Source of the DNA: Halanaerobiales bacterium
Lineage (GTDB): Bacteria; Bacillota; Halanaerobiia; Halanaerobiales; DTU029
Assembly (NCBI GenBank): GCA_029981855.1
Contig: JARRCS010000004.1
Span: 88,074-152,073 of the forward strand
Reading direction: 5' to 3'
Length of the DNA stretch: 64,000 nucleotides
Positions 1 through 64,000 of this stretch are shown here, piece by piece (position 1 is the first letter of the stretch; every line of letters starts with the position of its first letter). The notes beneath the pieces were generated by a model. The model made no database searches. It had not been told where the DNA came from and saw only the letters and a program-made list of their open reading frames with translations. Made by a program: the position numbers and the translations under genes.

Positions 1-313
1 TCTGATCATCAATCTTTAAAACCACATCAGATAATTTCTCCTGCAGTTCTATTAACTTATCCCTATAAGGATAACCAGCTTTCTCTAATAGCATGGTAAT
101 ACTGTTATTACCGGCAATCCTTTCTCGACTACTTTTTAACTCCCGAGCTCTATTTAAATAGTTTTCTTCTTTACTTACTATCTCTTCCAGTCCGGTCAAA
201 TCCTCGGTAATTAACACTTCCTGTTTCTGCTTACCTAAAGTATATAATTGCTGATAAACACTGTATTCTTCCTCTAAAAAATTTATTAACTTGTCCAGGT
301 TAATATCATCCAT
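1..313 (-). CDS. FlgN-like flagellar chaperone, C-terminus cut by window edge
   Basis: Reading on the minus strand from the ATG at 313 gives about 104 residues beginning MDDINLDKLINFLEEEY and running off the window. The protein is helical and rich in Glu, Lys and Leu. The opening pattern (a helix with EEEYSVYQQLYTLGKQKQEVL, then DLTGLEEIVSKEENYL) matches the FlgN fold, whose members hold export-ready hook-associated proteins in the cytoplasm. It follows flaG by 53 bp and is the third FlgN-like reading frame in this flagellar cluster. FliT is the alternative, since FliT-type chaperones are similarly small and helical. The family is fairly secure; the exact partner is not. Confidence 0.6.
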   Translation of the reverse strand, partial: MDDINLDKLINFLEEEYSVYQQLYTLGKQKQEVLITEDLTGLEEIVSKEENYLNRARELKSSRERIAGNNSITMLLEKAGYPYRDKLIELQEKLSDVVLKIDDQ

Positions 314-366
314 TAAGCTCACCCTTTATTAAAAAAATAATGGCAAAACCAATAAAAACCAGAACA

Positions 367-720
367 TTAAACATTTTCATCTAATAATATACCTACCATC
401 TCTCTGATTCTGCCGATCATATCCAGTATTTCTTTAGGTGGTATCTCCTTAATTATTTCATTGTTTTCTAAATTGATTACCTCGACCATCATCCTATCGG
501 ATTTATCATGGATCTTAAACTTCAATTCCTTCCGAAAGGTCTGAACCGCCTTGTTTAACAGATTCACTCCTTCTTCAACTTCCTTTTTACTGATATTTCT
601 TAACCTTTCCTTTTGATCTTTAACCTGAGATTGAACAGAGTTCTCATCTGTGTTTTTTTGCCTTAAACTTTCGCTAATACTAGTTACCGGCTGATTTTGG
701 CTAATCTCTCCTACCTTCAT
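367..720 (-). CDS. flaG: FlaG family flagellar protein
   Basis: The protein has 117 residues from the ATG at 720, which sits behind a GGGGGTG ribosome binding site; an upstream in-frame extension to 819 would run into the preceding gene and is not used. The C-terminal half has the FlaG signature: LKFKIHDKSDRMMVEVI, then EIIKEIPPKEILDMIGRIRE and a short tail. The N-terminal half is polar and low in complexity, as usual for the family. FlaG proteins influence filament length in several bacteria, but the mechanism is not firmly known. It lies between two FlgN-like genes, downstream of fliS, which fits a late flagellar operon. Confidence 0.85.
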   Translation of the reverse strand: MKVGEISQNQPVTSISESLRQKNTDENSVQSQVKDQKERLRNISKKEVEEGVNLLNKAVQTFRKELKFKIHDKSDRMMVEVINLENNEIIKEIPPKEILDMIGRIREMVGILLDENV

Positions 721-745
721 CTTTAAATTCACCCCCTGATCAATA

Positions 746-1228
746 TTATCCTTTCTTATCAATAAAAGAAGAATAAATTCTTGGCCTTTGCTTGTAAGAC
801 TTATTAACATGTATCCCACGTTTAAGTTCTTTTCTCTGCTCCATTAATTTTAGCCTGTTTTTTTTGATTAACTGCTGGTTTTTTTGATCTATTTCATATA
901 AACTTTCCATAACTTCAATTAGATTAAATGCTGTTCTTTTAAAACTGGTTGGAACCGGCCTAGTTTCAAGTAGTTCCTTTAACCAGCTTTTCGGGTTTAA
1001 ATCTAATCGGCTAATTATTCTTTCCTTATAGAATTCTAACGATTCCTCCAATATATCAATTTCGGTAATTATTTCCTCTTTTTCTTTTAATAATTTTTCC
1101 AGCATCTCCAACTCACTCAATTCAATTGCTTTACTCTGCTTCCGACTTAAATCTAATAACCTTTTATAAAGACCGAATTCCTTATTAAAAGTATTCTCTA
1201 TTATTTTCAGGTCTTTTTTATCCTTCAA
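746..1228 (-). CDS. FlgN/FliT-like flagellar chaperone
   Basis: A 160-residue, highly charged helical protein. It starts at a TTG (1228) that overlaps the 3' end of fliS by 11 bp; a GGAGG eight bases upstream supports that start. The layout resembles FlgN: an N-terminal helix (FNKEFGLYKRLLDLSRKQ), a central hinge (LDLNPKSWLKELLETRP) and a third helix ending in basic residues. In bacilli fliS is followed by fliT, so a FliT-like role (chaperone for the filament cap) is an equally good reading by position. It acts in the cytoplasm if either is right. Confidence 0.55.
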   Translation of the reverse strand: MKDKKDLKIIENTFNKEFGLYKRLLDLSRKQSKAIELSELEMLEKLLKEKEEIITEIDILEESLEFYKERIISRLDLNPKSWLKELLETRPVPTSFKRTAFNLIEVMESLYEIDQKNQQLIKKNRLKLMEQRKELKRGIHVNKSYKQRPRIYSSFIDKKG

Positions 1229-1634
1229 AATTTAAGCCTCCAATTTTTTGACCTTGACCCTGTTTCAGCTGCCGGATTGCCTCTTCCCAGGTTTCCTTTA
1301 AATCCACTAAAAGATCCAAAACCTCATCGACTATCTCAGGGTCCTTTCTAATATTAGCCTGGATTAAACGGCGGTTTATATAATCATAAAGATTGTATAG
1401 ATTATTTGCAATCTCTCCACCCCGTTCCATATCTAGAGTCACCATTAACTCATTAATAATTGCCTGAACCCGCTTTAGATTATTGTTAGCCAGTTCAACC
1501 TTCTTATCAACTAACCCCTGGCGGGCCTGCTGTCCAAATTTAATAGCACCATTATACAACATAAGTAATAATTGCTCCTGAGTTGCTGTTTCATACTGGA
1601 TGTTTTTATATTTTTGATAGGGATTATTTAACAT
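1218..1634 (-). CDS. fliS: Flagellin export chaperone FliS
   Basis: The 138-residue product shows the FliS family pattern: NPYQKYKNIQYETATQEQLLLMLYNGAIKF at the start and a C-terminal helical bundle with YDYINRRLIQANIRKD and LVDLKETWEEAI. FliS binds the C-terminus of unfolded flagellin in the cytoplasm and prevents early polymerisation. The ATG at 1634 was chosen because AGGAGGTG lies six bases upstream; a GTG three codons earlier falls inside that ribosome binding site. The following gene overlaps its stop codon, so the two are probably translationally coupled. Confidence 0.93.
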   Translation of the reverse strand: MLNNPYQKYKNIQYETATQEQLLLMLYNGAIKFGQQARQGLVDKKVELANNNLKRVQAIINELMVTLDMERGGEIANNLYNLYDYINRRLIQANIRKDPEIVDEVLDLLVDLKETWEEAIRQLKQGQGQKIGGLNFEG

Positions 1635-1747
1635 AAAAGACACCTCCTGTAGGTTACTGTAATCATCATAAAACCTGCGCTGTGACAGCGGCCGTCATAT
1701 CCACATCTTTACATTTATGTGGTGGATTAACTGATTTAAGCAAGATT

Positions 1748-2230
1748 TTAAGCCTTATGGTCGATCAGTTGTCCTGCTCCCTTTTTATCCTCCATTGGAT
1801 TACCCTTTCCGGCAGCCTGCCTGATTAAGTTCAGAGAATAGTTATTGATCTGTAAACAATCCTGAATAAGTTGTCTGTTTTCTTCATTAATCTGCTGTAA
1901 AGTCTTAAGGACATACAAAATATCCTTTCTCAACTCCCTGAGTTCCTCTTTCTCTTCCGGAAATAGAGCCAGCAATTCTTTAAAAGAGGCCTCTTCCTTC
2001 TCTAGCTTACTCTCCTCGGCGATCTTCTTTAAGTATTGTTGCCTCTCAGCCTCCAGATCCTCAATTAGATTCAGGATTTCCTGTTCGGCCGCCAAAGTAT
2101 CTACCAGTTGTTCAACATCATTATTGATAATTGCCTGCTGCTTCAAGCTGGCTTTCTCCTGTAACAGACAGTATTGTTCATATTCCTTTTTTAATAAGGC
2201 AATAAAATTATTAATAGCCAAAATTCTCAC
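1748..2230 (-). CDS. flgN: FlgN family flagellar chaperone
   Basis: A 160-residue helical protein placed directly after flgM, the usual position of flgN in Firmicutes; the GTG start overlaps the flgM stop by four bases. Features seen are NFIALLKKEYEQYCLLQEKA, a central ELLALFPEEKEELRELRKDI and a final helix QINEENRQLIQDCLQINNYSL, which is the FlgN layout. FlgN chaperones the hook-filament junction proteins FlgK and FlgL. Those genes are not next to it here; a 113-bp gap with no gene separates it from fliS. Confidence 0.8.
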   Translation of the reverse strand: MRILAINNFIALLKKEYEQYCLLQEKASLKQQAIINNDVEQLVDTLAAEQEILNLIEDLEAERQQYLKKIAEESKLEKEEASFKELLALFPEEKEELRELRKDILYVLKTLQQINEENRQLIQDCLQINNYSLNLIRQAAGKGNPMEDKKGAGQLIDHKA

Positions 2231-2511
2231 TCCAAATTATCATTATCAAAATCGGATTTTAATTTATTGATAATAGCCTGTGCCGGAACTATATATGTAC
2301 CTAGTTGAATCTTTTGCTTTAAATCTTTAATCTTTTCTTCCCTGACTTCAGGTACTTTAGCTAATTCCTTTTTAATCTGCTTAATATCCAATGCCTTTTT
2401 GGAAATAGTAATCCTGTCAGATTTTATTTCGCTCTTCTGGATATTAGTCTCTTTCAGCTTATTTAGTTTCACCTGACTAAGTTTGTGATTCTGTGTCTGA
2501 TTTATTCGCAT
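2227..2511 (-). CDS. flgM: Anti-sigma-28 factor FlgM
   Basis: A 94-residue protein with the FlgM layout: a polar N-terminus, then SDRITISKKALDIKQIKKELAKVPEVREEKIKDLK and IQLGTYIVPAQAIINKL, the conserved sigma-binding and C-terminal helices. FlgM holds sigma-28 (SigD/FliA) inactive until it is exported through the completed hook. The neighbours yvyF upstream and flgN downstream match the common Firmicute order. A candidate sigma-28 promoter lies about 45 bp upstream, consistent with feedback control. Confidence 0.9.
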   Translation of the reverse strand: MRINQTQNHKLSQVKLNKLKETNIQKSEIKSDRITISKKALDIKQIKKELAKVPEVREEKIKDLKQKIQLGTYIVPAQAIINKLKSDFDNDNLE

Positions 2512-2553
2512 TCGATCACCCCGGAAAACTCATATTAATTTCACACACTATAC

Positions 2554-2579
2554 ATATCGTAAAAAAATAAAAATAATTA
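2554..2579 (-). promoter_or_regulatory. Candidate sigma-28 promoter for flgM
   Basis: On the minus strand TAAT (2579-2576), a 15-base spacer and ACGATAT (2560-2554) resemble the flagellar sigma consensus TAAA-N15-CCGATAT. The position upstream of flgM and the late flagellar genes is appropriate. The match is imperfect and the region is AT-rich, so chance agreement is possible. Confidence 0.4.
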
Positions 2580-2752
2580 AGCTATTTTAAGATTTAAAAT
2601 CTCTAATTAGCTCTATTTATGTCCCTTTTAAACGCAAATCGTCCCAATATACTTAAAAAAGAGTAAATTAACTGATAAATGTTAATTTACCCTTTTAAAT
2701 TTCCATATCTTGTTTAATTATTATCTTATCCCTGAATACAGGGAGCTTTCTA

Positions 2753-3181
2753 CTATCTCCTGTAATTTTTATTCTTTATCCTGTCAGCAATAAACATCTT
2801 GTCCGATTTTCTGCTGAATTTTTTTGTTGGTGTTTCTTTTTTAGATGAAGGAGTAAAACCATCGATCAATTCATTCTGGCATTTCTCACAGTAACGCCCG
2901 TGGGAAATCGGAGCACCGCAGCGCTCGCATTCCAGCAAAAAATCTAGCTCAATTCCCTCTGCAATTAACCTGTTATCCTTAATAAATTTAATAATTGTTT
3001 CCCTTTCGACACCGGTCTCCTCATGAACCTCCTCAATAGTAGCATGAGGGTTGTCCCAGAGGTAATCTTTAACCTTCTGGAAATCTTCCTCTTCATCATT
3101 TCTACAGACAGGACATAACTTATGTGTGCCATCATAAGCGAATAATTTACCGCAGCGGGGGCAGTTTCTTAGATCCATCAT
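2753..3181 (-). CDS. yvyF: YvyF-type flagellar operon zinc-ribbon protein
   Basis: 142 residues with two paired-cysteine knuckles: CPRCG...CPVC at residues 7-26 and CERCG...CEKC near 85-101, which probably bind zinc. Between them lies a helix-turn-helix-like segment (ATIEEVHEETGVERETIIKFI). The C-terminal tail is basic. This is the layout of YvyF (TIGR03826), whose gene commonly precedes flgM in Firmicutes. A regulatory role has been proposed for the family, but its biochemical activity is not established. AAGGAGG lies four bases before the first of two adjacent ATG codons, so the start may be 3181 or 3178. Confidence 0.82.
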   Translation of the reverse strand: MMDLRNCPRCGKLFAYDGTHKLCPVCRNDEEEDFQKVKDYLWDNPHATIEEVHEETGVERETIIKFIKDNRLIAEGIELDFLLECERCGAPISHGRYCEKCQNELIDGFTPSSKKETPTKKFSRKSDKMFIADRIKNKNYRR

Positions 3182-3355
3182 TAAACCTCCTTTTTTATAG
3201 AATCCCTCATCACGCCTTTATCCTGTTTCCCTACTTAAATTTTACACTACCGTTTCCCTTAAATATCCAAGATTTTATCCCGAAAACCCTATAAAATACA
3301 GGGAAAAATATCGCAAAATCCGTGTTCTATTGAAAAAGTTACCTACATTGAAAAA

Positions 3356-4387
3356 TTATTCATTATTCAAATAATCGGTCCCCTGGACCAGGTAGATAAA
3401 ATAGATACCGCCGATAATCAGGCTGGAGTAGAACATAAAAAAACGCCAGATGGCGACAAAAATCCCCAAGAGATAGCCCGGGACCATAAATTTAAAGAGA
3501 TAAGCAAAACCGAGTTCGGCACCACCACTACCACCGGGTGTAGGGATTATCGGTTGAATAAAATTAAAGACCAGCTGGGCTAGAATCACCGGTGGAATGG
3601 CAACCTCAACCCCCAGACCTTTTAGCAAAACCGGGGCCAGGCTCAGGTAAAAAATCCAGTAAAGGACGGTATAGATAATAACCAGAAACATATCCCTCTT
3701 ACTACCTGCCAGCAGCCGGATACCATCATTAAAATAATCAATTTCCTTTTCTAAAAAATTCCTAAATTTCGTCAGGGATTCCTCTTTAAAGAACCTTTTC
3801 ACCAATCTTAAGCCTATTACCCAGTTCAAAAAGACCTTGGCCAGATGGGCATTAAAGATCAAAATTAAACTGGCAACAATAAAAAGGATAACCAAAAGGA
3901 TGGCCAGATAAAAAAGGCCGGTTATCTTTGGGCCTAAATTCAAATACTCTCCCCAGATCAATAAGAGAATCGGGGTGGAGACCATAAAAACGATAAAGGT
4001 CAGCATCCCGTCCAGAACAGTCAGGGCAGTCGTTTTACCCAACTGAATCCCCTCTTTATGTAAAAAATAGATCTGAAAGGGCAAACCCCCAACCGAGGAG
4101 GGGGTTACATGGGCAACAAAGGCACTGGCAAGATAGATACCGAAAACCTTATGAAATAACACCCTTCCTCCCAGGGCACGGATTAAGACCTGTAGTTTTA
4201 AAGACTTTAATATCCAGAAGATAATTGTAATAACTGCAGCCATAACAAGATAATCCGTGTTAATCCTACCAAAGGCCTTCAAGGTAAGCTCACTCTGGGT
4301 TGAAAGCATAACAATAACCAGGGCAACTATGCTAATACTTACGGAATAAATTATCCCCCTTTTGATCGTCTCCCGGCTTATCCCCAT
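3356..4387 (-). CDS. YbhN/UPF0104 family integral membrane protein
   Basis: 343 residues with about eight membrane segments and the family motifs HVTPSSVGGLPFQIYFLHKEG near residue 95 and PTPGGSGGAELGFAYLFK near 280. This is the lysylphosphatidylglycerol synthase transmembrane domain without the soluble synthase domain. Members have been linked to lipid flipping and to glycolipid or polysaccharide pathways. The gene ends just before a GT4 glycosyltransferase and a GT9 heptosyltransferase-like gene on the same strand, so a role in envelope glycolipids is a reasonable inference. Confidence 0.8.
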   Translation of the reverse strand: MGISRETIKRGIIYSVSISIVALVIVMLSTQSELTLKAFGRINTDYLVMAAVITIIFWILKSLKLQVLIRALGGRVLFHKVFGIYLASAFVAHVTPSSVGGLPFQIYFLHKEGIQLGKTTALTVLDGMLTFIVFMVSTPILLLIWGEYLNLGPKITGLFYLAILLVILFIVASLILIFNAHLAKVFLNWVIGLRLVKRFFKEESLTKFRNFLEKEIDYFNDGIRLLAGSKRDMFLVIIYTVLYWIFYLSLAPVLLKGLGVEVAIPPVILAQLVFNFIQPIIPTPGGSGGAELGFAYLFKFMVPGYLLGIFVAIWRFFMFYSSLIIGGIYFIYLVQGTDYLNNE

Positions 4388-4399
4388 AAAATCTCACCC

Positions 4400-5563
4400 C
4401 TAGGCCAGATGCTGCTGGTGACTTTCCCTGGCGGAGATAATTTCCCGATAACCGGCCAGCAATTCAGCCGTCATATTTTCAATGGAAAGCTGCTCAGCCT
4501 TCTTCAGAGCATTTTTTCGAAACAGGTTATAACGGGTTTCATGGGTTAAAAGCTCTATTACCGCTTCGGCAAAGAGGTATTGATCGGCCTTTACCAGCAA
4601 TCCGTTAAACCCATCATCAACCATCACAGTAGAACCGGCTGCATTAACAGCCACAACCGGTAATCCTCCAGCCATCGCCTCCAGTGTCACCAGCCCCTGG
4701 GTCTCGGTTATCGAAGGAAAGACAAAGAGGTCACTGGCCAGGTAATAATCAACAACCTTAACCGGTTCCTGCCTGCCTGCAAAAATCACCTTATCATTTA
4801 AAGAAATCTGTTCTACCATTCTCTCCAGCCTGCCCCGCTCAGGACCATCTCCAACCAGCAGCAACCTGACATTTGTAATGCTATCTAGCACCTTCCTGAA
4901 GGCCTTTAACAGAAAGGTTACATTTTTTTCCTGACCGAGACGCCCGACAAAGAGTAAGACCTTTTCCTTATCGTGAATCTGATATTTTTCTCTGACCCAG
5001 CTCGCATCATTCTCCCTGTAAGGAGTCAGGTCGATTCCGGTAGCCACGGTCTTTAACCGGGTGGTAATCTGATAATCTTTCAGCACTTTCTCTACAAATT
5101 TAGTCGGTGCGATCACCAGATCACAGGACTGGCAGTAATCTCTGCTGTACTTTATAGCCAACCTCCGGGCCAGCTCCTTCCCCACCGGGGCATAATGAGC
5201 ATACTCCTCATAAAGGGTATGGTAGGTAAAAACAAGCGGCAGATCCAGTTTCCGGGCTACATACCTCCCTAACCAGCCCATCAAAAAGGGTGAATGGGTA
5301 TGGATAATATCCAGCCTTAGTTCCTTAACCTCCTGTACCACCCGGTTAGATATAGGTATAGCCAGGCGGAAACCAGGATTGGTCGGTGCAGGAACCGATT
5401 TAAAGCGATAGACATTCTTTTTCCTCTCTGCATCAGGATAATTAGGAGCAAAGATATATACGTCATGCCCCAGTTTGAGTAATTCCGCTGTAAATAAATC
5501 TATAGACTTTACAACTCCGCTCATATAGGGTTTATAACTATCGGTAAAAAAGCCGATCCTCAT
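4400..5563 (-). CDS. GT4 family glycosyltransferase
   Basis: 387 residues from the ATG at 5563, chosen because the family begins at MRIGFFTDSYKPYMSGV and GGGGGTT lies just upstream; a TTG five codons earlier is less likely. The GT-B fold is evident: an N-terminal G-rich loop with YMSGVVKSI, HTHSPFLMGWLG near 95-105, a linker, then LLFVGRLGQEKN and the EX7E-type nucleotide-sugar site PSITETQGLVTLEAMAGGLPVV. Close in pattern to 1,2-diacylglycerol glucosyltransferases and mannosyltransferases. Adjacency to YbhN and GT9 genes suggests glycolipid or LPS-core synthesis; the acceptor is not known. Confidence 0.85.
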   Translation of the reverse strand: MRIGFFTDSYKPYMSGVVKSIDLFTAELLKLGHDVYIFAPNYPDAERKKNVYRFKSVPAPTNPGFRLAIPISNRVVQEVKELRLDIIHTHSPFLMGWLGRYVARKLDLPLVFTYHTLYEEYAHYAPVGKELARRLAIKYSRDYCQSCDLVIAPTKFVEKVLKDYQITTRLKTVATGIDLTPYRENDASWVREKYQIHDKEKVLLFVGRLGQEKNVTFLLKAFRKVLDSITNVRLLLVGDGPERGRLERMVEQISLNDKVIFAGRQEPVKVVDYYLASDLFVFPSITETQGLVTLEAMAGGLPVVAVNAAGSTVMVDDGFNGLLVKADQYLFAEAVIELLTHETRYNLFRKNALKKAEQLSIENMTAELLAGYREIISARESHQQHLA

Positions 5564-5578
5564 CAAGATAACCCCCAA

Positions 5579-6676
5579 TTAGGTTAAACTTACTTCCCGC
5601 AGATACTTTTGCTTATACCTGCTAAGATAAATTTTTCCTTCTTTGATCAAGGTTTCAACCCCTTGAAGAACATCGACTACCTGAATTTCACGCATACACC
5701 TGGCCTTACACCTGGTTGCCCATTCCGGTAAATACTCGGGAAGATACTGTTTCAACTCCCCGAGCCAGGAGAAACAGGGACTACAAGCAAGACCAGCACT
5801 AACCAGTTTATAGTCGGTTCCGTAAGGGTGAAAGTTTGCCGGATTGGTTGGACCGATCAGGGCAATAACAGAGGTTCCTGCGGCAGCAGCAAAATGCATG
5901 GGTGCAGAATCATTACCGATAAAAAGAGCAGCATTTTTTAATAAGGCAACCGTCTCCTTGATCTTCAACTTGCCGGCTAATATTTTAGGCCTGTGGTTAT
6001 AATTGTAAAAGGGATCAATTATCTCCTGGGCCAGTTTCTGATCATCACTACCGCCGATTATCACTATCTCTAAATTATAGGTATTATCAAGAGCCTTAAT
6101 TAATTCCTTAAACCTCTCCGCTGGCCATCTCTTAAAGCTAAAATATTTACCCCCGGGATGAATTGCCACTAAAGGCAGACCAGGGCTAACACCTGCTAAT
6201 CTCAACTTATCCTGCAACAGGCGGTAGTCCTCGGTAGTAGTTACTATTTCTAGTTTAGGATTATTATCCGGTCGGGCCCCGACCAGTTTGACAATCTCCA
6301 GACAATAGTCCACAGCATGTATCCGGCGGTTATCCGGCACATTAAAGTCATAGATCCAGCCAAGCTCTTCACCCTTAAAACCCAGCTTTTTTCTGGCATT
6401 TACCAGGTAGCTAATATAACTACCCACGGTGGAAAGACCAATTGCCAGGTCATAAACCGTCTCCCGGAGATTCTGCAGCTCAGTTATTAACTGCCCCTTT
6501 CCCTTACAGACTATTAAGCGATCTATATTATCATTGCCCGCTAATATTTCCTTGTTATCCTCCCAGGCAATCACATCGATCTCTGCCTCAGGGTAACTAT
6601 TACGTAAAGCCTTAATGGCCGGAGTAGTAAAAAGGGTATCACCTAAAGCAGCTAAAATCAGTACCAGAAATTTCAA
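5579..6676 (-). CDS. GT9 family (heptosyltransferase-like) glycosyltransferase
   Basis: 365 residues showing the GT9 signature: an N-terminal LILAALGDTLFTTPAIKALRNSYPEAEIDVI, a central PLVAIHPGGKYFSFKRWPAERF and the donor site LFIGNDSAPMHFAAAAGTSVIALIGPTNPANF. GT9 enzymes add heptose or related sugars to lipid A-core in the cytoplasm. The C-terminal region has clustered cysteines (GLACSPCF, CKARCMREI), a pattern also seen in bacterial GT9 members. The TTG start at 6676 follows an AAGGGG site. The gene abuts the GT4 gene, supporting joint work on an outer-membrane glycolipid. Confidence 0.85.
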   Translation of the reverse strand: MKFLVLILAALGDTLFTTPAIKALRNSYPEAEIDVIAWEDNKEILAGNDNIDRLIVCKGKGQLITELQNLRETVYDLAIGLSTVGSYISYLVNARKKLGFKGEELGWIYDFNVPDNRRIHAVDYCLEIVKLVGARPDNNPKLEIVTTTEDYRLLQDKLRLAGVSPGLPLVAIHPGGKYFSFKRWPAERFKELIKALDNTYNLEIVIIGGSDDQKLAQEIIDPFYNYNHRPKILAGKLKIKETVALLKNAALFIGNDSAPMHFAAAAGTSVIALIGPTNPANFHPYGTDYKLVSAGLACSPCFSWLGELKQYLPEYLPEWATRCKARCMREIQVVDVLQGVETLIKEGKIYLSRYKQKYLREVSLT

Positions 6677-6762
6677 ACTATCCCCTTCCTTTCCATAAAT
6701 TGTTTCTCATGAAACATTATGCCCATTTATGGAAAATATTAAACTATTATTCAAATAATTTC

Positions 6763-8148
6763 CTATTTAAATAATCCGCTTAATACTGTTCTGGCACTAT
6801 TAACAGCCATGCCAAGTAACCCCTTGTTCTTACTGAAGATAGCATCAAGGGCATCTATCACATAGTCGATCTCATCATAGGAAACGATTAAAGGTGGCTC
6901 TAATCTAATAACATTGGGGTTATTTAATGTATAAGCTGTTATTACCTGATGGTCATTGATTAGGGCACCGGCCACCAGTGAACCAGTATATTCATAGGAG
7001 AGTTTGCTGACCATTCCCCTGGATATTTTATCAAATATACCCGAATCCGGTTGATTAAACTCGATTCCGATCATCAAACCCCTTCCTCTAACCTCCTTAA
7101 TCAACTCATATTCCCCGGCCAGAGCCTTTAATTTGCTTAGAAAATACTCACCCTTCTCCCGGGCCTGCCGGCTTAAATCCTTCTCTACCAGCTCATTCAT
7201 GGTGGCAATGGCGGCGGTGGTTGCCAGGGTATTTCCCCCGAAGGTAGAGGTATGTAACAGGGCAGTATCGACCCCACCATAGGCCTTCTTCCAGATCTCT
7301 TCTGTGGTGGTAAAAGCACCGATGGGCATTACTCCCCCACCCAGTGATTTAGCCAGACACATGATATCGGGAACGACTCCGTCATGTTCACAGGCAAACA
7401 TCCTACCTGTCCTGCCAAATCCAGTCTGGATCTCATCTATAATAAATAAAACATCATATTTATTACATAAATCTCTAACCCCTTGCAGATAACCATCAGG
7501 CGGTAGGTTAATACCTCCTTCTCCCTGAATAGGTTCAACGATAAAGGCGGCAATATTGCCAGACTTTAGCTTTAATTCCAGGCTATCAAGATCCCCAAAG
7601 GGAACCATCTCATTTCCGGGGATCAGGGGTTTAAAGGGTTTCTGATACTTATCCCTACCCGTTATTGACAAGGAACCCATTGTCTTGCCATGAAAAGAGT
7701 TCTCACAGTAAATTATCCTCTCCTTCCCGGAGGCAATCCGGGCTAATTTTATAGCTCCTTCAACCGCCTCCGTCCCGCTGTTACAAAAGAAGGTATGGCT
7801 CAACTCACCTGGGGTGAGCTGGCTTAAATTGCGGGCGGCAACACTGATCATAGTCCCCAGCCCTGCCTGGAGAATATTAGGTAAATCCATAACTTTTTTT
7901 ATTGCTTCTAAGACCGCCGGTGGATTATGCCCCAGATTTAAGGCACCGTATCCACCCAGAAAATCCAGATACTCCTTTCCCTTACTATCCCAGACCCTGG
8001 TTCCTTCTGCCCGAACATACTGGTTGTCGAAATTAAGCAACCCCAGCAGCTTAGCCAGAGCAGGATTTACGTGACATTTATAATACTCCACTACCTCTTC
8101 CCTTGTTAACTTTAATGCACTATCTACATCTATTAGTTGTTTTTTCAT
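6763..8148 (-). CDS. Class III PLP-dependent aminotransferase, putrescine-aminotransferase type
   Basis: 461 residues, the usual length for YgjG/PatA-like putrescine aminotransferases and longer than acetylornithine aminotransferases. Visible motifs: [18 protein letters not shown] (phosphate binding, 120-137), [35 protein letters not shown] with the cofactor Asp near 238, and [13 protein letters not shown] with the Schiff-base Lys at 267. An N-terminal extension ([23 protein letters not shown]) is typical of the putrescine type. It would transfer an amino group from a diamine or omega-amino compound to 2-oxoglutarate. Substrate cannot be fixed from sequence. It is flanked by unrelated genes and probably transcribed alone. 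Confidence 0.82.
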
Positions 8149-8244
8149 CTCTTCAACCTCCGTTATATATATTAGGCAAAACTATGAAAAATCCTGCTTT
8201 TAGATACTTATTAGTTAAAGGTTACCTGTATTATTACCTATCAC

Positions 8245-8301
8245 AGGAAAAAAATACCCTCCATTAATGGAAGGTATATAATACCGGAAATGGAGGGTAT
8301 T
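8245..8301 (-). terminator. Rho-independent terminator with an alternative hairpin
   Basis: AATACCCTCCATT (8253-8265) and AATGGAGGGTATT (8289-8301) are a perfect 13-bp inverted repeat. On the minus strand the stem is followed by seven T residues (8254-8248), so it ends transcripts of the 8365-9096 gene. A nearer arm (AATGGAAGGTAT, 8266-8277) can also pair with the first arm, giving two mutually exclusive hairpins. Confidence 0.75.
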
Positions 8302-8364
8302 TAATATCAGAGATGATATATATAAATCTATTCACATATTATGTCTCAAATGAAAAAAAATATC

Positions 8365-9096
8365 CTAATCTATTATAACCTCAACCTCACCCAGTTGTAG
8401 CGGGTTCATTGTAGTTAGCTCTCCGGTTAGAGTATACCTGCCGGGTTCCAACTCTCCGGTAGGGAGCTCAACCTCATAACTCAGCTCACCACCTGGTTTC
8501 AGCTCCCTGGAGACAATGGCCATGGTAAAAAACTTCCCCTCAGACCAACGCCAGACCTCTTGACCATCCTTAAAGAGATAGAGATCATAGGACTGTCCTG
8601 AACTAAAATTCAGGATAATCTTCCCGTCAGAAATATTAAAAGCCTTAATCCGGGCTATTAGTTTATCTCCCTTTTTCCTGGTAGAGAGAGTGGTCAAAAG
8701 CTCTGCCCCTTCCTCCGGAACCAATGACCGGACAATCAATCCCACAGCCTCTACATCAAGGTAGGTCCTCCCATCAGATATAATAGGAGCCCTGTTTAGC
8801 TTCTCTCCATTAAACCTGCCCTGGTCAATATCTAATTCACTTCTCCGGGAGCCGTTGGAGATCAGAACAGTTTTATCATTTGGTCGATAGGTTAAAATCA
8901 GGTTATACTGTTCCGCCAGCTGGCGCAGGGAAAAAAGCTCTTCGCTATTTAGTAGATTTTCTCCCTCTATAGTAAACGAATCCAGGTTTAGATTATTTAA
9001 TCCATCCTGATGTAAATTTTCAGCCCTGATAGTAGTTGTAAGGGTAATCATTCCCATTAAAAACAGAGAAGCAATTACCAGACCGAATTCCCGCAT
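8365..9096 (-). CDS. Secreted protein: copper-amine-oxidase-like N-domain plus BsuPI domain
   Basis: 243 residues. A hydrophobic N-terminus ending near TTIRA is a probable signal peptide. Residues about 45-110 resemble the copper amine oxidase N-terminal-like domain common in Firmicute surface proteins (SEELFSLRQLAEQYNLILTY, GRTYLDVEAVGLIVRSL). Residues about 130-243 match the BsuPI intracellular proteinase inhibitor-type beta domain (FNISDGKIILNFSSGQSYDLYLF, then GQEVWRWSEGKFFTMAI and an LKPGGELSYEVELP strand). The substrate or target is unknown. It is a single gene with its own terminator. Confidence 0.75.
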   Translation of the reverse strand: MREFGLVIASLFLMGMITLTTTIRAENLHQDGLNNLNLDSFTIEGENLLNSEELFSLRQLAEQYNLILTYRPNDKTVLISNGSRRSELDIDQGRFNGEKLNRAPIISDGRTYLDVEAVGLIVRSLVPEEGAELLTTLSTRKKGDKLIARIKAFNISDGKIILNFSSGQSYDLYLFKDGQEVWRWSEGKFFTMAIVSRELKPGGELSYEVELPTGELEPGRYTLTGELTTMNPLQLGEVEVIID

Positions 9097-9321
9097 ATCT
9101 AAATCCCCCTATCATCAATAAATTATTTTCATATCATAAAATATTTTTTCAGTTACTCCTTATTCTCTAGACCATTAATCCTTATTCTAACAGCTACTCC
9201 CCAGCCTATTCAAATCAGTACATCATTTTTTTTTGCATAACTACTACAATGTATATATTCTGCAAAGAGTCGTTAATACCTGCTGGAATTAAGTGGATAA
9301 TAGAGAAATTTCCTTTTGGAA

Positions 9322-9366
9322 AACTGTAAGTAGATGTTGGAGAAACAAAAGATCTATTTGCAGTAT
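9322..9366. repeat. Degenerate short copy of the palindromic intergenic repeat
   Basis: AACTGTAAGTAGATGTTGGAGA at the left and GATCTATTTGCAGTATT at the right match the two terminal inverted repeats of the full element at 51097-51307, with the interior missing. Several bases differ, so this is an old or deleted copy. Confidence 0.45.
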
Positions 9367-9388
9367 TGCCTAAATGAGGTACTACCTA

Positions 9389-9418
9389 TTGGACAAAAAT
9401 GATTATCCATTTTATAAT
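9389..9418 (+). promoter_or_regulatory. Candidate sigma-A promoter for the radical SAM gene
   Basis: TGGACA (9390-9395), a 17-base spacer and a perfect TATAAT (9413-9418) lie about 70 bp before the start codon. Confidence 0.5.
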
Positions 9419-9489
9419 ACAATTAAGATAAGGAAATACTGTTTACAAATTAATTTATCATTTATCAAACAGAAAGGTTAGATAATTTT

Positions 9490-11133
9490 ATGGAACCAGC
9501 TAAAATTAAAACTGTCTTAATAGATGGATATCTGGATGAACCCTCTTGCTTGGGGGTGCCTCCCTACATCTCACCCCATATCCGCTATACCTATGGCGCC
9601 TTAATTGCCGCCAGTATCAGGGAGGAAAATCTGGACTATTTCACCATCGATCAGCTGCGTCGGGACTGGGAGGAAAGCATAAAAAAACTAGAAGGATACG
9701 ACCTGGTGATTATCATTGCCGGCACCACAGTTCCCGGCCATTATCTTGGGGGGAAACCTATCTCCTTAAAAGAGATCAGGGAACTGGGGAGCAGGCTATA
9801 TTACCCTCAAAAGGTGCTGGGCGGACCGATAACCCTGGTTAAACCAGAGATAGAAAACTACGACCATATCTGTGGGGAAATAGCAGCTTTGGACCTCTAT
9901 CAGCTTCTCACCGGTAAGGAAGTACCTTCAGATAAACTGGCGGAAAAGGTGGGGAAATGGTCCATCATCGGGGCCGAGCTGACCCGAAAGCACCCCAATT
10001 ACCCCAGACTGGTCTGTGAACTTGAAACTTTTAGGGGCTGTCCCCGGGTCAAACACTGTGCCTTCTGCAGTGAGAGGCTGAAAAAAAGAATCTACCACCG
10101 TTCTCCCGGTGAAGTTATTGCCGAGGTAAAAAGCCTGGCAGCAGCAGGCAATCACTTCTTCCGGCTCGGCTGCCAGACCGACCTCCTGCTCTATCAGGCC
10201 AAATATGATCCTGCCAGCGGTAATTATATCCTTAACCCAGCCGCCATTGAAGAGCTATATCAAGGTATCAGGGAAGCAGATCCCGATTTAAAAGTCCTCC
10301 ATCTCGACAATATTAATCCGGCTAGTATTATCAGAGACGAAGAGAAAAGCCGCCAGATACTAGAAACCATCGTTAAATATAATACCCCGGGGGATATTGC
10401 TGCCTTCGGACTTGAGTCTGCCGATCCGGTAGTTCTGAAAAAGAATAATATTGAAACAGACCCGGAGATAACCTTCCGGGCGGTTAAGATACTTAATGAG
10501 ATCGGAGGGAAAAGGGAAGATGGGCTGCCGAAACTCCTGCCAGGTATTAACCTCCTCCACGGACTTATTGGGGAAAGAAAGGAAACGATGGATTATAACT
10601 TTAACTATCTGAAAAGAATCTATGACGCCGGTCTAATGCTAAGAAGGATAAACATCAGGCAGGTAGTAAGTACCGGGAATTATCCAGTCGAAAAGGTTGA
10701 CCGCGACAGGTTTATGGCCTATAAGGAAAGGGTTAATCAGGAGATCAATAGACCCATGTTACAGAGAGTCTTCCCGGTTGGAACGGTTATTAAGGATGTC
10801 CTGACAGAAACCACTAAAGGGAAGCTTACCTACGGCCGCCAGCTCGGCAGTTATCCAATCCTGGTCGGTATACCGGGCCAGTTAGCCTTAAATCAGTTTA
10901 TGAATGTCAGGGTAATCGACCACGGTTACCGCTCTATAACCGCCCTGCCCTGGCCCTTTAAAATAAATAAAGCCAGCATTGAACAGCTAGCAGCCATACC
11001 GGGCATCGGCAGAAAGCGGGCTAACAAGATCTTTCTTCAGCAGCCAAAAAATCTAAAAAAACTTGGCCAAATACTGGGACCCGAGTTCCCTTTAGAGAAA
11101 TGGCAGGACTGGTTTAACTTTGATGCTAATTAA
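9490..11133 (+). CDS. Radical SAM protein with C-terminal helix-hairpin-helix (COG1031 type)
   Basis: 547 residues. Residues 1-150 resemble a B12-binding-like Rossmann region (KTVLIDGYLDEPSCLGVPP; LVIIIAGTTVPGHYLGG). The probable 4Fe-4S site is GCPRVKHCAFC with Cys184, Cys190 and Cys193, a C-x5-C-x2-C spacing rather than the common C-x3-C-x2-C. Downstream are radical-SAM-like strands (FFRLGCQTDLLL, VLHLDNINPASI, AAFGLESADPVVLKKNN, LLPGINLLHGLIGERKET). A helix-hairpin-helix (NKASIEQLAAIPGIGRKRANKI) sits near 496-517. This layout matches COG1031, known mostly from archaea; the reaction is not known. The gene stands alone on the plus strand. Confidence 0.8.
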   Translation: MEPAKIKTVLIDGYLDEPSCLGVPPYISPHIRYTYGALIAASIREENLDYFTIDQLRRDWEESIKKLEGYDLVIIIAGTTVPGHYLGGKPISLKEIRELGSRLYYPQKVLGGPITLVKPEIENYDHICGEIAALDLYQLLTGKEVPSDKLAEKVGKWSIIGAELTRKHPNYPRLVCELETFRGCPRVKHCAFCSERLKKRIYHRSPGEVIAEVKSLAAAGNHFFRLGCQTDLLLYQAKYDPASGNYILNPAAIEELYQGIREADPDLKVLHLDNINPASIIRDEEKSRQILETIVKYNTPGDIAAFGLESADPVVLKKNNIETDPEITFRAVKILNEIGGKREDGLPKLLPGINLLHGLIGERKETMDYNFNYLKRIYDAGLMLRRINIRQVVSTGNYPVEKVDRDRFMAYKERVNQEINRPMLQRVFPVGTVIKDVLTETTKGKLTYGRQLGSYPILVGIPGQLALNQFMNVRVIDHGYRSITALPWPFKINKASIEQLAAIPGIGRKRANKIFLQQPKNLKKLGQILGPEFPLEKWQDWFNFDAN

Positions 11134-11174
11134 CCGTTTTAAAAATTAATCATCTTACCTTATTATTTAACTAT

Positions 11175-11489
11175 TTATTTCATTTCATTCTTTAAATGTT
11201 TATTCCAGTAATTTTTAATCTCTTGCCAGAACCCTTCATGGGTACCTACCCCTATAATAAAGATATAAAGCAGGTTTTTATCTATAATATAAGCAATCCT
11301 GTAGTCAACACCATGAAACCTAAATCCATGGCCCCATACTCCCTGCATATCTCCTACTTTAGCTTCTCTAAAGGGATTTTGACGGATCTCCTGTATACAT
11401 TTTTGAAATTCTCTAGCCAGTGGCTTATTCTTTTTAGTTAACTTTATCAGCTGCTTTTCCGCGTTCGATAAAAATCTTGCCTTATACAT
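11175..11489 (-). CDS. RelE/ParE superfamily toxin
   Basis: 104 residues with the small RelE/ParE-fold layout: an N-terminal strand and two helices (MYKARFLSNAEKQLIKLTKKNKPLAREFQKCIQEIRQNPF), then strands GHGFRFHGVDYRIAYIIDKNLLYIFIIGVGTHEGF. RelE-type members cut mRNA on the ribosome; ParE-type members act on gyrase, and the sequence alone does not decide. It lies 11 bp downstream of an AbrB-type antitoxin gene in one transcript. The final GTHEGFW segment resembles the C-terminal active region of YafQ/YoeB-like mRNA interferases. Confidence 0.8.
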   Translation of the reverse strand: MYKARFLSNAEKQLIKLTKKNKPLAREFQKCIQEIRQNPFREAKVGDMQGVWGHGFRFHGVDYRIAYIIDKNLLYIFIIGVGTHEGFWQEIKNYWNKHLKNEMK

Positions 11490-11500
11490 AAATTCTGCAC

Positions 11501-11908
11501 CTATATTTCTTTTTCAGTATCTAAAATCTCAGCAAACAACTCTTCTGCATCCTTTCCTCCACCCTGTTCTATCTCTTCTCTGGCCTCTTCGACCATCAGG
11601 GCAAAGGCCTTTTTTACCGTCTCTTTGCGCTGTTTAAATTCATTAACTAATTCTTTGCCTTCAAAACCTTCATTTACCAGTTCTTCCAGAAGATCACCGG
11701 AAAAATCCCAGAAACTAGTCGATTGAATTGGCTCAATTATAATTCTACCATTATCAAGTATACACCTGACTTTACCCGGTTTCATGCCTAATTCTTCAAA
11801 GAAATCTTTCGGTATAGTAAACTGTCTTTTCTTAGTAACTGTTGCCAGACGGCTTTTCCTGGTCATAGAGAAACCCTCCTCTATACCAGTATATGCAAGG
11901 CTACCCAT
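11501..11908 (-). CDS. AbrB/SpoVT-type antitoxin
   Basis: 135 residues from the ATG at 11908, chosen because AGGAGGT lies six bases upstream; a longer frame to 11953 overlaps the promoter. Residues about 16-60 form a swapped-hairpin AbrB domain (ATVTKKRQFTIPKDFFEELGMKPGKVRCILDNGRIIIEPI). The C-terminal 75 residues are acidic and helical and should wrap the toxin. AbrB-type antitoxins paired with RelE-superfamily toxins are known from the PrlF-YhaV system. It comes before the toxin, as expected, and probably autoregulates. Confidence 0.82.
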   Translation of the reverse strand: MGSLAYTGIEEGFSMTRKSRLATVTKKRQFTIPKDFFEELGMKPGKVRCILDNGRIIIEPIQSTSFWDFSGDLLEELVNEGFEGKELVNEFKQRKETVKKAFALMVEEAREEIEQGGGKDAEELFAEILDTEKEI

Positions 11909-11944
11909 TCTTATACCTCCTATTTTCATTGCTACTATACTACA

Positions 11945-11973
11945 ATTATACAATGAAAAAATGAAAAAGGCAA
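11945..11973 (-). promoter_or_regulatory. Promoter of the toxin-antitoxin operon
   Basis: On the minus strand TTGCCT (11973-11968), a 17-base spacer and a perfect TATAAT (11950-11945) precede the antitoxin start by 37 bp. The -35 box lies in one arm of a GGCAA/TTGCC hairpin, a plausible but unproven operator or an upstream terminator. Confidence 0.6.
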
Positions 11974-12110
11974 CCCTCTTTGCCTGACTTTTTCATATCA
12001 AAAGGGAATTTATCTAAACTTATACATTAAATTAATACCCCCGGTTATAATCGACCAGGTTGATTAATTCTTTGGGCCTTGACCACCTGTGCTTCAGAGC
12101 AACTTTAAGA

Positions 12111-12154
12111 TGTCAAAAAACAAACTGACTTCTCCAGGGCATTAAAATGTCGAA
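12111..12154. promoter_or_regulatory. Possible Spo0A boxes upstream of the DUF1657 gene
   Basis: TGTCGAA at 12148-12154 is a perfect Spo0A-box core and TGTCAAA at 12111-12117 a one-mismatch version. They lie 125-170 bp before a gene of a family often found with spore genes. Seven-base matches in AT-rich DNA are weak evidence. Confidence 0.25.
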
Positions 12155-12278
12155 AAATATGAAAATATTCGATATTAAATAGCTCATCTTTGATTAACTA
12201 CCAAAGATAAAGGGTGCAAAATTCCTGTATCGAAAAAGAACAAATTGGTTAAGATAAGACTTGAAGGGAGGTGATATC

Positions 12279-12506
12279 TTGACCGTTGGCAAGCAGTTAC
12301 ACCAGACTCTAGCCAGTCTCCGCAGCAGTAAGGCCGATATGGAGACCTACACTCTGAGCACCGAAGACAAGAATGCTCAGAAAATGTACTCCGATTACGC
12401 CAATCAGCTGCAACAGATGATCAATAGCTTTGAAGGACGAGTTAATTATGTAGAACAGCAGGAGCCACAGTATAAGGCCAAGCAGCAACAGCAGAAGCAG
12501 CAATAG
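12279..12506 (+). CDS. DUF1657 family protein
   Basis: 75 residues. The TTG at 12279 is taken as start because GGAGG lies seven bases upstream and the family begins TVG; a TTG six codons earlier lies before that site. Motifs: TVGKQLHQTLASLRSSKADMETYTL, then DKNAQKMYSDYANQLQQMINSFEGRV and the EEPQYK-like end (EQQEPQYKAKQ) followed by a Gln/Lys tail. DUF1657 proteins occur in endospore formers, often beside spoVA genes, and their activity is unknown. None of those genes is adjacent here. It points to, but does not prove, a spore-forming host. Confidence 0.85.
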   Translation: MTVGKQLHQTLASLRSSKADMETYTLSTEDKNAQKMYSDYANQLQQMINSFEGRVNYVEQQEPQYKAKQQQQKQQ

Positions 12507-12563
12507 CAATCATCTGTAAAATAATATCTGCCATTTATCATTTAAATCAGGACAAGTAATCCA

Positions 12564-12590
12564 GGGTAAGCCTGAAAAATAGGCTTACCC
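12564..12590 (+). terminator. Hairpin downstream of the DUF1657 gene
   Basis: GGGTAAGCCT (12564-12573) and AGGCTTACCC (12581-12590) form a perfect 10-bp stem with a 7-base loop, 58 bp after the stop codon. No U-tract follows, so termination is likely but not certain. Confidence 0.5.
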
Positions 12591-12710
12591 TCCCTATATA
12601 TCAAAGAAAAAGATTTTAACCCGTTTCTTTAACCGGGCAGAAACCAGATAGACTAATTTCTCTCCGGGATCCCGTTTCTGAAAAATAAAGGTTTAGTGAA
12701 GATTACCGCA

Positions 12711-12791
12711 GAAACCTGCTAACTATTGCTTACAGGAAACTTACAGGAAAAACCTGCTAACTATAGCTCACCGAAGAAACCGGTTAACTAT
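12711..12791. repeat. Three imperfect copies of a 16-bp unit
   Basis: GAAACCTGCTAACTAT occurs at 12711-12726, a near copy at 12749-12764 and GAAACCGGTTAACTAT at 12776-12791. The last copy overlaps the stop codon of the 12788-14431 gene. Its function is unknown; local duplication around the 3' end of that gene is the simplest explanation. Confidence 0.5.
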
Positions 12792-14431
12792 GAAACATAA
12801 CCCAGGCCTTTAAGCCTTTTTTTCATCTCCTCATCTTCCTCAGAACGGAAGGCACCTTCAGTATCCTCTAAAGCCAGTTCCTCCTTACTAATAAACTCGC
12901 GTGGCTGGGCCTCCAGCATGCTTTCATTAAAGATCGGCTCCAGAACCTTACCATCCATATGTTTCAGAAGGGGTAATCCCATTGTGTAAAGAATAGTCGG
13001 AGCCATATCCATAATGTGGGCTCCCTCAATCTCACAGCCCGGCTTAATAGCTGGACCTGAACCGATAAAGATACCCTCCATCCGGTGATGGCCTGACTGG
13101 GCCTTTGATCTGCTGACCACCTTATGGGATAAGAACTCATAGGCCCCCTTACCCAGAATCTCCATGTCATCGGGCAGAAAAACAATATCAGGTGCCTTAT
13201 CCACATGCTCACCATGATAGAGTTCCTCTCCCTTCATAATCTGTGTGGTGATCCTTTTACCGGTAAAGGGATTTTTTAACCTTTTCAATTTTTTAATTAA
13301 TCCCTCACGTACCTCATCAGCCCTCTCGGGCTCGATCATTCCCTGGGGTTCCCTTCCCTTGATATTTAAATAGATATGTCCGATCTCGCTATGGGAATAG
13401 GCCAGCGTATTAGGCCAGTCCACATTCTGGCTGGAGAGAAAAAACCGCTCTAACCAGGGATTTCCTACTAGATCAAGGACAGTCTCCAGCAATCCAGTCC
13501 GGCGCAGAAGTGGATATAAATACTCGCCTAAAGGGTAGAGACTCTCCTTGGTAATCCCCATCATAAAGCCCAGCTTCTTCAACCAGGTAGCCAGATTATT
13601 TTTTAATTTAAGATACCCTTCCCTCAACAACCAGGTATCGATATGGAAATTGTAACGGAGAGGGCCGAATCCATGATCCGACATAATGAACAGGGTATCA
13701 TCAGCGCTCAAATTCTCCCTTAAGCTACCGATAGCCCGGTCAACTGCCTGATAAACCCTCAGAATCGGGTTCCAGCCATCCTTTTTCTCCAGATAATGCC
13801 ACATAAAGTGCTGAACCTGATCCGTCTCCATAAAGTGAACCATCATTAAATCCCAGACCTTCGTCCGCATTAAATGGGCGGTAACCCTGGCCCTGGTTTC
13901 TACATCATCAATTAACTCCTTAACCCAGTGTCCGGGCTTATAACCCCTCGTCCACTCCTTGGGCGAAAACTTAAAATTCGGTGCCACCCCCCTAATCTCA
14001 TCAATCAGATCCGCAGGAAAACTCTGCCTTTTGGATCTGCTGGGTGTTAACAGACCCGGAATCATGAAGCCATTAACCCTTTTGGGCGGATAAGTAACCG
14101 GCACCCCGATAACTCCAACCCTTTTATCCAGTTTACTTAAAATCTGCCAGATAGTCGGTTCCTTAATTTCATGGGAATTAACGGGTTGAGCCCTATACTC
14201 TCCCCTCTTTCTTTTAAACCAATTAAAGACACCGTGTTTCCCCGGGTTTGTTCCCGTCTGGAAAGAAGACCAGGCAGCCCCTGTTATAGGTGGTATAGTA
14301 CTGCGGAGGTTCCCAAAACTGCCTTCCTTCATCAATTCGGCTAGATTGGGTAATTTTCCTTCCTTTATCCAGGGCTTAATCAGTGAGAACTCTCCCCCAT
14401 CAATCCCTATAACTAAAACTCGTCCAGCCAT
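12788..14431 (-). CDS. Alkaline-phosphatase-superfamily phosphohydrolase (COG3379 type)
   Basis: 547 residues. The N-terminal IGIDGGEFSLIKPW carries the metal-binding Asp, and TIPPITGAAWSSFQTGTNPGKHGVFNW contains the probable Thr/Ser nucleophile region. ETDQVQHFMWHY and FIMSDHGFGPL carry further metal ligands, and the C-terminal GHHRMEGIFIGSGPAIKPG with HIMDMAPTILYTMGLPL is typical of the superfamily. Members hydrolyse phosphate mono- or diesters or act as phosphomutases. No signal peptide is visible, so it should be cytoplasmic. It is co-directional with plsY (20-bp gap) and a paralogue at 15017-16336, suggesting a phospholipid or glycerophosphate-related substrate. Confidence 0.82.
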   Translation of the reverse strand: MAGRVLVIGIDGGEFSLIKPWIKEGKLPNLAELMKEGSFGNLRSTIPPITGAAWSSFQTGTNPGKHGVFNWFKRKRGEYRAQPVNSHEIKEPTIWQILSKLDKRVGVIGVPVTYPPKRVNGFMIPGLLTPSRSKRQSFPADLIDEIRGVAPNFKFSPKEWTRGYKPGHWVKELIDDVETRARVTAHLMRTKVWDLMMVHFMETDQVQHFMWHYLEKKDGWNPILRVYQAVDRAIGSLRENLSADDTLFIMSDHGFGPLRYNFHIDTWLLREGYLKLKNNLATWLKKLGFMMGITKESLYPLGEYLYPLLRRTGLLETVLDLVGNPWLERFFLSSQNVDWPNTLAYSHSEIGHIYLNIKGREPQGMIEPERADEVREGLIKKLKRLKNPFTGKRITTQIMKGEELYHGEHVDKAPDIVFLPDDMEILGKGAYEFLSHKVVSRSKAQSGHHRMEGIFIGSGPAIKPGCEIEGAHIMDMAPTILYTMGLPLLKHMDGKVLEPIFNESMLEAQPREFISKEELALEDTEGAFRSEEDEEMKKRLKGLGYVS

Positions 14432-14451
14432 TAAAAAGCCCCTTTCAAAGA

Positions 14452-15012
14452 TTATCTATCTCTTACCTGCCAGGCCCGGTAATAGGCAAGCAACATGATA
14501 CTCAAACCATAAAGCCAGAGAAAAATACTTTGCGAATAAATTATCAAAAACACAGTAAATAAAGGATAGGTTAAAAAGGGAATCCTTACTTCAATTTTAC
14601 CTTTAACAGTCAAAAACCAGGAGAGGGCTCCTCCAATAATAAAGGCCAGTATACCCGGATAGAAGGCTATTACTCCCATGGTTCCCAGAGTAGTCGCCAG
14701 ACCCCTTCCACCATCAAAGCCATAAAAAAGAGACCAGTTGTGCCCTGCAATCACCGATAAGGCCACCAGTATGATTACCGGATAACTATATTTCAATACC
14801 TCCTTGGCTATAATTGTGGGGATAACCCCCTTACAAAAATCAAAGGCTCCTGTCAGAATTCCCCAGCCCGGACCGACCAATTTATAGACATTAGTAGCCC
14901 CCGGATTACGGGTCCCCTGGACAGCAAGATTAACCCCCTTGATACTACCGATAATCCTGGCCACAGAGATTGAGCCAAAGATATAGCTTGCGATGATAAG
15001 TAGCAGGGCCAC
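14452..15012 (-). CDS. plsY: Acyl-phosphate:glycerol-3-phosphate acyltransferase PlsY
   Basis: 186 residues, about five membrane segments, and the three PlsY signature loops: YIFGSISVARIIG, GTRNPGATNVYKLVGPGWG and GHNWSLFYGFDGGRGLATTLG. PlsY moves an acyl chain from acyl-phosphate to glycerol-3-phosphate, the first step of phospholipid synthesis, in the inner membrane. The GTG start at 15012 follows GGGGTGA and lies 4 bp after the upstream stop, so it is co-transcribed with the phosphohydrolase genes on either side. PlsX is not in this window. Confidence 0.92.
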   Translation of the reverse strand: MALLLIIASYIFGSISVARIIGSIKGVNLAVQGTRNPGATNVYKLVGPGWGILTGAFDFCKGVIPTIIAKEVLKYSYPVIILVALSVIAGHNWSLFYGFDGGRGLATTLGTMGVIAFYPGILAFIIGGALSWFLTVKGKIEVRIPFLTYPLFTVFLIIYSQSIFLWLYGLSIMLLAYYRAWQVRDR

Positions 15013-15016
15013 AGAC

Positions 15017-16336
15017 TCACCCCTTAAAGTAATCGATTATGACATCCTTAACATCAATAATACTATCAACCTGAGCCAGATTACTTCTATTAGATTCTTT
15101 CATATATATAAAAGCATCATCATATGTATGCATACCCTGAATAAAACCCTTAGCCAGCAATTGTTTACAATCAACATGGGCCTTTAAGTCATAGCCGTCA
15201 ACTGGCATAGCAATCAGATCAGCCGCCTGCTCCAGATAGGGGCCACCGTAGACCTCCTCCCGGAAATAAACCTCCTGAATAATCTTCTCCCCCGTCTCTT
15301 CATCCTTTAAATCCAGTAGCTTTTCCTTTAGCTCTTCCCGGAGGGAAAAATACTCACTGGCTTTGACACTGCCCTTTTCTTCCCTGCCCTGCCGGTTAAT
15401 ATAGATCCGGCCCGGCAAAAGACTGTAAGCCTTACTGGTCCCAGCCATATCCTTAATTGACTCTGGCTCAGCAGTACTGTACTTAAGATACCCTTCCTCT
15501 TGCAGCCAGTAGTTGAGCTGAACCTCCTTTTTAATCTTGCAGAAACCGTGGTCGGATAAAATCATCAAACCTGTATCATCATCTAAGGAGAGCAGCAGCT
15601 GGCCGAGAAAAGCATCAATATCCCGGTAAAAGCAATAAAAGGCCTCCTCGTATACCGGATGGCCATCTTCCATATCGGCCCAGTAAAAGTGATTGATCCG
15701 GTCGGTCTCCATAATATGACAGTGGAAGTAATCCCATTCCTTTTCCTTTAATAACTTAAAAGCAGTTTTAAATCTCCTCTCCAGAGCATTGTTTAGTTCA
15801 CTCATAAATCTATCTTTAGAATCCCTGGCAATCCAGGTATCAGCATCGATTACATAACCCATATCTAGCAGCTCATCCGCTATATCTGCCGGATAGACTG
15901 CCTTCCTTAAATCTGTAGCCAGAAAACCCGAGACCATAATTCCCTTAATCTTTTCGGGAGGATAGGTAACCGGGATATTAATAAAAACGGACCTCTTGCC
16001 CATCTCTCCCAGTTCATGCCAGAAAGGAGGCGCTTTTCTATTTCTGGCTGTTGGAATAAATAATTTAAAGGGGTCCGGTTTCCTGTCGATAAAACCGAAG
16101 ATATTATGACCGGATGCATCCTTACCGGTTAGAAAACTACTCCAGGCTACGGAGGAGATGGTCGGTATAACCGAATTCATCCTCTTAAATTCACCCTGAG
16201 CAACTAGTGACTTAAAAACCGGCATCTCTCCGTTATCCAAAAGCCGCTTAATAAATGTATAGGGAACGCCATCAAGTCCAATTACCACCAGTTTCTTATT
16301 ACGTCTTTTCCCGAAAAACTTCTCTAACAAACCCAA
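15017..16336 (-). CDS. Alkaline-phosphatase-superfamily phosphohydrolase (paralogue)
   Basis: 439 residues, homologous in layout to the 12788-14431 product but shorter. Motifs: VIGLDGVPYTFIKRLLDNGEMPVF, TISSVAWSSFLTGKDASGHNIFGF, a METDRINHFYWADMED ligand segment and LMILSDHGFCKIKKEV. It lacks a signal peptide. The start at 16336 is a TTG with AGGAGG twelve bases upstream; a later start is possible but MGLLEKFFGKRRNKKLVVIGLDG is the only good entry. First gene of a three-gene run with plsY. Substrate unknown. Confidence 0.8.
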   Translation of the reverse strand: MGLLEKFFGKRRNKKLVVIGLDGVPYTFIKRLLDNGEMPVFKSLVAQGEFKRMNSVIPTISSVAWSSFLTGKDASGHNIFGFIDRKPDPFKLFIPTARNRKAPPFWHELGEMGKRSVFINIPVTYPPEKIKGIMVSGFLATDLRKAVYPADIADELLDMGYVIDADTWIARDSKDRFMSELNNALERRFKTAFKLLKEKEWDYFHCHIMETDRINHFYWADMEDGHPVYEEAFYCFYRDIDAFLGQLLLSLDDDTGLMILSDHGFCKIKKEVQLNYWLQEEGYLKYSTAEPESIKDMAGTSKAYSLLPGRIYINRQGREEKGSVKASEYFSLREELKEKLLDLKDEETGEKIIQEVYFREEVYGGPYLEQAADLIAMPVDGYDLKAHVDCKQLLAKGFIQGMHTYDDAFIYMKESNRSNLAQVDSIIDVKDVIIDYFKG

Positions 16337-16661
16337 AATCCGGTCCTGCCTCCTCGCAGTGAATTCATTTTTTTGTTTATTTTAGCTGTTTAGTCATATT
16401 TAATTAAGGACTTCTCTATTAATACAAAAAAATCCTGCTAAATTGACAAAAAAAATATGAGGAGTTACTTTTTTCTTTAATTCCTTCCAGTATTTTAAGT
16501 CTCTACCACATTTAGCTTGTTTATTAATTAGTGAAAATATGCAGTATATTTTTTCTGGCTTAAATTAAACTAATAACAAAATGATATTGCCATTCATAAT
16601 TTAAAGATAAACGACAGTTTTAATGGCATGAAAAAAGATATAAGAAAAAGGAGCTGAGAAG
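16337..16661. other. Divergent intergenic region
   Basis: 325 AT-rich bases between divergent genes. On the minus strand it contains the recurrent intergenic motif GCAGGATTTTTTT (16438-16426) just downstream of a TTGTCA that could be a -35 box for the phosphohydrolase-plsY run. I see no further gene. Confidence 0.5.
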
Positions 16662-16880
16662 ATGGCAGATTTAATGATCAGGAATAAATACAGGGATGCG
16701 TGCCGTTACCGGATGAGGGAGACCCTGGAAAATTTACTGGAGATATGGGACCCTGACACAGATGAAGAAGTAGCAACCATCGAGAACATCAATGAGGCTA
16801 TTGATATCTTAGGAAATACCATAGATGAGCTGAAATACTTCCGGGAGAAGATTAAGACCACTGAGGAAATTAAGTATTAA
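16662..16880 (+). CDS. Small protein of unknown function
   Basis: 72 residues, acidic and predicted helical, beginning MADLMIRNKYRDACRYRMRET and ending in charged residues; no cysteine pair, membrane segment or signal peptide. AAGGAG sits nine bases before the ATG, and the codon pattern looks coding. I do not recognise the family. It stands alone between divergent and convergent neighbours. A regulator or accessory protein of sporulation or metabolism are only guesses and are not claimed. Confidence 0.65.
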   Translation: MADLMIRNKYRDACRYRMRETLENLLEIWDPDTDEEVATIENINEAIDILGNTIDELKYFREKIKTTEEIKY

Positions 16881-17037
16881 CGGATAATTACTATTAACCG
16901 GTAATTCTATTGTGTACGATGCTGATCCCTTTCTAGAATTATGGTGTTATTCATCATAGCAGAATAAAACGGGTTAACGACTATAATCATTATCTACAAA
17001 ATTCATCTATGCATAAATTATTAGAAACGTAGAAACG

Positions 17038-17076
17038 AAAAAAGGGGTAATATACCTACGAGAGGTATACTGCCCC
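17038..17076 (-). terminator. Terminator of the porin-like gene
   Basis: On the minus strand GGGGCAGTATACCT and AGGTATATTACCCC pair around a 5-base loop (17076-17044) and are followed by six T residues (17043-17038), about 80 bp after the stop at 17157. Confidence 0.8.
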
Positions 17077-17156
17077 GAATCAATGGATCTTAAATTATGC
17101 CGGATGCTTTGCCTTCTTATCTACTACAACCCAGCTGCCATCCTCTTTACTTCCGG

Positions 17157-18254
17157 TTAAAATTTCATATTAGCAGACAGGACGAAATTGAGATTATCCT
17201 TAAAGCTGTCATTACTGGCTACCGCCGTATCAAGATGTAATTTCCAGAGGTTGAGCCCCAGACCGAGGGTATAGTAGCGGTCCTCCTCTGTCGGTTTATA
17301 TGTACCGGCTCTCAGGGAGATACCGTTAAAAAGCAGGTTCTTCTCCACACCCAGATGGAAGACCTGATCTCTGTCTCCTTCAGTCAGAAGGGGGAAGTTA
17401 TCGATATCGGCAGCCAGGGTTGCCTTGAGAAGGGGTACATATACCGAGGCACCGATCCGCATAACCCGTTCCGGATCTACCTCCCTGCTATAGGTAACCT
17501 TGGCAGTTTCCTGCCAGCTACCATTATATTCGGAAAATGTCCTCGTACCTTCAAGATTGTATTTACTTGCCCAGAGGTTTTTCACCCGAGCTCCTATAGT
17601 TACCAGCGGGGTTATCTTAGCCAGTACTCCGACATCAAGACCATATCCGGTGCCATCAGCTACTATCTCGGAGAGTTCTCCACTGGGTAAATTCGCTTTA
17701 ACGGAATAAATAACCTCATCACTACGGATCATCTTCAAATTGGCTCCCAGGGATAACTCACCGATATCGAAAGGTGGTGAGATTATTTTACTGCTGAAAG
17801 TTACAATCCCTTCGGTGGTTACAAGGCTATCTACTCTGGCTTCGTTGTTACCATCACTGCTGAAGTCCATATCGGTATAGGAATTAACAGCCAGCGCCAG
17901 GGATTTGAAATTAGCCCCGAGAAAGAGCTGACCGCCAAGATTCAGTTTCTCAGGAACCAGCTCAATCAAATCCCGCTCACTATAATTATCATCACCCATT
18001 TTATCGGGAATTTCCAGCAGGTCTTCCGTCTCCGATATATCGGGAAACCTGAATCCGCTGTTCAACTACAGCCCGACAAAACCGCTCTGGCTTAAACCGG
18101 CAGGATTATAGATTACCGAAGTCATATCATTAGCCACACCGGTAAAGGCACCTCCCATACCAAAGGCCCTGGCGGTAATGTCCGTTGCCCCTGCTACACC
18201 TGTCATACCGGTAATTAAAAGAATAGTTAGTCCAATAATAAAGCCTTTCTTCAT
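17157..18254 (-). pseudogene. TraF/PorV-like outer-membrane beta-barrel gene interrupted by an in-frame TAG
   Basis: One frame of 366 codons holds a single internal TAG at 18068-18066. Residues 1-62 give a signal peptide and the conserved start of the TraF_2/PorV-like family (ARAFGMGGAFTGVANDMTSVIYNPAGLSQSGFVGL). After the TAG the frame continues at once with LNSGFRFPDIS and about 300 residues of beta-barrel, ending LSANMKF with a terminal Phe. No shift is needed to join the halves, so this is a nonsense mutation, a base-call error or a read-through codon. TAG serves as a normal stop in neighbours such as 12788-14431 and 54019-55059. A terminator follows. Pyrrolysine insertion is a remote option, known in the relative Acetohalobium. 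Confidence 0.8.
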
Positions 18255-18367
18255 ATTAAAAACCCCCTCTAGAGTTATAATTATTGTTTAAGTCTAATTA
18301 GTATCAGGATATTTGTTATTATCCTCCCCTTCACCCCGTTTCTTCCTCAGCTTCCACTCCGCTATTT

Positions 18368-19240
18368 TTAGACCTCTTTTGCTAACAGCTCCTTTAGATA
18401 GAGACGGAACTCCTTGCCCAGGTCTTCCCTCTTTAGGGCAAACTCAACCGTTGCCTGGAGAAATCCTATCTTATTACCAACATCATAGCGCTTGCCGACA
18501 AAATCGTAGGCATAGAGGCTGCGTTTAGAAGCTAGCTCTTTCAGGGCATCTGTCAACTGGATTTCATTGTTTCTTCCCGGCTTTGTCTCAGCCAGGATAG
18601 GGAAAATATCCGGGGTAATAATATACCTACCCAGAATAGCAAGGTTGGAAGGCGCCTCTTCCAGAGTGGGTTTTTCAATCAGGTCATCAACCCGGTAAAT
18701 CCGCCCTTCCTGCTTGCTGTATTTTACTATCCCGTATCTATAGACATCCTTCTCCGGGACCTGCTGTACCCCGATTACCGGCTCACCCTTTTCCTCAAAG
18801 ACATCGATCATCTGTCCGATAACCGCCCTTTCAGCAACCATCACATCATCACCGAGTAAGACGGCAAAAGGCTCATCACCGATAAATGTCCGGGCACAGT
18901 AGATGGCATGTCCCAGCCCTTTAGGCTCTTTCTGCCGAACATAATGAATATCCACCAGGTTCGAAATCTCCTCCACTAACTCCAGCAGATCCTCCTTGCC
19001 CTTCTCCTTCAAAGCCAGTTCAAGTTCAACCGACTTGTCAAAATGGTCTTCAATCGCCCTTTTACTCTTACCGGTAATAATTAATATATCCTCAATCCCG
19101 GCCTCGATAGCCTCTTCTACAATATACTGAATGGTTGGTTTATCAACAATCGGTAGCATCTCCTTGGGCTGGGCCTTGGTTGCAGGTAAAAACCTGGTAC
19201 CGAGCCCGGCGGCAGGAATAATCGCCTTTTTTACCTTCAT
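18368..19240 (-). CDS. galU: UTP--glucose-1-phosphate uridylyltransferase
   Basis: 290 residues from the ATG at 19240, which follows GAGGGGTG; a GTG three codons earlier lies inside that site. Motifs: [29 protein letters not shown] (nucleotide binding), [34 protein letters not shown] for the metal site and [13 protein letters not shown] with [12 protein letters not shown]. It makes UDP-glucose in the cytoplasm for polysaccharide and glycolipid synthesis. The phosphohexomutase at 20598-22343 could supply its glucose-1-phosphate. Length is normal for GalU. Confidence 0.93.
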
Positions 19241-19597
19241 AATAAACACCCCTCAAATTGTTCCAAATTATTTTGAAAATAGCTCTATAAACGCAGACTT
19301 TATTATAATTCTAGGTATTAGAACAAATTCCTTTAAAAAAATCAGATTAATTTAGGAAAAAACAGCCTCAGGCGTAATATTCAATTATTTTTAAGTGGTT
19401 AAATAAATCTGCAATAGTTATGGACAAATATAAATATATAGCTATAATAATTATTAGAATACAACAAAATATAACTTTTGCAGTTAATGTTTTTCTTAAA
19501 GGATGCAAAGTAGCTACATCTTCTACAAAAGATGAATAAAGATGAATAAAGATGAATATTGGAATTTATAAATTCGAAATAAGAGAGAGTGATAAAG
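19241..19597. other. Divergent intergenic region with promoter and short tandem repeat
   Basis: 357 bases, very AT-rich. A TGGACA-N16-TATAAT promoter for the ATP-grasp gene lies at 19421-19448. Three copies of a 10-bp unit GATGAATAAA stand at about 19527-19556, just before the gene. No other coding frame is visible. Confidence 0.55.
19421..19448 (+). promoter_or_regulatory. Candidate promoter for the ATP-grasp gene
   Basis: TGGACA (19421-19426), a 16-base spacer and a perfect TATAAT (19443-19448). The start codon lies 150 bp further on, leaving a long leader that includes the 10-bp tandem repeat. Confidence 0.45.
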
Positions 19598-20416
19598 ATG
19601 CAGCTTATATCCTTTAACCCCTTCCGCACAATCGGCATACCCAATACCCAGTATGTAAAACCGGAAAAAATGCTTGAAGAAGAAGTAAAAATCAAAGCGG
19701 CTAACTGGCTTCTCTTCCCCGAATACTGGCAGGTTAACTCCCTGGTCTATGGCTGGCATAAGAAGATCTTTCCTAGTATTAACACCTACCACCTGGGCCA
19801 TGACAAGATAGAGATGACCCGCCTTTTTCAAGCTATCTCTCCTGCAAATGTGCCTCGCACCCTAATACTAAGAAATGATAAGGGAGTTGCCGCAAAAATT
19901 TTAGAGGAATTCTCTTACCCCTTTATCGCCAAAGTGGTACGCAGCTCGGAAGGCAGGGGGGTCAGTTTAATTGAAAATAAAGGAGACTTAGATCAGTACC
20001 TCAAGGAGAACCGGATCCTCTATCTACAGGAATACCTGCCGGTAAACCGGGACCTCAGGGTTGTCCTTATCGGCAAGAGGGTATTCTCTGCCTACTGGAG
20101 AATCGGCCGGGAGGGTAACTTTAGAAATAATCTGGCCCAGGGTGGTGAGATATCCTATAAAAATATACCTGATGGAGCCCTGGAATTGGTGGAAGGTATT
20201 GCCCGGCAGGCGGGAATTAATTATGCCGGATTTGATCTGGCTATTATCGGTAATCACTTCTACCTGCTAGAGTTCAACGTCTTCTTCGGCAACCGGGGCC
20301 TGGCAGGTAAAAGCAAGGAGATAAGTAATTGTATCTACCGCTACCTGTTAGAAAATGCTGGCCCGGAAGATACCATTGGTCCACCGGAAAAAGGTAAGCT
20401 AATCCCATCTGCCTAA
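19598..20416 (+). CDS. RimK-type ATP-grasp ligase
   Basis: 272 residues from the ATG at 19598 (a GTG three codons earlier is possible). ATP-grasp features: DKIEMTRLFQAISPANVPRTL, then PFIAKVVRSSEGRGVSLIEN (nucleotide-binding loop), YLQEYLPVNRDLRVVLIGKRVFSAYWRI, and the metal-binding end YAGFDLAIIGNHFYLLEFNVFFGNRGL. RimK-like enzymes join an acid to an amine with ATP, for example adding glutamate to proteins or cofactors. The acceptor is unknown. The C-terminal NxxFG motif (FNVFFGNRG) replaces the usual NVNPGW-like end, suggesting its own subfamily. Single gene with its own promoter and terminator. Confidence 0.8.
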   Translation: MQLISFNPFRTIGIPNTQYVKPEKMLEEEVKIKAANWLLFPEYWQVNSLVYGWHKKIFPSINTYHLGHDKIEMTRLFQAISPANVPRTLILRNDKGVAAKILEEFSYPFIAKVVRSSEGRGVSLIENKGDLDQYLKENRILYLQEYLPVNRDLRVVLIGKRVFSAYWRIGREGNFRNNLAQGGEISYKNIPDGALELVEGIARQAGINYAGFDLAIIGNHFYLLEFNVFFGNRGLAGKSKEISNCIYRYLLENAGPEDTIGPPEKGKLIPSA

Positions 20417-20506
20417 ACAGGGCCTAAATATTTGAACCAACTGTGTTTGCTAAACACATGTTTATATAAATTATATCTTGTCGGGAGGGTATTTTTCATA
20501 AATAAA

Positions 20507-20537
20507 GGGTAGCCGGAAATTCCCGCTACCCATTTTT
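20507..20537 (+). terminator. Terminator of the ATP-grasp gene
   Basis: GGGTAGC (20507-20513) pairs with GCTACCC (20525-20531), extended by GGAAATTCC in the loop, and is followed by ATTTTTT. On the other strand a weaker T-rich tail follows, so it may also serve convergent transcripts. Confidence 0.8.
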
Positions 20538-20597
20538 TAACCTCCGCAATATTATTTCCAATCTTAGGCAAAATTCTTTACGGTCATTTTCAATTTT

Positions 20598-22343
20598 TTA
20601 TATCTCTTCAAGAATCTGATTAACCTCTCCCAGGAACCTTGCCTTCAGGGTCTTAAGCTTTTCGGCAGCCTCCTTTTCGGTCTCTCCCCTGACGGCAAAA
20701 TAGATCTTCAGTTTCGGCTCCGTACCCGAAGGCCTAATGGTCAAAATACTCTCATCTTCCAGCCAGTACTGCAAGACATTGGACTCGGGTAGTTCGATCT
20801 CCTCTTCTGTACCATCCCTGTAGTCGTAGCTCTTACCTTCCAGAATATCCTTATAGATAATCACCTTATTTCCGGAAATATTTTCGGGTTTTTCTTCCCG
20901 TAATTTCGCCAGGGTCTTTTTGATCTTCTCCTGACCTTCCTTGCCTTCTAAGTGGATGGCGGCCAGGTCTTCCCTGTAGTAGCCGTACCTGTCCATTAAC
21001 TCCCTTAATTTTTGATAGATGCTCAGTCCCTTATCCCGGTAATAGAGGGCCATGGTTGCCACCAGCGCTGAGGCAATGACCGCATCCTTATCCCGGGCAT
21101 AAGTTCCAGCCAGATAACCGTAACTTTCCTCAAAACCGAAGATAAAGCTCTTTTTACCACTTGCCTTAAACTCCTTGATCTTCTCCCCGATAAATTTAAA
21201 GCCTGTTAAGACATCGATTACCTCAATACCATAATTAGCGGCGACCCGTCTTACCATTTCGGTAGTAACAATGGTCTTAATGATGACACCGTTATCCGGC
21301 AAGGTGCCTGCTTCCTTCATCTGCCCCAGGAGATAGTCGGCCATTAAGACCCCTACCTGGTTACCGGTTAACCCGACATACTCACCGCTGTCATCCTTGA
21401 CAACCAGGCCCATCCGGTCACAATCGGGATCCGTACCAATGATTAAATCAGGATCTGATTCTTCAGCCATCTCCAGGGCCATTTTAAAAGCAGAAAACTC
21501 TTCCGGATTGGGGCTCTCCACGGTGGAAAAATCCGGGTCTGCTACGGCCTGTTCCGGTACTACCTCTACCCGGTTGAACCCCAGTTCCTTTAAGACCCGG
21601 CACACCGGTTTATTACCCGTTCCATGAAGAGGTGTATAGATTATAGGCATCTCCCCACCCCTGGCCTTAGCCAGCTCTTTATTGGGGAGTACCTTCAGGA
21701 TCTCTTCAATGAAACGATCATCAATCTTTTTACCAATAATCTGCAAGAGACCCTTCTCTTCGGCCTCTTTGCGGCTCAGTCTTTTTACCAGGTCAAAATC
21801 ATCGATCTCCGCGATCTCAGCGATTATCTCTCTTGCCTGTTCGGGTACCACCTGACCCCCATCTTCCCAGTATACCTTGTAGCCATTATACTCCGGGGGA
21901 TTATGACTGGCGGTAATTACAATACCACCAATAGCCTTTAACTCTCTTACGGCAAAGGATAACTCTGGGGTAGGGCGTAATTCATCAAAGAGGTAGGTCT
22001 TAATACCATTTCCGTTTAGGACCAAAGCAGCCTCCAGGGCAAATTCCGGTGACCTGTGCCGGGAATCATAGGCAATAACTACTCCCCTCTCCCTACCGTC
22101 ATCACTATAATTAATTATGTAATTGGCCAGTCCCTGGGTTGCCTTCCGGACGGTATATTTATTCATGCGATTAGTTCCTGCCCCGATAATACCGCGCATT
22201 CCCCCGGTACCGAAGTCTAAATCCTTATAAAACCTGTCTTCAATCTCTTTTTCATTATCTTTAATAGCTTTAAGTTCCTGCTTGGTCTCCTCATCAAAGT
22301 AATCACTCATAAGCCATTCCCGGTATCTCGACATATAACTCAA
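20598..22343 (-). CDS. Phosphoglucomutase/phosphomannomutase (PgcA type)
   Basis: 581 residues, the length of Bacillus-type PgcA. Active-site loops: GGIVITASHNPPEYNGYKVYW with the phosphoserine, GTDPDCDRMGLVV for magnesium, GFEESYGYLAG for sugar binding, and IRPSGTEPKLKIYF for phosphate binding. It interconverts glucose-6-phosphate and glucose-1-phosphate (or mannose phosphates) in the cytoplasm, feeding GalU encoded nearby. The TTG start at 22343 has an AAGGG site at workable distance; the ATG three codons on does not. Confidence 0.92.
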   Translation of the reverse strand: MSYMSRYREWLMSDYFDEETKQELKAIKDNEKEIEDRFYKDLDFGTGGMRGIIGAGTNRMNKYTVRKATQGLANYIINYSDDGRERGVVIAYDSRHRSPEFALEAALVLNGNGIKTYLFDELRPTPELSFAVRELKAIGGIVITASHNPPEYNGYKVYWEDGGQVVPEQAREIIAEIAEIDDFDLVKRLSRKEAEEKGLLQIIGKKIDDRFIEEILKVLPNKELAKARGGEMPIIYTPLHGTGNKPVCRVLKELGFNRVEVVPEQAVADPDFSTVESPNPEEFSAFKMALEMAEESDPDLIIGTDPDCDRMGLVVKDDSGEYVGLTGNQVGVLMADYLLGQMKEAGTLPDNGVIIKTIVTTEMVRRVAANYGIEVIDVLTGFKFIGEKIKEFKASGKKSFIFGFEESYGYLAGTYARDKDAVIASALVATMALYYRDKGLSIYQKLRELMDRYGYYREDLAAIHLEGKEGQEKIKKTLAKLREEKPENISGNKVIIYKDILEGKSYDYRDGTEEEIELPESNVLQYWLEDESILTIRPSGTEPKLKIYFAVRGETEKEAAEKLKTLKARFLGEVNQILEEI

Positions 22344-22635
22344 GACTGATCATCCCTTCCTGAATATATCTTATGTTATGTAAAATTATCCTTCTGATTG
22401 GGCTTTCTGTACTATCCTTCCCCTATCTTTTTCAGATTATTTCTGGCACTGATAAAGGTTAAAAAATGCTATTAAAATATACTAGAGGATATTTATCCGA
22501 AAGCCAACCTGTTCATTTCATGAGGTATTATATCACAAAATATACCATTTATGAAGTCTGCTTTGTCAAATAAGCTGGATTATTCCTTATCGACCAAGCT
22601 GTATTAATATCTACAGGAAGTAACAGCCTTAAAAT

Positions 22636-24669
22636 TTAAAACTTAAACCGGGCAACAGCATCGGCCAGTTCTCCAGCCATCTTGGCTAATTGACTGGCAG
22701 AAGTTATAATCTCTTCAGTAGCGGCACTCTGCTCTTCGCTGGAAGCGGCAACTTCCTCTGCATTGCTGGCGGCCTCCTGGCTGATAGCGGTTACATCATT
22801 AAGTGCATTTTCAACCTGGCCGCTCTTATCTGCCATCTCCTTTGAATTCCCCGCCACCTTTTCAATTAATTGCATCAGTTCACCGGCCGCCTCCTTTATC
22901 CTGGCAAATATCTCTCCCGTTTCTTCAATTGCCTTTACACTGTCATCTACAGTCTCTATCCCCTCATCCATTTTATTAACCGCTGCCGCCACTCCATTTT
23001 GTATCTCTTTGATCAGGCCATCTATTTTCTCGGTAGCCCGGGTGGATTCTTCAGCTAGTTCCCTTATTTCATCAGCCACCACGCTAAAGCCTCTTCCTGC
23101 TTCCCCTGCTCTGGCCGCTTCAATGGCCGCATTTAAGGCCAGTAAATTAGTCTGGGCGGCAATACCGTTAATCAATTCTACAATCTCACCTATCTTATTT
23201 GAAGTATCACCCAGAGAGCTGATAGTTGTAGCCACCTCTGTTGTATCAGTCTTAACCTCGGTTATCTGGTCAACTGAATTGACAACCATCACATTACCGG
23301 TAGTAATATGATCCATGACTTCATTTGCCTTTTTCGACATATTAACGGAAATTTCTCCTGTTTCCTCTATCTGTTTAATCAAGGATTTTATATTTTCAGC
23401 CGTCTCGCTGAGCTGAACCGATTGTTTTTCCGCACCGGCAGCAACATCCTGAATGGCACCTCCAACCTGTTCGGCAGTCTCTCCTACCTGGTCACCTGAA
23501 GCAGATAATTCTTTACTGGTAACTGCTACCTGCTCGGAGAGGTCTGCTACCTGTTTTATCATCTTCCCTAGCTGTTTGCGCATTTTATTTATGGATTGAA
23601 TCAGACTGCCAACTTCATCTCTTCTGGTAATATTCAGACTATCATTATGCTCCCTGAAGTCACCGGCTGCCAGTTTTTCGACAACTTTACTTGCCTTTAT
23701 AATGGGTTTAGCTATGTAAGTAGCAATAAAATAAGTTATAATTAAACCTAGCAGAACAGCAATTAGACCTATCCATAAACTTCCCTTCTGAATTGATTTC
23801 AAAGGAGCCATAACCTTACTGCTTTCAAATACCATGGCTAATGACCAGCCGGTAAGTTTTATCGGGGCAAAGGCAATCCCTTTTTCAACACCATTTAATT
23901 TAAAGAAGTCAGTCCCCGTTTCTCCCCGGACCATACGGGAGGCAATCTCCTCTAGCCCCTGATTGTCTTCTACTTTAAAGATCTCCTTATTTCCCAGGTA
24001 CTTATCATCAGGATGGGCAACGGTAAACATTTTGCTGTCAATTAACCAGCCATGACCGTTACCATTTATCTTCATATTATTGACCCGTTCCTGAAAAATG
24101 CCAAGGTGGAAGGTTCCCCCCAGGATTCCCACCACTTTTTCATTAAAGATTATGGGTGTAGCTATAACGATAACCTTTTCTCCCGTAACCTTATTTACCA
24201 CCGGATTAGAGATGACTGCCCTCCCTAATTCTATAACTTTTTGGAAATACTCTCTGTCTGAAATATTGTACTGATTGGTTATATCAGCTGTGATATACGT
24301 CCTGCCGTTGAGATCAGCAATAAATAATGTCTCCAGATGGTCATTCTTTTCTGCTACTTCGACCAGCTTATTCTTCTCTTTTAACCAGTAAATGTCTATT
24401 ATCTGGGCCGAATCTGCATCTACAAGTGCGTTCTTTAAACCGTCTAAAACTGTCAAATCGACCTGATTTACAATCTCATTCTTAAAACCATTTAACAACT
24501 CGGTAATTATTTCAGCATTTAACCTGGCAGTATCGGCTGCTGCATTAAAAATTGTCTCCTCTAAGATATTTCTCGCCTGATTGTAAGCGAACCAGGAACT
24601 CCCTGCAATTAATAATAAAATAAGCAGACTGATAACCAGGATCATTTTTGTTTTAATACTCTTAATCAT
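22636..24669 (-). CDS. Methyl-accepting chemotaxis protein with Cache sensor
   Basis: 677 residues. A membrane segment at about 8-30 is followed by an extracytoplasmic region to about 290 with Cache features ([45 protein letters not shown]). Then come a second membrane segment ([24 protein letters not shown]), a HAMP linker and the signalling domain with the invariant tip [34 protein letters not shown]. It senses a small ligand outside and signals to CheA. The ligand is unknown. No other chemotaxis gene is adjacent, although flagellar genes are in the window. Confidence 0.93.
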
Positions 24670-24899
24670 ACTGCTTTCCCCCTTTTTAAATATCCAGGCT
24701 GTTGTTTGCCTTATTGCTGATTATAACCAAAGGCCAATTTAAAATTGCTAAATTTTCCCATATGACTTATAACGGGATTTTTTAACTAATTCTACAAAAA
24801 ATCTATAAACTCCTGCATGTTTTTAATAAAATACTCCAAAGATCATTTAATCAAATACCCAGAATGGTAGTTAAATTAGCAGGGCCTCACTCATAAGAT

Positions 24900-25589
24900 T
24901 CAAAGCTGCCACTTAAAACCCACACCGAATTTCTTACCGGTCTTATTACTGCTAGCGGAGCTTTCGTTAAATACCTCCCGGTCCAGCTGAAGGCTGGTAT
25001 TTAACTCAAAATTCTCGGTTACTTCAAAATCCCAACCCAGAGAAATTCGGTCATAGAGATTATCCTTGCTTGAGTCATTAAGGTAGTTCTCCCACTGTCT
25101 CTGCAGATAGACTGTATAATCATGCCGCTGATTATACTTATAATCAAGCTGATAGCCGAGTCGGGCCATCCTGTATGTGTTATCGGAATTGTTGGAATAA
25201 TCCTTGTGCCTAAGGTTAAGTAGCCACCTGTTCTTCAGCCTCTTTGTCAACTGGTAGGTATAGTTACCCCATAAGTCAATACTGGTATTGTTATAGATGG
25301 TCTCCTCCTGGTAATCCTTTTTATAGTACTGCACCTTGAGATAATAGTAATCGGAAGAGCTCAGTTTCTGCTTATACTTCAGCCAGAAACGCTTGTACCA
25401 GTAGCGGTCAAGGATATCCTCTCCATCATCCTCATTCAGGGGATCACTGTAGATCCGGTCTCCAATCTCAAAATCACCGCTTAATTCCGGCCGGTAGTCT
25501 TTAGCCAGTACAGAAATATGTACAGAAAAAAGAATTAACTGCAAACAGATTATAGCCGTTAACAGTATTAACATTAAACCCCTTTTCAT
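24900..25589 (-). CDS. Putative outer-membrane beta-barrel protein
   Basis: 229 residues from the ATG at 25589, chosen because GGGGTG lies seven bases upstream and the next residues (MKRGLMLILLTAIICLQLILFSVHISVLA) form a signal peptide; the longer frame to 25742 runs over the terminator of the upstream gene. The mature part alternates aromatic and polar residues (YYYLKVQYYKKDYQEE, NRWLLNLRHKDYSNN, RLGYQLDYKYNQRHDYTVYLQRQW) and ends GFKWQL, the look of a small barrel. No family was recognised. It follows a stand-alone LptD-like gene. Confidence 0.6.
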   Translation of the reverse strand: MKRGLMLILLTAIICLQLILFSVHISVLAKDYRPELSGDFEIGDRIYSDPLNEDDGEDILDRYWYKRFWLKYKQKLSSSDYYYLKVQYYKKDYQEETIYNNTSIDLWGNYTYQLTKRLKNRWLLNLRHKDYSNNSDNTYRMARLGYQLDYKYNQRHDYTVYLQRQWENYLNDSSKDNLYDRISLGWDFEVTENFELNTSLQLDREVFNESSASSNKTGKKFGVGFKWQL

Positions 25590-25674
25590 CCTGAACACCC
25601 CGCAGTTTTTGTTGTTTTTTTGAACTATTTTATATTTATGTAATATATTTCGTCTCTCTGTCTCTTTTTCCTGC

Positions 25675-25714
25675 AAAAAAAAAAGACCTGCCCGGCAGAA
25701 ACCGGACAGGCCGC
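25675..25714 (-). terminator. Strong terminator after the stand-alone lptD-like gene
   Basis: On the minus strand GGCCTGTCCGG and CCGGGCAGGTC form a GC-rich stem (25713-25685) followed by ten T residues (25684-25675). Confidence 0.9.
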
Positions 25715-25748
25715 ATAAGATTAATTTCATAAATAAAGCCAATATATA

Positions 25749-27539
25749 TTAAATATCGAAACTGAAACCAAAACTATTGTCGGCTAGATTATAATTCACT
25801 GACAGGCTGAAGCAGTCATATTTGCGGGTCAGACTGAGGGAGGCCTGATCCCATTCACCGGTCTCGATTTCATATTTCCCATCGATCCCGAAAACCCAGG
25901 CCGATTCGAGCTCCGGCAGTAAATAGGTAAGATCGAGGCCGGTTTTCAAAAACTTACCCACATCCTCCTTGTCATCAGGCAGAAGGGCCTTACCCCTCTC
26001 TTCAGTTATTTCATAACCCAGGGTTGTTTTAAGGTTCATCGCAGGGGAAAGCTTACTGCTATAAGTGCCAGTTATAGCCGAATTAAAAACCAGATAAGAT
26101 TCTTTAGAAGGCCTGAAATAAAGATTATCAGTAATTCTCCCCTGCAGGCTGAGGTTTAAGTTCGGGGTTAACTTAATAGCCTTAGATAAATGTAAATCCA
26201 GGTTCACCTTGTCGGTAGTAACCCCTTCATTCCTTACCCGGCCCAGTCCTGCTCTACCCTTTAAACTAATTCCTCGAAGTTGATAACTCGGGCCGTTAAG
26301 AGTTAAATATGGCAGGTAATCGATCTCATAACCCTCCCTTTGCTGTAAGGTCCAGCTAACCGGACCGCCCTGATAGCCAATACTGTAGGAGTTCTCCTTT
26401 AGCTCTTCATTAATATACCCATGGTAGAAGTTGAGCCTGTAGTCCTTAAAGGGATAGTAGTCTATCTTAAACTTCTCCTCCCGCTCTTTATCTGTCAGAT
26501 TATAGCTTAAACCGGTAAAGAGACTATATTTGTCCTGCTTATACTGCAAATTGGTTTTCAGGATTGTCTCCCGGTCAATAAAATCATAGTCAAACCCGGT
26601 AAAAAGATCTACCGTACCGGAATTATAATTTAATCCGGTACTGAATATTTCCTCCCGGGTAAAAGTTTCCTCATCATCTTCTAGCTCCTTACTGTATTTA
26701 AAATTACCCCTGAGTTCAAGTAGAGGTGAGAGCTGGTAGGAGGTATCAACCCCGGCCCACTGCTCCCCCTGCTGGTTGACCTCGGCTGAGATCTCCCCCT
26801 GCCAGTTTTCATTTACCTGATAGGGATAATAATATTTGACAGTAAAACCATCTTTAGAATTATATCCCAGGTGGGGCAATGGTACAGGGTTACTCAGTTT
26901 CCTGTCACCTTCACTATCATCATACTTTACTACATAGCTGGGTAAAGAAAGTAGCCGGAAATCCCCGATCCAGAACTCAACCCTCTTTCCCACTACCCTA
27001 CCATCAGGATAGACCTGGACCTGGTCGGCCTTAACCTGGTAATGGGGATCGGGCAGGATACAGGGGGTAAAACTGGCCTCTTCTATCTTAAGATCATAAT
27101 CCTCTCCCTGAAGGAGCCTGATCAACCCCCCGCGGAAGTTCAACTCCCCTATCTTACTCCGGGCCCCGTAGATGGTCCCTGTTGCCTCCACATAATTATA
27201 CTTTAAATAAGTACCCGTTACTTCCTGATCGGCGGTTTTTAAGATAACCCTTTCACCGCCGGCCCTTACTATGTTTGTATTTAAGTCCAGCCAGAGCCGG
27301 TCACTCTTAACAACCAGGTCTCCTGTTTCAAATTTAACCATATCTTTTGCCATTACCCTGCCCTGATAATAATCATAGATAATATCACCAGCCTCAAGGG
27401 TATATGGCTGTGCAGGGGGAGACCCCTCTGCGGCGACCGTTAGCGTTAAAAGAGTGCAAAGTAAAATAAGCAAAAAACATATATCTCTTAATTTAGTCTT
27501 TATCTTATTTAATTTAAGCCCTGTCTTATTGGCAAACAA
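25749..27539 (-). CDS. LptD-like LPS assembly outer-membrane protein, stand-alone copy
   Basis: 596 residues, starting at a TTG (27539) with AGGTGG seven bases upstream. A basic N-terminus and hydrophobic core ending TVAAEG form a signal peptide. Residues about 35-150 are an OstA/LptA-like jellyroll (EAGDIIYDYYQGRVMAKDMVKF; DRLWLDLNTNIVRAGGERVIL; TGTYLKYNYVEATGTIYGAR). Then FTPCILPDPHYQVKADQVQVYPDGRVVGKRVEFWIG matches the LptD linker before the barrel, and about 380 residues of beta strands end FGFSFDI. LptD inserts LPS in the outer leaflet with LptE. A second LptD domain is fused to a permease at 47718-50897, so one of the two may handle a different lipid. Confidence 0.82.
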   Translation of the reverse strand: MFANKTGLKLNKIKTKLRDICFLLILLCTLLTLTVAAEGSPPAQPYTLEAGDIIYDYYQGRVMAKDMVKFETGDLVVKSDRLWLDLNTNIVRAGGERVILKTADQEVTGTYLKYNYVEATGTIYGARSKIGELNFRGGLIRLLQGEDYDLKIEEASFTPCILPDPHYQVKADQVQVYPDGRVVGKRVEFWIGDFRLLSLPSYVVKYDDSEGDRKLSNPVPLPHLGYNSKDGFTVKYYYPYQVNENWQGEISAEVNQQGEQWAGVDTSYQLSPLLELRGNFKYSKELEDDEETFTREEIFSTGLNYNSGTVDLFTGFDYDFIDRETILKTNLQYKQDKYSLFTGLSYNLTDKEREEKFKIDYYPFKDYRLNFYHGYINEELKENSYSIGYQGGPVSWTLQQREGYEIDYLPYLTLNGPSYQLRGISLKGRAGLGRVRNEGVTTDKVNLDLHLSKAIKLTPNLNLSLQGRITDNLYFRPSKESYLVFNSAITGTYSSKLSPAMNLKTTLGYEITEERGKALLPDDKEDVGKFLKTGLDLTYLLPELESAWVFGIDGKYEIETGEWDQASLSLTRKYDCFSLSVNYNLADNSFGFSFDI

Positions 27540-27744
27540 GATCAATCCACCTTTCTTGATACATATAAGAGGCCAATTTGTTCATTAAGCTAATTAAAAT
27601 AAAGAAGAAAATCTCTCAGGGAAGATATAACGCTCCTTATAATGCAGCGCCCCTCTAATGCAGTAATAATAAGGGTATAAAAATATGGGTATATTAATAC
27701 ATATTCTTAATAAATAGCCAAATCCCTGCATGAAAAGGCTGGAA

Positions 27745-27796
27745 AAAAGAAAAACCTATCCTGCCCGGGGAAAATACCCATGGTAGAATAGGCTTA
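27745..27796 (-). terminator. Terminator after the 27832-28749 gene
   Basis: On the minus strand AAGCCTATTCT pairs with AGGATAGGTT (27796-27753) around a loop with its own GGG/CCC pairing, followed by TTTTTC and more T residues (27750-27745). Confidence 0.65.
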
Positions 27797-27831
27797 AGTA
27801 ATCTATATGTAATTTAATATAAGCAAGTAAT

Positions 27832-28749
27832 TTAATATAACCGTAATCCGTACACGCTCTCCGGCTGGGTTGTCTTGATGGTAAACTCGGTTCCTGCCGG
27901 TATTACCTTTTCCCTACCCTTGACAAAATAACCGACCACCAGACCCACCGGATTACTTAAAATCACCGTGCCTAACAGACTGGCACCGATGGCCAGTTTC
28001 TGGTTAAGATTATCATCTTCAGGTTGATAAAGTTCCACCGGAATGGGGGTTCCGTCAATAGTGTTAATGCTGGATAACTTTAATTTGACCTCCCCGCTCT
28101 TACCAAATTGACCGGCATTTTCAACCTCTACAGCCACCAACTCTCCCCTTGTTCCGGCCGGGATAACCAGGCTGTTATCAACCTTGACATCGGTGGTAAC
28201 TTCAAATCCGATCTTTTCTCCAACATGTAAATTCCCCGAATTGACCTCGGAAAGTAGTTTCAGCTTAATTACTGTATATTTCGGCACATCCACTTTCCTG
28301 GTGGGCAACTTGCCATCGGGTAGGGTCAGTTCTGCTAAATGAGTAATTCTCTCTGCCATGTTACCTTCCTGTACCTTACCAAAAATTATATTTTCCAGCT
28401 CATCTAACCTGGATAAGATACTACCCTGGGAGATGCCATTACTTAAAGTCCATTCCAGTGTATTTATCAGAAAGAGAAGAGAAGGTTTCTCTTCATCACC
28501 GAGAACAAAACTGATAACCCGGTCGGCCCTTTCCTGTAAGGAACCCTTACCCTTTTGATTGTAAAGGGTATACTCAATGTTCTCTATCCGCTGCACAATA
28601 GGGAGATTCAAGGGCTGCCCATAAAGGATTGTTTCAACCTCTTTTAACAGATTAAGGGGTATTATCTGCCCCTGAACAGGTTGATAACTAACAAAAGAAA
28701 TCATAATTAGTACCAGTGTAATTAGAAAAAATCTCTTTATGTGGCTCAA
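27832..28749 (-). CDS. Secreted protein with repeated helical motif and beta C-terminus
   Basis: 305 residues. The signal peptide ends near QPVQG. Residues about 35-145 hold three repeats of a motif like LEKEVYGKxxxGSLxxRIxxLExxLFG (ETILYGQPLNLPIVQRIENIEYTLYN; LPSLLFL-type variants; ENIIFGKVQEGNMAERITHLAEL). Residues 155-300 form a beta domain with VPKYTVIKLKLLSEVNSGNLHVGEKIGFEV and SLVIPAGTRGELVAVEVENAGQFGKSGEVKLKL. The second part resembles extracytoplasmic domains of unknown role in other envelope-bearing bacteria. It is grouped with the barrel gene at 28769 (19-bp gap), so a periplasmic or outer-membrane-associated role is likely. Function unknown. Confidence 0.55.
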   Translation of the reverse strand: MSHIKRFFLITLVLIMISFVSYQPVQGQIIPLNLLKEVETILYGQPLNLPIVQRIENIEYTLYNQKGKGSLQERADRVISFVLGDEEKPSLLFLINTLEWTLSNGISQGSILSRLDELENIIFGKVQEGNMAERITHLAELTLPDGKLPTRKVDVPKYTVIKLKLLSEVNSGNLHVGEKIGFEVTTDVKVDNSLVIPAGTRGELVAVEVENAGQFGKSGEVKLKLSSINTIDGTPIPVELYQPEDDNLNQKLAIGASLLGTVILSNPVGLVVGYFVKGREKVIPAGTEFTIKTTQPESVYGLRLY

Positions 28750-28768
28750 ATATAGGACCCCCTTCTAA

Positions 28769-29893
28769 CTAAAATCTAAATTCCAGCTGAGCCTTGATAT
28801 TTTTCTCTTTTTTATCCTCATCAGCTAACTCTGGACTGTCATTGACCGTTTCATTATTCTTTATCTGATAGCCCAGCGAGAGTGATGAACTATCATTGAG
28901 GTTTAAATCCACACCGAAGTCCCAGATGGATTCCTTTAATTGGTCTTCAAGTTCATCGGGATTCAGCACCTTATAGGATGCATTGAAAGTCGCCAGGTCT
29001 TTAAAGCCGAGCTCCAGACCGGTCAAGGTGTTTTTCGACTCGCCAAAATCAATCTTATATTTATATTTCAACGACTTCCCATCATCACTATACTCTACCC
29101 CAAAGATAGTACTGAAATCCTCATTATCATCAAAGAGATTCTCCACATAATCGGCTGAAATAGTAACCCTGTCAGAGGTCTGGTAGGAAATTCCAACCCT
29201 GCCCTCTTCACTTCTCTCGGCATTATAAACCACTTCTTCTACTAAATTCTCTTCATCCGGTTTCTCATCATTGGTTAAGTCCTCTTCAGCAGTTGAATCC
29301 TCATTACTGAGGGGTTTATCCGTTTCTTCAGGTTCATCTTCCTTTAAGCTGATCTTCTTAACATCCCACCATTCCTTACTAACCAGGCCGTATCCAGCCC
29401 TAATCATTGTCCTCTCATTCATCTGATAATTTAAGCTGATATTTGTATTTGTCTCTAACTTCAGGTCTTCCTGGTTCTTCTCAAAACCGGCATTAACCGA
29501 AACTCCCGGTAAGGGATTAAAGGTAATGGTATTCTTCTCCCCCTCTTCACCTTCCAGAGTCACGGGTTTATCTATGTAAATACTATCCTTCAGTTTAACA
29601 TCTGTTGGAATATCCAGGTGGGTTACCCTGTCCGTATCCCGCCTGCCGTAAAGAGCGGCTAGATCATATAAATCCTTCTGGGCCTTGATAGAGAATGTTT
29701 TCAGGTCATCATCGGGCAGCAGTAGTTCATGATCTAACAGGCTGTACTGGCTGTACTGATTAAAAAGATTGAAGATATCATAGTCATAATAAAGATTATC
29801 AGACCACTGATAGGTGTCAGCAGCATGAAGTACCTGGCCATAAAGTATGATAGATAAAGATATGATAGTTATGATAATTATTGGCCTCTTCAT
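28769..29893 (-). CDS. Putative outer-membrane beta-barrel protein
   Basis: 374 residues. The signal peptide (MKRPIIIITIISLSIILYGQVLHA) precedes a polar region and then alternating beta strands (VSVNAGFEKNQEDLKLETNTNISLNYQMNERTMIRAGYGLV; RVGISYQTSDRVTISADYVENLF; SSLSLGYQIKNNE), ending AQLEFRF with the terminal Phe of Bam substrates. An acidic loop (about residues 190-225, rich in Glu, Asp and Thr) sits inside the barrel. No family recognised. Co-directional with the 27832-28749 gene with 19 bp between. Confidence 0.62.
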   Translation of the reverse strand: MKRPIIIITIISLSIILYGQVLHAADTYQWSDNLYYDYDIFNLFNQYSQYSLLDHELLLPDDDLKTFSIKAQKDLYDLAALYGRRDTDRVTHLDIPTDVKLKDSIYIDKPVTLEGEEGEKNTITFNPLPGVSVNAGFEKNQEDLKLETNTNISLNYQMNERTMIRAGYGLVSKEWWDVKKISLKEDEPEETDKPLSNEDSTAEEDLTNDEKPDEENLVEEVVYNAERSEEGRVGISYQTSDRVTISADYVENLFDDNEDFSTIFGVEYSDDGKSLKYKYKIDFGESKNTLTGLELGFKDLATFNASYKVLNPDELEDQLKESIWDFGVDLNLNDSSSLSLGYQIKNNETVNDSPELADEDKKEKNIKAQLEFRF

Positions 29894-30683
29894 CCCCCTG
29901 ACCCCCTATCTAAATAATATAATAAATCAAATTGGCCTAATGGCCATAACCATTTTGCAAGATAAAGCAGTATATTTTTTGTAAATTAGTCTTCGGCCAT
30001 AATATTAAATAATGTAAATTTATTGATGCCAGAAACTATGTTATTCATATTCATAATTTCCCAGGCATTATAAGAATTTAGACCCGCTCTCATATATATA
30101 ATTCGCCAAAAAATATAAAAATCCTTTTTTAAAATAAGATTATCTTTTCCCAAAATATGCTATTAACTACAAGCAAAATAATTTCATTATGATATTAGTA
30201 TGTATAATCAATAACTGGTTTACAAGCAACTATTTGAACTGATATGGTCAAAAATCAATATGCTCTTTCACTATATATTATAGCAAATCTGCTGAAATAT
30301 TACTACCAAATCACCATTTGAAAATTTTAGGCCCAATCCCGCTATTTCAGATTCTGATTTATTAATTTGTGAAGCTAAAAATATTTACGATTATGCAAAC
30401 TTTAAAATGGATAAAGTTCGAATCTATAACAGAGTTTTAAATGCTACTGAAATTCAAAAAATTTACAGCAAAAATACTCCCATAAGTTCAGGACTATTAC
30501 TCAAACTTGATTTTGACAAATCCATTCGTTAAATCAGATTAACTAATTAACTAAGACCTGTGCAGCCAGAACTAGTTGTGCAAGGCTTTCTGCATTTATC
30601 GCCTTTTGGATCCCCGTCAATACCCTTTCCTTGAGTTCCAAACCTCTTTATTTCCCTATTCGGTAGTTTAAGACCTAAAAAGA
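29894..30683. other. AT-rich gene-free gap with gene debris
   Basis: 790 bases. The centre (about 29950-30290) shows nothing recognisable. A fragment of a LamG-type gene is present on the plus strand at 30296-30532, and an open minus-strand frame rich in Cys and Gly follows the 30684 stop (30547-30687). Base composition is lower in GC than neighbouring genes, which suggests decay or foreign origin. Confidence 0.5.
30296..30532 (+). pseudogene. Fragment of a LamG/concanavalin-like domain protein
   Basis: An open frame of 78 codons without a start codon. It ends DKVRIYNRVLNATEIQKIYS, the typical last strand and helix of LamG_3-type lectin domains (consensus D-VRIYNRALSAxEIxxLY). The next residues, SSGLLLKLDFDKSIR, look like the first strand of another such domain before a TAA. 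A stop codon bounds the upstream side. It is therefore a remnant of a larger, possibly tandem-domain, extracellular protein. Confidence 0.6.
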
Positions 30684-31628
30684 TTAATCAGCTATCGCAA
30701 AACCCAATCCTACAGTTAACAGAAATAACAAAAGGCTCTTTTTATTCATGTCAGCTGCCTGATCATCTTTTAAGGCTATTGAGTAAGAATAGTCCCACCC
30801 CTCAAAATCAGTGGTAAATTCTCTACCTTCAGTATTATTTACCTCTTCGCCGTAAGCAATTCTATGATTGGGAATACCAAAGTCGGCTAACTTAAGGGTC
30901 TTCCACTCTTTATCAAAGGTAATAGACTCGCTGATCTGAATATCACCGATTTTAAAAGGGGCAAAACTAACCTCATTTTCATCCCCGGAGGCCATATATG
31001 TACCGACACAAATCTTCACATCGAACTGGTTAGATTCACCGGGATTGGCATAGATCGGGCGCACGGCAATCTCTTCTCCATTGACATAAAAATGGACATT
31101 CCACCGGTATGATTGATTTATCACTTCTACCTCACTTACTCTTAACTCCAGATCAATGGGTCCCTCGGCATCAATCTTCTCACCGCGCCAGGCTTCCGGG
31201 TCATTAAAAGGAGGATACTGTTTCTTCGGATAGTAATTGATAAAGGGATGCCAGCCTCGAATTTCCGGATTATTTACCTCGGTGCCCCGGATACTCAGCC
31301 CTGCCTCGACCGAGTGGAGCATCTCCTGGCCCTGATAGAACCAGATATTATCTATACCTATGTACACAACAAGATAGCTCCAGGGATTGTCATCAATATT
31401 AATATCTTCGTAATCCGGCAATCTGATATTCTTAACTTTAATACCGGAGAATTGACTATTCATGAAGTCAATATCATTGGCAACCCTGATTCTATAGACC
31501 ATCTGCGGCCGTTGATGGGCCTTACTGACTGCCAGGACAGAATGGGTGGATAAGAGCATTATAATAACTGACATTAAGATAATAACTTTAGTTAAGACAA
31601 ATTTCACTCTATTATCTTTAAATATCAT
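30684..31628 (-). CDS. Secreted protein of unknown function
   Basis: 314 residues from the ATG at 31628 (GGGGG seven bases upstream). A long basic-hydrophobic N-terminus ending SVLAVSKA is a signal peptide. The middle is beta-rich with aspartate-rich turns (NDIDFMNSQFSGIKVKNIRLPDYEDINIDDNPWSYLVVYIGIDN) and a YRWNVHFYVNGEEIAV strand. No family recognised. The last 21 residues start with Met-Asn-Lys-Lys, continue with a hydrophobic core and end AIAD, so they look like another signal peptide rather than a normal C-terminus. The gene may have fused to, or overlap, a small secreted-peptide gene. Confidence 0.55.
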   Translation of the reverse strand: MIFKDNRVKFVLTKVIILMSVIIMLLSTHSVLAVSKAHQRPQMVYRIRVANDIDFMNSQFSGIKVKNIRLPDYEDINIDDNPWSYLVVYIGIDNIWFYQGQEMLHSVEAGLSIRGTEVNNPEIRGWHPFINYYPKKQYPPFNDPEAWRGEKIDAEGPIDLELRVSEVEVINQSYRWNVHFYVNGEEIAVRPIYANPGESNQFDVKICVGTYMASGDENEVSFAPFKIGDIQISESITFDKEWKTLKLADFGIPNHRIAYGEEVNNTEGREFTTDFEGWDYSYSIALKDDQAADMNKKSLLLFLLTVGLGFAIAD

Positions 31629-31685
31629 CAGCATTCCCCCATTGCTATACTTTTTCTGATTTAGAGGTCCTATTTATTAGATATA

Positions 31686-31722
31686 GAAAAATCCCCGGAG
31701 GGAAATTTCCCCCAGGGATTTA
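31686..31722 (-). terminator. Terminator of the SLH porin gene
   Basis: On the minus strand AAATCCC and GGGGATTT pair around an inner GGGAAATTTCCC palindrome and are followed by five T residues, 17 bp after the stop codon. Confidence 0.85.
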
Positions 31723-31739
31723 TTTTTTGACTACTTGAC

Positions 31740-33998
31740 TTAGAAGTCGATGCTTACACCAGCGGTAGCTGTCTTAACGGTGTAGTCACCAGCACCATTA
31801 AGGGTTGCACCAGCTTCATCTAAGTCAAGGTCAAGTACTTCGTAGCTAGCTACGAGATCGGTACCTTCAACAATGGTATAGGTTAAACCAACTTTATTGG
31901 TCTTGTAGGTGCCGTTAACATCATCAGCACCTTCAACTTTCTTATTGGTGAAGTCATAACTTAGATTAGCAGCACCAATAGCATATCCGACGCCTAAATT
32001 ATACTCTGTAGTTTTCAGATCAAAATCTTCAGCTTCTTTTTCATAGTCAAAACCAGCACTTGCTGTCAATCCACCAAATACAGGATAGTCAGCAACAGCT
32101 ACACCAAAGGAAGTAACCTTCTTATCATCGCCATTAACGAAGTCTACATCATTAATGACTTCATAGCCAGCACTAGCAGTCAGGTAATCTTTTTCGTATT
32201 CAGCACCAACTGCCATGGTCCTTTCTTTTTCACCATCAGCTGCTTCTACAGGATCAACGATTGTGTATTCACCATTGACTTTTAGACCATCCATCAATAC
32301 AGGCATTTCACCGGTTAAGGATAATTTGGTCTCTTCACCAAAGTCTTCGTCAACATCTGCACTGTTTTCTTTTACACTTGCATAGAAGAATTCAGTGGTT
32401 AAGCCGATGTTTTCAAAGAGTTTAGGAGCAACAGTCAGGTTCCAACCACTCATATCGTCAAGTCCTAAACCAGTTGTAAATTTGTCATAATCATCATCAT
32501 CATAATCAAAGACTACACCGTTTTCACTAACTGGTACGAAGTTTTCATCACGGTTTTTGTAGTTAAATTCGACACTGGCTACATCAAAGTCTTGAGCAAC
32601 ACCAAAACGAACTAAAGTACCACTTTCGTCAGTAGAATCATTGTCTGGCAGATAATAACCAAAATCAAAATTCACATCAAGACCTGCTAAATCGCCAGCA
32701 GTATCGAAACCTAACCAGTTATCAAGAACTACTTCATCAGCGACTTTATTAAGATTAGCTTTACCGGCATATTTGGCATTCAGAGACAGGCCTGCTAAAT
32801 CAAAAGCCTTTTTGGCACCAAATACGTAATAATCATCATCTGCGTAAACAGGATCACCAGCATCATCGTATTTATCTACATCTTTTTCGATGGTAAATTC
32901 TTGTCCCTCTACATTAACAGTAAATTCTTCTGTTGTGGTATCCTGAGTAGTGCCTTCATAGCCCTTAATACCGGCAAATACATCTACACCATAATCCTTC
33001 ATATTGACGGTAATACCATTGAATTCAGCACCACTAAAGGCATAGTCAGCGATATCAGCTGTATTGGCAGTATTATAAACAGCAGCAAATTTATCGTTTT
33101 CCAGAGCCAGTTCAGCGGAGTCAAGAACGATTACATCATCAATTTCATCATCTTCATGAGCGTCAAACTTGACAGTTGCAGCAAAACCGTCTTTAACAAT
33201 GTCAGCCTGAAGATTTAGAGTCTGTTCTATTTCCCCATCTGATTTATCAGCATCAATAGTATCAGAATCATCATCCCATGGATCTGAATATACAAAAGGA
33301 TCTTTGTAAACTATTACATCTGGACGAGAACTACCATCAGAAGGATCATCATACATATAATCAATTTCATCATCGATTACATCGCCTTCGACAACCTGGT
33401 CTGTAAAGTCTACGCTGTAGCTTCCGCTGAAGGTAACTACCGGAGCAGGTGGATTCTCGAGAGCGGCAATCCTGGCTTCCATCTCAGCCTTCCAGGCGTC
33501 CATGTCTTTGATGTTGCCTGTAACGACGTCGATTTTCTGGCCTAAGACCTTCAGTTCAGCCTGATACTCGAATGTTAAGGCTTCGATCAGGTTAGCAACC
33601 TCTTCAGCCTGCTTATCGGTTAAACCTTCAGGAAGCTCAACAGCTTCGGGCTTATTCTTCTCGATGAGAGCCTTAACGATGGCTGTAACATCCTGAGCCT
33701 GTGCGGTGCTCAGACCGGCTTTGGCTGCATCAATTTCTTCAGCCATGGCTTCGCGCTGAGCTTCGAGGTTATCCAGAGCACGAGCGATGATCATAGCCAT
33801 CTCGTAACGGGTCATGTTGTTCTGACCTTTGTATGTTCCATCCGGATATCCTTCAACGATTCCTGCAGCAACTAATTTGTTAACTGCGTCATATGCCCAG
33901 TGGTTAGCAGGTACATCTGTAAAAGGATTAGCAAATGTAGGAACTGCTAAAGCAACCACTAGAAGCATAGCGATAACAAAAATACTAAGCTTCTTCAT
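31740..33998 (-). CDS. ompM: SLH-domain outer-membrane porin (OmpM type)
   Basis: 752 residues. The signal peptide ends at TFA. One SLH domain follows (FTDVPANHWAYDAVNKLVAAGIVEGYPDGTYKGQNNMTRYEMAMIIARAL, 26-75). A helical stalk comes next (about 78-190), then a Pro-rich joint (ENPPAPVVTF) and a beta-barrel of some 560 residues with acidic loops, ending AGVSIDF. In Negativicutes OmpM ties the outer membrane to peptidoglycan through the SLH domain and forms pores. The strong promoter, 230-nt structured leader and terminator fit a highly expressed single gene. The call is firm; the peptidoglycan ligand in this lineage is not known. Confidence 0.9.
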   Translation of the reverse strand: MKKLSIFVIAMLLVVALAVPTFANPFTDVPANHWAYDAVNKLVAAGIVEGYPDGTYKGQNNMTRYEMAMIIARALDNLEAQREAMAEEIDAAKAGLSTAQAQDVTAIVKALIEKNKPEAVELPEGLTDKQAEEVANLIEALTFEYQAELKVLGQKIDVVTGNIKDMDAWKAEMEARIAALENPPAPVVTFSGSYSVDFTDQVVEGDVIDDEIDYMYDDPSDGSSRPDVIVYKDPFVYSDPWDDDSDTIDADKSDGEIEQTLNLQADIVKDGFAATVKFDAHEDDEIDDVIVLDSAELALENDKFAAVYNTANTADIADYAFSGAEFNGITVNMKDYGVDVFAGIKGYEGTTQDTTTEEFTVNVEGQEFTIEKDVDKYDDAGDPVYADDDYYVFGAKKAFDLAGLSLNAKYAGKANLNKVADEVVLDNWLGFDTAGDLAGLDVNFDFGYYLPDNDSTDESGTLVRFGVAQDFDVASVEFNYKNRDENFVPVSENGVVFDYDDDDYDKFTTGLGLDDMSGWNLTVAPKLFENIGLTTEFFYASVKENSADVDEDFGEETKLSLTGEMPVLMDGLKVNGEYTIVDPVEAADGEKERTMAVGAEYEKDYLTASAGYEVINDVDFVNGDDKKVTSFGVAVADYPVFGGLTASAGFDYEKEAEDFDLKTTEYNLGVGYAIGAANLSYDFTNKKVEGADDVNGTYKTNKVGLTYTIVEGTDLVASYEVLDLDLDEAGATLNGAGDYTVKTATAGVSIDF

Positions 33999-34064
33999 TA
34001 CTAAAATTCCCCCTTGATTGTTTTTGAGTTTTTTAAGTAAGTTCTAAAAAGCTCATCCACAACC

Positions 34065-34219
34065 ATAGGGAAGTTTCGACAATGAGTTTCCTTGTTTCCT
34101 CATCGCTCCCTTTCCCTATTCAGTTGTCAATGAACCATTATATAGAACCCTATCATCTCTTTCAGCCCTGTGGAATGGGGGGCACCTCCTTTCTCCCACG
34201 GATTAGCCCGGAGATGATA
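34065..34219 (-). promoter_or_regulatory. Structured 5' leader of the ompM gene
   Basis: The transcript from about 34225 has two nested structures before the start codon. Module A pairs TATCATCTC (34219-34211) with GAGATGATA (34159-34151) around a GC-rich hairpin containing GTGGGA/TTCCAC. Module B pairs ATAGGGAA (34119-34112) with TTCCCTAT (34072-34065) around an inner CGATGAG/CTCATTG stem. Both long-range helices are perfect. It matches no riboswitch consensus I could recall, so a new regulatory leader or mRNA-stabilising structure is possible. Confidence 0.55.
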
Positions 34220-34231
34220 AGACTTTTGACA

Positions 34232-34259
34232 ATTATAATTTAAAATTATGCAGACTCAA
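34232..34259 (-). promoter_or_regulatory. Promoter of the ompM gene
   Basis: On the minus strand TTGAGT (34259-34254), a 16-base spacer and a perfect TATAAT (34237-34232). Transcription should begin near 34225, giving a leader of roughly 225 bases. An upstream GCAGGATTTTTT motif lies at 34294-34283. Confidence 0.65.
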
Positions 34260-34398
34260 ATATATGTATTCTAGATCAACTCAAAAAATCCTGCCTGGAA
34301 AACAATTTTTTTTTGTGATTTTTGAATACATTTCTCAAATATGTGCTCTTGCTTATACCATCTATTTGCTTTTATGTTATATATAATTCAACCTGAAC

Positions 34399-34432
34399 TG
34401 AAAAATTCCTGCCTGAAAGGCAAATTTTTTTA
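34399..34432 (-). terminator. Terminator-like hairpin after the yqgF-like gene
   Basis: On the minus strand TTTGCCT and AGGCAGGAA pair (34425-34406) and are followed by five T residues. It incorporates the GCAGGAATTTTT motif (34412-34401). A related sequence at 34283-34316 lacks a good stem. Confidence 0.5.
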
Positions 34433-34453
34433 TGGTATTATAATCCAATTTAA

Positions 34454-34843
34454 CTATCTCCGGTTAGCTAGATACCTCTCGGCCAGAATTACAGCGACAT
34501 AATCATCAACAGGACGGGACGGTTTCCAGCTGATAAACCTCAAGATGCTCTTTAAGCCCCGGAAATGTTCCTCCCTGTATCTCTTCTCGGCCTCACAGGT
34601 GGTATAAGCCTCATCTATGAGATGGACCGGAAGGTTGAAGTTTTGCTTAAGCCTTTCTTCCATCTCCTCCGAGAAGGTTCCGTTACCTAAAACAATCCCC
34701 TCTATTTCAAATCTATTCAGCAGCTGCTTGAGATATGCTTCGATCTCCCGGCCGGAGACTATCCCCTGATAACGGACGGTCATCTCCCCGTCCAGGACGG
34801 CCAGCCCGCATTTATCCCTGCCGGGGTCAATAGCCAGAATCAT
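34454..34843 (-). CDS. YqgF/RuvX-like RNase H-fold protein
   Basis: 129 residues. MILAIDPGRDKCGLAVLDG is the first RNase H-fold strand with its catalytic Asp, ILLGN-like EGIVLGNGTFSEEMEERL is the second, and LIDEAYTTCEAEKRY plus RPVDDYVAVILAERYL carry the acidic pair. YqgF-type enzymes process pre-16S rRNA; RuvC-like relatives cut Holliday junctions. The gene overlaps the DUF3084 stop by four bases, a pairing seen in other bacteria. It ends the long lpx-lpt run, probably by co-transcription rather than shared function. Confidence 0.75.
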   Translation of the reverse strand: MILAIDPGRDKCGLAVLDGEMTVRYQGIVSGREIEAYLKQLLNRFEIEGIVLGNGTFSEEMEERLKQNFNLPVHLIDEAYTTCEAEKRYREEHFRGLKSILRFISWKPSRPVDDYVAVILAERYLANRR

Positions 34844-36120
34844 TCTGAACTCCCCTCATCTGTGGCATTTCCCTCTACGGGTTGAATACTGAACTCCAGG
34901 TTGGAAGATAAGCGGTCTTCCCGCCAGATATCTTCCCTGGCATAGACCTTTATCTCTACCTCTCCCTGATAGCTCTGGATCTGATTTAAGATCTGATAGA
35001 ACCGGCTAAAGTCTATACTGCCAACACTGCCCTGATTATCGGCCAACAGGCCCTTCTGGATGGCCTTGACATTTATGTTTCTCAACAATTCCTCCAGTTC
35101 CTGCTCCAGCTGACCCGGGGGCTGGCCGGCATCGATGGTAGTACCGGCAATCAGCTCACCCTGTTTGAAAACAACAAAATCCCTATTTAAACTGAATCTG
35201 GCATAGACCCGCTCGTTTTTGGGAACATTGACATAGGCTACCAGGTTGACAATTACCCTACCTTCGATATTTAAGATAGCCTTGGCCACGCTAAAGATGT
35301 CCTCATCCTGTAACCAGAGAGCGGTACCCAGTTTCTCATCAACCTTGACCGGGTGTTTCTTGACCTCCTCGTTGGCTCTTTCCAGAAATAAGGTCAGCTC
35401 CTTAATGGTCTTCTCCTGGGACTGACCACCCTCGATCACATCGGAATAGATAATATCTCCCCGCTGATAGACAAGGTCCTCACCCATATAATACTTGGTC
35501 ATAAAATACTCGGTAGTTGCCTGGAACTGGGAGGCCAGGTCCCTGGCCCGCTGGTAATTCTCAGTTAAACTGGCTATCTGATCATTTAAGTCACTTATCT
35601 TTTCCTCCAGGTCCTGACGCTGCTCCTTAAGCCCGGCAATCCTCTTTTTCAGCTCATCCCGGTTCTCCTCCAACAGCTGGATATCATCCCGGGCCTGACG
35701 TAAGTCGGCCAGGGCCCTTTCAAATTCCTGCTGGGTCTGTCTCAGTTTATCTTCCAGGGTATCCCTCTGCTCCTGCAGTTTAGTTAGTTCTTCACTCTTG
35801 GTTGCAATCTCCTGCTTCATCCCTTTCAGTTCCTGATCCTTTAAGGTCAGCTGCTGGTTAAGATTATCTATTTTAACCAGGACCTCCTGGATTCTAAAGA
35901 TAGCCTGGCGGACTCCGTTATTGGTCACCAGAATAATGGTCAGGGTAATGGTGGCGATCAGCACACCTGTCAGGATGGTAATTATCACCGAGGTGTATTT
36001 GGGGCGCAGACCAAACAGGGATATCCTTTTTTTGCCGACCTTCATGCCGATCTTGTCACCCATATAGGCGATCAAACCGCTGATAACTATCACAGCGATG
36101 ATTAAAATTATCCCGTACAA
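34840..36120 (-). CDS. DUF3084 coiled-coil membrane protein
   Basis: 426 residues. Two membrane segments (IILIIAVIVISGLIAYMGDKIG and SVIITILTGVLIATITLTIILV) flank the DUF3084 signature GKKRISLFGLRPKYTS. A coiled coil follows from about 85 to 215 (QEIATKSEELTKLQEQRDTLEDKL and similar heptads), then a globular extracytoplasmic C-terminus. The function of DUF3084 proteins is unknown. It lies between lptF/G and the yqgF-like gene in one operon, so an envelope-related role is an inference. The TTG start follows GGGGTGAGG. Confidence 0.85.
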   Translation of the reverse strand: MYGIILIIAVIVISGLIAYMGDKIGMKVGKKRISLFGLRPKYTSVIITILTGVLIATITLTIILVTNNGVRQAIFRIQEVLVKIDNLNQQLTLKDQELKGMKQEIATKSEELTKLQEQRDTLEDKLRQTQQEFERALADLRQARDDIQLLEENRDELKKRIAGLKEQRQDLEEKISDLNDQIASLTENYQRARDLASQFQATTEYFMTKYYMGEDLVYQRGDIIYSDVIEGGQSQEKTIKELTLFLERANEEVKKHPVKVDEKLGTALWLQDEDIFSVAKAILNIEGRVIVNLVAYVNVPKNERVYARFSLNRDFVVFKQGELIAGTTIDAGQPPGQLEQELEELLRNINVKAIQKGLLADNQGSVGSIDFSRFYQILNQIQSYQGEVEIKVYAREDIWREDRLSSNLEFSIQPVEGNATDEGSSE

Positions 36121-36177
36121 TGGTCCTCACCCCTTTTTCTCATACCTCCGGTTTAATGCCTCATTTTGCTTGCTAAT

Positions 36178-36246
36178 AACTGCAAATAGAAGTTAGAGAG
36201 ATATTTTAGAAATTTTTGTGAATGAGCCTGAGTAAATCGGAATTTT
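36178..36246. repeat. Solo left half of the palindromic intergenic repeat
   Basis: AACTGCAAATAGAAGTTAGAGAGAT, then GAAATTTTTGTG and a GTAAATCGG segment match the left half of the full element at 51097-51307 with a few changes. It fills the space between the DUF3084 start and the lptF/G stop. Confidence 0.65.
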
Positions 36247-37337
36247 TATCGCCCTACCCTGTAGAGCAAAACCCCGCCGATAATTAAGAAGACAAAGTTC
36301 TGCAGCCAGGCCCCCAGGAAGGGGGAAATGCTCCCCTGCTCACCCATGGCACTCCCAATGGTCATCAGGCTATAATAGATAAAGATCACAATGATACTCA
36401 AACCCAGTCCGGTGGCCGAACCGCTGGAACGCTGGGGCTGGATGCCCAGCGGGGCTGCCAGCAGGGCAAAGATAAAACTGGCAAAGGGTATGGCTAGCCT
36501 CTGGTGGAATTTAACCCGTTCCTTATTTGTATTCCGCCCCTGTTCCTCCATCATCTCGATATACTCTTTTAATTCCCTGATATTCATTTCATCGATCTTT
36601 TTATTTATCCTGGCTACCCTTCGCGGTGTATAGGCAATCTGCTTCGCATCATAGCGAGCAAACTTCAGGGCGGGGATCCTCTCACCGGCCTTAAGGTAAT
36701 AGATCCGGCCGTCTAAAAACTCCCAGCCCTCCTTAGACCAGACCGCCTTCTCGGCCTCAATCAGGGTTACCGGCTTACCCTCTTCATAATCCTGAAAGAT
36801 AACATCATGCATAATACCGGTATCTCCGTCAAAGAGACGGGTATATAAGACATAATCGGGCCTACCCCTGTCCAGAGGGGTTAAAAAGAGATTCTCCTGA
36901 GTAGCCGGCAGCTTCTCACCATGCTTAAACTCCCAGACGATCTGTTCATTGAGGTAATTAGCAGCAGGTACAACCAGTTCATTGACGGCAATAGTTATAC
37001 CGGTCATCAGCAACCCGATCACCAGTGCCGGGATAACCAGCTTATAGATACTGACCCCTCCGGCCCTCAAGGCGGTGATCTCACCATCACCGGAAAGCCG
37101 GCCGAAGGCCATGATAACAGCCAGCAGGGTGGCCATAGGAAAGGTTAGAACAATAATCTCCGGGAGATTTAAGAAAAAGAGCTGAATCAGGGTCAGTAAT
37201 TCAACCCCCCACTCGTTATAGTACCTGGTCAGGGTAAAGAGCAGGTCGGTACCGATAAAGATACCGGTAAAGGCTGCCACTCCGAAAAAAAATGGTGCAA
37301 TTAGTTCCCTTACTATATAGCGGTAGATTATCTTCAA
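36246..37337 (-). CDS. LptF/LptG family LPS export permease
   Basis: About 363 residues from the TTG at 37337 (GAGGTG eight bases upstream); a GTG five codons earlier overlaps the lptB stop. YjgP/YjgQ layout: three N-terminal membrane helices (IVRELIAPFFFGVAAFTGIFIG; NLPEIIVLTFPMATLLAVIMAFGRLSGDGEITALRAGGVS), a periplasmic beta-jellyroll from about 130 to 260, and three C-terminal helices. The coupling-region motif GRLSGDGEITALRAGG is conserved. It would pair with a second family member to form the LptB2FG core that extracts LPS from the inner membrane. The only other family member here is the N-terminal half of the 47718-50897 gene. Confidence 0.9.
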   Translation of the reverse strand: MKIIYRYIVRELIAPFFFGVAAFTGIFIGTDLLFTLTRYYNEWGVELLTLIQLFFLNLPEIIVLTFPMATLLAVIMAFGRLSGDGEITALRAGGVSIYKLVIPALVIGLLMTGITIAVNELVVPAANYLNEQIVWEFKHGEKLPATQENLFLTPLDRGRPDYVLYTRLFDGDTGIMHDVIFQDYEEGKPVTLIEAEKAVWSKEGWEFLDGRIYYLKAGERIPALKFARYDAKQIAYTPRRVARINKKIDEMNIRELKEYIEMMEEQGRNTNKERVKFHQRLAIPFASFIFALLAAPLGIQPQRSSGSATGLGLSIIVIFIYYSLMTIGSAMGEQGSISPFLGAWLQNFVFLIIGGVLLYRVGR

Positions 37338-37348
37338 ACCCTGGCACC

Positions 37349-38068
37349 TCACATTGTAAACCTTTCTCCCAGATAGAATTTACGGGCCAGCTCGCTGGCC
37401 GCTACCTCCTCCGAACTGCCGGAGAGCAGAATCCTGCCCTCATGCATGATATAGGCCCGGTCGGTGATGGAAAGGGTCTCCCTGACACTGTGGTCGGTAA
37501 TTAAAACCCCCAGGCCCCTCTCCTTTAAATAACTGATAATATTTTGAATATCGCAGACCGCAATCGGGTCAACCCCGGCAAAGGGTTCATCTAAAAGGAT
37601 AAAAGAGGGGTCTGTAGCCAGAGAGCGGGCTATCTCCACCCTTCTCCTCTCACCACCGGAAAGCTGAAATCCCTTTCTCTCCCTCAGATGGCTGATATTA
37701 AACTCTTCCATTAAATCCTCCAGTTTCTTTTCGGCCTCAGCAGCCGGGATATCCCGGGCCTGGAGGATGGCCAGGATATTCTCGGCCACGGTTAATTTAC
37801 GGAAGACCGATGGCTCCTGGGAGAGATAACCTATCCCCAGCCTAGCCCTCTTATAGACGGGTAGGTGGGTAATATTATGTTCATCGAGAAAGATCTCCCC
37901 CGCAGCCGGCTTAATCAGGCCAACGACCATATAAAAGGTGGTGGTTTTACCGGCCCCGTTCGGGCCGAGGAGACCGACAATCTCGCCCCTTTCTACGGTA
38001 AAATCAACCTCATCGACCACCCGGTGGTTATTATATTCCTTAACCAGGTTTCTGGCAGTGATAGTCAT
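37349..38068 (-). CDS. lptB: LPS export ABC ATPase LptB
   Basis: 239 residues. Walker [17 protein letters not shown], signature [16 protein letters not shown], Walker [17 protein letters not shown] and switch His in [11 protein letters not shown]; the [14 protein letters not shown] stretch is typical of LptB. It powers extraction of LPS by the LptF/G permeases at the inner membrane. The start codon abuts the lptA stop (TAGATG), so they are co-translated. Length and motifs are normal. Confidence 0.95.
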
Positions 38069-38710
38069 CTATTCCTCTCCTTTACCGGAAAATAATAACC
38101 TGGCCTGTCCGGAGAGAACGATGGTTTCCCGGGTAAGATTAACGGTAAGTTTTTCACCGGAGAACTGCTGTCCATCCTGCTCACCCCGGACATTCCCCTC
38201 CAGAATGGCGGTCTCTTCCGTCAGATTATAGGTAATAGTCTCTGCTTCAGCCCTGATCTTTTTAAACTCCAGGACTGGTTTACCCTTCACTACTGCCCTT
38301 CCAGATTGCTGGTGGTAGGTCAGGGTGGTTCCGGTCAGTACCAGATCCTCCCCGGTCAATCTGATATTCCCCTCAAAGAGGTACTCCTGCCGGTTTAAAT
38401 TGCCTTCCAGCTTATCCCCCTCTATCGTGTAATCGGGGTTATTAAAAACCACCCCTCCGCTCAAGACAATATCCTTGCTTTCCGTATTATACCTGGCCTT
38501 ATCTGCCGTTGCCCTGATCTCCTGATAGATAAGCAGGGCATTGCCTTCGGCAACTACTTCATAGGAGCCCTCACCGGAGATAAAGGTAATCTTATCACCG
38601 TAGATCCCCTGCTGCTCTTTAGCCCCTTTCTGCTCTTCTGCCAGTACTTGCAGGCTGGAAAAATATAATATCAGGACAGCAGTAAGTATCAATATCAGTG
38701 CTTTTTTCAT
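38069..38710 (-). CDS. lptA: Periplasmic LPS bridge protein LptA (OstA domain)
   Basis: 213 residues. The signal peptide ends near SLQVLAEE. Repeated jellyroll strands follow (DKITFISGEGSYEVVAEGNALLIYQEIRATADKARYN; IVLSGGVVFNNPDYTIEGDKLEG; EYLFEGNIRLTGEDLVLTG), the OstA pattern of LptA. LptA monomers stack head to tail between LptC and LptD and carry LPS over the periplasm. The start overlaps the lptC stop by one base. A second OstA-like gene lies at 46886-47629. Confidence 0.88.
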   Translation of the reverse strand: MKKALILILTAVLILYFSSLQVLAEEQKGAKEQQGIYGDKITFISGEGSYEVVAEGNALLIYQEIRATADKARYNTESKDIVLSGGVVFNNPDYTIEGDKLEGNLNRQEYLFEGNIRLTGEDLVLTGTTLTYHQQSGRAVVKGKPVLEFKKIRAEAETITYNLTEETAILEGNVRGEQDGQQFSGEKLTVNLTRETIVLSGQARLLFSGKGEE

Positions 38711-39288
38711 CAGCCTCTCTCCTTCCAGGTGAAATAGGCCTGTTTTGCCCTGTTTCCGTAAACGGTCAGTTTATTTAAATCAGGTCTGGCCTCAAAGCGG
38801 TCACCGGTAAGTGTAAAAAACGGGGCTCTGAATACAACTCCTCCCCTACCGGTAATCAGATTATGATCTTTTTGCCAGCTTAACTCTGCCGTCTCCATCT
38901 CCAGCTCGTCCTTATTAATCAGGATTGGTCCGGATAGGGTTAGTTCCCCTCTGCCGGACCGGTAGATACCCTTAGCAGCCATAACGGAATATAGCTTCTG
39001 CCTGGCCGGATTTAGGGCCTCAATGCTTACCGGAAGTAGTTTAAGTAAAGCCTTATCTTCGAAACTGCTCAACTCTGCAGAGCTTACCTCCCAGCATACT
39101 GTCCGTTCCTTGTTATATAAGGTAAGGTTAACCTCTTGAAATCTATCATCGGGTTTTGCCTCCGGCTGGGGAGCCGTATCATTACCGGGGTTTAGCCCTT
39201 CTCCTCTCTCCCCCCGGTAGGTAAAAGCAAAATACATACCTCCGATAATCATTATGATGATAGCCAGCAAGATATACTTTTTACCCAC
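38710..39288 (-). CDS. lptC: LPS transport protein LptC
   Basis: 192 residues with one N-terminal membrane anchor (YILLAIIIMIIGGMYFAFTY), a polar linker and an LptC-type beta jellyroll (FQEVNLTLYNKERTVCWEVSSAEL; GIYRSGRGELTLSGPILINKDELEMETAELSW; FTLTGDRFEARPDLNKLTVYG). It binds the LptB2FG complex and passes LPS to LptA. The GTG start follows AGGGG. It lies immediately before lptA, as in proteobacteria. Confidence 0.85.
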   Translation of the reverse strand: MGKKYILLAIIIMIIGGMYFAFTYRGERGEGLNPGNDTAPQPEAKPDDRFQEVNLTLYNKERTVCWEVSSAELSSFEDKALLKLLPVSIEALNPARQKLYSVMAAKGIYRSGRGELTLSGPILINKDELEMETAELSWQKDHNLITGRGGVVFRAPFFTLTGDRFEARPDLNKLTVYGNRAKQAYFTWKERG

Positions 39289-39351
39289 TTAAAATTCCCC
39301 TTTAAAAGAAAACCTTACGAAGACGTTAAAAAATTTGTCGGTGAAGAAAGA

Positions 39352-40491
39352 TTAATATCCTATATTCCCTTCACGCAAGACCAGCTCGGCCGTTCGCCTG
39401 ACCGCTCCCGGAGCACCCAGGGCATCTTTAATAGCCTTAAGTTCCCGCCTCATTCCTTCCAGGGCAGGGGGGCTATCCAGCAGACCGGCTGCCTCGGAGT
39501 AGATATTTTCGGCGGTGGCCTCCTCCTGGAGTAATTCGGGTACGACCTCCTTGCCGGCAATGATATTGGGGAGACCGATATAATCCAGTCTGACCAGGGC
39601 CCGACCGAGCCGGTAGGTAGACCAGCTAGTCTGGTAGATAATTATCATCGGTGTGCCTATGATGGCCGCCTCCAGGGTAGCGGTTCCGGAAGCTACAATC
39701 AGTAGACAGGCAATCTTCATTACCTCATAGGTAGACTGTTCAACCAGTTTTAAGGTAAGATTATAATTACCGGCCAGATCAGCTACTCTCCTGCGGTCGA
39801 TCCCCGCTGCCAGCGGCAGCACAAATTGATAATCCTTCCTCTCAGCCTGCAATCTCTCGGCAGCCTGCAACATCTCCGGTAGTAGCCTTTCAATCTCCTC
39901 TCTACGGCTCCCCGGCAGCAGACCGATAACCGGCCTTCCCGGGTCCAGCCTAAGTTTGGCCAGTATCTCCGCTTCATCTGCCTCAACCGTAACCAGATCA
40001 ACCAGGGGATGACCGACAAACTTAACTCTAGCCCCTACCTCACGGTAAACCTCAGCCTCCATCGGGAATACGGAGGCAATGGTAGCATTATATCTGGCCA
40101 TCCAGTGAGCCCTCCATCTGCCCCAGACCCAGGCGGATGGGCTAAAATAGTTAACAACCGGAATCCTCTTCTTGCTGGCAATCCGGGCCATCTGCATATT
40201 AAACCCCGAATAGTCTACCAGGAAGATAACATCCGGCTTTTCCCTGTCGATAGAGTTCTTTAATATTTTAAGATGTGTCAGGTGTTCTCTGATATTCTTC
40301 AGGGCCTCGAAAAAACCGATGGTACTGATAGCGGTCGGGTCGATTAAAATCCTGACCCCTTCCTTCGCTAAAAAGGTAGAACCCATACCGAAAAAGGTTG
40401 TCTCAGGGGCAAGCTGCTTGATCTCCCTGACAACCCGGGCAGCATGCATATCTCCCGAGACTTCACCGGCAACAACCATTATCTTTGCCAA
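39352..40491 (-). CDS. lpxB: Lipid-A-disaccharide synthase
   Basis: 379 residues, TTG start after GAGGTG. GT19 motifs: VVAGEVSGDMHAARVVREI at the start, VIFLVDYSGFNMQMARIASKKRIPVVNYFSPSAWVWGRWR in the middle, GLLPGSRREEIERLLPEML for UDP-sugar binding and VASGTATLEAAIIGTPMIIIYQTS near the end. It joins lipid X and UDP-2,3-diacylglucosamine at the cytoplasmic face of the inner membrane to form the disaccharide. It follows lpxI by 12 bp. Length is normal for the family. Confidence 0.95.
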   Translation of the reverse strand: MAKIMVVAGEVSGDMHAARVVREIKQLAPETTFFGMGSTFLAKEGVRILIDPTAISTIGFFEALKNIREHLTHLKILKNSIDREKPDVIFLVDYSGFNMQMARIASKKRIPVVNYFSPSAWVWGRWRAHWMARYNATIASVFPMEAEVYREVGARVKFVGHPLVDLVTVEADEAEILAKLRLDPGRPVIGLLPGSRREEIERLLPEMLQAAERLQAERKDYQFVLPLAAGIDRRRVADLAGNYNLTLKLVEQSTYEVMKIACLLIVASGTATLEAAIIGTPMIIIYQTSWSTYRLGRALVRLDYIGLPNIIAGKEVVPELLQEEATAENIYSEAAGLLDSPPALEGMRRELKAIKDALGAPGAVRRTAELVLREGNIGY

Positions 40492-40503
40492 GGGTTTAAC
40501 ACC

Positions 40504-41322
40504 TCACTCAGGCGGGTTAGAATCCATAGCCATAATTACTATCCCATTTCTATCTGCCTCTTCTATTATCCTCTCTCTTGCCAGTAAAAAGGTTTTACCG
40601 GCCTCAATTACCAATCCCCTGGCCTTAACGGCTATCAGATTGCTGAGGGTATTCGCACCAACTGTAGGAATGTCAAAACGCCAGTCTTGCCGGGGTTTAC
40701 TCACCTTGGCCACAACCACTCCCGGGCCGCCCAGTGAGCCACCCCTTTGAATGGCCGCATCGGTCCCCTCTATCGCCTCAACGGCCAGTACGGTCCTATC
40801 TTTTACCACTACCGTCTGGCCGATATCCAGCCGGCCGATCTCTCTGGCCATTTTGAAACCGTATCTCATATCTGCCAGCAGTTCCTCATCGGGCTCATGG
40901 GATGTCAGTACCTCCGGTTCCGGAAAGAGGTCCTCAAGATAGGTGGACTGTTCGATTACCTCGATCCCCTCCCGGGCCAGTTCTCTGACAATCGCCAGCA
41001 TGATAGCATCATCATTCAGTTCCTTAAGCCCTGCCAGCAGTCTCTTCATCCTCCCGTCCAGGTTTAAATCCTGAAAGAACCGGGTCTTTTCCACCTTACC
41101 GATCATCACAACCTTTTTAATCTCATACCGGGAAAGTTGAGCAATCAGGCTATCCAGAGCCCCGATATTAACGTAACTGACCTTAGCGGCAATCCCCTCC
41201 AGAGGGTTATCCGCCTCTTCCACCAGCGGAAAGGCATAGACCTCATTCCCCTTTTCCCCGGCAGCCCTGGCCCAGATAGCGGGCAGTTCTCCCTTGCCGG
41301 CAATTAAACCGATCCTTGCCAT
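40504..41322 (-). CDS. lpxI: UDP-2,3-diacylglucosamine pyrophosphatase LpxI
   Basis: 272 residues of the LpxI (DUF1009) family: IGLIAGKGELPAIWARAAGEKGNEVYAFPL at the start, KVVMIGKVEKTRFFQDLNLDGRMKRLLAGLKELNDDAIMLAIV in the middle, and AIEGTDAAIQRGGSLGGPGVVVAKVSKPRQDWRFDIPTVG with the likely catalytic Asp near residue 190-220. It converts UDP-2,3-diacylglucosamine to lipid X and UMP. LpxI replaces LpxH in many non-enteric bacteria; no LpxH is in the window. It lies between lpxA and lpxB. Confidence 0.94.
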   Translation of the reverse strand: MARIGLIAGKGELPAIWARAAGEKGNEVYAFPLVEEADNPLEGIAAKVSYVNIGALDSLIAQLSRYEIKKVVMIGKVEKTRFFQDLNLDGRMKRLLAGLKELNDDAIMLAIVRELAREGIEVIEQSTYLEDLFPEPEVLTSHEPDEELLADMRYGFKMAREIGRLDIGQTVVVKDRTVLAVEAIEGTDAAIQRGGSLGGPGVVVAKVSKPRQDWRFDIPTVGANTLSNLIAVKARGLVIEAGKTFLLARERIIEEADRNGIVIMAMDSNPPE

Positions 41323-41379
41323 AATCTTCTACCACCTACACTAATTATGAGAATGCATAATACTAAATAGAAATCCTGG

Positions 41380-41438
41380 AAATAAACTTTAGAGTCATCA
41401 AAAAATTTCTACTGAATCGGAAACATCTATTGGTAGTT
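41380..41438. repeat. Solo right half of the palindromic intergenic repeat
   Basis: AATAAACTTTAGAGTCATCA then AAAAAATTTCTACTGAATCGG and AAACATCTATTGGTAGTTT match the right end of the element at 51097-51307 almost base for base. It lies between lpxI and the lpxA stop codon. Confidence 0.75.
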
Positions 41439-41439
41439 T

Positions 41440-42216
41440 CTAACGGCAGATGCCCCGCTGGGCATTCCTCAAAAAGCGCAAAAAGTGTTCGATCTCTTCA
41501 CTGGCATCCAGCTCCTGGTCCATCTTCTCGATAGCCTGAGAAATATTCAAATTAGACCTGTATAATATCTTATAGGCTTTTTTAATCTCCTGCCTCAGTT
41601 CCGGCTCAACACCGTTACGGCGCAGACCGACAACATTGATCCCGTTAACCCGGGCCGGATGGCCATCAACAAGCACATAAGGCGGGACATCCTTAACCAC
41701 CTTGGAATGGGCCCCGACCATAGACATCTTACCGATCCTGACGAACTGGTGGATGCCGCATAACCCCGACAGGACAGCATGATCCTCGATAATAACGTGA
41801 CCGGCCAGGTTAGTAGCATTGGACATAATAATATGATTTCCTAACTGGCAATCATGAGCCACATGGCAGTAGGCCATGATCAGATTATCATTACCGATCC
41901 AGGTCTCACCTCCACCTTCCTCTGTTCCCCGGTGGATGGTAACATACTCCCTGATAATATTGTTATCACCGATAAATAAATAACTCTTTTCACCCTTAAA
42001 CTTCATATCCTGGGGGATCAAGCCGATAGAAGCACCGTGAAAGATCTGATTATTCTTGCCGATAGTTGTCCAGCCATCAAGAACAACATGGGAACCGACT
42101 ACCGTTCCCTCACCGATCTCAACATTCTCGCCCACAATACTGTAAGGCCCGATCTCTACATTCTTACCGATCTTTGCCCCCGGATGAATTATGGCCGTCG
42201 GGTGAATCCTGGCCAT
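41440..42216 (-). CDS. lpxA: UDP-N-acetylglucosamine acyltransferase LpxA
   Basis: 258 residues from the ATG at 42216, where family similarity begins (MARIHPTAIIHPGAKIGKNVEIGPYS); a ribosome site (GAGGG) is thirteen bases away, so an upstream TTG near 42249 may be used instead. Hexapeptide repeats (I-G-x-x-x-x) fill the first two thirds; the catalytic His segment is MAYCHVAHDCQLGNHIIMSN; and the C-terminal HQFVRIGKMSMVGAHSKVVKDVPPYVLVDGHPARVNGINVVGLRRNG is diagnostic. It adds the first acyl chain to UDP-GlcNAc. Placed after fabZ, as usual. Confidence 0.94.
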   Translation of the reverse strand: MARIHPTAIIHPGAKIGKNVEIGPYSIVGENVEIGEGTVVGSHVVLDGWTTIGKNNQIFHGASIGLIPQDMKFKGEKSYLFIGDNNIIREYVTIHRGTEEGGGETWIGNDNLIMAYCHVAHDCQLGNHIIMSNATNLAGHVIIEDHAVLSGLCGIHQFVRIGKMSMVGAHSKVVKDVPPYVLVDGHPARVNGINVVGLRRNGVEPELRQEIKKAYKILYRSNLNISQAIEKMDQELDASEEIEHFLRFLRNAQRGICR

Positions 42217-42264
42217 ATGGAGCAATTTACCCTCACGCTTTGGTTCCAATACTCCCACTCCCCT

Positions 42265-42696
42265 CTACTTATCATCAATTGCAAACATCAATTCGGCCTC
42301 AGCGGCAATCTCATCCTCAACATACCCCTTGGCAGAGACCTTGGCAACCCTGCCCCTTAGTTTGATAATCTCAACCTCTATCCTTAACCTGTCTCCCGGG
42401 ACTACCGGCCGGCGGAACCTGGCCTTATCAATCCCGGCAAAGAAGGGCAATTTCTCTTCCGGGTTTTCTAAACTCTGCATCATAAGAAAACCGCCTACCT
42501 GGGCCATCGACTCGATAATTAAAACCCCCGGCATGATGGGATGGCCGGGATAATGACCCTGGAAGAACTCCTCATTCATGGTAACATTCTTTATACCGAC
42601 TACCCTTTTACCGGATTCTATCTCCTCAATTCTATCAACCAGTAAAAAGGGATAGCGGTGGGGTAAAAGATTTTGAATTTCATTAATGTACATCAT
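42265..42696 (-). CDS. fabZ: (3R)-hydroxyacyl-ACP dehydratase FabZ
   Basis: 143 residues. Motifs: IQNLLPHRYPFLLVDRIEEIESGKRVVGIKNVTMNEEFFQGHYPGHPIMPGVLIIESMAQVGG carries the hot-dog-fold active-site His and Glu; the rest forms the second half of the fold. It removes water from beta-hydroxyacyl-ACP. In LPS-bearing bacteria it competes with LpxA and LpxD for hydroxyacyl-ACP, which explains the lpxC-fabZ-lpxA gene order seen here. Confidence 0.95.
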   Translation of the reverse strand: MMYINEIQNLLPHRYPFLLVDRIEEIESGKRVVGIKNVTMNEEFFQGHYPGHPIMPGVLIIESMAQVGGFLMMQSLENPEEKLPFFAGIDKARFRRPVVPGDRLRIEVEIIKLRGRVAKVSAKGYVEDEIAAEAELMFAIDDK

Positions 42697-42704
42697 AGAT
42701 TAAC

Positions 42705-43559
42705 TCACCTTCCTGGATTATTTTTTTCTCTGATCTTTTTAGCTAGTTCTACATGTAAATAATGCCCTGATCTGACAGCTATAATATGCCCTCTGATAAA
42801 GCCGTTTAAAGCCATATCACCGATAACATCCAGTATTTTATGTCTGACAAATTCATCAGGAAAACGGAGTGGGTTAACGGTTTCTTCCTCACCGATTAAA
42901 ACAGCATTTTCTAAACTTCCGCCCAGTGCCAGGCCCCTTCTATGTAAGGCCTCAACCTCCCGTTCAAAACCGAAGGTCCGGGCCGGAGCAATCTCATCTA
43001 TAAAGGAGTTTTCCTCCTGATCAAACTCATAAAACTGAGTCCCGATAACGGGATGGTCATAATCCAGTGTATAGCTTATTTTAAACCCCTCATAGGGTAG
43101 AATAACCAGATACATTTTACCTTTTTTTACCCAGAGGGGCTGATCAATCTTCCAGACTTGTCTCGGAGCCCCAAGTTCCTTAATTCCTGCCTTTTGCAAC
43201 AGTTTAATAAAGGGGAGGGCACTACCGTCCCCCACCGGTGTCTCTGCATTATCAATCTCGATGATAATATTATCGACTCCCATCGCCCAGAAGGCAGACA
43301 TCATATGTTCGACAGTATGGACTCTGGGTTGATCTTCCCCCGCAAGCCCGATACTGGTACATCTTCTTGTTGAGACGACCTTAAAGGAATCCGCCTTGAT
43401 CTCGGGCTTTTCCGGTAGATCGATCCGGCGAAAGATAATTCCCCTGTTAGCTTCAGCAGGAAGGCATTTAATATTAACCTCTTTTCCGGTATGGAGTGCA
43501 ATACCTGAATACTCAATCGGATTAGCTATCGTCTTTTGTAATTCACCTTCCCTGAACAT
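42705..43559 (-). CDS. lpxC: UDP-3-O-acyl-N-acetylglucosamine deacetylase LpxC
   Basis: 284 residues, ATG after GGAGG. Zn-site motifs: RVHTVEHMMSAFWAMGVDNIIIEIDNAETPVGDGSALPF with the first His, and FVRHKILDVIGDMALNGFIRGHIIAVRSGHYLH with the later His and Asp. First committed step of lipid A synthesis. Normal length; the FabZ-fused form seen in Bacteroidetes is not present. It heads the run of eleven genes down to 34454. An upstream GCAGGATTTTT motif lies at 43615-43605. Confidence 0.95.
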   Translation of the reverse strand: MFREGELQKTIANPIEYSGIALHTGKEVNIKCLPAEANRGIIFRRIDLPEKPEIKADSFKVVSTRRCTSIGLAGEDQPRVHTVEHMMSAFWAMGVDNIIIEIDNAETPVGDGSALPFIKLLQKAGIKELGAPRQVWKIDQPLWVKKGKMYLVILPYEGFKISYTLDYDHPVIGTQFYEFDQEENSFIDEIAPARTFGFEREVEALHRRGLALGGSLENAVLIGEEETVNPLRFPDEFVRHKILDVIGDMALNGFIRGHIIAVRSGHYLHVELAKKIREKNNPGR

Positions 43560-43628
43560 CTTTTACCTCCTCTCTAAATATATAAACATTCGATAAAAAT
43601 CAGTAAAAATCCTGCATAATTTTAAATT

Positions 43629-44363
43629 TTAATTATAATTTATGATATTTTTATACTTTTTACCTATCCAGGAGGTGGGATGATTAAAAACCTCTTCCGG
43701 AGGACCCGATTCAATAAACTTACCCCTGTCCATAAAATAGATCCTGTCAGCAACCCTCCGGGCAAAAGTTACCTCATGGGTAACGATAATCATCGAAGTA
43801 TTCTTTCTTTCCTGGATAATATTCTCTAAAACATCGAGTACCTCTCTGATCAGGATAGGGTCCAGGGAGGCGGTCGGTTCATCGAGGAGAATCAAGTCCG
43901 GTTCCAGGACCAGTGCCCGGGCAATACCAACCCGCTGTTTCTCCCCGCCACTTAGTTTATCAATATAATAATCGGCCATTTTTTCTAAACCAACATCCTT
44001 TAAAGCCAGTATGGCCCTTTCATAGGCTTCCTCAATGCTTAATCCCTTTTTAACTAAACCCAGGGCAACATTCTGTTTTGCCGTCAAACGCCGGATCAGG
44101 TTAAAGTGCTGAAAAACAAAACCAATATCCTGTCTTACCTCTTCCAGCTCCGCTGAGTTCAGGTTGTGAATAGCAATACCCTTAAAATAGATCTCACCGG
44201 AATCCGGTTCGATTAAACGGTTGATGGAGCGAATAAAGGTGGATTTACCGCATCCGCTTGGTCCCATGATGGCAACAATCTCCCCGGGTTTTATCTCCAG
44301 ATTGATTCCATCTAATACTATATCATTGTCGTACTTCTTTTTCAAATTAATTACTTTTAACAT
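43629..44363 (-). CDS. ABC transporter ATPase of the polar-amino-acid (GlnQ) sequence type
   Basis: 244 residues with AGGAGG before the ATG. Walker A GPSGCGKSTFIRSINRL, Q-loop FQHFNLIRRLTAKQNV, signature LSGGEKQRVGIARAL, Walker B LILLDEPTASLDP and switch VTHEVTFARRVADRIYFMDRG. By sequence this resembles GlnQ/HisP-type ATPases rather than LptB or MlaF. No solute-binding protein gene accompanies it. The only partner in reach is the large membrane protein upstream (44440-46797), so the pair probably forms an unusual transporter. Substrate unknown. Confidence 0.88.
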   Translation of the reverse strand: MLKVINLKKKYDNDIVLDGINLEIKPGEIVAIMGPSGCGKSTFIRSINRLIEPDSGEIYFKGIAIHNLNSAELEEVRQDIGFVFQHFNLIRRLTAKQNVALGLVKKGLSIEEAYERAILALKDVGLEKMADYYIDKLSGGEKQRVGIARALVLEPDLILLDEPTASLDPILIREVLDVLENIIQERKNTSMIIVTHEVTFARRVADRIYFMDRGKFIESGPPEEVFNHPTSWIGKKYKNIINYN

Positions 44364-44439
44364 CGCTTTCCTCCTGGAATTAACTGTAGAATATTAATAG
44401 AGTCTGTTTGGTTCAGTAATAACTGCAAACCTAAATTTT

Positions 44440-46797
44440 TCATTTAAATATAACTTTAGGGTAATTCAGGAGATATAGCAGCCCGGGTTTACCGGCTGGA
44501 ATAATAATCTCCTGCATAATTTCCGCAGTAGAAAAACCCAGAGCCTTTCCTGCCTCCCATTCCTCCTTATTAACCGGATTGAGCATATTGGCAAAAAAGG
44601 CCACAATTAAGCCCAGGATTCCCCCGATGATAAACTCCGTCTTGAAATCCAGGTAATGAAAATCTATCCGGCTTAAGAAACAGATCAGACTGAAGATTAG
44701 ACCACCGCTCAAAAAACCGTAGATAAAGCCATTGCCCCCATTCAGTCTGACTACACTGATAATCAAGGTCTGATCCAGAATCATAACCAGCAGGGTAAAG
44801 ACCAGGGCAATAATGATGGAAATAACAGCCTTGACCTGTCTTAAGATATTAAAGACCTCCCCCCGGGGGTTGGGGGTAATATACCCCGCTTCCATTTCAA
44901 TAAAACTTACTGCCGGATTCTTAATCACCGTCCTGATCTCTTTAACCAGTTCCTTACCGTTATACTGCCCCTTCAGTAATAGCTGGATCTGATCCCCTGG
45001 TATTACCTGACCGGCGAGATAACTATCGATTAGATTGATGGTCTCCACAATCTCCGCTTCCTTTAGGTCTGGCAGGGAGTTCTGGATATATGACAGCTGA
45101 TCAAGGACAACCGGCAGCTGGGTTGTTTTTAACTCAATCAGTAAATCCTGAATTGATCTTAACTTATCCTGTAGTTTACCTGTATCTATTATTTGGGCGG
45201 TCTCATCTATCTGACCGATAACAGTCTCTACCTTCTGCCAGTCAGCCCCGCTATTAAGGGTATCCTCCACCCTTAGCAGGGAATTTATTTTCTCCTTCCA
45301 GTCATCGATAGAGCTCAAAACCGGATTCATATTATTTAATCTTTGGGCCACCAGATCATAGTTATTATCCAGAGCGATAGCCAGCTGTAAAAACAGGTTT
45401 TTCAATTCATTTAGCTCTTGATAAATGCTATTATTCCTGGGGACAAAGATCAATTTCTCCTCAATCAAACCTGCCCCCTCTTTTAACTTATTACTGGTCT
45501 TAATCAGGTCCTGCTGGATATCGTTAATATCACCGACATTAGTCTTGATATCATCCAAAATCTTTAGCAAATCCTCTAAAAAGGTGGAAAGTCCTTCCTG
45601 CTGCCATTCCTGGAGGGTTTTCCTTAAATTCTGGCTGGTCTTCTCCAGCTGACTCAGGCCCTGATTGACGTTAGCCAGGTCCTCACTCAGCCGCTCACTG
45701 TACTCAACCATCTGCTCGCTCTGCTCAAGAAAACCATTAAGGCTGGGGGTAATCTCATTGAGACTTTCCAGGGCATCGGCCAGGTCCTGGCGCGGGTTAT
45801 TTACCTTCCCTTCTCCGAGCCATCTCTCTCCAGTACCGTCCCGGCTTGGCAAATAAACATCAAGGGAATCTATCTGGATATTATTTAGGTCCCCCTCCTG
45901 AATGAGGGCAAGTAGCTGGTTATCCCGATTGTCTATCACCTCTAAAACGATTCTCCTGCCATCACCGGTCCTGGCAATAAGCCTGCTGCCGATAGCTATC
46001 TCCTTACTGTCCTCTAATTCGGAGACCACTATCTTGGTTGCATAAGATAGGAGAAAGGTCTTCATCTGTTTCAGGCTCGTCAACAGCGCCAGCCGGTCTG
46101 ACTTATCATTCCTGGTGACATCTATCACATTATCCAGATCATCCCTGATCAGGTTATAGATTCTCTCCTGTATCCTGGGCAAGTTCTCCGAATGCTGGTT
46201 AAGCGGGTACCTGATCTCCAGCAACCTGTATTGCTCAAGGATATTAGCTATCTTTTTTTTGACCTCAGGGAGTAGTTCCGGTTTCTCCACAATAATATCC
46301 AGACCGTCACCCGTCGGGTAGAGGAAATCAATCCCCTCAATCTCCTCTATATATGACCTCATTACCGGTCTGGTATTCCCCCTAAAACCCCTAACCGATA
46401 AACGGGGCTCAGTCATAATCGTCTTGCTCATCAATCCCGGTATATCGGCAAAGTACTTGCCGAGATTGATATACGTCTCTTCATTTTTATATTCATCCGG
46501 TAATTTAAGTAAGTAATTGCTGCTACCTGCAACCCTGGGCCCTGTCTTAAATTTTGAACCGGGCAGGGTTTCAGCAGCAATTTTTTTAATCTGTTTCAGG
46601 GCTATATCCTCCTTATCGGTGGTCAGGGTAAATAACAGGTCATATTCACCGTACTCACCGATAAGACCGCTCACCATACTGGCAAAGTAATTATCAGTAA
46701 GATAACCCCCAACCAAGACCAGGACAGTTCCCAGTAAGATGGAGGTTATCAATAGAGTCAGAATTCCCTTTTTAAAATTGGACCGCAAAAGAAACAT
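44440..46797 (-). CDS. Large ABC-type permease with long extracytoplasmic coiled-coil region
   Basis: 785 residues from the ATG at 46797; a promoter with -10 at 46829-46824 leaves only a short leader, so the earlier ATG/TTG near 46821 is unlikely. One membrane segment (GILTLLITSILLGTVLVLVGGYL) is followed by about 620 extracytoplasmic residues. The first 300 are mixed alpha/beta; the rest is coiled coil (EQSEQMVEYSERLSEDLANVNQGLSQLEKTSQNLRKTLQEW). Three or more membrane segments end the protein, followed by KALGFSTAEIMQEIIIPAGKPGLL, which looks like the EAA loop by which permeases contact their ATPase. I recognise no named family. A trans-periplasmic transporter of lipid or another envelope component is an inference. 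Confidence 0.6.
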   Translation of the reverse strand: MFLLRSNFKKGILTLLITSILLGTVLVLVGGYLTDNYFASMVSGLIGEYGEYDLLFTLTTDKEDIALKQIKKIAAETLPGSKFKTGPRVAGSSNYLLKLPDEYKNEETYINLGKYFADIPGLMSKTIMTEPRLSVRGFRGNTRPVMRSYIEEIEGIDFLYPTGDGLDIIVEKPELLPEVKKKIANILEQYRLLEIRYPLNQHSENLPRIQERIYNLIRDDLDNVIDVTRNDKSDRLALLTSLKQMKTFLLSYATKIVVSELEDSKEIAIGSRLIARTGDGRRIVLEVIDNRDNQLLALIQEGDLNNIQIDSLDVYLPSRDGTGERWLGEGKVNNPRQDLADALESLNEITPSLNGFLEQSEQMVEYSERLSEDLANVNQGLSQLEKTSQNLRKTLQEWQQEGLSTFLEDLLKILDDIKTNVGDINDIQQDLIKTSNKLKEGAGLIEEKLIFVPRNNSIYQELNELKNLFLQLAIALDNNYDLVAQRLNNMNPVLSSIDDWKEKINSLLRVEDTLNSGADWQKVETVIGQIDETAQIIDTGKLQDKLRSIQDLLIELKTTQLPVVLDQLSYIQNSLPDLKEAEIVETINLIDSYLAGQVIPGDQIQLLLKGQYNGKELVKEIRTVIKNPAVSFIEMEAGYITPNPRGEVFNILRQVKAVISIIIALVFTLLVMILDQTLIISVVRLNGGNGFIYGFLSGGLIFSLICFLSRIDFHYLDFKTEFIIGGILGLIVAFFANMLNPVNKEEWEAGKALGFSTAEIMQEIIIPAGKPGLLYLLNYPKVIFK

Positions 46798-46823
46798 CTG
46801 CCTTTCACTCCTATCCATCAACT

Positions 46824-46853
46824 ATTATACCATCTGATGGAAGGAGCTGTAAA
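46824..46853 (-). promoter_or_regulatory. Promoter for the large permease and ATPase genes
   Basis: On the minus strand TTTACA (46853-46848), an 18-base spacer and a perfect TATAAT (46829-46824) lie 27 bp before the chosen start codon. It allows the pair to be expressed apart from the lptA-like gene upstream. Confidence 0.65.
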
Positions 46854-46885
46854 CGTTATCCAGTAGGCAATTTATGGGTATTGTG

Positions 46886-47629
46886 TCAATTAGATGAAAT
46901 CTTCAATTCCAGCTCTACCTCACCATCAGCAGAGAATTCCCCGGTCTCCAGATAAAAGGTTGCCTGCCGGCTCTTAACCCAGTCACCGCTCTCTTCTTCA
47001 ATATAGACATTTCCTGTAAGTTTCAGGGTCTGCTCCCGGTCATTATAGGTTGCCCTGTCGGCCTTCAAAATGCGCTGATCATAGCTAATCACCACACCCT
47101 GTTCAGCCGTAAAGGACTTATCTTCAGCAAATAGCACCAGATAGGAGGTCTCAAGCTGCAGGCCTCCTTCTTTTTCCAGCTGCTGCTTTAGCTCAACCTT
47201 CCTCCTGAAGATATACTTATCTTCCGTCAGTAGGGCAGTCATCTCCAGAGATTTAATCTCTCCTTTACTGTGTTTTAAGAGAACATCACCCTCCAGTTCG
47301 GCCCTGCTTTCTTCCTTGAAATAGATACCCCGGGGAGCGGTTATATTATTATCCCCCTTAATGATGGTAATCCCGTCCCTGACCTCGATCCTTTCTTCCA
47401 TATAATTGAGGCGGCCCGCCCGGATATGGATAGTCTCCCCGGAAGATTCCCCGGAGGCTTTGGACTGATTCCCCTGGACCTCTCCGGAAACCTTCTCCTG
47501 ATCCTCTCCAGATGATTCGGACTTATCCTCCCCGGCCAGCACCCGCCCGTTAAACAACGGCATGGCCCCGGAGAGTAACACTCCGGTCAGTAACATCACG
47601 ATCAAAAAAACTATCATCAATTTTTTCAT
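46886..47629 (-). CDS. LptA/OstA-like periplasmic protein, second copy
   Basis: 247 residues. The signal peptide is long and ends near NGRVLAGE. A spacer rich in Ser, Gly and Glu (40-65) precedes OstA-type strands: IHIRAGRLNYMEERIEVRDGITIIKGDNNITAPRGIYFKEESRAELEGDVLLKHSKGEIKSLEMTALL, and later RILKADRATYNDREQTLKLTGNVYIEEE. It ends without a barrel. The family carries LPS or related lipids in the periplasm. It stands between the permease-LptD fusion gene and the large permease gene, so it may serve a second bridge. Confidence 0.75.
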   Translation of the reverse strand: MKKLMIVFLIVMLLTGVLLSGAMPLFNGRVLAGEDKSESSGEDQEKVSGEVQGNQSKASGESSGETIHIRAGRLNYMEERIEVRDGITIIKGDNNITAPRGIYFKEESRAELEGDVLLKHSKGEIKSLEMTALLTEDKYIFRRKVELKQQLEKEGGLQLETSYLVLFAEDKSFTAEQGVVISYDQRILKADRATYNDREQTLKLTGNVYIEEESGDWVKSRQATFYLETGEFSADGEVELELKISSN

Positions 47630-47717
47630 AACACTAAAGCCCCCTTAAACTATTTGCCAGTATATTATGCCTATAAAATGATACAAAGTTAGATATATTA
47701 TTTTGCTAACTTTACTT

Positions 47718-50700
47718 TCACTCTATTTCCAGCAAATCCCCGATCCCGAGATCGAACATAAAGGGTTCTTCCTCACTGCTGCCCAGCTTGATACCCTGAT
47801 CCGGGAAGAGGTTTATCCGGTATTCAATGGTAAACTCCTGATTTAAATAATCATAGCTAAAACCAAGTTCACGGCAGTGGAAGTTCTTCTTCAGCAGCAG
47901 GTTAGCCTTCTTGAGGGTATTATCTTCATTATCATAACTCGTATTCAGGGCGAAATACCACTCATCCTTCAGGTCAAAGATAAGCTGGTTATCTACCTGC
48001 TGGAGGAGTTTATCCTCCAGGTTATACTTGAGGGCTGAATTAACCTCCCAGACTTCGTTCTTATATTTGCTGGTAAGGGCCAGATCACCGAAACTCCCGG
48101 AGTCAGGATCATAATAGGTCCCCGCCCCGATCTTCCAGTCCGGGTTTACCTGCCAGTCCAGGAGTGCCTGTAAGGGGAAGTATTCCCGCCCGTAGAGATC
48201 ATAACCGGTACTAAACCTGAGATCCAGCCCGCCCGAGCGGTAACTGAGCTTACTATTTATACTCTCCTTAAAATTAACCCGGTCAAAGTTAAAGGGGGTT
48301 TGACCGGTGTATCCCTGAAAGCTATACCGGTTATTCCAGGTCAGGCCCCTGGTCAGGGTAGTCTTTAGCCCTATATGGCTCTCGTAGGAAGCCAGATAGG
48401 GTTCGAGCTCGGGATTATAATCTCTTTGATAGCTATTTAAGGAGTTATCTCCGTAATCTATTCCCCAGTAGAATTTGCCGGTCAGGGTCTGTCCTGTACT
48501 CAGAGTAGTCCCGTTACTCAGATGCCACCTTCCGTCATAGGTTATCTTCCCCAGGCCGCGGTAACCCTTAATCCCGGAAGCATCCTCATAATATCTCCCC
48601 AGAAGCAGCTGATAACTTACGTTTCCAGGAGGCCGGTACTTGAGGTCAACCTCGGGCCAGCGGTAAAAGGTTACCTTATCATCGTCCTCGCTGAATCCGG
48701 GGGCATACCTCTCCAGGGTCAACTTAAAATCAAGATTGCCGGCCCGCCTGGCCAGGTAGCTCCTGCTCCCCCACCTCTTTTTTAACCCGTCCTCCGGATT
48801 ATAGAGGTAATCCCGGTTATAACCCAGATCTAAAAACCAGTCATTATCCAGTTTCCGACGGTAGGAAAAATCCAGGTTCAGCATCTTATCATCATTATGA
48901 TCGCTCTCAAAGTAATCCTTACTGTCAAAGCGGGAAGAAAAATTTATCAACTGCTTATTACTAATATTAGCCACATATGTGCTGCCATTTAATATACTGT
49001 GATCATCATAATAGGTATATTTAAGCAAGGTATCAGTCCGCCAGTCACCCTGCTGATCCTCAAGATCAACCGCCCCCTGCCAGCGGAACAAACCGGGCAG
49101 ATCTGTCCGGTTCTCCTGACCGTAGAGATAAAGGGATCCTTTAAGATCGGGCTCGTAATAAAGGTATTGTTTTAATCCCCCTCCATAGCCAGAGATGGTA
49201 TAGTAATCGAGGTATAATTCACCGGGCAGCCGCTGGTCATACCAGTAATTATAGGTGGTCTTAATAAACCAGCCCCTAGTTGCACTATAACCGATCTCAG
49301 GAATCAGGTGCTGCGGTCTATCCTTTAATGAAATATAAAGATAGGGCCAGTAAAAAAGGGGCAGCTTACCGCCGAGCTCCCGGAAGACCACTTCTCTGGC
49401 CACCAGGTAATCATCGGGATAGATGATAACCTCTCTAGCCTCAAAATAATAGTGTGGTTTGTCCAGTTCACAGCCGGTTATCTTCCCCCCGGAGATTAGA
49501 ATCTCCCGGGGAGCGGTCTCTATCTTCTCCGAGCCGTTATCATACTTGATGATCAGCTTATCTGCCTTGATATGGAATCTCTGATAAAAACCGCTGATAT
49601 CCCCCATAAGCTCCATTTGCCCCGTTTCCTTCTGATACTGCAGATGGTCTATACCCTTAAGCTTCAGTTTAGTGCCGGCACCGGAAGCAGCCTTAACATT
49701 TTCAGCAAAAGTATTAGTTTCAGTACCGGAAACGGTTGCCGGCCAGATAAATAGCAGCAAAAGAATTATGGCCAAAAAGGGTAACAAACGATTCAGCCAG
49801 TTCTGCCAGCTCTCTCTCCAGATAAGGAGAATAATCCCGATAAGGGCAAAGACTAAATTCGGCAGCCAGGCAGCAAGCAGCGGTGGAAGCTCCCCGTTTC
49901 GGCCGAAGGAACGGGAGAGAGAAAGAATCAGATAAAAGAGAAAGACGATCACAATTGTCAAAATAATACTGGCCGAGCGGCTGTCCTTATTACTGAGGCT
50001 TAAGGGGGTTCCGATCAGGATAAAGATCAGGGCCGTCAGGGGCATGGCCAGCTTTAAGTGATAGTCTATCAACAGGGAATCTACATTTATCCCGCTTTTC
50101 TTAAAGAGGTCAATCTCCTTTTTCAGCCTCTCCCGGCTCATCTCGGAGGTAGTTCTCTGTTCACCGAAGAAGTTTTCCATATCCCCGACCAGTTGATACT
50201 CCATAACCTCAAAGCGGCTCTCCAGGGTTAGATCTCCGTCATCTGTATATTGGTGAATAATCCCACTCTCCAGGCGCCACCTGTTTTTGACTACCCTGCC
50301 CCTTTGAGCTGTGATTATCTCGGGAAAGCCACTCCTGTCAGGGAAATTGTAGATCACAATCTTCTCCAGGGTGCTGGTCTTTTCATTATATTTATTAACA
50401 TAAAAGAGCCTGCCTTCCGGGCCCTTAAAGAAGACGTTCTCCCGGATATCAGGCATAGCCTGCTTTAAAATGGACTGTCTGATAATATTCTGGGCCTGAT
50501 GATTGCTCCAGGGGACCACCTCTTCATTGAGCAAATAGGTCGCCCCGCTGATAAAAACTCCCAGGATGATCAGGGGTAAAATCAGCCTGTAGAGGCTAAT
50601 CCCTCCCATTCTTAGGGCTGTGAACTCATTCTCCCTATTCAGTCTCCCCATTCCTGCCATGGTGGCAAACAAAATTGAGATGGGAAAGGTCTGGACGATA

Positions 50701-50897
50701 ATCTCCGGCAGCTGGTAGAAAAGGAGTCTGAGCACCAGGGCCAGAGGAATATCTTTTATAATAATCAGGTCTGTTAGCTGAAAGAGAAAACTACTTAGCA
50801 TAATAATCTCGATAATGGCTACCCCGACCAGAAAGGGAATTAAAACCTCTCTTATTATGTAAAAATCGATAATCTTTATCTGCCAGAATTTAATCAT
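47718..50897 (-). CDS. LptF/LptG permease fused to LptD in one reading frame
   Basis: 1059 residues from the ATG at 50897 (GGAGAG six bases upstream). Residues 1-360 are a complete YjgP/YjgQ permease: three helices, GRLNRENEFTALRMGG, a periplasmic jellyroll and three helices. A seventh hydrophobic segment (LLPFLAIILLLLFIWPATVSG, about 371-391) looks like a signal peptide with a small-residue cleavage site. An OstA/LptD linker follows (GMELMGDISG-like strands; TGCELDKPHYYFEAREVIIYPDDYLVAREVVF; LPLFYWPYLYIS), then about 530 residues of beta-barrel strands ending GDLLEIE. No ribosome site precedes an internal start. Cleavage would release an inner-membrane LptF/G and an outer-membrane LptD. Confidence 0.85.
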   Translation of the reverse strand: MIKFWQIKIIDFYIIREVLIPFLVGVAIIEIIMLSSFLFQLTDLIIIKDIPLALVLRLLFYQLPEIIVQTFPISILFATMAGMGRLNRENEFTALRMGGISLYRLILPLIILGVFISGATYLLNEEVVPWSNHQAQNIIRQSILKQAMPDIRENVFFKGPEGRLFYVNKYNEKTSTLEKIVIYNFPDRSGFPEIITAQRGRVVKNRWRLESGIIHQYTDDGDLTLESRFEVMEYQLVGDMENFFGEQRTTSEMSRERLKKEIDLFKKSGINVDSLLIDYHLKLAMPLTALIFILIGTPLSLSNKDSRSASIILTIVIVFLFYLILSLSRSFGRNGELPPLLAAWLPNLVFALIGIILLIWRESWQNWLNRLLPFLAIILLLLFIWPATVSGTETNTFAENVKAASGAGTKLKLKGIDHLQYQKETGQMELMGDISGFYQRFHIKADKLIIKYDNGSEKIETAPREILISGGKITGCELDKPHYYFEAREVIIYPDDYLVAREVVFRELGGKLPLFYWPYLYISLKDRPQHLIPEIGYSATRGWFIKTTYNYWYDQRLPGELYLDYYTISGYGGGLKQYLYYEPDLKGSLYLYGQENRTDLPGLFRWQGAVDLEDQQGDWRTDTLLKYTYYDDHSILNGSTYVANISNKQLINFSSRFDSKDYFESDHNDDKMLNLDFSYRRKLDNDWFLDLGYNRDYLYNPEDGLKKRWGSRSYLARRAGNLDFKLTLERYAPGFSEDDDKVTFYRWPEVDLKYRPPGNVSYQLLLGRYYEDASGIKGYRGLGKITYDGRWHLSNGTTLSTGQTLTGKFYWGIDYGDNSLNSYQRDYNPELEPYLASYESHIGLKTTLTRGLTWNNRYSFQGYTGQTPFNFDRVNFKESINSKLSYRSGGLDLRFSTGYDLYGREYFPLQALLDWQVNPDWKIGAGTYYDPDSGSFGDLALTSKYKNEVWEVNSALKYNLEDKLLQQVDNQLIFDLKDEWYFALNTSYDNEDNTLKKANLLLKKNFHCRELGFSYDYLNQEFTIEYRINLFPDQGIKLGSSEEEPFMFDLGIGDLLEIE

Positions 50898-51508
50898 AAA
50901 CAACTCTCCACTAAATTAATCTTTCACTTTATTAGATATTTTACGACAATATTTACGACAGGTCAATTTTTACAAACACCTAGAATATCAGGTCATCTGG
51001 CTCTTAGCAAATTATTCACCGGGCCTTCTTAGGCCTTCTTACTATCATTAAATTAATGCCTCTCTTTGTTCGGCAACTTACTTTTTACCTTCAAACAACT
51101 GCAAATAGATGTTAGAGAGATGTTTGGAAATTTTTTGTATATGACTCTTGGTGAATCGAAAGGAAAAATTAGGTCGAGCCAAAGGACGTGGCGAGCTAAT
51201 TCAGGGTCAGGATGACCCATTGAATTAGGTAACCTAAATTTTTCTTGGAGATGAACCTTAGAGTCATCAAAAAATTTCCACTGAATCGGAAACATCTATT
51301 TGCAGTTTGCAAAAAAAATTTCCTAATAGTATTAAACTATATTAGTTAGTATATTATCAATAAACCATATTATTATACTTCTACCATTATAGCCTGATAC
51401 CTGCAACACACCTGCAACCAAAAACTGCCAACAAATAACAAAAGGATTTAGGGAACCGGGGTTTAATATATTAAATATGACTTAAATGTAAAAAAAATGG
51501 GGGATCTT
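50898..51508. other. Divergent intergenic region carrying a palindromic repeat
   Basis: 611 bases between divergent genes. The 211-bp palindromic element fills 51097-51307. The remainder is AT-rich and should hold the promoters for the fusion gene on the left and the protease gene on the right, but I could not fix either with confidence. Confidence 0.55.
51097..51307. repeat. Full-length palindromic MITE-like element
   Basis: AACTGCAAATAGATGTT (51097-51113) and its exact reverse complement (51291-51307) bound the element; similarity of the two ends continues inward for about 50 bp (GGAAATTTTTTG, GACTC). Inside, AAAAATTAGGT pairs with ACCTAAATTTTT, and CTAATTCA-GGGTCA pairs with TGACCC-TGAATTAG, so the whole can fold into one long hairpin with side arms. 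No transposase frame is present. Partial copies lie at 9322, 36178, 41380, 53976 and 56651. Confidence 0.8.
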
Positions 51509-53224
51509 ATGGGAATTATTTCATTTAATAAAAATCATGTCGGCTATAGTAAGAATAAAGTTAAAATTATATCTCTGCTACTTATTGCCTTATCTCTTTT
51601 TTTATTAACGGGATGTTCCAACCGTGCCCGGGATGATGACCTGATTATCCGGGGCCAGGTCAAAATTGCAGGTCTTGACGGTATCCAATTTATTGCCAGC
51701 CGGCCAAATATAACTGATATAACTAACTGGATAAATATTAATACAGTACCAGAAGAGCCCGCACTTTATAATCCGGGTGAGTACATAGTAAAATTTACCA
51801 AAAATCTAACCGTTAAATATATCGATGAGGAAATACTGAAGGGTTACGGCAAGACCTTAAGAAAAATTGCCGGTAATACATATAAGATCAAAATTACCTC
51901 TTCTGAAAAGTTTAATCTGATTGATTCTCTGGCCAATAATCCTCTGATATCTTATATCGAGCCCGATTATCTGGTTCATATTCAGGATTATACTGTTCCT
52001 AATGACCCGGGATATTCTCAACAGTGGAATCTTAAAATGCTGGGATTAAGCAGGACCTGGAACAGCTATCAGGGCAGTAATAACGTAGTGGTAGCGGTGG
52101 TTGATACGGGTATCCTGCCGGGTCATCCCGACCTGAAGGATAACCTGGTCCCCGGTTATGATTTTGTAGATAATGATAATGACCCGACCGATACGGACCC
52201 AAACTTCAGCCACGGAACCCATGTCGCCGGTATTATCGGTGCTGTTACCAATAACAGAGAGGGAATCGCCGGAATTAACTGGCATGTCAGGATAATGCCT
52301 GTCAGGGTAATAGGGCCGGGAGGAAGCGGAGGCTATAGTGCCCTTATCTCCGGTATCCGGGAGGCAGTTGACAGGGGGGCAGATGTTATTAATCTCAGCC
52401 TGGCTGGAGAGGTGGATTCACCTTCCCTGCATGATGCGGTAAAATATGCGGTAGCTAAGGGAGTTACCGTTGTTGCTGCCGCCGGGAATAATAACTCAAC
52501 CCCGATCCTCTACCCGGCACGCTATCCTGAAGTCATCAGTGTGGGGGCTATTGGTCCGACAAAGGAAAGGGCCTACTACTCCAACTACGGTCCGAACTTA
52601 GACCTGGTAGCACCGGGTGGTGATAGTTCGGTATTCTCTGCGGAGATTAATTCCATCCTCAGCACTGCAGGTTATATGGAGTCAACCGGGCCGGTCCATC
52701 AATACACTTATGCCCAGGGAACCTCAATGGCAGCACCCCATGTCTCGGGACTGGTAGCCCTGCTTTACAGTGCCGGGATAACTGATCCTGAGGATATTAA
52801 AGACCTTCTCAAAAGGACCGCTGATGACCTGGGGCCGGCTGGAGAAGATGACTGGTACGGTGCCGGTCTGGTTAATATCAATCGGGCTCTCGGTCTGGAT
52901 AACTATGGTCAGCCATCCCCAATGCCGGGTAGCGATAATAATGACAGTCTGGATCAGGCCCAGCTTTTGGGTCAGGTAAAGATCTTGGCAGCCAGGGAAG
53001 AAGAGGGGAATAAGGTGGGCAAAACAACTACTACCACCGATAGCAACGGCAGATTCAACCTCAAACTTAGTCCCGGCACCTGGACGATCAGCGGTTGGCT
53101 CGATATAAACGGCAATGAGGAGATCGATGCCGGCGATTACTACGGGGCGGTTGAGAATATCCAGATCAACCGAGATAGTGTAGATGAGATAATTACTCTT
53201 GAATTGACCAAGTTAATAAAATGA
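51509..53224 (+). CDS. Subtilisin-like (S8) serine protease lipoprotein
   Basis: 571 residues from the ATG at 51509 (GGGGGAT upstream). A lipobox LLTGC places the lipidated Cys near residue 36. A propeptide-like region (YIVKFTKNLTVKYIDEE to SYIEPDYLVHIQ, about 90-160) precedes the S8 domain. The catalytic triad is Asp199 in VVDTGI, His235 in SHGTHVAG and Ser406 in GTSMAAPH; the oxyanion Asn is in AAAGNNNS. The last 100 residues form a beta domain (GRFNLKLSPGTWTISGWLDINGNEEIDAGDYYG) like carboxypeptidase-regulatory folds. It should act in the periplasm or at the outer surface. Its opposite orientation interrupts the envelope locus. Confidence 0.92.
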   Translation: MGIISFNKNHVGYSKNKVKIISLLLIALSLFLLTGCSNRARDDDLIIRGQVKIAGLDGIQFIASRPNITDITNWININTVPEEPALYNPGEYIVKFTKNLTVKYIDEEILKGYGKTLRKIAGNTYKIKITSSEKFNLIDSLANNPLISYIEPDYLVHIQDYTVPNDPGYSQQWNLKMLGLSRTWNSYQGSNNVVVAVVDTGILPGHPDLKDNLVPGYDFVDNDNDPTDTDPNFSHGTHVAGIIGAVTNNREGIAGINWHVRIMPVRVIGPGGSGGYSALISGIREAVDRGADVINLSLAGEVDSPSLHDAVKYAVAKGVTVVAAAGNNNSTPILYPARYPEVISVGAIGPTKERAYYSNYGPNLDLVAPGGDSSVFSAEINSILSTAGYMESTGPVHQYTYAQGTSMAAPHVSGLVALLYSAGITDPEDIKDLLKRTADDLGPAGEDDWYGAGLVNINRALGLDNYGQPSPMPGSDNNDSLDQAQLLGQVKILAAREEEGNKVGKTTTTTDSNGRFNLKLSPGTWTISGWLDINGNEEIDAGDYYGAVENIQINRDSVDEIITLELTKLIK

Positions 53225-53245
53225 GGAACAGCTAATGCTGTTCCT
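53224..53245. terminator. Hairpin between convergent genes
   Basis: AGGAACAGC (53224-53232) and GCTGTTCCT (53237-53245) form a perfect 9-bp stem with a 4-base loop at the end of the protease gene, facing the 53311 gene. Only short T runs flank it, so it probably works weakly for both strands. Confidence 0.5.
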
Positions 53246-53310
53246 TCAGTGTAATACTCTAACTTTTGCTGCTACATAGCCGCAAAAAAATAATTGCTAC
53301 ATCTATTTAA

Positions 53311-53931
53311 TCAAAAGCTAAAGCCTAATCCCAGCTTCAGGTCGTCAAAATCTAGCACGGCAAAATCGAGGGTTAAATTCTCCTGCAGGTCAACCCTCAT
53401 ACCCAGGTTAATCTGGTCATTAATATATTCGCCCATCAAATTGATAGTAGGCAGGGAAGAACCTGATTGAAAATCGCCCTCAACCTGTACGGGATTAAAC
53501 ACCTTGTTTACCCCGGCAAATACTCCGCCCAGTTCACCGTTGCCTACACCCAGATGGGCCCTGATGCCATAGCCAAAACTCTTACTCATTACCAGATAGA
53601 TATCATCCATTTTTACACCGGCGGCAACGGTTGGTTCATACTGAGTCTCATCAACCAGTACTGTCTTGGCGTTGAGTCCTAATTCAGGATCATCTTCACC
53701 TTTTTCTAAACGAGCCATACCGCCCATTTCCAGCCTGGGGTGAGCCAGAAAGATCCCTTCGAGAATCTTCTTTTCATTATTATATATTTCTCCACTGATA
53801 TACCCTTTAGTAGTAATCATATCAGCTGTCGGTATAGTTACCAGTTTCTCCATAACCATAGTACTGCCAATCCCACTAACCATTAACAAAAACACAAGAG
53901 CAAGAGTAAGTACTAAAAAAGATCTTTTCAT
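53311..53931 (-). CDS. YjbH-like small outer-membrane beta-barrel
   Basis: 206 residues. The signal peptide ends near GIGS. The mature N-terminus MVMEKLVTIPTADMITTKGYISGEIYNNEK matches the entry strand of YjbH-like barrels (IPTAxxxxxGxY). Alternating strands follow (HPRLEMGGMARLEKGEDDPELGLNAKTVL; YGIRAHLGVGNGELGGVFAGVNKVFN) and the chain ends LGLGFSF. YjbH members are tied to exopolysaccharide or envelope roles; this short form has no fixed function. It lies downstream of lpxD with 87 bp between, at the end of the bamA-lpxD run. Confidence 0.65.
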   Translation of the reverse strand: MKRSFLVLTLALVFLLMVSGIGSTMVMEKLVTIPTADMITTKGYISGEIYNNEKKILEGIFLAHPRLEMGGMARLEKGEDDPELGLNAKTVLVDETQYEPTVAAGVKMDDIYLVMSKSFGYGIRAHLGVGNGELGGVFAGVNKVFNPVQVEGDFQSGSSLPTINLMGEYINDQINLGMRVDLQENLTLDFAVLDFDDLKLGLGFSF

Positions 53932-53975
53932 ATGTTTACATCTCCTTTCAAATTAATTGATTATAATTGGTCACT

Positions 53976-54013
53976 TTTTTCCTCTGAATCGAGAACATCT
54001 ATTTATAGTCAAC
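53976..54013. repeat. Partial right end of the palindromic repeat
   Basis: TTTTTTCCTCTGAATCGAGAACATCTATTTATAGT matches the final 38 bases of the element at 51097-51307 with a few changes, directly before the lpxD stop codon. Confidence 0.5.
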
Positions 54014-54018
54014 CCTTT

Positions 54019-55059
54019 CTAATCCCCCAACTCTAATTGTTCGACTCTCTTCTCCAGCTGCTTTATCTTCTTCAGTAGTTCAGGTAATTTCCTTCTGGCA
54101 GCCTGTTCCCGCAGTTCTTCCCGGTGGTCATGTGCCGGATTGCCGGAGTAAAAGACCCCGGGAGGAGTGTTTTTGGTTACAATACTACCTGCAGCTATGG
54201 TGGTATTATCGCCGAGTTCAATATGACCGTCTACCCCCGTTTTACCGGCCAGAGTAACCCTTCTGCCGAGCTTTGTACTGCCGGCAATCCCTACCTGGGC
54301 AATAAGCAAGTTCTCGGGGCCAACCTGTACATTATGAGCAATCTGAACCAGGTTATCGGTTTTGGTCCCCCTACCGATTACCGTAGGCCCGCTGGTACCA
54401 CGGTCGATAGTAACATTGGCACCGATCTCCACCTCATCCTCGATAATTACATTCCCCAGCTGAGGGATCTTGTGATGGCCCTCCTCATCGGTGACAAAAC
54501 CATAACCGTCAGAACCGATAACCGTCCCACCGTGAATGATCACATTAGAGCCAATAATGGTGTTATACTCGATCACCACATTAGGGTGGATTACCGTATT
54601 ATTACCGATTTTGACATCGGGCCCCACATAAACACCGGGGGCCAGGATGGTATTATCACCGATCTCCGCCTTTTCATCAACGACCACCAGGGCATGGATG
54701 GATACGTTCTGGCCGATTTTAGCGGAATCGGCTACTACAGCTGTAGGGTGAATCCCCGGTTTGTAAAAAACATCAGGAACAAATAACCTGGCAATTTTGG
54801 CAAAGGCCAGACGGGGATTTCCGACCCTTAGCAGGGGCTTGCCGCTATCAGTTACTTCATCGGGCACGATTACGGCCCCTGCCGCCGACTGTTCGGCCGC
54901 CTCGAGATAACCGGGGTTTTCAGCAAAAGTAATGGTATCGGACCTGCTCTCCTTGACCCCGGAAACACCCCTGATAATCAGGTCGGGGTCTCCCATTACC
55001 TCCCCCCGGACAATTTCGGCCAGTTCACCCAGGGTATAGGCGGCCTTTTTATTCTGCAT
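54019..55059 (-). CDS. lpxD: UDP-3-O-acylglucosamine N-acyltransferase LpxD
   Basis: 346 residues from the ATG at 55059 (AGGTGGTG upstream), overlapping the ompH-like gene by 11 bp. N-terminal uridine-binding domain (YTLGELAEIVRGEVMGDPDLIIRGVSGVKES; ITFAENPGYL), then hexapeptide repeats with the catalytic His in VQIAHNVQVGPENLLIAQVGIAGS, and a C-terminal coiled helix (LLKKIKQLEKRVEQLEL). It adds the second hydroxyacyl chain in lipid A synthesis. Here lpxD lies with bamA and ompH genes, a common Gram-negative order. It ends in TAG. Confidence 0.95.
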   Translation of the reverse strand: MQNKKAAYTLGELAEIVRGEVMGDPDLIIRGVSGVKESRSDTITFAENPGYLEAAEQSAAGAVIVPDEVTDSGKPLLRVGNPRLAFAKIARLFVPDVFYKPGIHPTAVVADSAKIGQNVSIHALVVVDEKAEIGDNTILAPGVYVGPDVKIGNNTVIHPNVVIEYNTIIGSNVIIHGGTVIGSDGYGFVTDEEGHHKIPQLGNVIIEDEVEIGANVTIDRGTSGPTVIGRGTKTDNLVQIAHNVQVGPENLLIAQVGIAGSTKLGRRVTLAGKTGVDGHIELGDNTTIAAGSIVTKNTPPGVFYSGNPAHDHREELREQAARRKLPELLKKIKQLEKRVEQLELGD

Positions 55060-55498
55060 CACTCTCACCACCTTTCTCCGGTCCTTTATCTAACCTCTTA
55101 ATAACCTCTTCGGTTATATCAACACCACCGAAATAAACCTGGTCACTGGAGATAACAATATCTATATCCTGTTCCCTGGAGATCTCGGTTATCACCCTGT
55201 TAATCTCCTGATTCAGCTTATTCTCTAGCCGCTCTTTATTATCCAGGTATTCCTGATATATCTTATCCAGTTCCTCTTCGCCCTTTTCAGCTGGTAATTC
55301 CTCTTTCTTCTGGTTATACTCTTCTTCCAGCTCATTGCCGATAGCCATTAGCTCCTGCTGCAGTTCACCGGCCCGCTGGCTCTTTTTAAGAACCAGTTCC
55401 ATATCCATGACACCGATGGTTTGTGGCCGGGAAGTACTACAACCGGCCAGAACGAGTATTAAAGTTATAATTAGACCAACTACAATTCTCTTTTTCAC
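55049..55498 (-). CDS. OmpH/Skp family periplasmic chaperone, lipoprotein form
   Basis: 149 residues, GTG start overlapping the upstream stop (TAGTG). A lipobox LVLAGC gives a lipidated Cys at residue 20. A Skp-type core follows: TIGVMDMELVLKKSQRAGELQQEL, a coiled-coil arm (YNQKKEELPAEKGEEELDKIYQEYLDNKERLENKL) and the closing strand IDIVISSDQVYFGGVDITEEVIKRL. Skp keeps unfolded barrels soluble on the way to BamA. Lipidation is unusual for this family and should fix it to a membrane. Confidence 0.8.
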   Translation of the reverse strand: MKKRIVVGLIITLILVLAGCSTSRPQTIGVMDMELVLKKSQRAGELQQELMAIGNELEEEYNQKKEELPAEKGEEELDKIYQEYLDNKERLENKLNQEINRVITEISREQDIDIVISSDQVYFGGVDITEEVIKRLDKGPEKGGESDAE

Positions 55499-56472
55499 TA
55501 ACTAATCACTTCCTTCTCCAAAATAGCCAGTTCAGAGCGAAGGCGGAAATATTCCCCTTCCAGTTCACTGACTAACCCCTGCAGCCTTTCAATTTCAGCC
55601 TGGCTCCTTTTCCTTAACTCCTGCCGCTTCTCCTCTAGCTCCTTATCCAGTAATAGCTGCTGCTCAGAGATATATTGTTCCAGTCTCTCCTTGTTCCTGG
55701 CCCTTTTCTCCTCCAGTTCGGCCTTAATCTCTTTTTCCAGCTCCTTTTGGTAAGCAAGAAAATCCTGGTCAAACCTCTCCCTAAGTTCCTTAATCTGCTC
55801 TTTTACTTCCTCCTCAGCTTCCTGCCTTTTCTTCTCTATCTCGGCAGCCTGAGCCTTCTCCAGCTCTGTTAGTTTCTGCTGATATTCTTCCTTTTCACTC
55901 TCGGTCAAATCAAGAACCTTCAGTTTGAGCTTTAAATTCAGTATCTCAGAATAGTATTTTTTTATTATATCCTGTTTATAGGCCTCCATCTTCTCTATTT
56001 TATCCTCTTCAAACTGCTTAATTAAACCGGCCAACCTCTTTTCATAGAGCTCTTTTTTAACCAGGGCCCTTTCCCGATATTCCTGTTCCTTTTGCTGCTG
56101 GAAAACCGTAAACTCCTTTTCCAACTGCTGTTTCTGATCATCAACCTTTGCCTGGTATTGATCACGGATCGCTGCCAGTTGCTGGTTGATATTTTTGGCA
56201 ATCTCTTGCTTTTTTTGCTCCAGCAGTTTTTCCTGGCTGTTTAGCAGAGATAGCTGCTTTTTAACTGCCTCTCTTTTAGCATCAATCTTCTCTTTTAACT
56301 CCTTTTCACCCTCCAGACCCAGATTTAACTCCTTGAGAGAGAGCGTTTTAATTTCCATCGGTTCGGGTTCAGGAGAGGCTATACTTGAAGAAATAACGTA
56401 GACAAAGAGTAATCCAGCAAAACCTGCAAGGACTACCAGAGCTAATATCAATCTTATAATCCATTTTAGCAT
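55498..56472 (-). CDS. Membrane-anchored long coiled-coil protein
   Basis: 324 residues. One membrane segment (IIRLILALVVLAGFAGLLFVYVI) is followed by a coiled coil of about 270 residues rich in Glu, Lys and Gln (QYQAKVDDQKQQLEKEFTVFQQQKEQEYRERALVKKELYEKRL). No globular domain is visible. It lies between two OmpH/Skp-type genes and overlaps the next start, so it may be a very elongated, membrane-tethered relative of OmpH or a spacer between membranes; this is inference from context and shape. Confidence 0.6.
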   Translation of the reverse strand: MLKWIIRLILALVVLAGFAGLLFVYVISSSIASPEPEPMEIKTLSLKELNLGLEGEKELKEKIDAKREAVKKQLSLLNSQEKLLEQKKQEIAKNINQQLAAIRDQYQAKVDDQKQQLEKEFTVFQQQKEQEYRERALVKKELYEKRLAGLIKQFEEDKIEKMEAYKQDIIKKYYSEILNLKLKLKVLDLTESEKEEYQQKLTELEKAQAAEIEKKRQEAEEEVKEQIKELRERFDQDFLAYQKELEKEIKAELEEKRARNKERLEQYISEQQLLLDKELEEKRQELRKRSQAEIERLQGLVSELEGEYFRLRSELAILEKEVIS

Positions 56473-56534
56473 TCTCCTGAACCCCCTTTTAGACTAGATA
56501 AATCTTACTTAAATATTACCCTACTTTAATCTAA

Positions 56535-56595
56535 GGAATAAATATTCCGGAACGAAGTTAAGGTATTACCGTTGAGTGAAGGAATATTTATTCCT
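56535..56595. repeat. 15-bp perfect inverted repeat
   Basis: AGGAATAAATATTCC (56535-56549) and GGAATATTTATTCCT (56581-56595) are perfect reverse complements separated by 31 bases. No T-run follows on the minus strand, so a simple terminator is unlikely. Location between ompH and the coiled-coil gene suggests a processing or regulatory site or another repeat remnant. Confidence 0.55.
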
Positions 56596-56650
56596 GGATT
56601 GGGGATGTTACACAGAATAGAAGTGTAATAATTAAGTGTTAAATATATAG

Positions 56651-56686
56651 ATAAACCTTAGAGTCATCAAACAATTTCCTGCAACG
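56651..56686. repeat. Partial right half of the palindromic repeat
   Basis: ATAAACCTTAGAGTCATCAA and CAATTTCC match part of the right half of the element at 51097-51307; the terminal part is replaced by unrelated sequence. Confidence 0.5.
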
Positions 56687-56751
56687 CACTCGATGTGCTA
56701 GTCTCTAAACCATCATTGCGTAATTTAAAAGAAGGTTTAGACATAACTATA

Positions 56752-57333
56752 TTACTCTTGAGAAATACCGGTATTAAGATCAGTTTTTTCTCCGGAAAGA
56801 CCGGTGGTATCTAGAGTACCGGAATCCCCGGATGTATCGGCAGTATCTCCAGAAACATCTTCTCCAGAAGTAGTAGACTTAAAGTTTTTTTCAATATAGT
56901 CGATAACATCCTGAGTCATATCATAGCCACCGTAAATGACATTCTTCTTATCCAGTACTATCTTTACCTCTTTCTCTCTGGCCACCGTTTGAATCACTTC
57001 CTCTATGGCATCAATAATCTCCTGGATTAATTCCTGTTCCTGCCGGTTTAATTTGGACTGGTATTCCTTGAGCATATCCTGTTGCTTGTCCTTAGGTAGA
57101 TCTTTAGCCTTTTTCTCCAGCTCCGACTGCATGGATTGGGCAATCTGGTTCAACTTCTTTTCGGCAATTGCCTTCTGTGGGTGAGCATTAAAGACGGCCC
57201 AGACATCAACATAGGCAATCCTACCCCTGGTTTCATTCTCTGCCCTCAGAGAAGCAAAGGGATAGAGAAAGGTGATTAAACCTGACAGTAAGATTATTAA
57301 TCCTGCAACAATAAAGTATTTATATTTCTTCAT
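56752..57333 (-). CDS. OmpH/Skp family periplasmic chaperone
   Basis: 193 residues from the ATG at 57333 (AAGGAG six bases upstream). The signal peptide ends at SLRAEN. Core motifs: RIAYVDVWAVFNAHPQKAIAEKKLNQIAQ, coiled-coil arm with KKAKDLPKDKQQDMLKEYQSKLNRQEQEL, and VKIVLDKKNVIYGGYDMTQDVIDYI. A Ser/Thr/Asp-rich tail of about 35 residues follows, longer than usual. It lies 12 bp after bamA, the classic bamA-ompH neighbour pair; it carries unfolded outer-membrane proteins to BamA. Confidence 0.88.
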   Translation of the reverse strand: MKKYKYFIVAGLIILLSGLITFLYPFASLRAENETRGRIAYVDVWAVFNAHPQKAIAEKKLNQIAQSMQSELEKKAKDLPKDKQQDMLKEYQSKLNRQEQELIQEIIDAIEEVIQTVAREKEVKIVLDKKNVIYGGYDMTQDVIDYIEKNFKSTTSGEDVSGDTADTSGDSGTLDTTGLSGEKTDLNTGISQE

Positions 57334-57348
57334 CAAAATCTCCTTCCA

Positions 57349-59037
57349 CTAAAAGGTCTGACCAATACTAAAGTGAGGCTGTCCATCCCCATCTTCGTTA
57401 AACCCGTAGTCCAGTCTGATCATGCCGATAGGGGTATTCATCCTCAAACCTGCCCCCAGGGAGTAATGTATTTCTGAAAAATCAATATCATCGAGACTAT
57501 CCCAGGTGTTACCGCCGTCAGCAAAGATAACCCCGGTAAAGTTCTCTGCTATCGGAAAACGATATTCAGCACTTAATAGGAGCATATCATTTCCACTGAA
57601 GGTGCCGTGATCGTAACCCCGTAGAGTCTCGGATCCACCCAGCCGGTATTTCTCCAGCTCGGGCATATCCCCATCACCGATACCGGTATTTAACCTCAGG
57701 GCCCAGGCATGATTGGGTTTGAATCCCGGATAATAGCGTCTCAGATCAGCATTGTATTTAGTGAAATTGGCATCACCACCGAGGACCTGGCCGGCATATT
57801 CGATGGAGAAAATATCGATTACTCCCTCTGTCGGGTTAAAGGGATGATTGGTTGTATCCCGGCTGACCTGCAGGGTCAAACTACGTACACTGTTACTCTC
57901 ATCTATTAATTTATACTCCTTCCCATCTTCTGTATAGGTATTATTCTTCCAATCGATCTCTGAATTCTCCAGTTTAAACCTAACCTTTCCATACCATTCC
58001 TTAATTACCTTATGGCCCAGGGAAATACTACCTCCCTGTCTGTGTTCCTCATATTCACCCTTGAGTGCATCCGAACCATCGGCAGTCTTGTCATAGAGAC
58101 TAATGCCGAAGGAGGTTGGTGTACCTGACAGCCAGGGCTCATGGAAGTTTAGAGAATAGTTGGTTACCCCGCCGAACTCCCAGCTGAAACCCAGGCTCTG
58201 ACCGTTCCCCAGGAGATTCCTCTCCTTGACATTTACAAAGCCGAGCCAGCCATCCTTGGAACTCCAGGTAACCCCGGCCCCCAGGTTACCGGTCTTGGCC
58301 TCGGTTACCTTAATTACTAGATCTACCTTATTGGATTCATTATCTACCCTTTCCAGTTCCGGTTCGATATTCTCAAAGAAATTAAGCCTGACCAGTTTCT
58401 GAATACCCTTCTGGATCTCCTTGATATTTAAAACCTGATCCTCTTTCAGATTGAGTTCCCTTAAAATGACAAAGTCCTTGGTTTTCTCATTTCCCTTGAG
58501 AATGATCTTGTTTAAATAGCCTTCATTAATTTCAAAGGTAAGTACCCCTTCCGGAGAGATATTTATATCGGTAAACCGGGCCAGGATATAACCATCATCA
58601 TGATATTTCTGCTCTATCTTTTTCCTGGTATTAACCAGTTTTTGATGATTCAAGATCTTCCCGGCCTCCACTTCAGTCATCTTAAACAGGGTAGCCTGCT
58701 CATATGCTTGATTACCCTTAAAAACAATCTCTTTTACAACCGGGTATTCAACCAGTTCAAAGATAGCCTTTAAACCACCCTGATAGACCTCAAAGGAGAC
58801 CTTGACATCCTGGAAATATCCCAGATCATAAATAGCCTCCATATCTGCCTTTAATTGCTTTTCATCCAGAATATCCCCGGCCTTAGTTTTAATAACAGAC
58901 AGAATCTCTTGATCGCTAATAATATTGTTTCCTTCCAGAGATATCCCGGTAATGACCTGACTATCTTCAGCTAGAACATTGCTCCAGGATAAGAGCAACA
59001 GTATCATAATTGTTGTAAGTACGATCAATCGTTTCAT
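57349..59037 (-). CDS. bamA: Outer-membrane protein assembly factor BamA
   Basis: 562 residues. After the signal peptide come three POTRA domains (VITGISLEGNNIISDQEIL; VKEIVFKGNQAYEQATLFK; LNKIILKGNEKTKDFVILREL), fewer than the five of enteric BamA. The Omp85 barrel occupies about 250-562 with the conserved LRGYDHGTF loop motif and LGAGLRMNTPIGMIRLDYG, ending SIGQTF. It inserts beta-barrels in the outer membrane. Short forms with three POTRA domains occur in diderm Firmicutes and cyanobacteria-like lineages. Followed at once by ompH. Confidence 0.93.
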   Translation of the reverse strand: MKRLIVLTTIMILLLLSWSNVLAEDSQVITGISLEGNNIISDQEILSVIKTKAGDILDEKQLKADMEAIYDLGYFQDVKVSFEVYQGGLKAIFELVEYPVVKEIVFKGNQAYEQATLFKMTEVEAGKILNHQKLVNTRKKIEQKYHDDGYILARFTDINISPEGVLTFEINEGYLNKIILKGNEKTKDFVILRELNLKEDQVLNIKEIQKGIQKLVRLNFFENIEPELERVDNESNKVDLVIKVTEAKTGNLGAGVTWSSKDGWLGFVNVKERNLLGNGQSLGFSWEFGGVTNYSLNFHEPWLSGTPTSFGISLYDKTADGSDALKGEYEEHRQGGSISLGHKVIKEWYGKVRFKLENSEIDWKNNTYTEDGKEYKLIDESNSVRSLTLQVSRDTTNHPFNPTEGVIDIFSIEYAGQVLGGDANFTKYNADLRRYYPGFKPNHAWALRLNTGIGDGDMPELEKYRLGGSETLRGYDHGTFSGNDMLLLSAEYRFPIAENFTGVIFADGGNTWDSLDDIDFSEIHYSLGAGLRMNTPIGMIRLDYGFNEDGDGQPHFSIGQTF

Positions 59038-59269
59038 CTTACTTCCCCCTATCTAAATTGTTGTTAATTATAAAATCTACATTATATTAAACAGGGCTTC
59101 TCCCTTATGTAGATCAGATCAGATCACTTCCCTTCTCTTTGATCTTCCGGTCCAACTTCCCCTTTAATTATATCATAGCCAGTCCAACAAATACATGAAA
59201 TTATCTGGTAATTATAAAAGCAACTACAAATAATGGCCTTGTAGTTTACTTGAAATAAGTTGCTATGGA

Positions 59270-62200
59270 TTAGAATTCTATATTAGTCTCGAGACTGAGG
59301 CGATAATCATCCTCACCCTGCCAGCTTCCTTCAAAGAGGAGATTGTCGTTCAAATAATATCGTAAGGCTAGTTCAAAGTTCTCCTCTTCAGAGGTAAGGG
59401 TTCTGGAATACTGCAGATAGGTTCTCTCATTGAGGTATTTGCCGAGATAAAGGGTAATCTCCCGGTCCCAGCCCAGGTTATAAGTATCTATCTCTAGCCT
59501 GTCCAGGCTTAAACTCTTCTTTACCTTTTTTTCAATATCACTAACTATATCTAACTGAATCTTATCCGCAAAGATTCTCATTAACTCCTTCCTGATAATC
59601 TCGGTCCAGTCCCCAGAAACGAAGGCACCCAGACCACCTCTGCTCGCCAGCAGTGTCAGGATTTCATCCTCGCTCAGCGGTGGTTGAGAGCTAAAGCTAG
59701 TAATCATATTATTGGCCGGACCCTGGAGGCGAACCTCAATCCGGGTCCCGCTAACCCTTGTCCAGGCCTTAACATCGAGATCGGGTATCAGCCCTGTAAA
59801 TTTATTGAAATCGGCCTCCGCCTCTGTCAACATAAATTTATTACTGTAATAATCGAAACTACCCTGCTCACTCTTCAGCGTTCCGTCCAAAGTTAACTCT
59901 TTATCCTTGTAGGATAGATTTAAACTCCCATCCTGAATTAGAACATCGATATGTTTATTGCGCAGGTAGACATCCTCCCCAGGGTAAAAGGTAAAATCCA
60001 GATCGGGGTTGAAATAAGATTCCCGATCATCACCTACCGGCCAGGAAAAAGGAAGCCCAATGATTAAATCATGGGTTAATACCTCACCCTTAATCAGGGG
60101 TTTGTATAGGGAGCCGGTAATCCTGATCTCCGGGTCAATTCTTCCAGCAAAGGAACCGTAATTAAAGGGCAGATCCTTCCCTGCTATCTCAAGATCCCAG
60201 ATTGAGTCCTGATTAAAGGGGTTTATCCGGCCCCTAATAGTTAGATCACCATCACCGTACTTGCCCGTCACTTTAGCTATTCTGACCGTTTGACCTGATA
60301 AATCCAGCTCCCCTTTAAGGACAAATAGACGGGCTGGTAACTCGAGATCTATTTCCCCCCCCACTAAAAATAATCTGCCATCAAGAGAAGGATTATCAGG
60401 TGAACCCTTTATTGCTACACTGCCATCAACATACCCCCTCAGTGCAGGAATATTGGTAAAGATTGTTGAGATTAAGGAAAGAGGAAGATCGGTTAAATCC
60501 ATTACCAGATCAAAATTTTCCTTTCCTTCATTAAAAGGAATATACCCGGAGACATTAAGACTGCTACTATTGGACAGCACCATCTCCTGCTTGATGTAAA
60601 GCCTTTTAGCATCAATGACCTCTACCTCTCCCCTGATCCTGTTTATGGCAACATTATTGATCCTTCCCTCAACCAGGTCGGTAGTAAGCTGCAGGTCATA
60701 GGAATCAAGCCTTCCTGTGAGCTTACCCTGAAAATCTAGGCTCCCCTCAAGTTTTATATCCTTCTCCTTTAAAAGAGGTAACCTGCTTACAGCCACTTTA
60801 TTACCTTCCAGGGTCAGATCAAGCTGCTGCCCGACCTTACCTTTCAGATAAAGACTATCCGCTTTCCTCAGAGGACCAGTATTAATCTGATCAAAAAAGG
60901 ATAGATCAACCATAACATAGGGTTCCTCCCGGTTCCCCTTCAGGTTTATCCTTCCCTGGAAGTAATAACCCTGAGGCAAGGGAAAGTTAAACCTGGCCAA
61001 GGGAAGGTCCTCAATCTCCCCTCGCTCGGTCTCCAGGTTGAGATCAAAGGTCAAATCCGCGGTAAGATTTTCTATCTGTCCGGCTATGAAGTACCGGTTA
61101 TCCCCAATCTGCCAGACTATATCCTGTAGGGCCAACCTATCCTCCCTGAAATAATAATTACCCGTAAAGCCATCCAGTTTTTGTCCCCGGTACTCTATAT
61201 CCCCGGCCGTGATTGTCCCGCTAACCTCGGGCTGGTTAAGCCTTCCCTTAACCTCTCCGGTCAGGTCAAGGCTGCCTTTTAACTCTAAATTTTCCTTCAA
61301 GGGAAGCTGAGACAGAGGCAGATTGTTCAAGGCATAGGTAAAGTTAAGTTCCCGATTACGCATTTTGCCTTCTGCAGTTAAACTGGCCTCTCCCATGAGA
61401 ACCTTTAAATTCTTGAGCGAAATACCCTCCTTCTTCTGCCAGTTAAAGGCAAGGTTAAGCTCATCCAGAGCATAATTCCGTCCGCTAACCGTCAAGACCG
61501 TATCGCTAGAAGAAATACTCCCTTTTATTTCCGGTTCTGTCAGTGGTCCCTTTAGCTCAAGATCAGCCGTCAGGATACCCTCCAGGGGTAGGGGTTGTCC
61601 CAGCTGCTCCTCCAGGAAAGCATACCGGCAATTCTCAACCTTCAGCTCTGCTTTCAGATAGGGGTAAATGTCAGTCAATTCAAGCAACCCCCTGCCCTGC
61701 AGATGAGAGCCTGCGACCCCGGCGGTCAGTTTTTTAATCTGCAAATCTTTATTCCGGTAAGTAACCCTGGTTTTAAGGTTATTAAATGTATAGCCCATAA
61801 GGGAGCCGGTAGGTACGGTTAAATCCATTTCAAGTAGCGGTTCATCCAGTTTACCGGAGAGACTACCGCTAAAACTGGCCGCCCCCGTGAGCTTTGCCAG
61901 CTTATTCCCCATAATTCTGTTGAACTGCCCCAGATCAATTCCCTCCCCGGATAGTTTCAGGGCAAGGCTGTTATCATTCAGGTCTAACTCCCCGGAGAAA
62001 AGAACCTCACCCTCTCCGGCAAGACCGGCCCCACCGTGCAGCAGAAGTTTATTATCTGTTAACCAAAAATCCGTCTGTAAAGTCTCCAGTTTAGTTCCGT
62101 TAATTTCGGGAGATAGCAGCTCTAAATTCCCGGAAAGACTTAAATTAGCAAGGTCCATCCCCTTCCCCGTTAGGATCAGTCCGGAATTAACCCTGCCTTT

Positions 62201-63574
62201 AAGCATCCCCAAAAGCTCATTATCCAGATACTTCTGCAGCAGGGCAATCTGGAGATTGCTCCCCTGCATCGCAAAAGAGTATTCGGCCGAACGGCTATTG
62301 AAAACCCCCTTTAAGGAGAGTAGATTATCCTGATTTAATTTCAGATCCAGGGAATCGACATAGATATAGCCATTCCGGTAACGTAAATCAGCCTTCAGAT
62401 TATTAACCGTCTGCTCATCGATCTTGCCCCTGTCAAGAGAAAGGGCAAACTCTATTTCAGGATTATTCAGTACTCCGGAGAGGGTCAGGTCAAGGCTAGC
62501 CAGCCCCGTTAAACCGAAGGTATTTAACCTTAAACCACTATGGGATAATTCCAGGCTATCGGAATTTAGATGACCAAAAATCTCCGGTAAGCCCTGATCT
62601 CCAAACCGCAAACTACCCTCAAAACGATAGGGGTTTTCAGCAAACTCGAACTTAAGCCCCCTGATAAAGAGCATTCTCTCCCGGGAATTGAACAGAAATT
62701 TCCCTTCTAGATTAGTTAACTCCTCCGAATCAATATAATTATCAACTGTCAGGAGACCGCTCCCCTCCTTTAAGACCAGGCTACCGCTGTAATTATTAAG
62801 CTCTAACCCCTCTCCCGAGAAATTGAGGGCCAGTTTGCCGCTGCCCTTCATCTCACTGACTTTAAGGGGGGTATTCTGCAGTAAACCGGCTGTCTCCAGC
62901 AGGCTGAAGAGATTATCCAGGGCAAAAAAGCTGGTCTCTAGGCTGCCCTGCCAGCTCTCCCGGGAATAGGTCATTCCCAGCTCTACCTGATCGATATTGA
63001 GATTTCTGACAAAGCGGTCCTTTAGTTTAAGCTCTTTAATATTCACACCGGTCCTTAAAGATAGTTTGCCATCCTCTTTATCCTGAAGCTTCAGCAGAAA
63101 TGAAAAACTATTTAAATCTGCCTTTCTCCCGTCCTCTAGCAGGAAAAGATTACCATCTATAACCTCAATCCCGAGGGAAGAGATACCAGTAAATAATTCT
63201 TGCTTGAATTTATCCTTTAAATTTAGTGTGCTGACTCTTAAGAGGGGCTTCTCAATTTTGATGTAATTAATGCTTTTTAGGGGATCCCTTCTCCGGAGAA
63301 CTATATCTATGAAATCATAGTAGATCTTAACAAGGGGAGCCGAAAAATATATTTCACCATCACTGCTGGTAATCTTCAACTCCTTTAACACTAACTGGTC
63401 CAGGGGCCAGAAAGTAGCATCGGCAACATCTAGTTTAACCCGGTATGATTGTTCAAGCTGATTTATTAGTTCCTTTTTAACGGCAATCAGCATGTCACCA
63501 CTCTTAAGGAAAAACACACCAAGCAGAAAAACAAACATAAGTAAGACCAGTGTAAAGACAACTTTATAATTCAT
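59270..63574 (-). CDS. tamB: TamB-like envelope protein (DUF490)
   Basis: 1434 residues from the ATG at 63574 (GGGGGT six bases upstream). One N-terminal anchor (VVFTLVLLMFVFLLGVFFL), an AsmA-like start, then more than 1000 residues of repeating short beta strands with the typical L-x-L-x-G-x-L spacing (GKLALNFSGEGLELNNYSGSLVL). The C-terminal 250 residues match DUF490 (DLDVKAWTRVSGTRIEVRLQGPANNMITSFSSQPPLSEDEILTLLASRG) and end SLETNIEF. TamB-family proteins span the periplasm and are thought to move phospholipid to the outer membrane. It lies directly upstream of bamA, a frequent pairing in diderm bacteria. Confidence 0.93.
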   Translation of the reverse strand: MNYKVVFTLVLLMFVFLLGVFFLKSGDMLIAVKKELINQLEQSYRVKLDVADATFWPLDQLVLKELKITSSDGEIYFSAPLVKIYYDFIDIVLRRRDPLKSINYIKIEKPLLRVSTLNLKDKFKQELFTGISSLGIEVIDGNLFLLEDGRKADLNSFSFLLKLQDKEDGKLSLRTGVNIKELKLKDRFVRNLNIDQVELGMTYSRESWQGSLETSFFALDNLFSLLETAGLLQNTPLKVSEMKGSGKLALNFSGEGLELNNYSGSLVLKEGSGLLTVDNYIDSEELTNLEGKFLFNSRERMLFIRGLKFEFAENPYRFEGSLRFGDQGLPEIFGHLNSDSLELSHSGLRLNTFGLTGLASLDLTLSGVLNNPEIEFALSLDRGKIDEQTVNNLKADLRYRNGYIYVDSLDLKLNQDNLLSLKGVFNSRSAEYSFAMQGSNLQIALLQKYLDNELLGMLKGRVNSGLILTGKGMDLANLSLSGNLELLSPEINGTKLETLQTDFWLTDNKLLLHGGAGLAGEGEVLFSGELDLNDNSLALKLSGEGIDLGQFNRIMGNKLAKLTGAASFSGSLSGKLDEPLLEMDLTVPTGSLMGYTFNNLKTRVTYRNKDLQIKKLTAGVAGSHLQGRGLLELTDIYPYLKAELKVENCRYAFLEEQLGQPLPLEGILTADLELKGPLTEPEIKGSISSSDTVLTVSGRNYALDELNLAFNWQKKEGISLKNLKVLMGEASLTAEGKMRNRELNFTYALNNLPLSQLPLKENLELKGSLDLTGEVKGRLNQPEVSGTITAGDIEYRGQKLDGFTGNYYFREDRLALQDIVWQIGDNRYFIAGQIENLTADLTFDLNLETERGEIEDLPLARFNFPLPQGYYFQGRINLKGNREEPYVMVDLSFFDQINTGPLRKADSLYLKGKVGQQLDLTLEGNKVAVSRLPLLKEKDIKLEGSLDFQGKLTGRLDSYDLQLTTDLVEGRINNVAINRIRGEVEVIDAKRLYIKQEMVLSNSSSLNVSGYIPFNEGKENFDLVMDLTDLPLSLISTIFTNIPALRGYVDGSVAIKGSPDNPSLDGRLFLVGGEIDLELPARLFVLKGELDLSGQTVRIAKVTGKYGDGDLTIRGRINPFNQDSIWDLEIAGKDLPFNYGSFAGRIDPEIRITGSLYKPLIKGEVLTHDLIIGLPFSWPVGDDRESYFNPDLDFTFYPGEDVYLRNKHIDVLIQDGSLNLSYKDKELTLDGTLKSEQGSFDYYSNKFMLTEAEADFNKFTGLIPDLDVKAWTRVSGTRIEVRLQGPANNMITSFSSQPPLSEDEILTLLASRGGLGAFVSGDWTEIIRKELMRIFADKIQLDIVSDIEKKVKKSLSLDRLEIDTYNLGWDREITLYLGKYLNERTYLQYSRTLTSEEENFELALRYYLNDNLLFEGSWQGEDDYRLSLETNIEF

Positions 63575-63652
63575 CAGCAGACCCCCGTACACCCTACTTA
63601 CATAAGCTAATAAGCTAACTTAATGATATTACATTTAGCAGATTTATTCAAC

Positions 63653-63680
63653 CTAAAAGCCCTGAGGCATCCCCCAGGGC
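63653..63680 (-). terminator. Terminator upstream of tamB
   Basis: On the minus strand GCCCTGGGG and CTCAGGGC pair around GATGC (63680-63659), then TTTT. It closes the gene that ends at 63690. Confidence 0.75.
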
Positions 63681-63689
63681 GTCAAAACC

Positions 63690-64000
63690 TTATATTGCTT
63701 TTTCTTCCTGCTTTGAGGATTTACCCTCTGATCCTTCAATATTGATATCCAGTGTTAAACTTCCCTCTAAAACATAATCAGTAGCCACAGTCTTTTTAAT
63801 CTCCGGTTCTTCTTCATTCTTTTCCTGCCTCTCCTTCTCTTTCTGCTTATCCTTTTCATCCTCTACCCCCTGAGCTTGTTTCTCTTCCTCTTTTTTGCTT
63901 TCTTTTTTAACGGTGGAATCCTTTTCAGTATCTCCTCCAGTATCGCTGCCAGTGTCTTTCTCTTCACTATCCTCTGTATCAATTTCGGAACCAACCTTAG
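63690..64000 (-). CDS. C-terminus of an acidic, low-complexity protein, cut by window edge
   Basis: An open frame runs from the window edge to a TAA at 63692-63690, about 103 residues. It is dominated by Glu, Lys, Asp and Ser (DSEEKDTGSD; KKESKKEEEKQ; DEKDKQKEKERQEKNEEE), then an ordered-looking stretch with VATDYVLEGSLTLDINIEGSEG at the end. A terminator follows. Family unknown. It may be the tail of an envelope protein, judging from its place before tamB, but that is only position. Confidence 0.6.
   Translation of the reverse strand, partial: KVGSEIDTEDSEEKDTGSDTGGDTEKDSTVKKESKKEEEKQAQGVEDEKDKQKEKERQEKNEEEPEIKKTVATDYVLEGSLTLDINIEGSEGKSSKQEEKAI

Follow-up and report, generated by a model that had tools for sequence, protein, structure and literature searches.

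An ABC ATPase-permease pair with an importer-type engine in the lipopolysaccharide gene clusters of diderm Bacillota, a candidate component of outer-membrane biogenesis

Two adjacent genes of a lipopolysaccharide (LPS) cluster, coding for an ABC ATPase and a large permease-like protein, constitute a real and conserved pair that is undescribed as far as searched. On balance, our analyses favour its interpretation as a dedicated outer-membrane-biogenesis ABC machine of diderm Bacillota, in which an engine derived from amino-acid importers would act by mechanotransmission on an LPS or other Lpt-dependent lipid step. Diderm Bacillota hold a central place in the debated question of whether bacteria started out with two membranes, and only part of their outer-membrane machinery has been identified. 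A conserved ABC machine that lies in the LPS cluster and accompanies Lpt across the phylum makes a strong candidate for one of the missing components, and illustrates how an importer engine may be rebuilt for work on the periplasmic side.

The window, i.e. the whole stretch of DNA analysed (64,000 nucleotides from a Halanaerobiales bacterium), carries the pair head to tail on the minus strand, within a cluster ordered lptF-lptD, lptA/C-like, permease, ATPase, lpxC, fabZ, lpxA, lpxI, lpxB, lptC, lptA, lptB (Table 1). The open reading frames thereby confirm the placement between lpt genes and lpxC given in a preliminary description of this DNA, made from the sequence alone. The ATG is the better permease start, as first proposed, because in several close relatives an in-frame stop shortly precedes the equivalent methionine and because the region's best promoter-like site, with an extended -10, ends at 46824, 26 bases before that ATG. 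The pair's own promoter, also claimed in that description, is plausible; the site is a consensus match only (11/12), in a region with 18 such sites against 10.9 +/- 3.0 in shuffles. No substrate-binding-protein gene or domain was recognised in the window neighbourhood or in the inspected sample loci, in agreement with the absence of a solute-binding protein noted at the outset.

Table 1. Positions of the pair, of the permease elements and of the neighbouring genes in the window; residue numbers of permease features follow the 793-aa frame (TTG start).
Feature	Position	Strand	Evidence or remark
Cognate ABC ATPase, 244 aa	43629..44363	-	ORF
Permease-like protein, 785 aa from ATG	44440..46797	-	ORF; TTG at 46821 gives 793 aa
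TM1 with helical extension, residues 15-54	46660..46779	-	AF2, hydropathy
Ferredoxin/ACT-like domain 1, extracytoplasmic, residues 58-138	46408..46650	-	Z 8.9, rmsd 2.3, 73-75 residues
Second ferredoxin-like half, residues 139-204	46210..46407	-	Z about 7.5
Six-stranded beta-barrel, residues 262-343	45793..46038	-	EF-Tu/aIF2-gamma domain III-like, Z 7.9, rmsd 3.0, 78 residues
Variable helical bundle / coiled coil, residues 344-602	45016..45792	-	
Beta-alpha-beta element before TM2, residues 611-649	44875..44991	-	AF2
TM2 with helical extension, residues 652-693	44743..44868	-	AF2, hydropathy
TM3, residues 698-716	44674..44730	-	AF2, hydropathy
TM4, residues 726-747	44581..44646	-	AF2, hydropathy
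EAA coupling loop, residues 754-779; 14 residues to protein end	44485..44562	-	
Promoter-like site TTTACA-18-TATAAT, TG before -10	46824..46853	-	11/12 consensus match only
lpxC (context)	42705..43559	-	family PF03331
fabZ, lpxA, lpxI, lpxB (context)	39352..42696	-	
lptC, lptA, lptB (context)	37349..39288	-	
LptA/LptC-like periplasmic protein (context)	46886..47629	-	
LptF fused to LptD-like C-terminal region, 1061 aa (context)	47718..50903	-	

In the ATPase, the Walker A motif, the signature, Walker B and the H-loop are all intact. In a maximum-likelihood tree of 67 ATPases, including host-genome paralogues, the 34 family ATPases formed one clade (99/99), which fell within the paralogues of the host genome as sister to polar-amino-acid importer ATPases (99/98); its initial reading as GlnQ-like and importer-type was thus well founded. 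The permease points the same way. Its EAA loop, already suspected from the window, has exactly the importer spacing (E-A-x4-G-x9-I-x-I-P), and the C-terminal stretch that holds it is better conserved than any other part, with a mean pairwise identity of 55% vs 27-40% elsewhere. The suggested comparison with BPD_transp_1 (PF00528) gave matches in the C-terminal region of 31 of the 51 family members (best E 4.8e-6, with the C-terminal profile), and a search of all PDB sequences returned as its top five MetI, PotC and ArtQ-type permeases, each aligned through the EAA loop and with E-values that are individually weak but in agreement (0.014-0.074). Likewise, hhalign scored the permease C-terminus at 96% to importer permeases vs 0.5% to FtsX-type permeases of the same genome, and the family profile, run on whole genomes, also pulled out bona fide permeases of amino-acid importers (E 4e-5 to 1e-3), of which the inspected ones adjoin binding-protein and ATPase genes. 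Judged from these alignments, the loop is a true importer-type coupling loop, homologous to that of importer permeases; this homology and the sister position of the ATPase clade together indicate that engine and coupling loop share importer ancestry. The Pfam and hhalign comparisons assigned the pair neither to MacB/FtsX exporters nor to any defined importer system, matches named beforehand as contrary evidence.

Resemblance to the polar-amino-acid importers (GlnQ/ArtP ATPases; ArtQ/HisM/GlnP permeases with BPD_transp_1) extends to the alignment of permease TM2-TM4 and EAA loop with importer core helices 1-3 and EAA loop, in which the homology of TM2-TM3 is less certain than that of TM4 and the EAA loop. 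Unlike these importers, the pair has no substrate-binding protein, and its permease has gained an N-terminal helix and an extracytoplasmic head of ~600 residues. Furthermore, the conserved core of the aligned members ends about 14-22 residues past the EAA loop, a few members carrying short C-terminal tails without a hydrophobic helix, so that the two importer core helices that follow the loop are absent in every one of them. This absence weighs against a retargeted importer, which would return a lipid, sugar or LPS fragment from the periplasm or outer membrane with the head as its built-in binding domain. Fused binding domains are common in the importer family, and the head could parallel them on an ATPase and EAA loop of importer origin; however, fold searches recognised no periplasmic-binding-protein fold in the head, and conservation in the LPS locus does not suggest nutrient uptake. 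We consider this alternative quite unlikely.

Hydropathy places one hydrophobic segment at the N-terminus of the permease and three at its C-terminus, with ~600 extracytoplasmic residues between them, bearing out the single N-terminal helix and C-terminal membrane bundle originally described. An AlphaFold2 (AF2) model computed from a family alignment of 47 sequences (mean pLDDT 79.9) predicts TM1 and TM2 as ~40-residue helices flanking the head and a short TM3-TM4 loop; the TM2-TM3 loop, considered here outside any complex, has about 4 residues in the window and is longer in other members. Since a full-length fold search against the PDB was swamped by helical bundles, the head (first 345 residues) was folded by itself (pLDDT 88.2). 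The invariant GEYGEYD region marks the start of the first ferredoxin/ACT-like domain. The predicted ACT/ferredoxin-like and aIF2-gamma domain III matches are to common folds and show no function, and a match to RND porter domains was weak (E 1e-3 to 7e-2, TM-score about 0.1). MacB and MCE folds were not among the fold matches listed, which excludes neither. The ~620-residue coiled coil of the preliminary description therefore holds only for the helical part at about residues 344-602, the rest consisting of two ferredoxin-like domains, a beta-barrel and a beta-alpha-beta element.

In overall architecture the permease resembles the Type VII systems (MacB/LolCDE/FtsEX/YbbAP), as seen by hydropathy and AF2: one helix, a large periplasmic domain and three helices, with long TM1 and TM2 carrying a head with ferredoxin-like subdomains and no obvious substrate path across the membrane. 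In MacB, too, long TM1 and TM2 flank the periplasmic head and the TM3-TM4 loop is short (PMC5985334). In contrast to these systems, the ATPase belongs to an importer clade and the permease lacks FtsX-domain homology: no member had a Pfam match to the FtsX domain (PF02687), the permease was not among the FtsX matches of its own genome, and hhalign gave 0.5-5%. The coupling element appears to differ as well, being the C-terminal EAA loop in the permease, whereas the major coupling helix of MacB lies between TM2 and TM3 (PMC5985334).

The helical bundle is poorly conserved and is the most length-variable part of the protein, with 141-146, 201-212 or 245-262 residues according to lineage. In a divergent clade (P0003-P0006, 616-657 aa) it is reduced to only about 100 residues, while the head, the membrane helices, the EAA loop, the adjoining ATPase and lpxC are all kept. 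A tunnel across the periplasm, as first suggested for the long coiled coil, is unlikely to be the conserved role of the bundle because of these lengths (141-262 residues, and about 100 in one clade). More broadly, a bridge or tunnel carrying lipids through the periplasm, comparable to the MCE or Lpt bridges, would suit the large ectodomain and the Lpt neighbours, and the coil weakly matches an MCE-family model (TIGR00996, E 1e-3, far below cut-off, with no Pfam MCE match). However, the bundle helices are predicted at no more than 57 residues, or about 85 A, against the 24 nm measured in Veillonella (PMC10665443); the short-bundle clade has the same synteny, and no lipid groove or barrel was recognised in the single-chain models. 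We regard such a bridge as very unlikely. Pfam and NCBIfam coil matches (GrpE, Mce4_CUP1 and similar) were set aside as coiled-coil chance matches. As a separate observation, loci of the coil-less clade have a class-III aminotransferase between the Lpt genes and the permease, at L109:4669-6042 (PF00202, E 8e-108) and in the same place in L110-L112.

MlaFED/MCE systems share with the pair a coil-rich periplasmic part and, in Negativicutes, an outer-membrane gene neighbourhood, but the permease has no MlaE or Pfam MCE-domain match. MlaE was found in 8/149 Bacillota, five of these with the permease; among Lpt-positive genomes it occurs in 5/31 with the permease vs 3/5 without, which tends to exclusion (Fisher 0.06). 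A role of the pair as an Mla replacement was not adopted, MlaE being absent from all 61 Halanaerobiia-centred genomes, including those without the permease. LptB2FGC and MsbA are neighbouring ABC systems of LPS export, encoded by separate genes within the same clusters, and the LptF_LptG domain (PF03739) was not among the Pfam matches listed for 47 permease members.

Profile searches within Bacillota recovered permease homologues from Halanaerobiia, Sporomusaceae and other Bacillota. The family is present in 28/61 relatives and in Halothermothrix orenii (G012), whose copy (L008) is 60% identical, and a scan of GTDB contigs yielded 56 loci, including Orenia, Natroniella, Frackibacter, Sporomusa, Anaerospora, Pelosinus and Propionispora. 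Wherever a locus extends 1 kb or more downstream (86 loci, some of them sharing a genome), the next gene after the permease is that of the ATPase. Of the 66 loci that reach at least 5 kb to one side, 65 have an Lpx, FabZ or Lpt gene nearby. Among 149 evenly sampled Bacillota genomes, taken without quality values, the permease occurs in 31 of 36 genomes with LptF/G and in none of the 113 without (Fisher 4e-27, phylogeny ignored). The association with LPS/Lpt genes first read from one locus thus extends to nearly every locus and to all 31 permease-bearing genomes of the sample, and the link of the pair to the outer membrane is strong. Co-occurrence with lpxC, put forward earlier as a check, was found in part: 25 genomes have both, with 6 and 6 discordant. 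As LpxC agrees less well than LptF/G, the pair tracks Lpt rather than lipid A synthesis.

This distribution also bears on a signalling or regulatory module, which would either activate a periplasmic enzyme as FtsEX does or sense the state of the envelope and adjust LpxC or LPS synthesis. The MacB/FtsX-like topology would fit such a role, as would the proximity of lpxC in 42 of 60 loci (those with at least 3.5 kb downstream). Nevertheless, 17 loci keep the pair with lpt genes and without lpxC nearby, six permease-positive genomes have Lpt and no LpxC match at all, and the adjoining genes do not regularly include one for a hydrolase or for signalling; we therefore judge this explanation unlikely. 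The pair is, moreover, dispensable in some lineages, since five Lpt-positive genomes lack it. In the four of these with lpxC no substitute occupies its place, other genes lying directly beside lpxC; in one of the pair-less genomes (L104) the ORF beside lpxC resembles a Sporomusa lipid A acyltransferase.

Some individual loci depart from the common arrangement. Bacillota loci L040, L041, L061-L070, L075 and L118-L121 carry Lpt genes and the ABC pair with no lpxC nearby, and most of these clusters include a divergent LpxB-like glycosyltransferase; the six such genomes without any LpxC match suggest that Lpt may be used there without canonical lipid A. A Selenomonadales MAG has the pair (L037:10001-13066) without a recognised LPS/Lpt gene within 10 kb on either side, and an Anaerospora genome (G062, the genome of L033) has two full-length permease copies in separate places, on contigs C12 and C19.

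Taken as a machine of outer-membrane biogenesis, the pair would presumably assemble as two permease chains and two ATPases. Its engine, ATPase and EAA loop, descends from a polar-amino-acid importer. Of the importer permease, probably only the coupling loop and the first three core helices remain; the last two helices are missing, and the N-terminal helix and the extracytoplasmic head have been added. Closure of the ATPase dimer on ATP would be passed through the EAA loop to a 2 x (1+3) helix bundle and from there, along the long TM1 and TM2, to the periplasmic heads, which would move. In MacB and LolCDE, ATP-driven closure moves the periplasmic domains and no substrate passes through the membrane (PMC5985334; PMC12646458). 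Mechanotransmission as in MacB/LolCDE/FtsEX, rather than solute import, is proposed because the pair lacks a binding protein, its importer core is truncated and its head sits on long TM1 and TM2. We infer both substrate and mechanism; the work done would most likely be an inner-membrane step in the export of LPS or another Lpt-dependent lipid. Which step is not obvious, since MsbA-like and Lpt ABC systems are already encoded in the same cluster. More tentatively, it is quite possible, if somewhat short of probable, that the pair represents a separate class of ABC system that arrived at mechanotransmission independently of MacB/FtsX, from half an importer permease and its ATPase, and is dedicated to an ATP-driven step in the export of outer-membrane lipids in diderm Bacillota, a lineage in which it probably existed early.

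No described system matching the pair was found in the openly licensed papers searched, in line with the preliminary description, which knew of none of this form. Antunes et al. (2016) reported a conserved outer-membrane locus and three unknown proteins, none of which is this pair (PMC5007114), and the passages searched in the Veillonella Mla paper (PMC10665443) and in the H. orenii genome paper (PMC2626281) do not describe it. Antunes et al. also reported that LptD/E were absent, as were LolA/LolB from Negativicutes (PMC5007114). In the 1061-aa ORF of the window, an LptF/LptG permease domain at the N-terminus (Pfam E 5e-100) is followed by a C-terminal region of ~700 aa, and the predicted product joins an inner-membrane permease to a protein resembling LptD, which that study did not report in these organisms. 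In a homologue (L119:2258-5536) the C-terminal region matches LptD_N. Beside the LPS cluster, a divergently transcribed gene (51497-53224, plus strand) codes for a lipoprotein-like subtilase (Peptidase_S8, E 1e-64).

Follow-up and report, generated by a model that had tools for sequence, protein, structure and literature searches.

The Lpt system of Escherichia coli (LptB2FG-C-A-DE) shares several parts with the locus described here: a LptF/G permease with the coupling-helix glutamate, an ATPase of the LptB family, a LptA/LptC-like protein, and an LptD fold with one conserved cysteine in its N-domain and another near the C-terminus. Unlike in E. coli, however, the permease and LptD are here one chain, a single permease type would serve each line, and the line of the fusion type is present in genomes lacking LpxC. 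In the Halanaerobiales, LptD could not be found by Antunes et al. 2016 (PMC5007114), and Leonard et al. 2022 recorded no lptD in atypical diderms (PMC8871954). Like those described below, the LptD of another diderm Bacillota, Veillonella parvula (Vpar_0647), was initially overlooked in sequence searches. It was found later by proteomics, and it differs from our protein in that a gene of its own, in a different neighbourhood, was reported for it (PMC5491611). The barrel-bearing MlaD of V. parvula, which was proposed to bridge both membranes, also combines an inner-membrane helix and an outer-membrane barrel in one frame of a diderm Bacillota, but it spans the periplasm with a long helical spacer and was reported as a full-length protein, rather than a cut precursor, across the membrane fractions (PMC10665443). 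In the literature searched, no LptF-LptD fusion was mentioned. The nearest mechanistic precedent known is FbcH, the cytochrome b/c1 precursor of Bradyrhizobium, which consists of a polytopic membrane protein joined through an internal signal peptide to a second protein and is cut after translation. FbcH is a respiratory enzyme, however, and its second product stays at the inner membrane.

We analysed a 64,000-nucleotide stretch of a Halanaerobiales genome (the window) and found that a single gene of this salt-loving, two-membraned bacterium encodes, in one chain, both a lipid pump of the inner membrane and a lipid pore of the outer membrane. The minus-strand frame 47718-50903 is open over 1061 codons when counted from a TTG, and this numbering is used for residues below. 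The true start is likely the ATG at 50897, which had also been chosen in the original prediction and agrees with a Shine-Dalgarno-like GGAGAG (50904-50909, minus strand) read directly from the sequence six bases 5' of it. The lptF-lptD fused gene would then span 47718-50897 on the minus strand, with 1059 codons and a stop. At the local stop frequency, the probability of an open frame this long is about 2e-30, which rules out a chance frame. A frameshift or assembly error, for which a stop codon or frameshift near 49790 had been named as the sign, was also ruled out, since the fused frame is intact in many related genomes, single-contig ones included.

The permease domain (49821-50861, minus strand; residues 15-361) matched Pfam LptF_LptG with E=4.6e-100 over profile positions 2-352 of 353. 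In the alignment with E. coli LptF and LptG, the coupling-helix glutamate that engages LptB is present. The NCBIfam equivalog cut-offs were not reached (206 of 240 bits for LptG and 187 of 230 for LptF), and the LptF/G of the LPS cluster described below likewise stayed under them. Therefore, we assigned neither permease to F or G.

Curated models name the fused gene as a LptF/G permease only, and the LptD half had no match in Pfam or NCBIfam, so its membership among LptDs rests on fold. The predicted mature protein, which we call LptD2 (47721-49724, minus strand; residues 394-1061), was modelled with AlphaFold2 from 22 sequences (mean pLDDT 76, pTM 0.56), and both a jellyroll N-domain and the LptD barrel fold were found in the model. 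When the model was searched with Foldseek, the top 38 PDB matches were all solved LptD chains (best E=2.3e-19), while the first other barrel came at 1.4e-5. VIA-align gave Z of 12.6-14.8 for many LptDs. Although it lists other barrels at similar Z, a generic barrel was ruled out by the Foldseek ranking. LptD also came first, if weakly (E=0.008), when PDB sequences were searched with a profile; the GCD-type cysteine and the FYxPY motif were aligned in this match. The OstA-type beta-jellyroll is placed at 49299-49673 (about residues 411-535) by alignments, model strands and the profile match to solved LptD, and the beta-barrel at 47799-49298 (about residues 536-1035) by the model, Foldseek and alignment, both on the minus strand. 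The fused-protein alignment shows an invariant Cys478 in the N-domain and a nearly invariant Cys1010 close to the end of the barrel; this is as expected for LptD, and the two are predicted to be able to pair. Pfam for the permease, Foldseek for LptD and the conserved fused frame thus bear out the original prediction of one polyprotein. By domain and fold the parts are LptF/G and LptD, although below or outside the curated equivalog models, and the system would work as an Lpt line. The full-length AlphaFold2 model of the fusion was of low confidence (pLDDT 65, pTM 0.41) and carried no information at the junction.

Between the two halves lies a putative internal signal peptide (49725-49817, minus strand; residues 363-393). 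After the sixth helix, a basic stretch is followed by a hydrophobic core and then by small residues. In the window the junction reads LLPFLAIILLLLFIW PATVSG TETN, with the predicted signal peptidase I cut between VSG and TETN, and the fusions of other families have the same layout. An extra hydrophobic segment that sends the LptD part across the membrane had been predicted at about residues 371-391 and was confirmed where it was placed. The small-residue cleavage site noted originally also lies where it was placed. Using a site rule that asks for A, G or S at -1 and for a residue at -3 that is small or aliphatic, we found that the junction helix is followed by a signal-peptidase-I-like site in 29 of 29 fusions, compared with 51 of 152 other helices of these proteins. 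The strict AxA/VxA form is present at 22 of 29 junction helices versus 6 of 152 other helices (p=4e-17, merely indicative as the rows are related). The window's own site is among the weaker ones, with Gly and not Ala at -1. The junction core is hypervariable (column entropy 2.38 versus 0.6-1.25 for permease regions). Since signal-peptide cores vary in this way, the segment appears to act like a signal peptide rather than a packed helix. Where Halobacteroidaceae have the two genes separately, with 12 bases between them, the signal peptide of LptD aligns with the junction segment of the fusions and, judged by this alignment, the segment is LptD's former signal peptide retained in the fusion. Cutting is on this basis far more probable than a chain that ties the two membranes together covalently.

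The chain could instead stay uncut and connect the inner to the outer membrane, as proposed for Veillonella MlaD, a precedent of one protein reaching both membranes (PMC10665443), and the single open frame in many species would fit this. However, a single jellyroll separates the junction helix from the barrel. In most relatives the predicted cut is followed within a few residues by the first strand of LptD, so that the N-domain of an uncut chain would be kept at the inner membrane. Given the general width of the periplasm, one jellyroll should be too short to cross it, and the uncut chain should therefore not reach the outer membrane. Moreover, the cleavage-type site is kept everywhere despite the drifting helix sequence. 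We regard an uncut tether as very improbable. Thus, where the original prediction had left a choice between a cut and an uncut chain, cutting is favoured and the covalent link fits poorly.

Alternatively, LptD could be made separately by an internal start or re-initiation, and the long frame would be a mere translational overlap. In many Bacillota lptF lies directly beside lptD or the two genes share a few bases, and their translational coupling may thus be ancestral. In 3 of 9 fusions outside the class (L115, L117, L123) a Met directly precedes the hydrophobic core, which leaves an internal start possible there. The window junction, however, has no in-frame ATG and no in-frame start with a Shine-Dalgarno match of more than 3 bases, consistent with the original observation that no ribosome site precedes an internal start. 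In 7 of 29 fusions there is no ATG, GTG or TTG in frame within the tested junction codons. Internal starts are not conserved, and the Shine-Dalgarno strength at them is little above background. An internal start is therefore improbable, and the product is most likely a precursor cleaved by predicted signal peptidase I action.

The search for the fusion in other Halanaerobiales, proposed with the original prediction, gave a fused frame in 20 of 38 genomes of the order (one cut by a contig end), so the halves are not always separate in relatives. The remaining genomes comprise 3 with separate LptF2 and LptD2, 3 with LptF2 and no detected LptD2, and 12 without both. One fused genome of the order is a single contig with a frame of 1041 codons, and the named carriers include Halothermothrix, Halanaerobium, Frackibacter and Fuchsiella. 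The fusion is also present in family f8 of the class, and further fusions of 1049-1140 codons were found in families f72, f47 and f81. The gene order lptF-lptD-LptA/C-like is widespread across the phylum. On the permease tree, the fused state has to change six times, and well-supported branches force at least four of these changes, which means that fusion or fission happened repeatedly. The tree, which does not include f81 (G170), was read unrooted because the E. coli LptF and LptG outgroups are very long-branched. In the G170 fusion (L117:2347-2610 and 2513-5659), the first ~50 residues are in another frame, possibly by an assembly frameshift. Separately, the relatives G011, G018, G048 and G050 (L027, L028, L030, L032) kept the second permease with no matching LptD2 detected. 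A divergent gene for a subtilase-type protein (51497-53224) lies upstream of the fusion in the window, as it does in several relatives.

The fusion is adjoined on the minus strand by the gene for a LptA/LptC-like bridge protein (46886-47629; Pfam LptC 3e-12, LptD_N 2e-6), which is the next gene downstream in every fused locus with enough sequence. Further conserved neighbours of the fusion, also on the minus strand, are a 793-aa ABC-permease-like protein (44440-46821) and the ABC ATPase of this protein (43629-44363), which is not LptB. The 793-aa protein has no Pfam match; it contains a long coiled region and, close to the C-terminus, an EAA-like loop. In many families, with or without LpxC, it follows the lptF-lptD-LptA/C genes together with its ATPase.

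The window also holds an LPS cluster on the minus strand. This consists of a LptF/G (36246-37352, by Pfam), LptB (37349-38068; TIGR04406, 368 bits), which is the sole LptB above the curated cut-off in the genome, LptA (38069-38710; Pfam LptD_N/LptA) and LptC (38710-39288; Pfam LptC). As predicted, this LptF/G is the only other one in the window, and the whole genome holds just the same two. A second LptD-like protein, LptD1 (25749-27545, minus strand; 598 aa), had been missed in the original prediction. It has no LptD match in Pfam and was matched by the LptD2 profile (hhalign against LptD2 99.6%, E=2.5e-24). With this profile, a short LptD-like frame, mostly of 550-640 codons, was found in most genomes of the order. 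LptD1 is probably the LptD of the LPS line, overlooked in earlier surveys, and our guess is that the V. parvula LptD matches it rather than the fused LptD2. Two LptD-like proteins are thus found where surveys had none, one of them hidden in a gene named as a permease.

To follow the two permeases across the phylum, we sampled 398 genomes, of which 102 had at least one of LpxC, LptD2 and LptF/G, and used LpxC as a stand-in for LPS. The number of LptF/G genes equalled the presence of LpxC plus the presence of LptD2 in 88 of the 102 positive genomes and broke this rule in 14; these counts span genomes of varied completeness, and members of one family are not independent. LptD2 was found without LpxC in 17 genomes, with exactly one LptF in 15 of them, and 16 sampled genomes had LptD2 and LptF with no LpxC match (15 with one LptF and one with two). 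A search with the LptD1 profile in ten LptD2 genomes lacking LpxC returned no second LptD, only LptD2. The LPS-cluster permease is missing from such genomes, and in 4 of 6 of their LptD2 loci examined an LptB that exceeds the curated cut-off is encoded within a few genes. The line with LptD2 is therefore not confined to genomes with lipid A synthesis, as judged by LpxC. LptD1, the LPS-cluster LptF/G (LptF/G1) and LptB are retained in members of the order without the fusion, as is LpxC in nearly all of them; ten of these genomes carry LpxC, LptB and LptF/G1. Since the LptF/G counts follow LpxC and LptD2 additively, the fusion probably belongs to a second Lpt line separable from LPS export, and two lines with one permease type each would be the simplest reading. 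Both lines probably share LptB, because the window genome has one LptB above the cut-off.

The original prediction had instead suggested that the LptF/G at 36246-37352 may have its LptB2FG partner in the fused permease. Both would then form one heterodimer that exports LPS, and LptD2 would be the LPS pore. Both permeases do keep the coupling-helix glutamate, there is one LptB per genome, and both permease genes lie within one outer-membrane gene cluster. However, 11 genomes of the order (at least 95% complete) have no second LptF at all while 10 of these 11 have LpxC, and families lacking LpxC carry only the LptD2-linked LptF. The LPS-cluster permeases form one clade (support 99/100) apart from the fused permease and are accompanied by a second, short LptD of their own, and in many genomes each permease is found without the other. 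Together with the additive counts, this disfavours the proposed partnership, and the heterodimer is an unlikely explanation. A mixed dimer is possible in genomes with both permeases.

A signal-peptidase-I-cut LptF-LptD2 precursor of a second lipid-export line beside the LPS line is the best explanation, and we hold it to be reasonably probable. The first six helices would fold into the LptF/G permease and end in the cytoplasm, and the old LptD signal peptide at the junction would then start Sec export of the remaining chain. After the cut by signal peptidase I past the junction segment, the permease would stay in the inner membrane with a short remnant of a seventh helix, and the freed LptD2 would go to the outer membrane. 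We infer that the permease pairs with itself and with LptB, and that the neighbouring LptA/LptC-like protein bridges the permease side to LptD2. One chain would give one permease per LptD, which makes the fusion a clean natural case in which a pump of the inner membrane and its outlet in the outer membrane are produced 1:1. The second line would run beside the LPS line of LptF/G1, LptB, LptA, LptC and LptD1, and its cargo is probably an envelope lipid other than LPS. The co-occurrence points to an LPS-independent Lpt line in diderm Bacillota, and this bears on the function of an outer membrane without LPS. That such a line generally exports an outer-membrane lipid in diderm Bacillota, with both its membrane ends made from one cut precursor, is a more tentative proposal.

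Genomes lacking LpxC also have a conserved 420-aa protein with weak similarity to LpxB, which may make an exported glycolipid. Its gene sits between the ABC pair and LptB (L211:15981-17252, L212:16484-17746, L214:16825-18096, L216:11482-12741).
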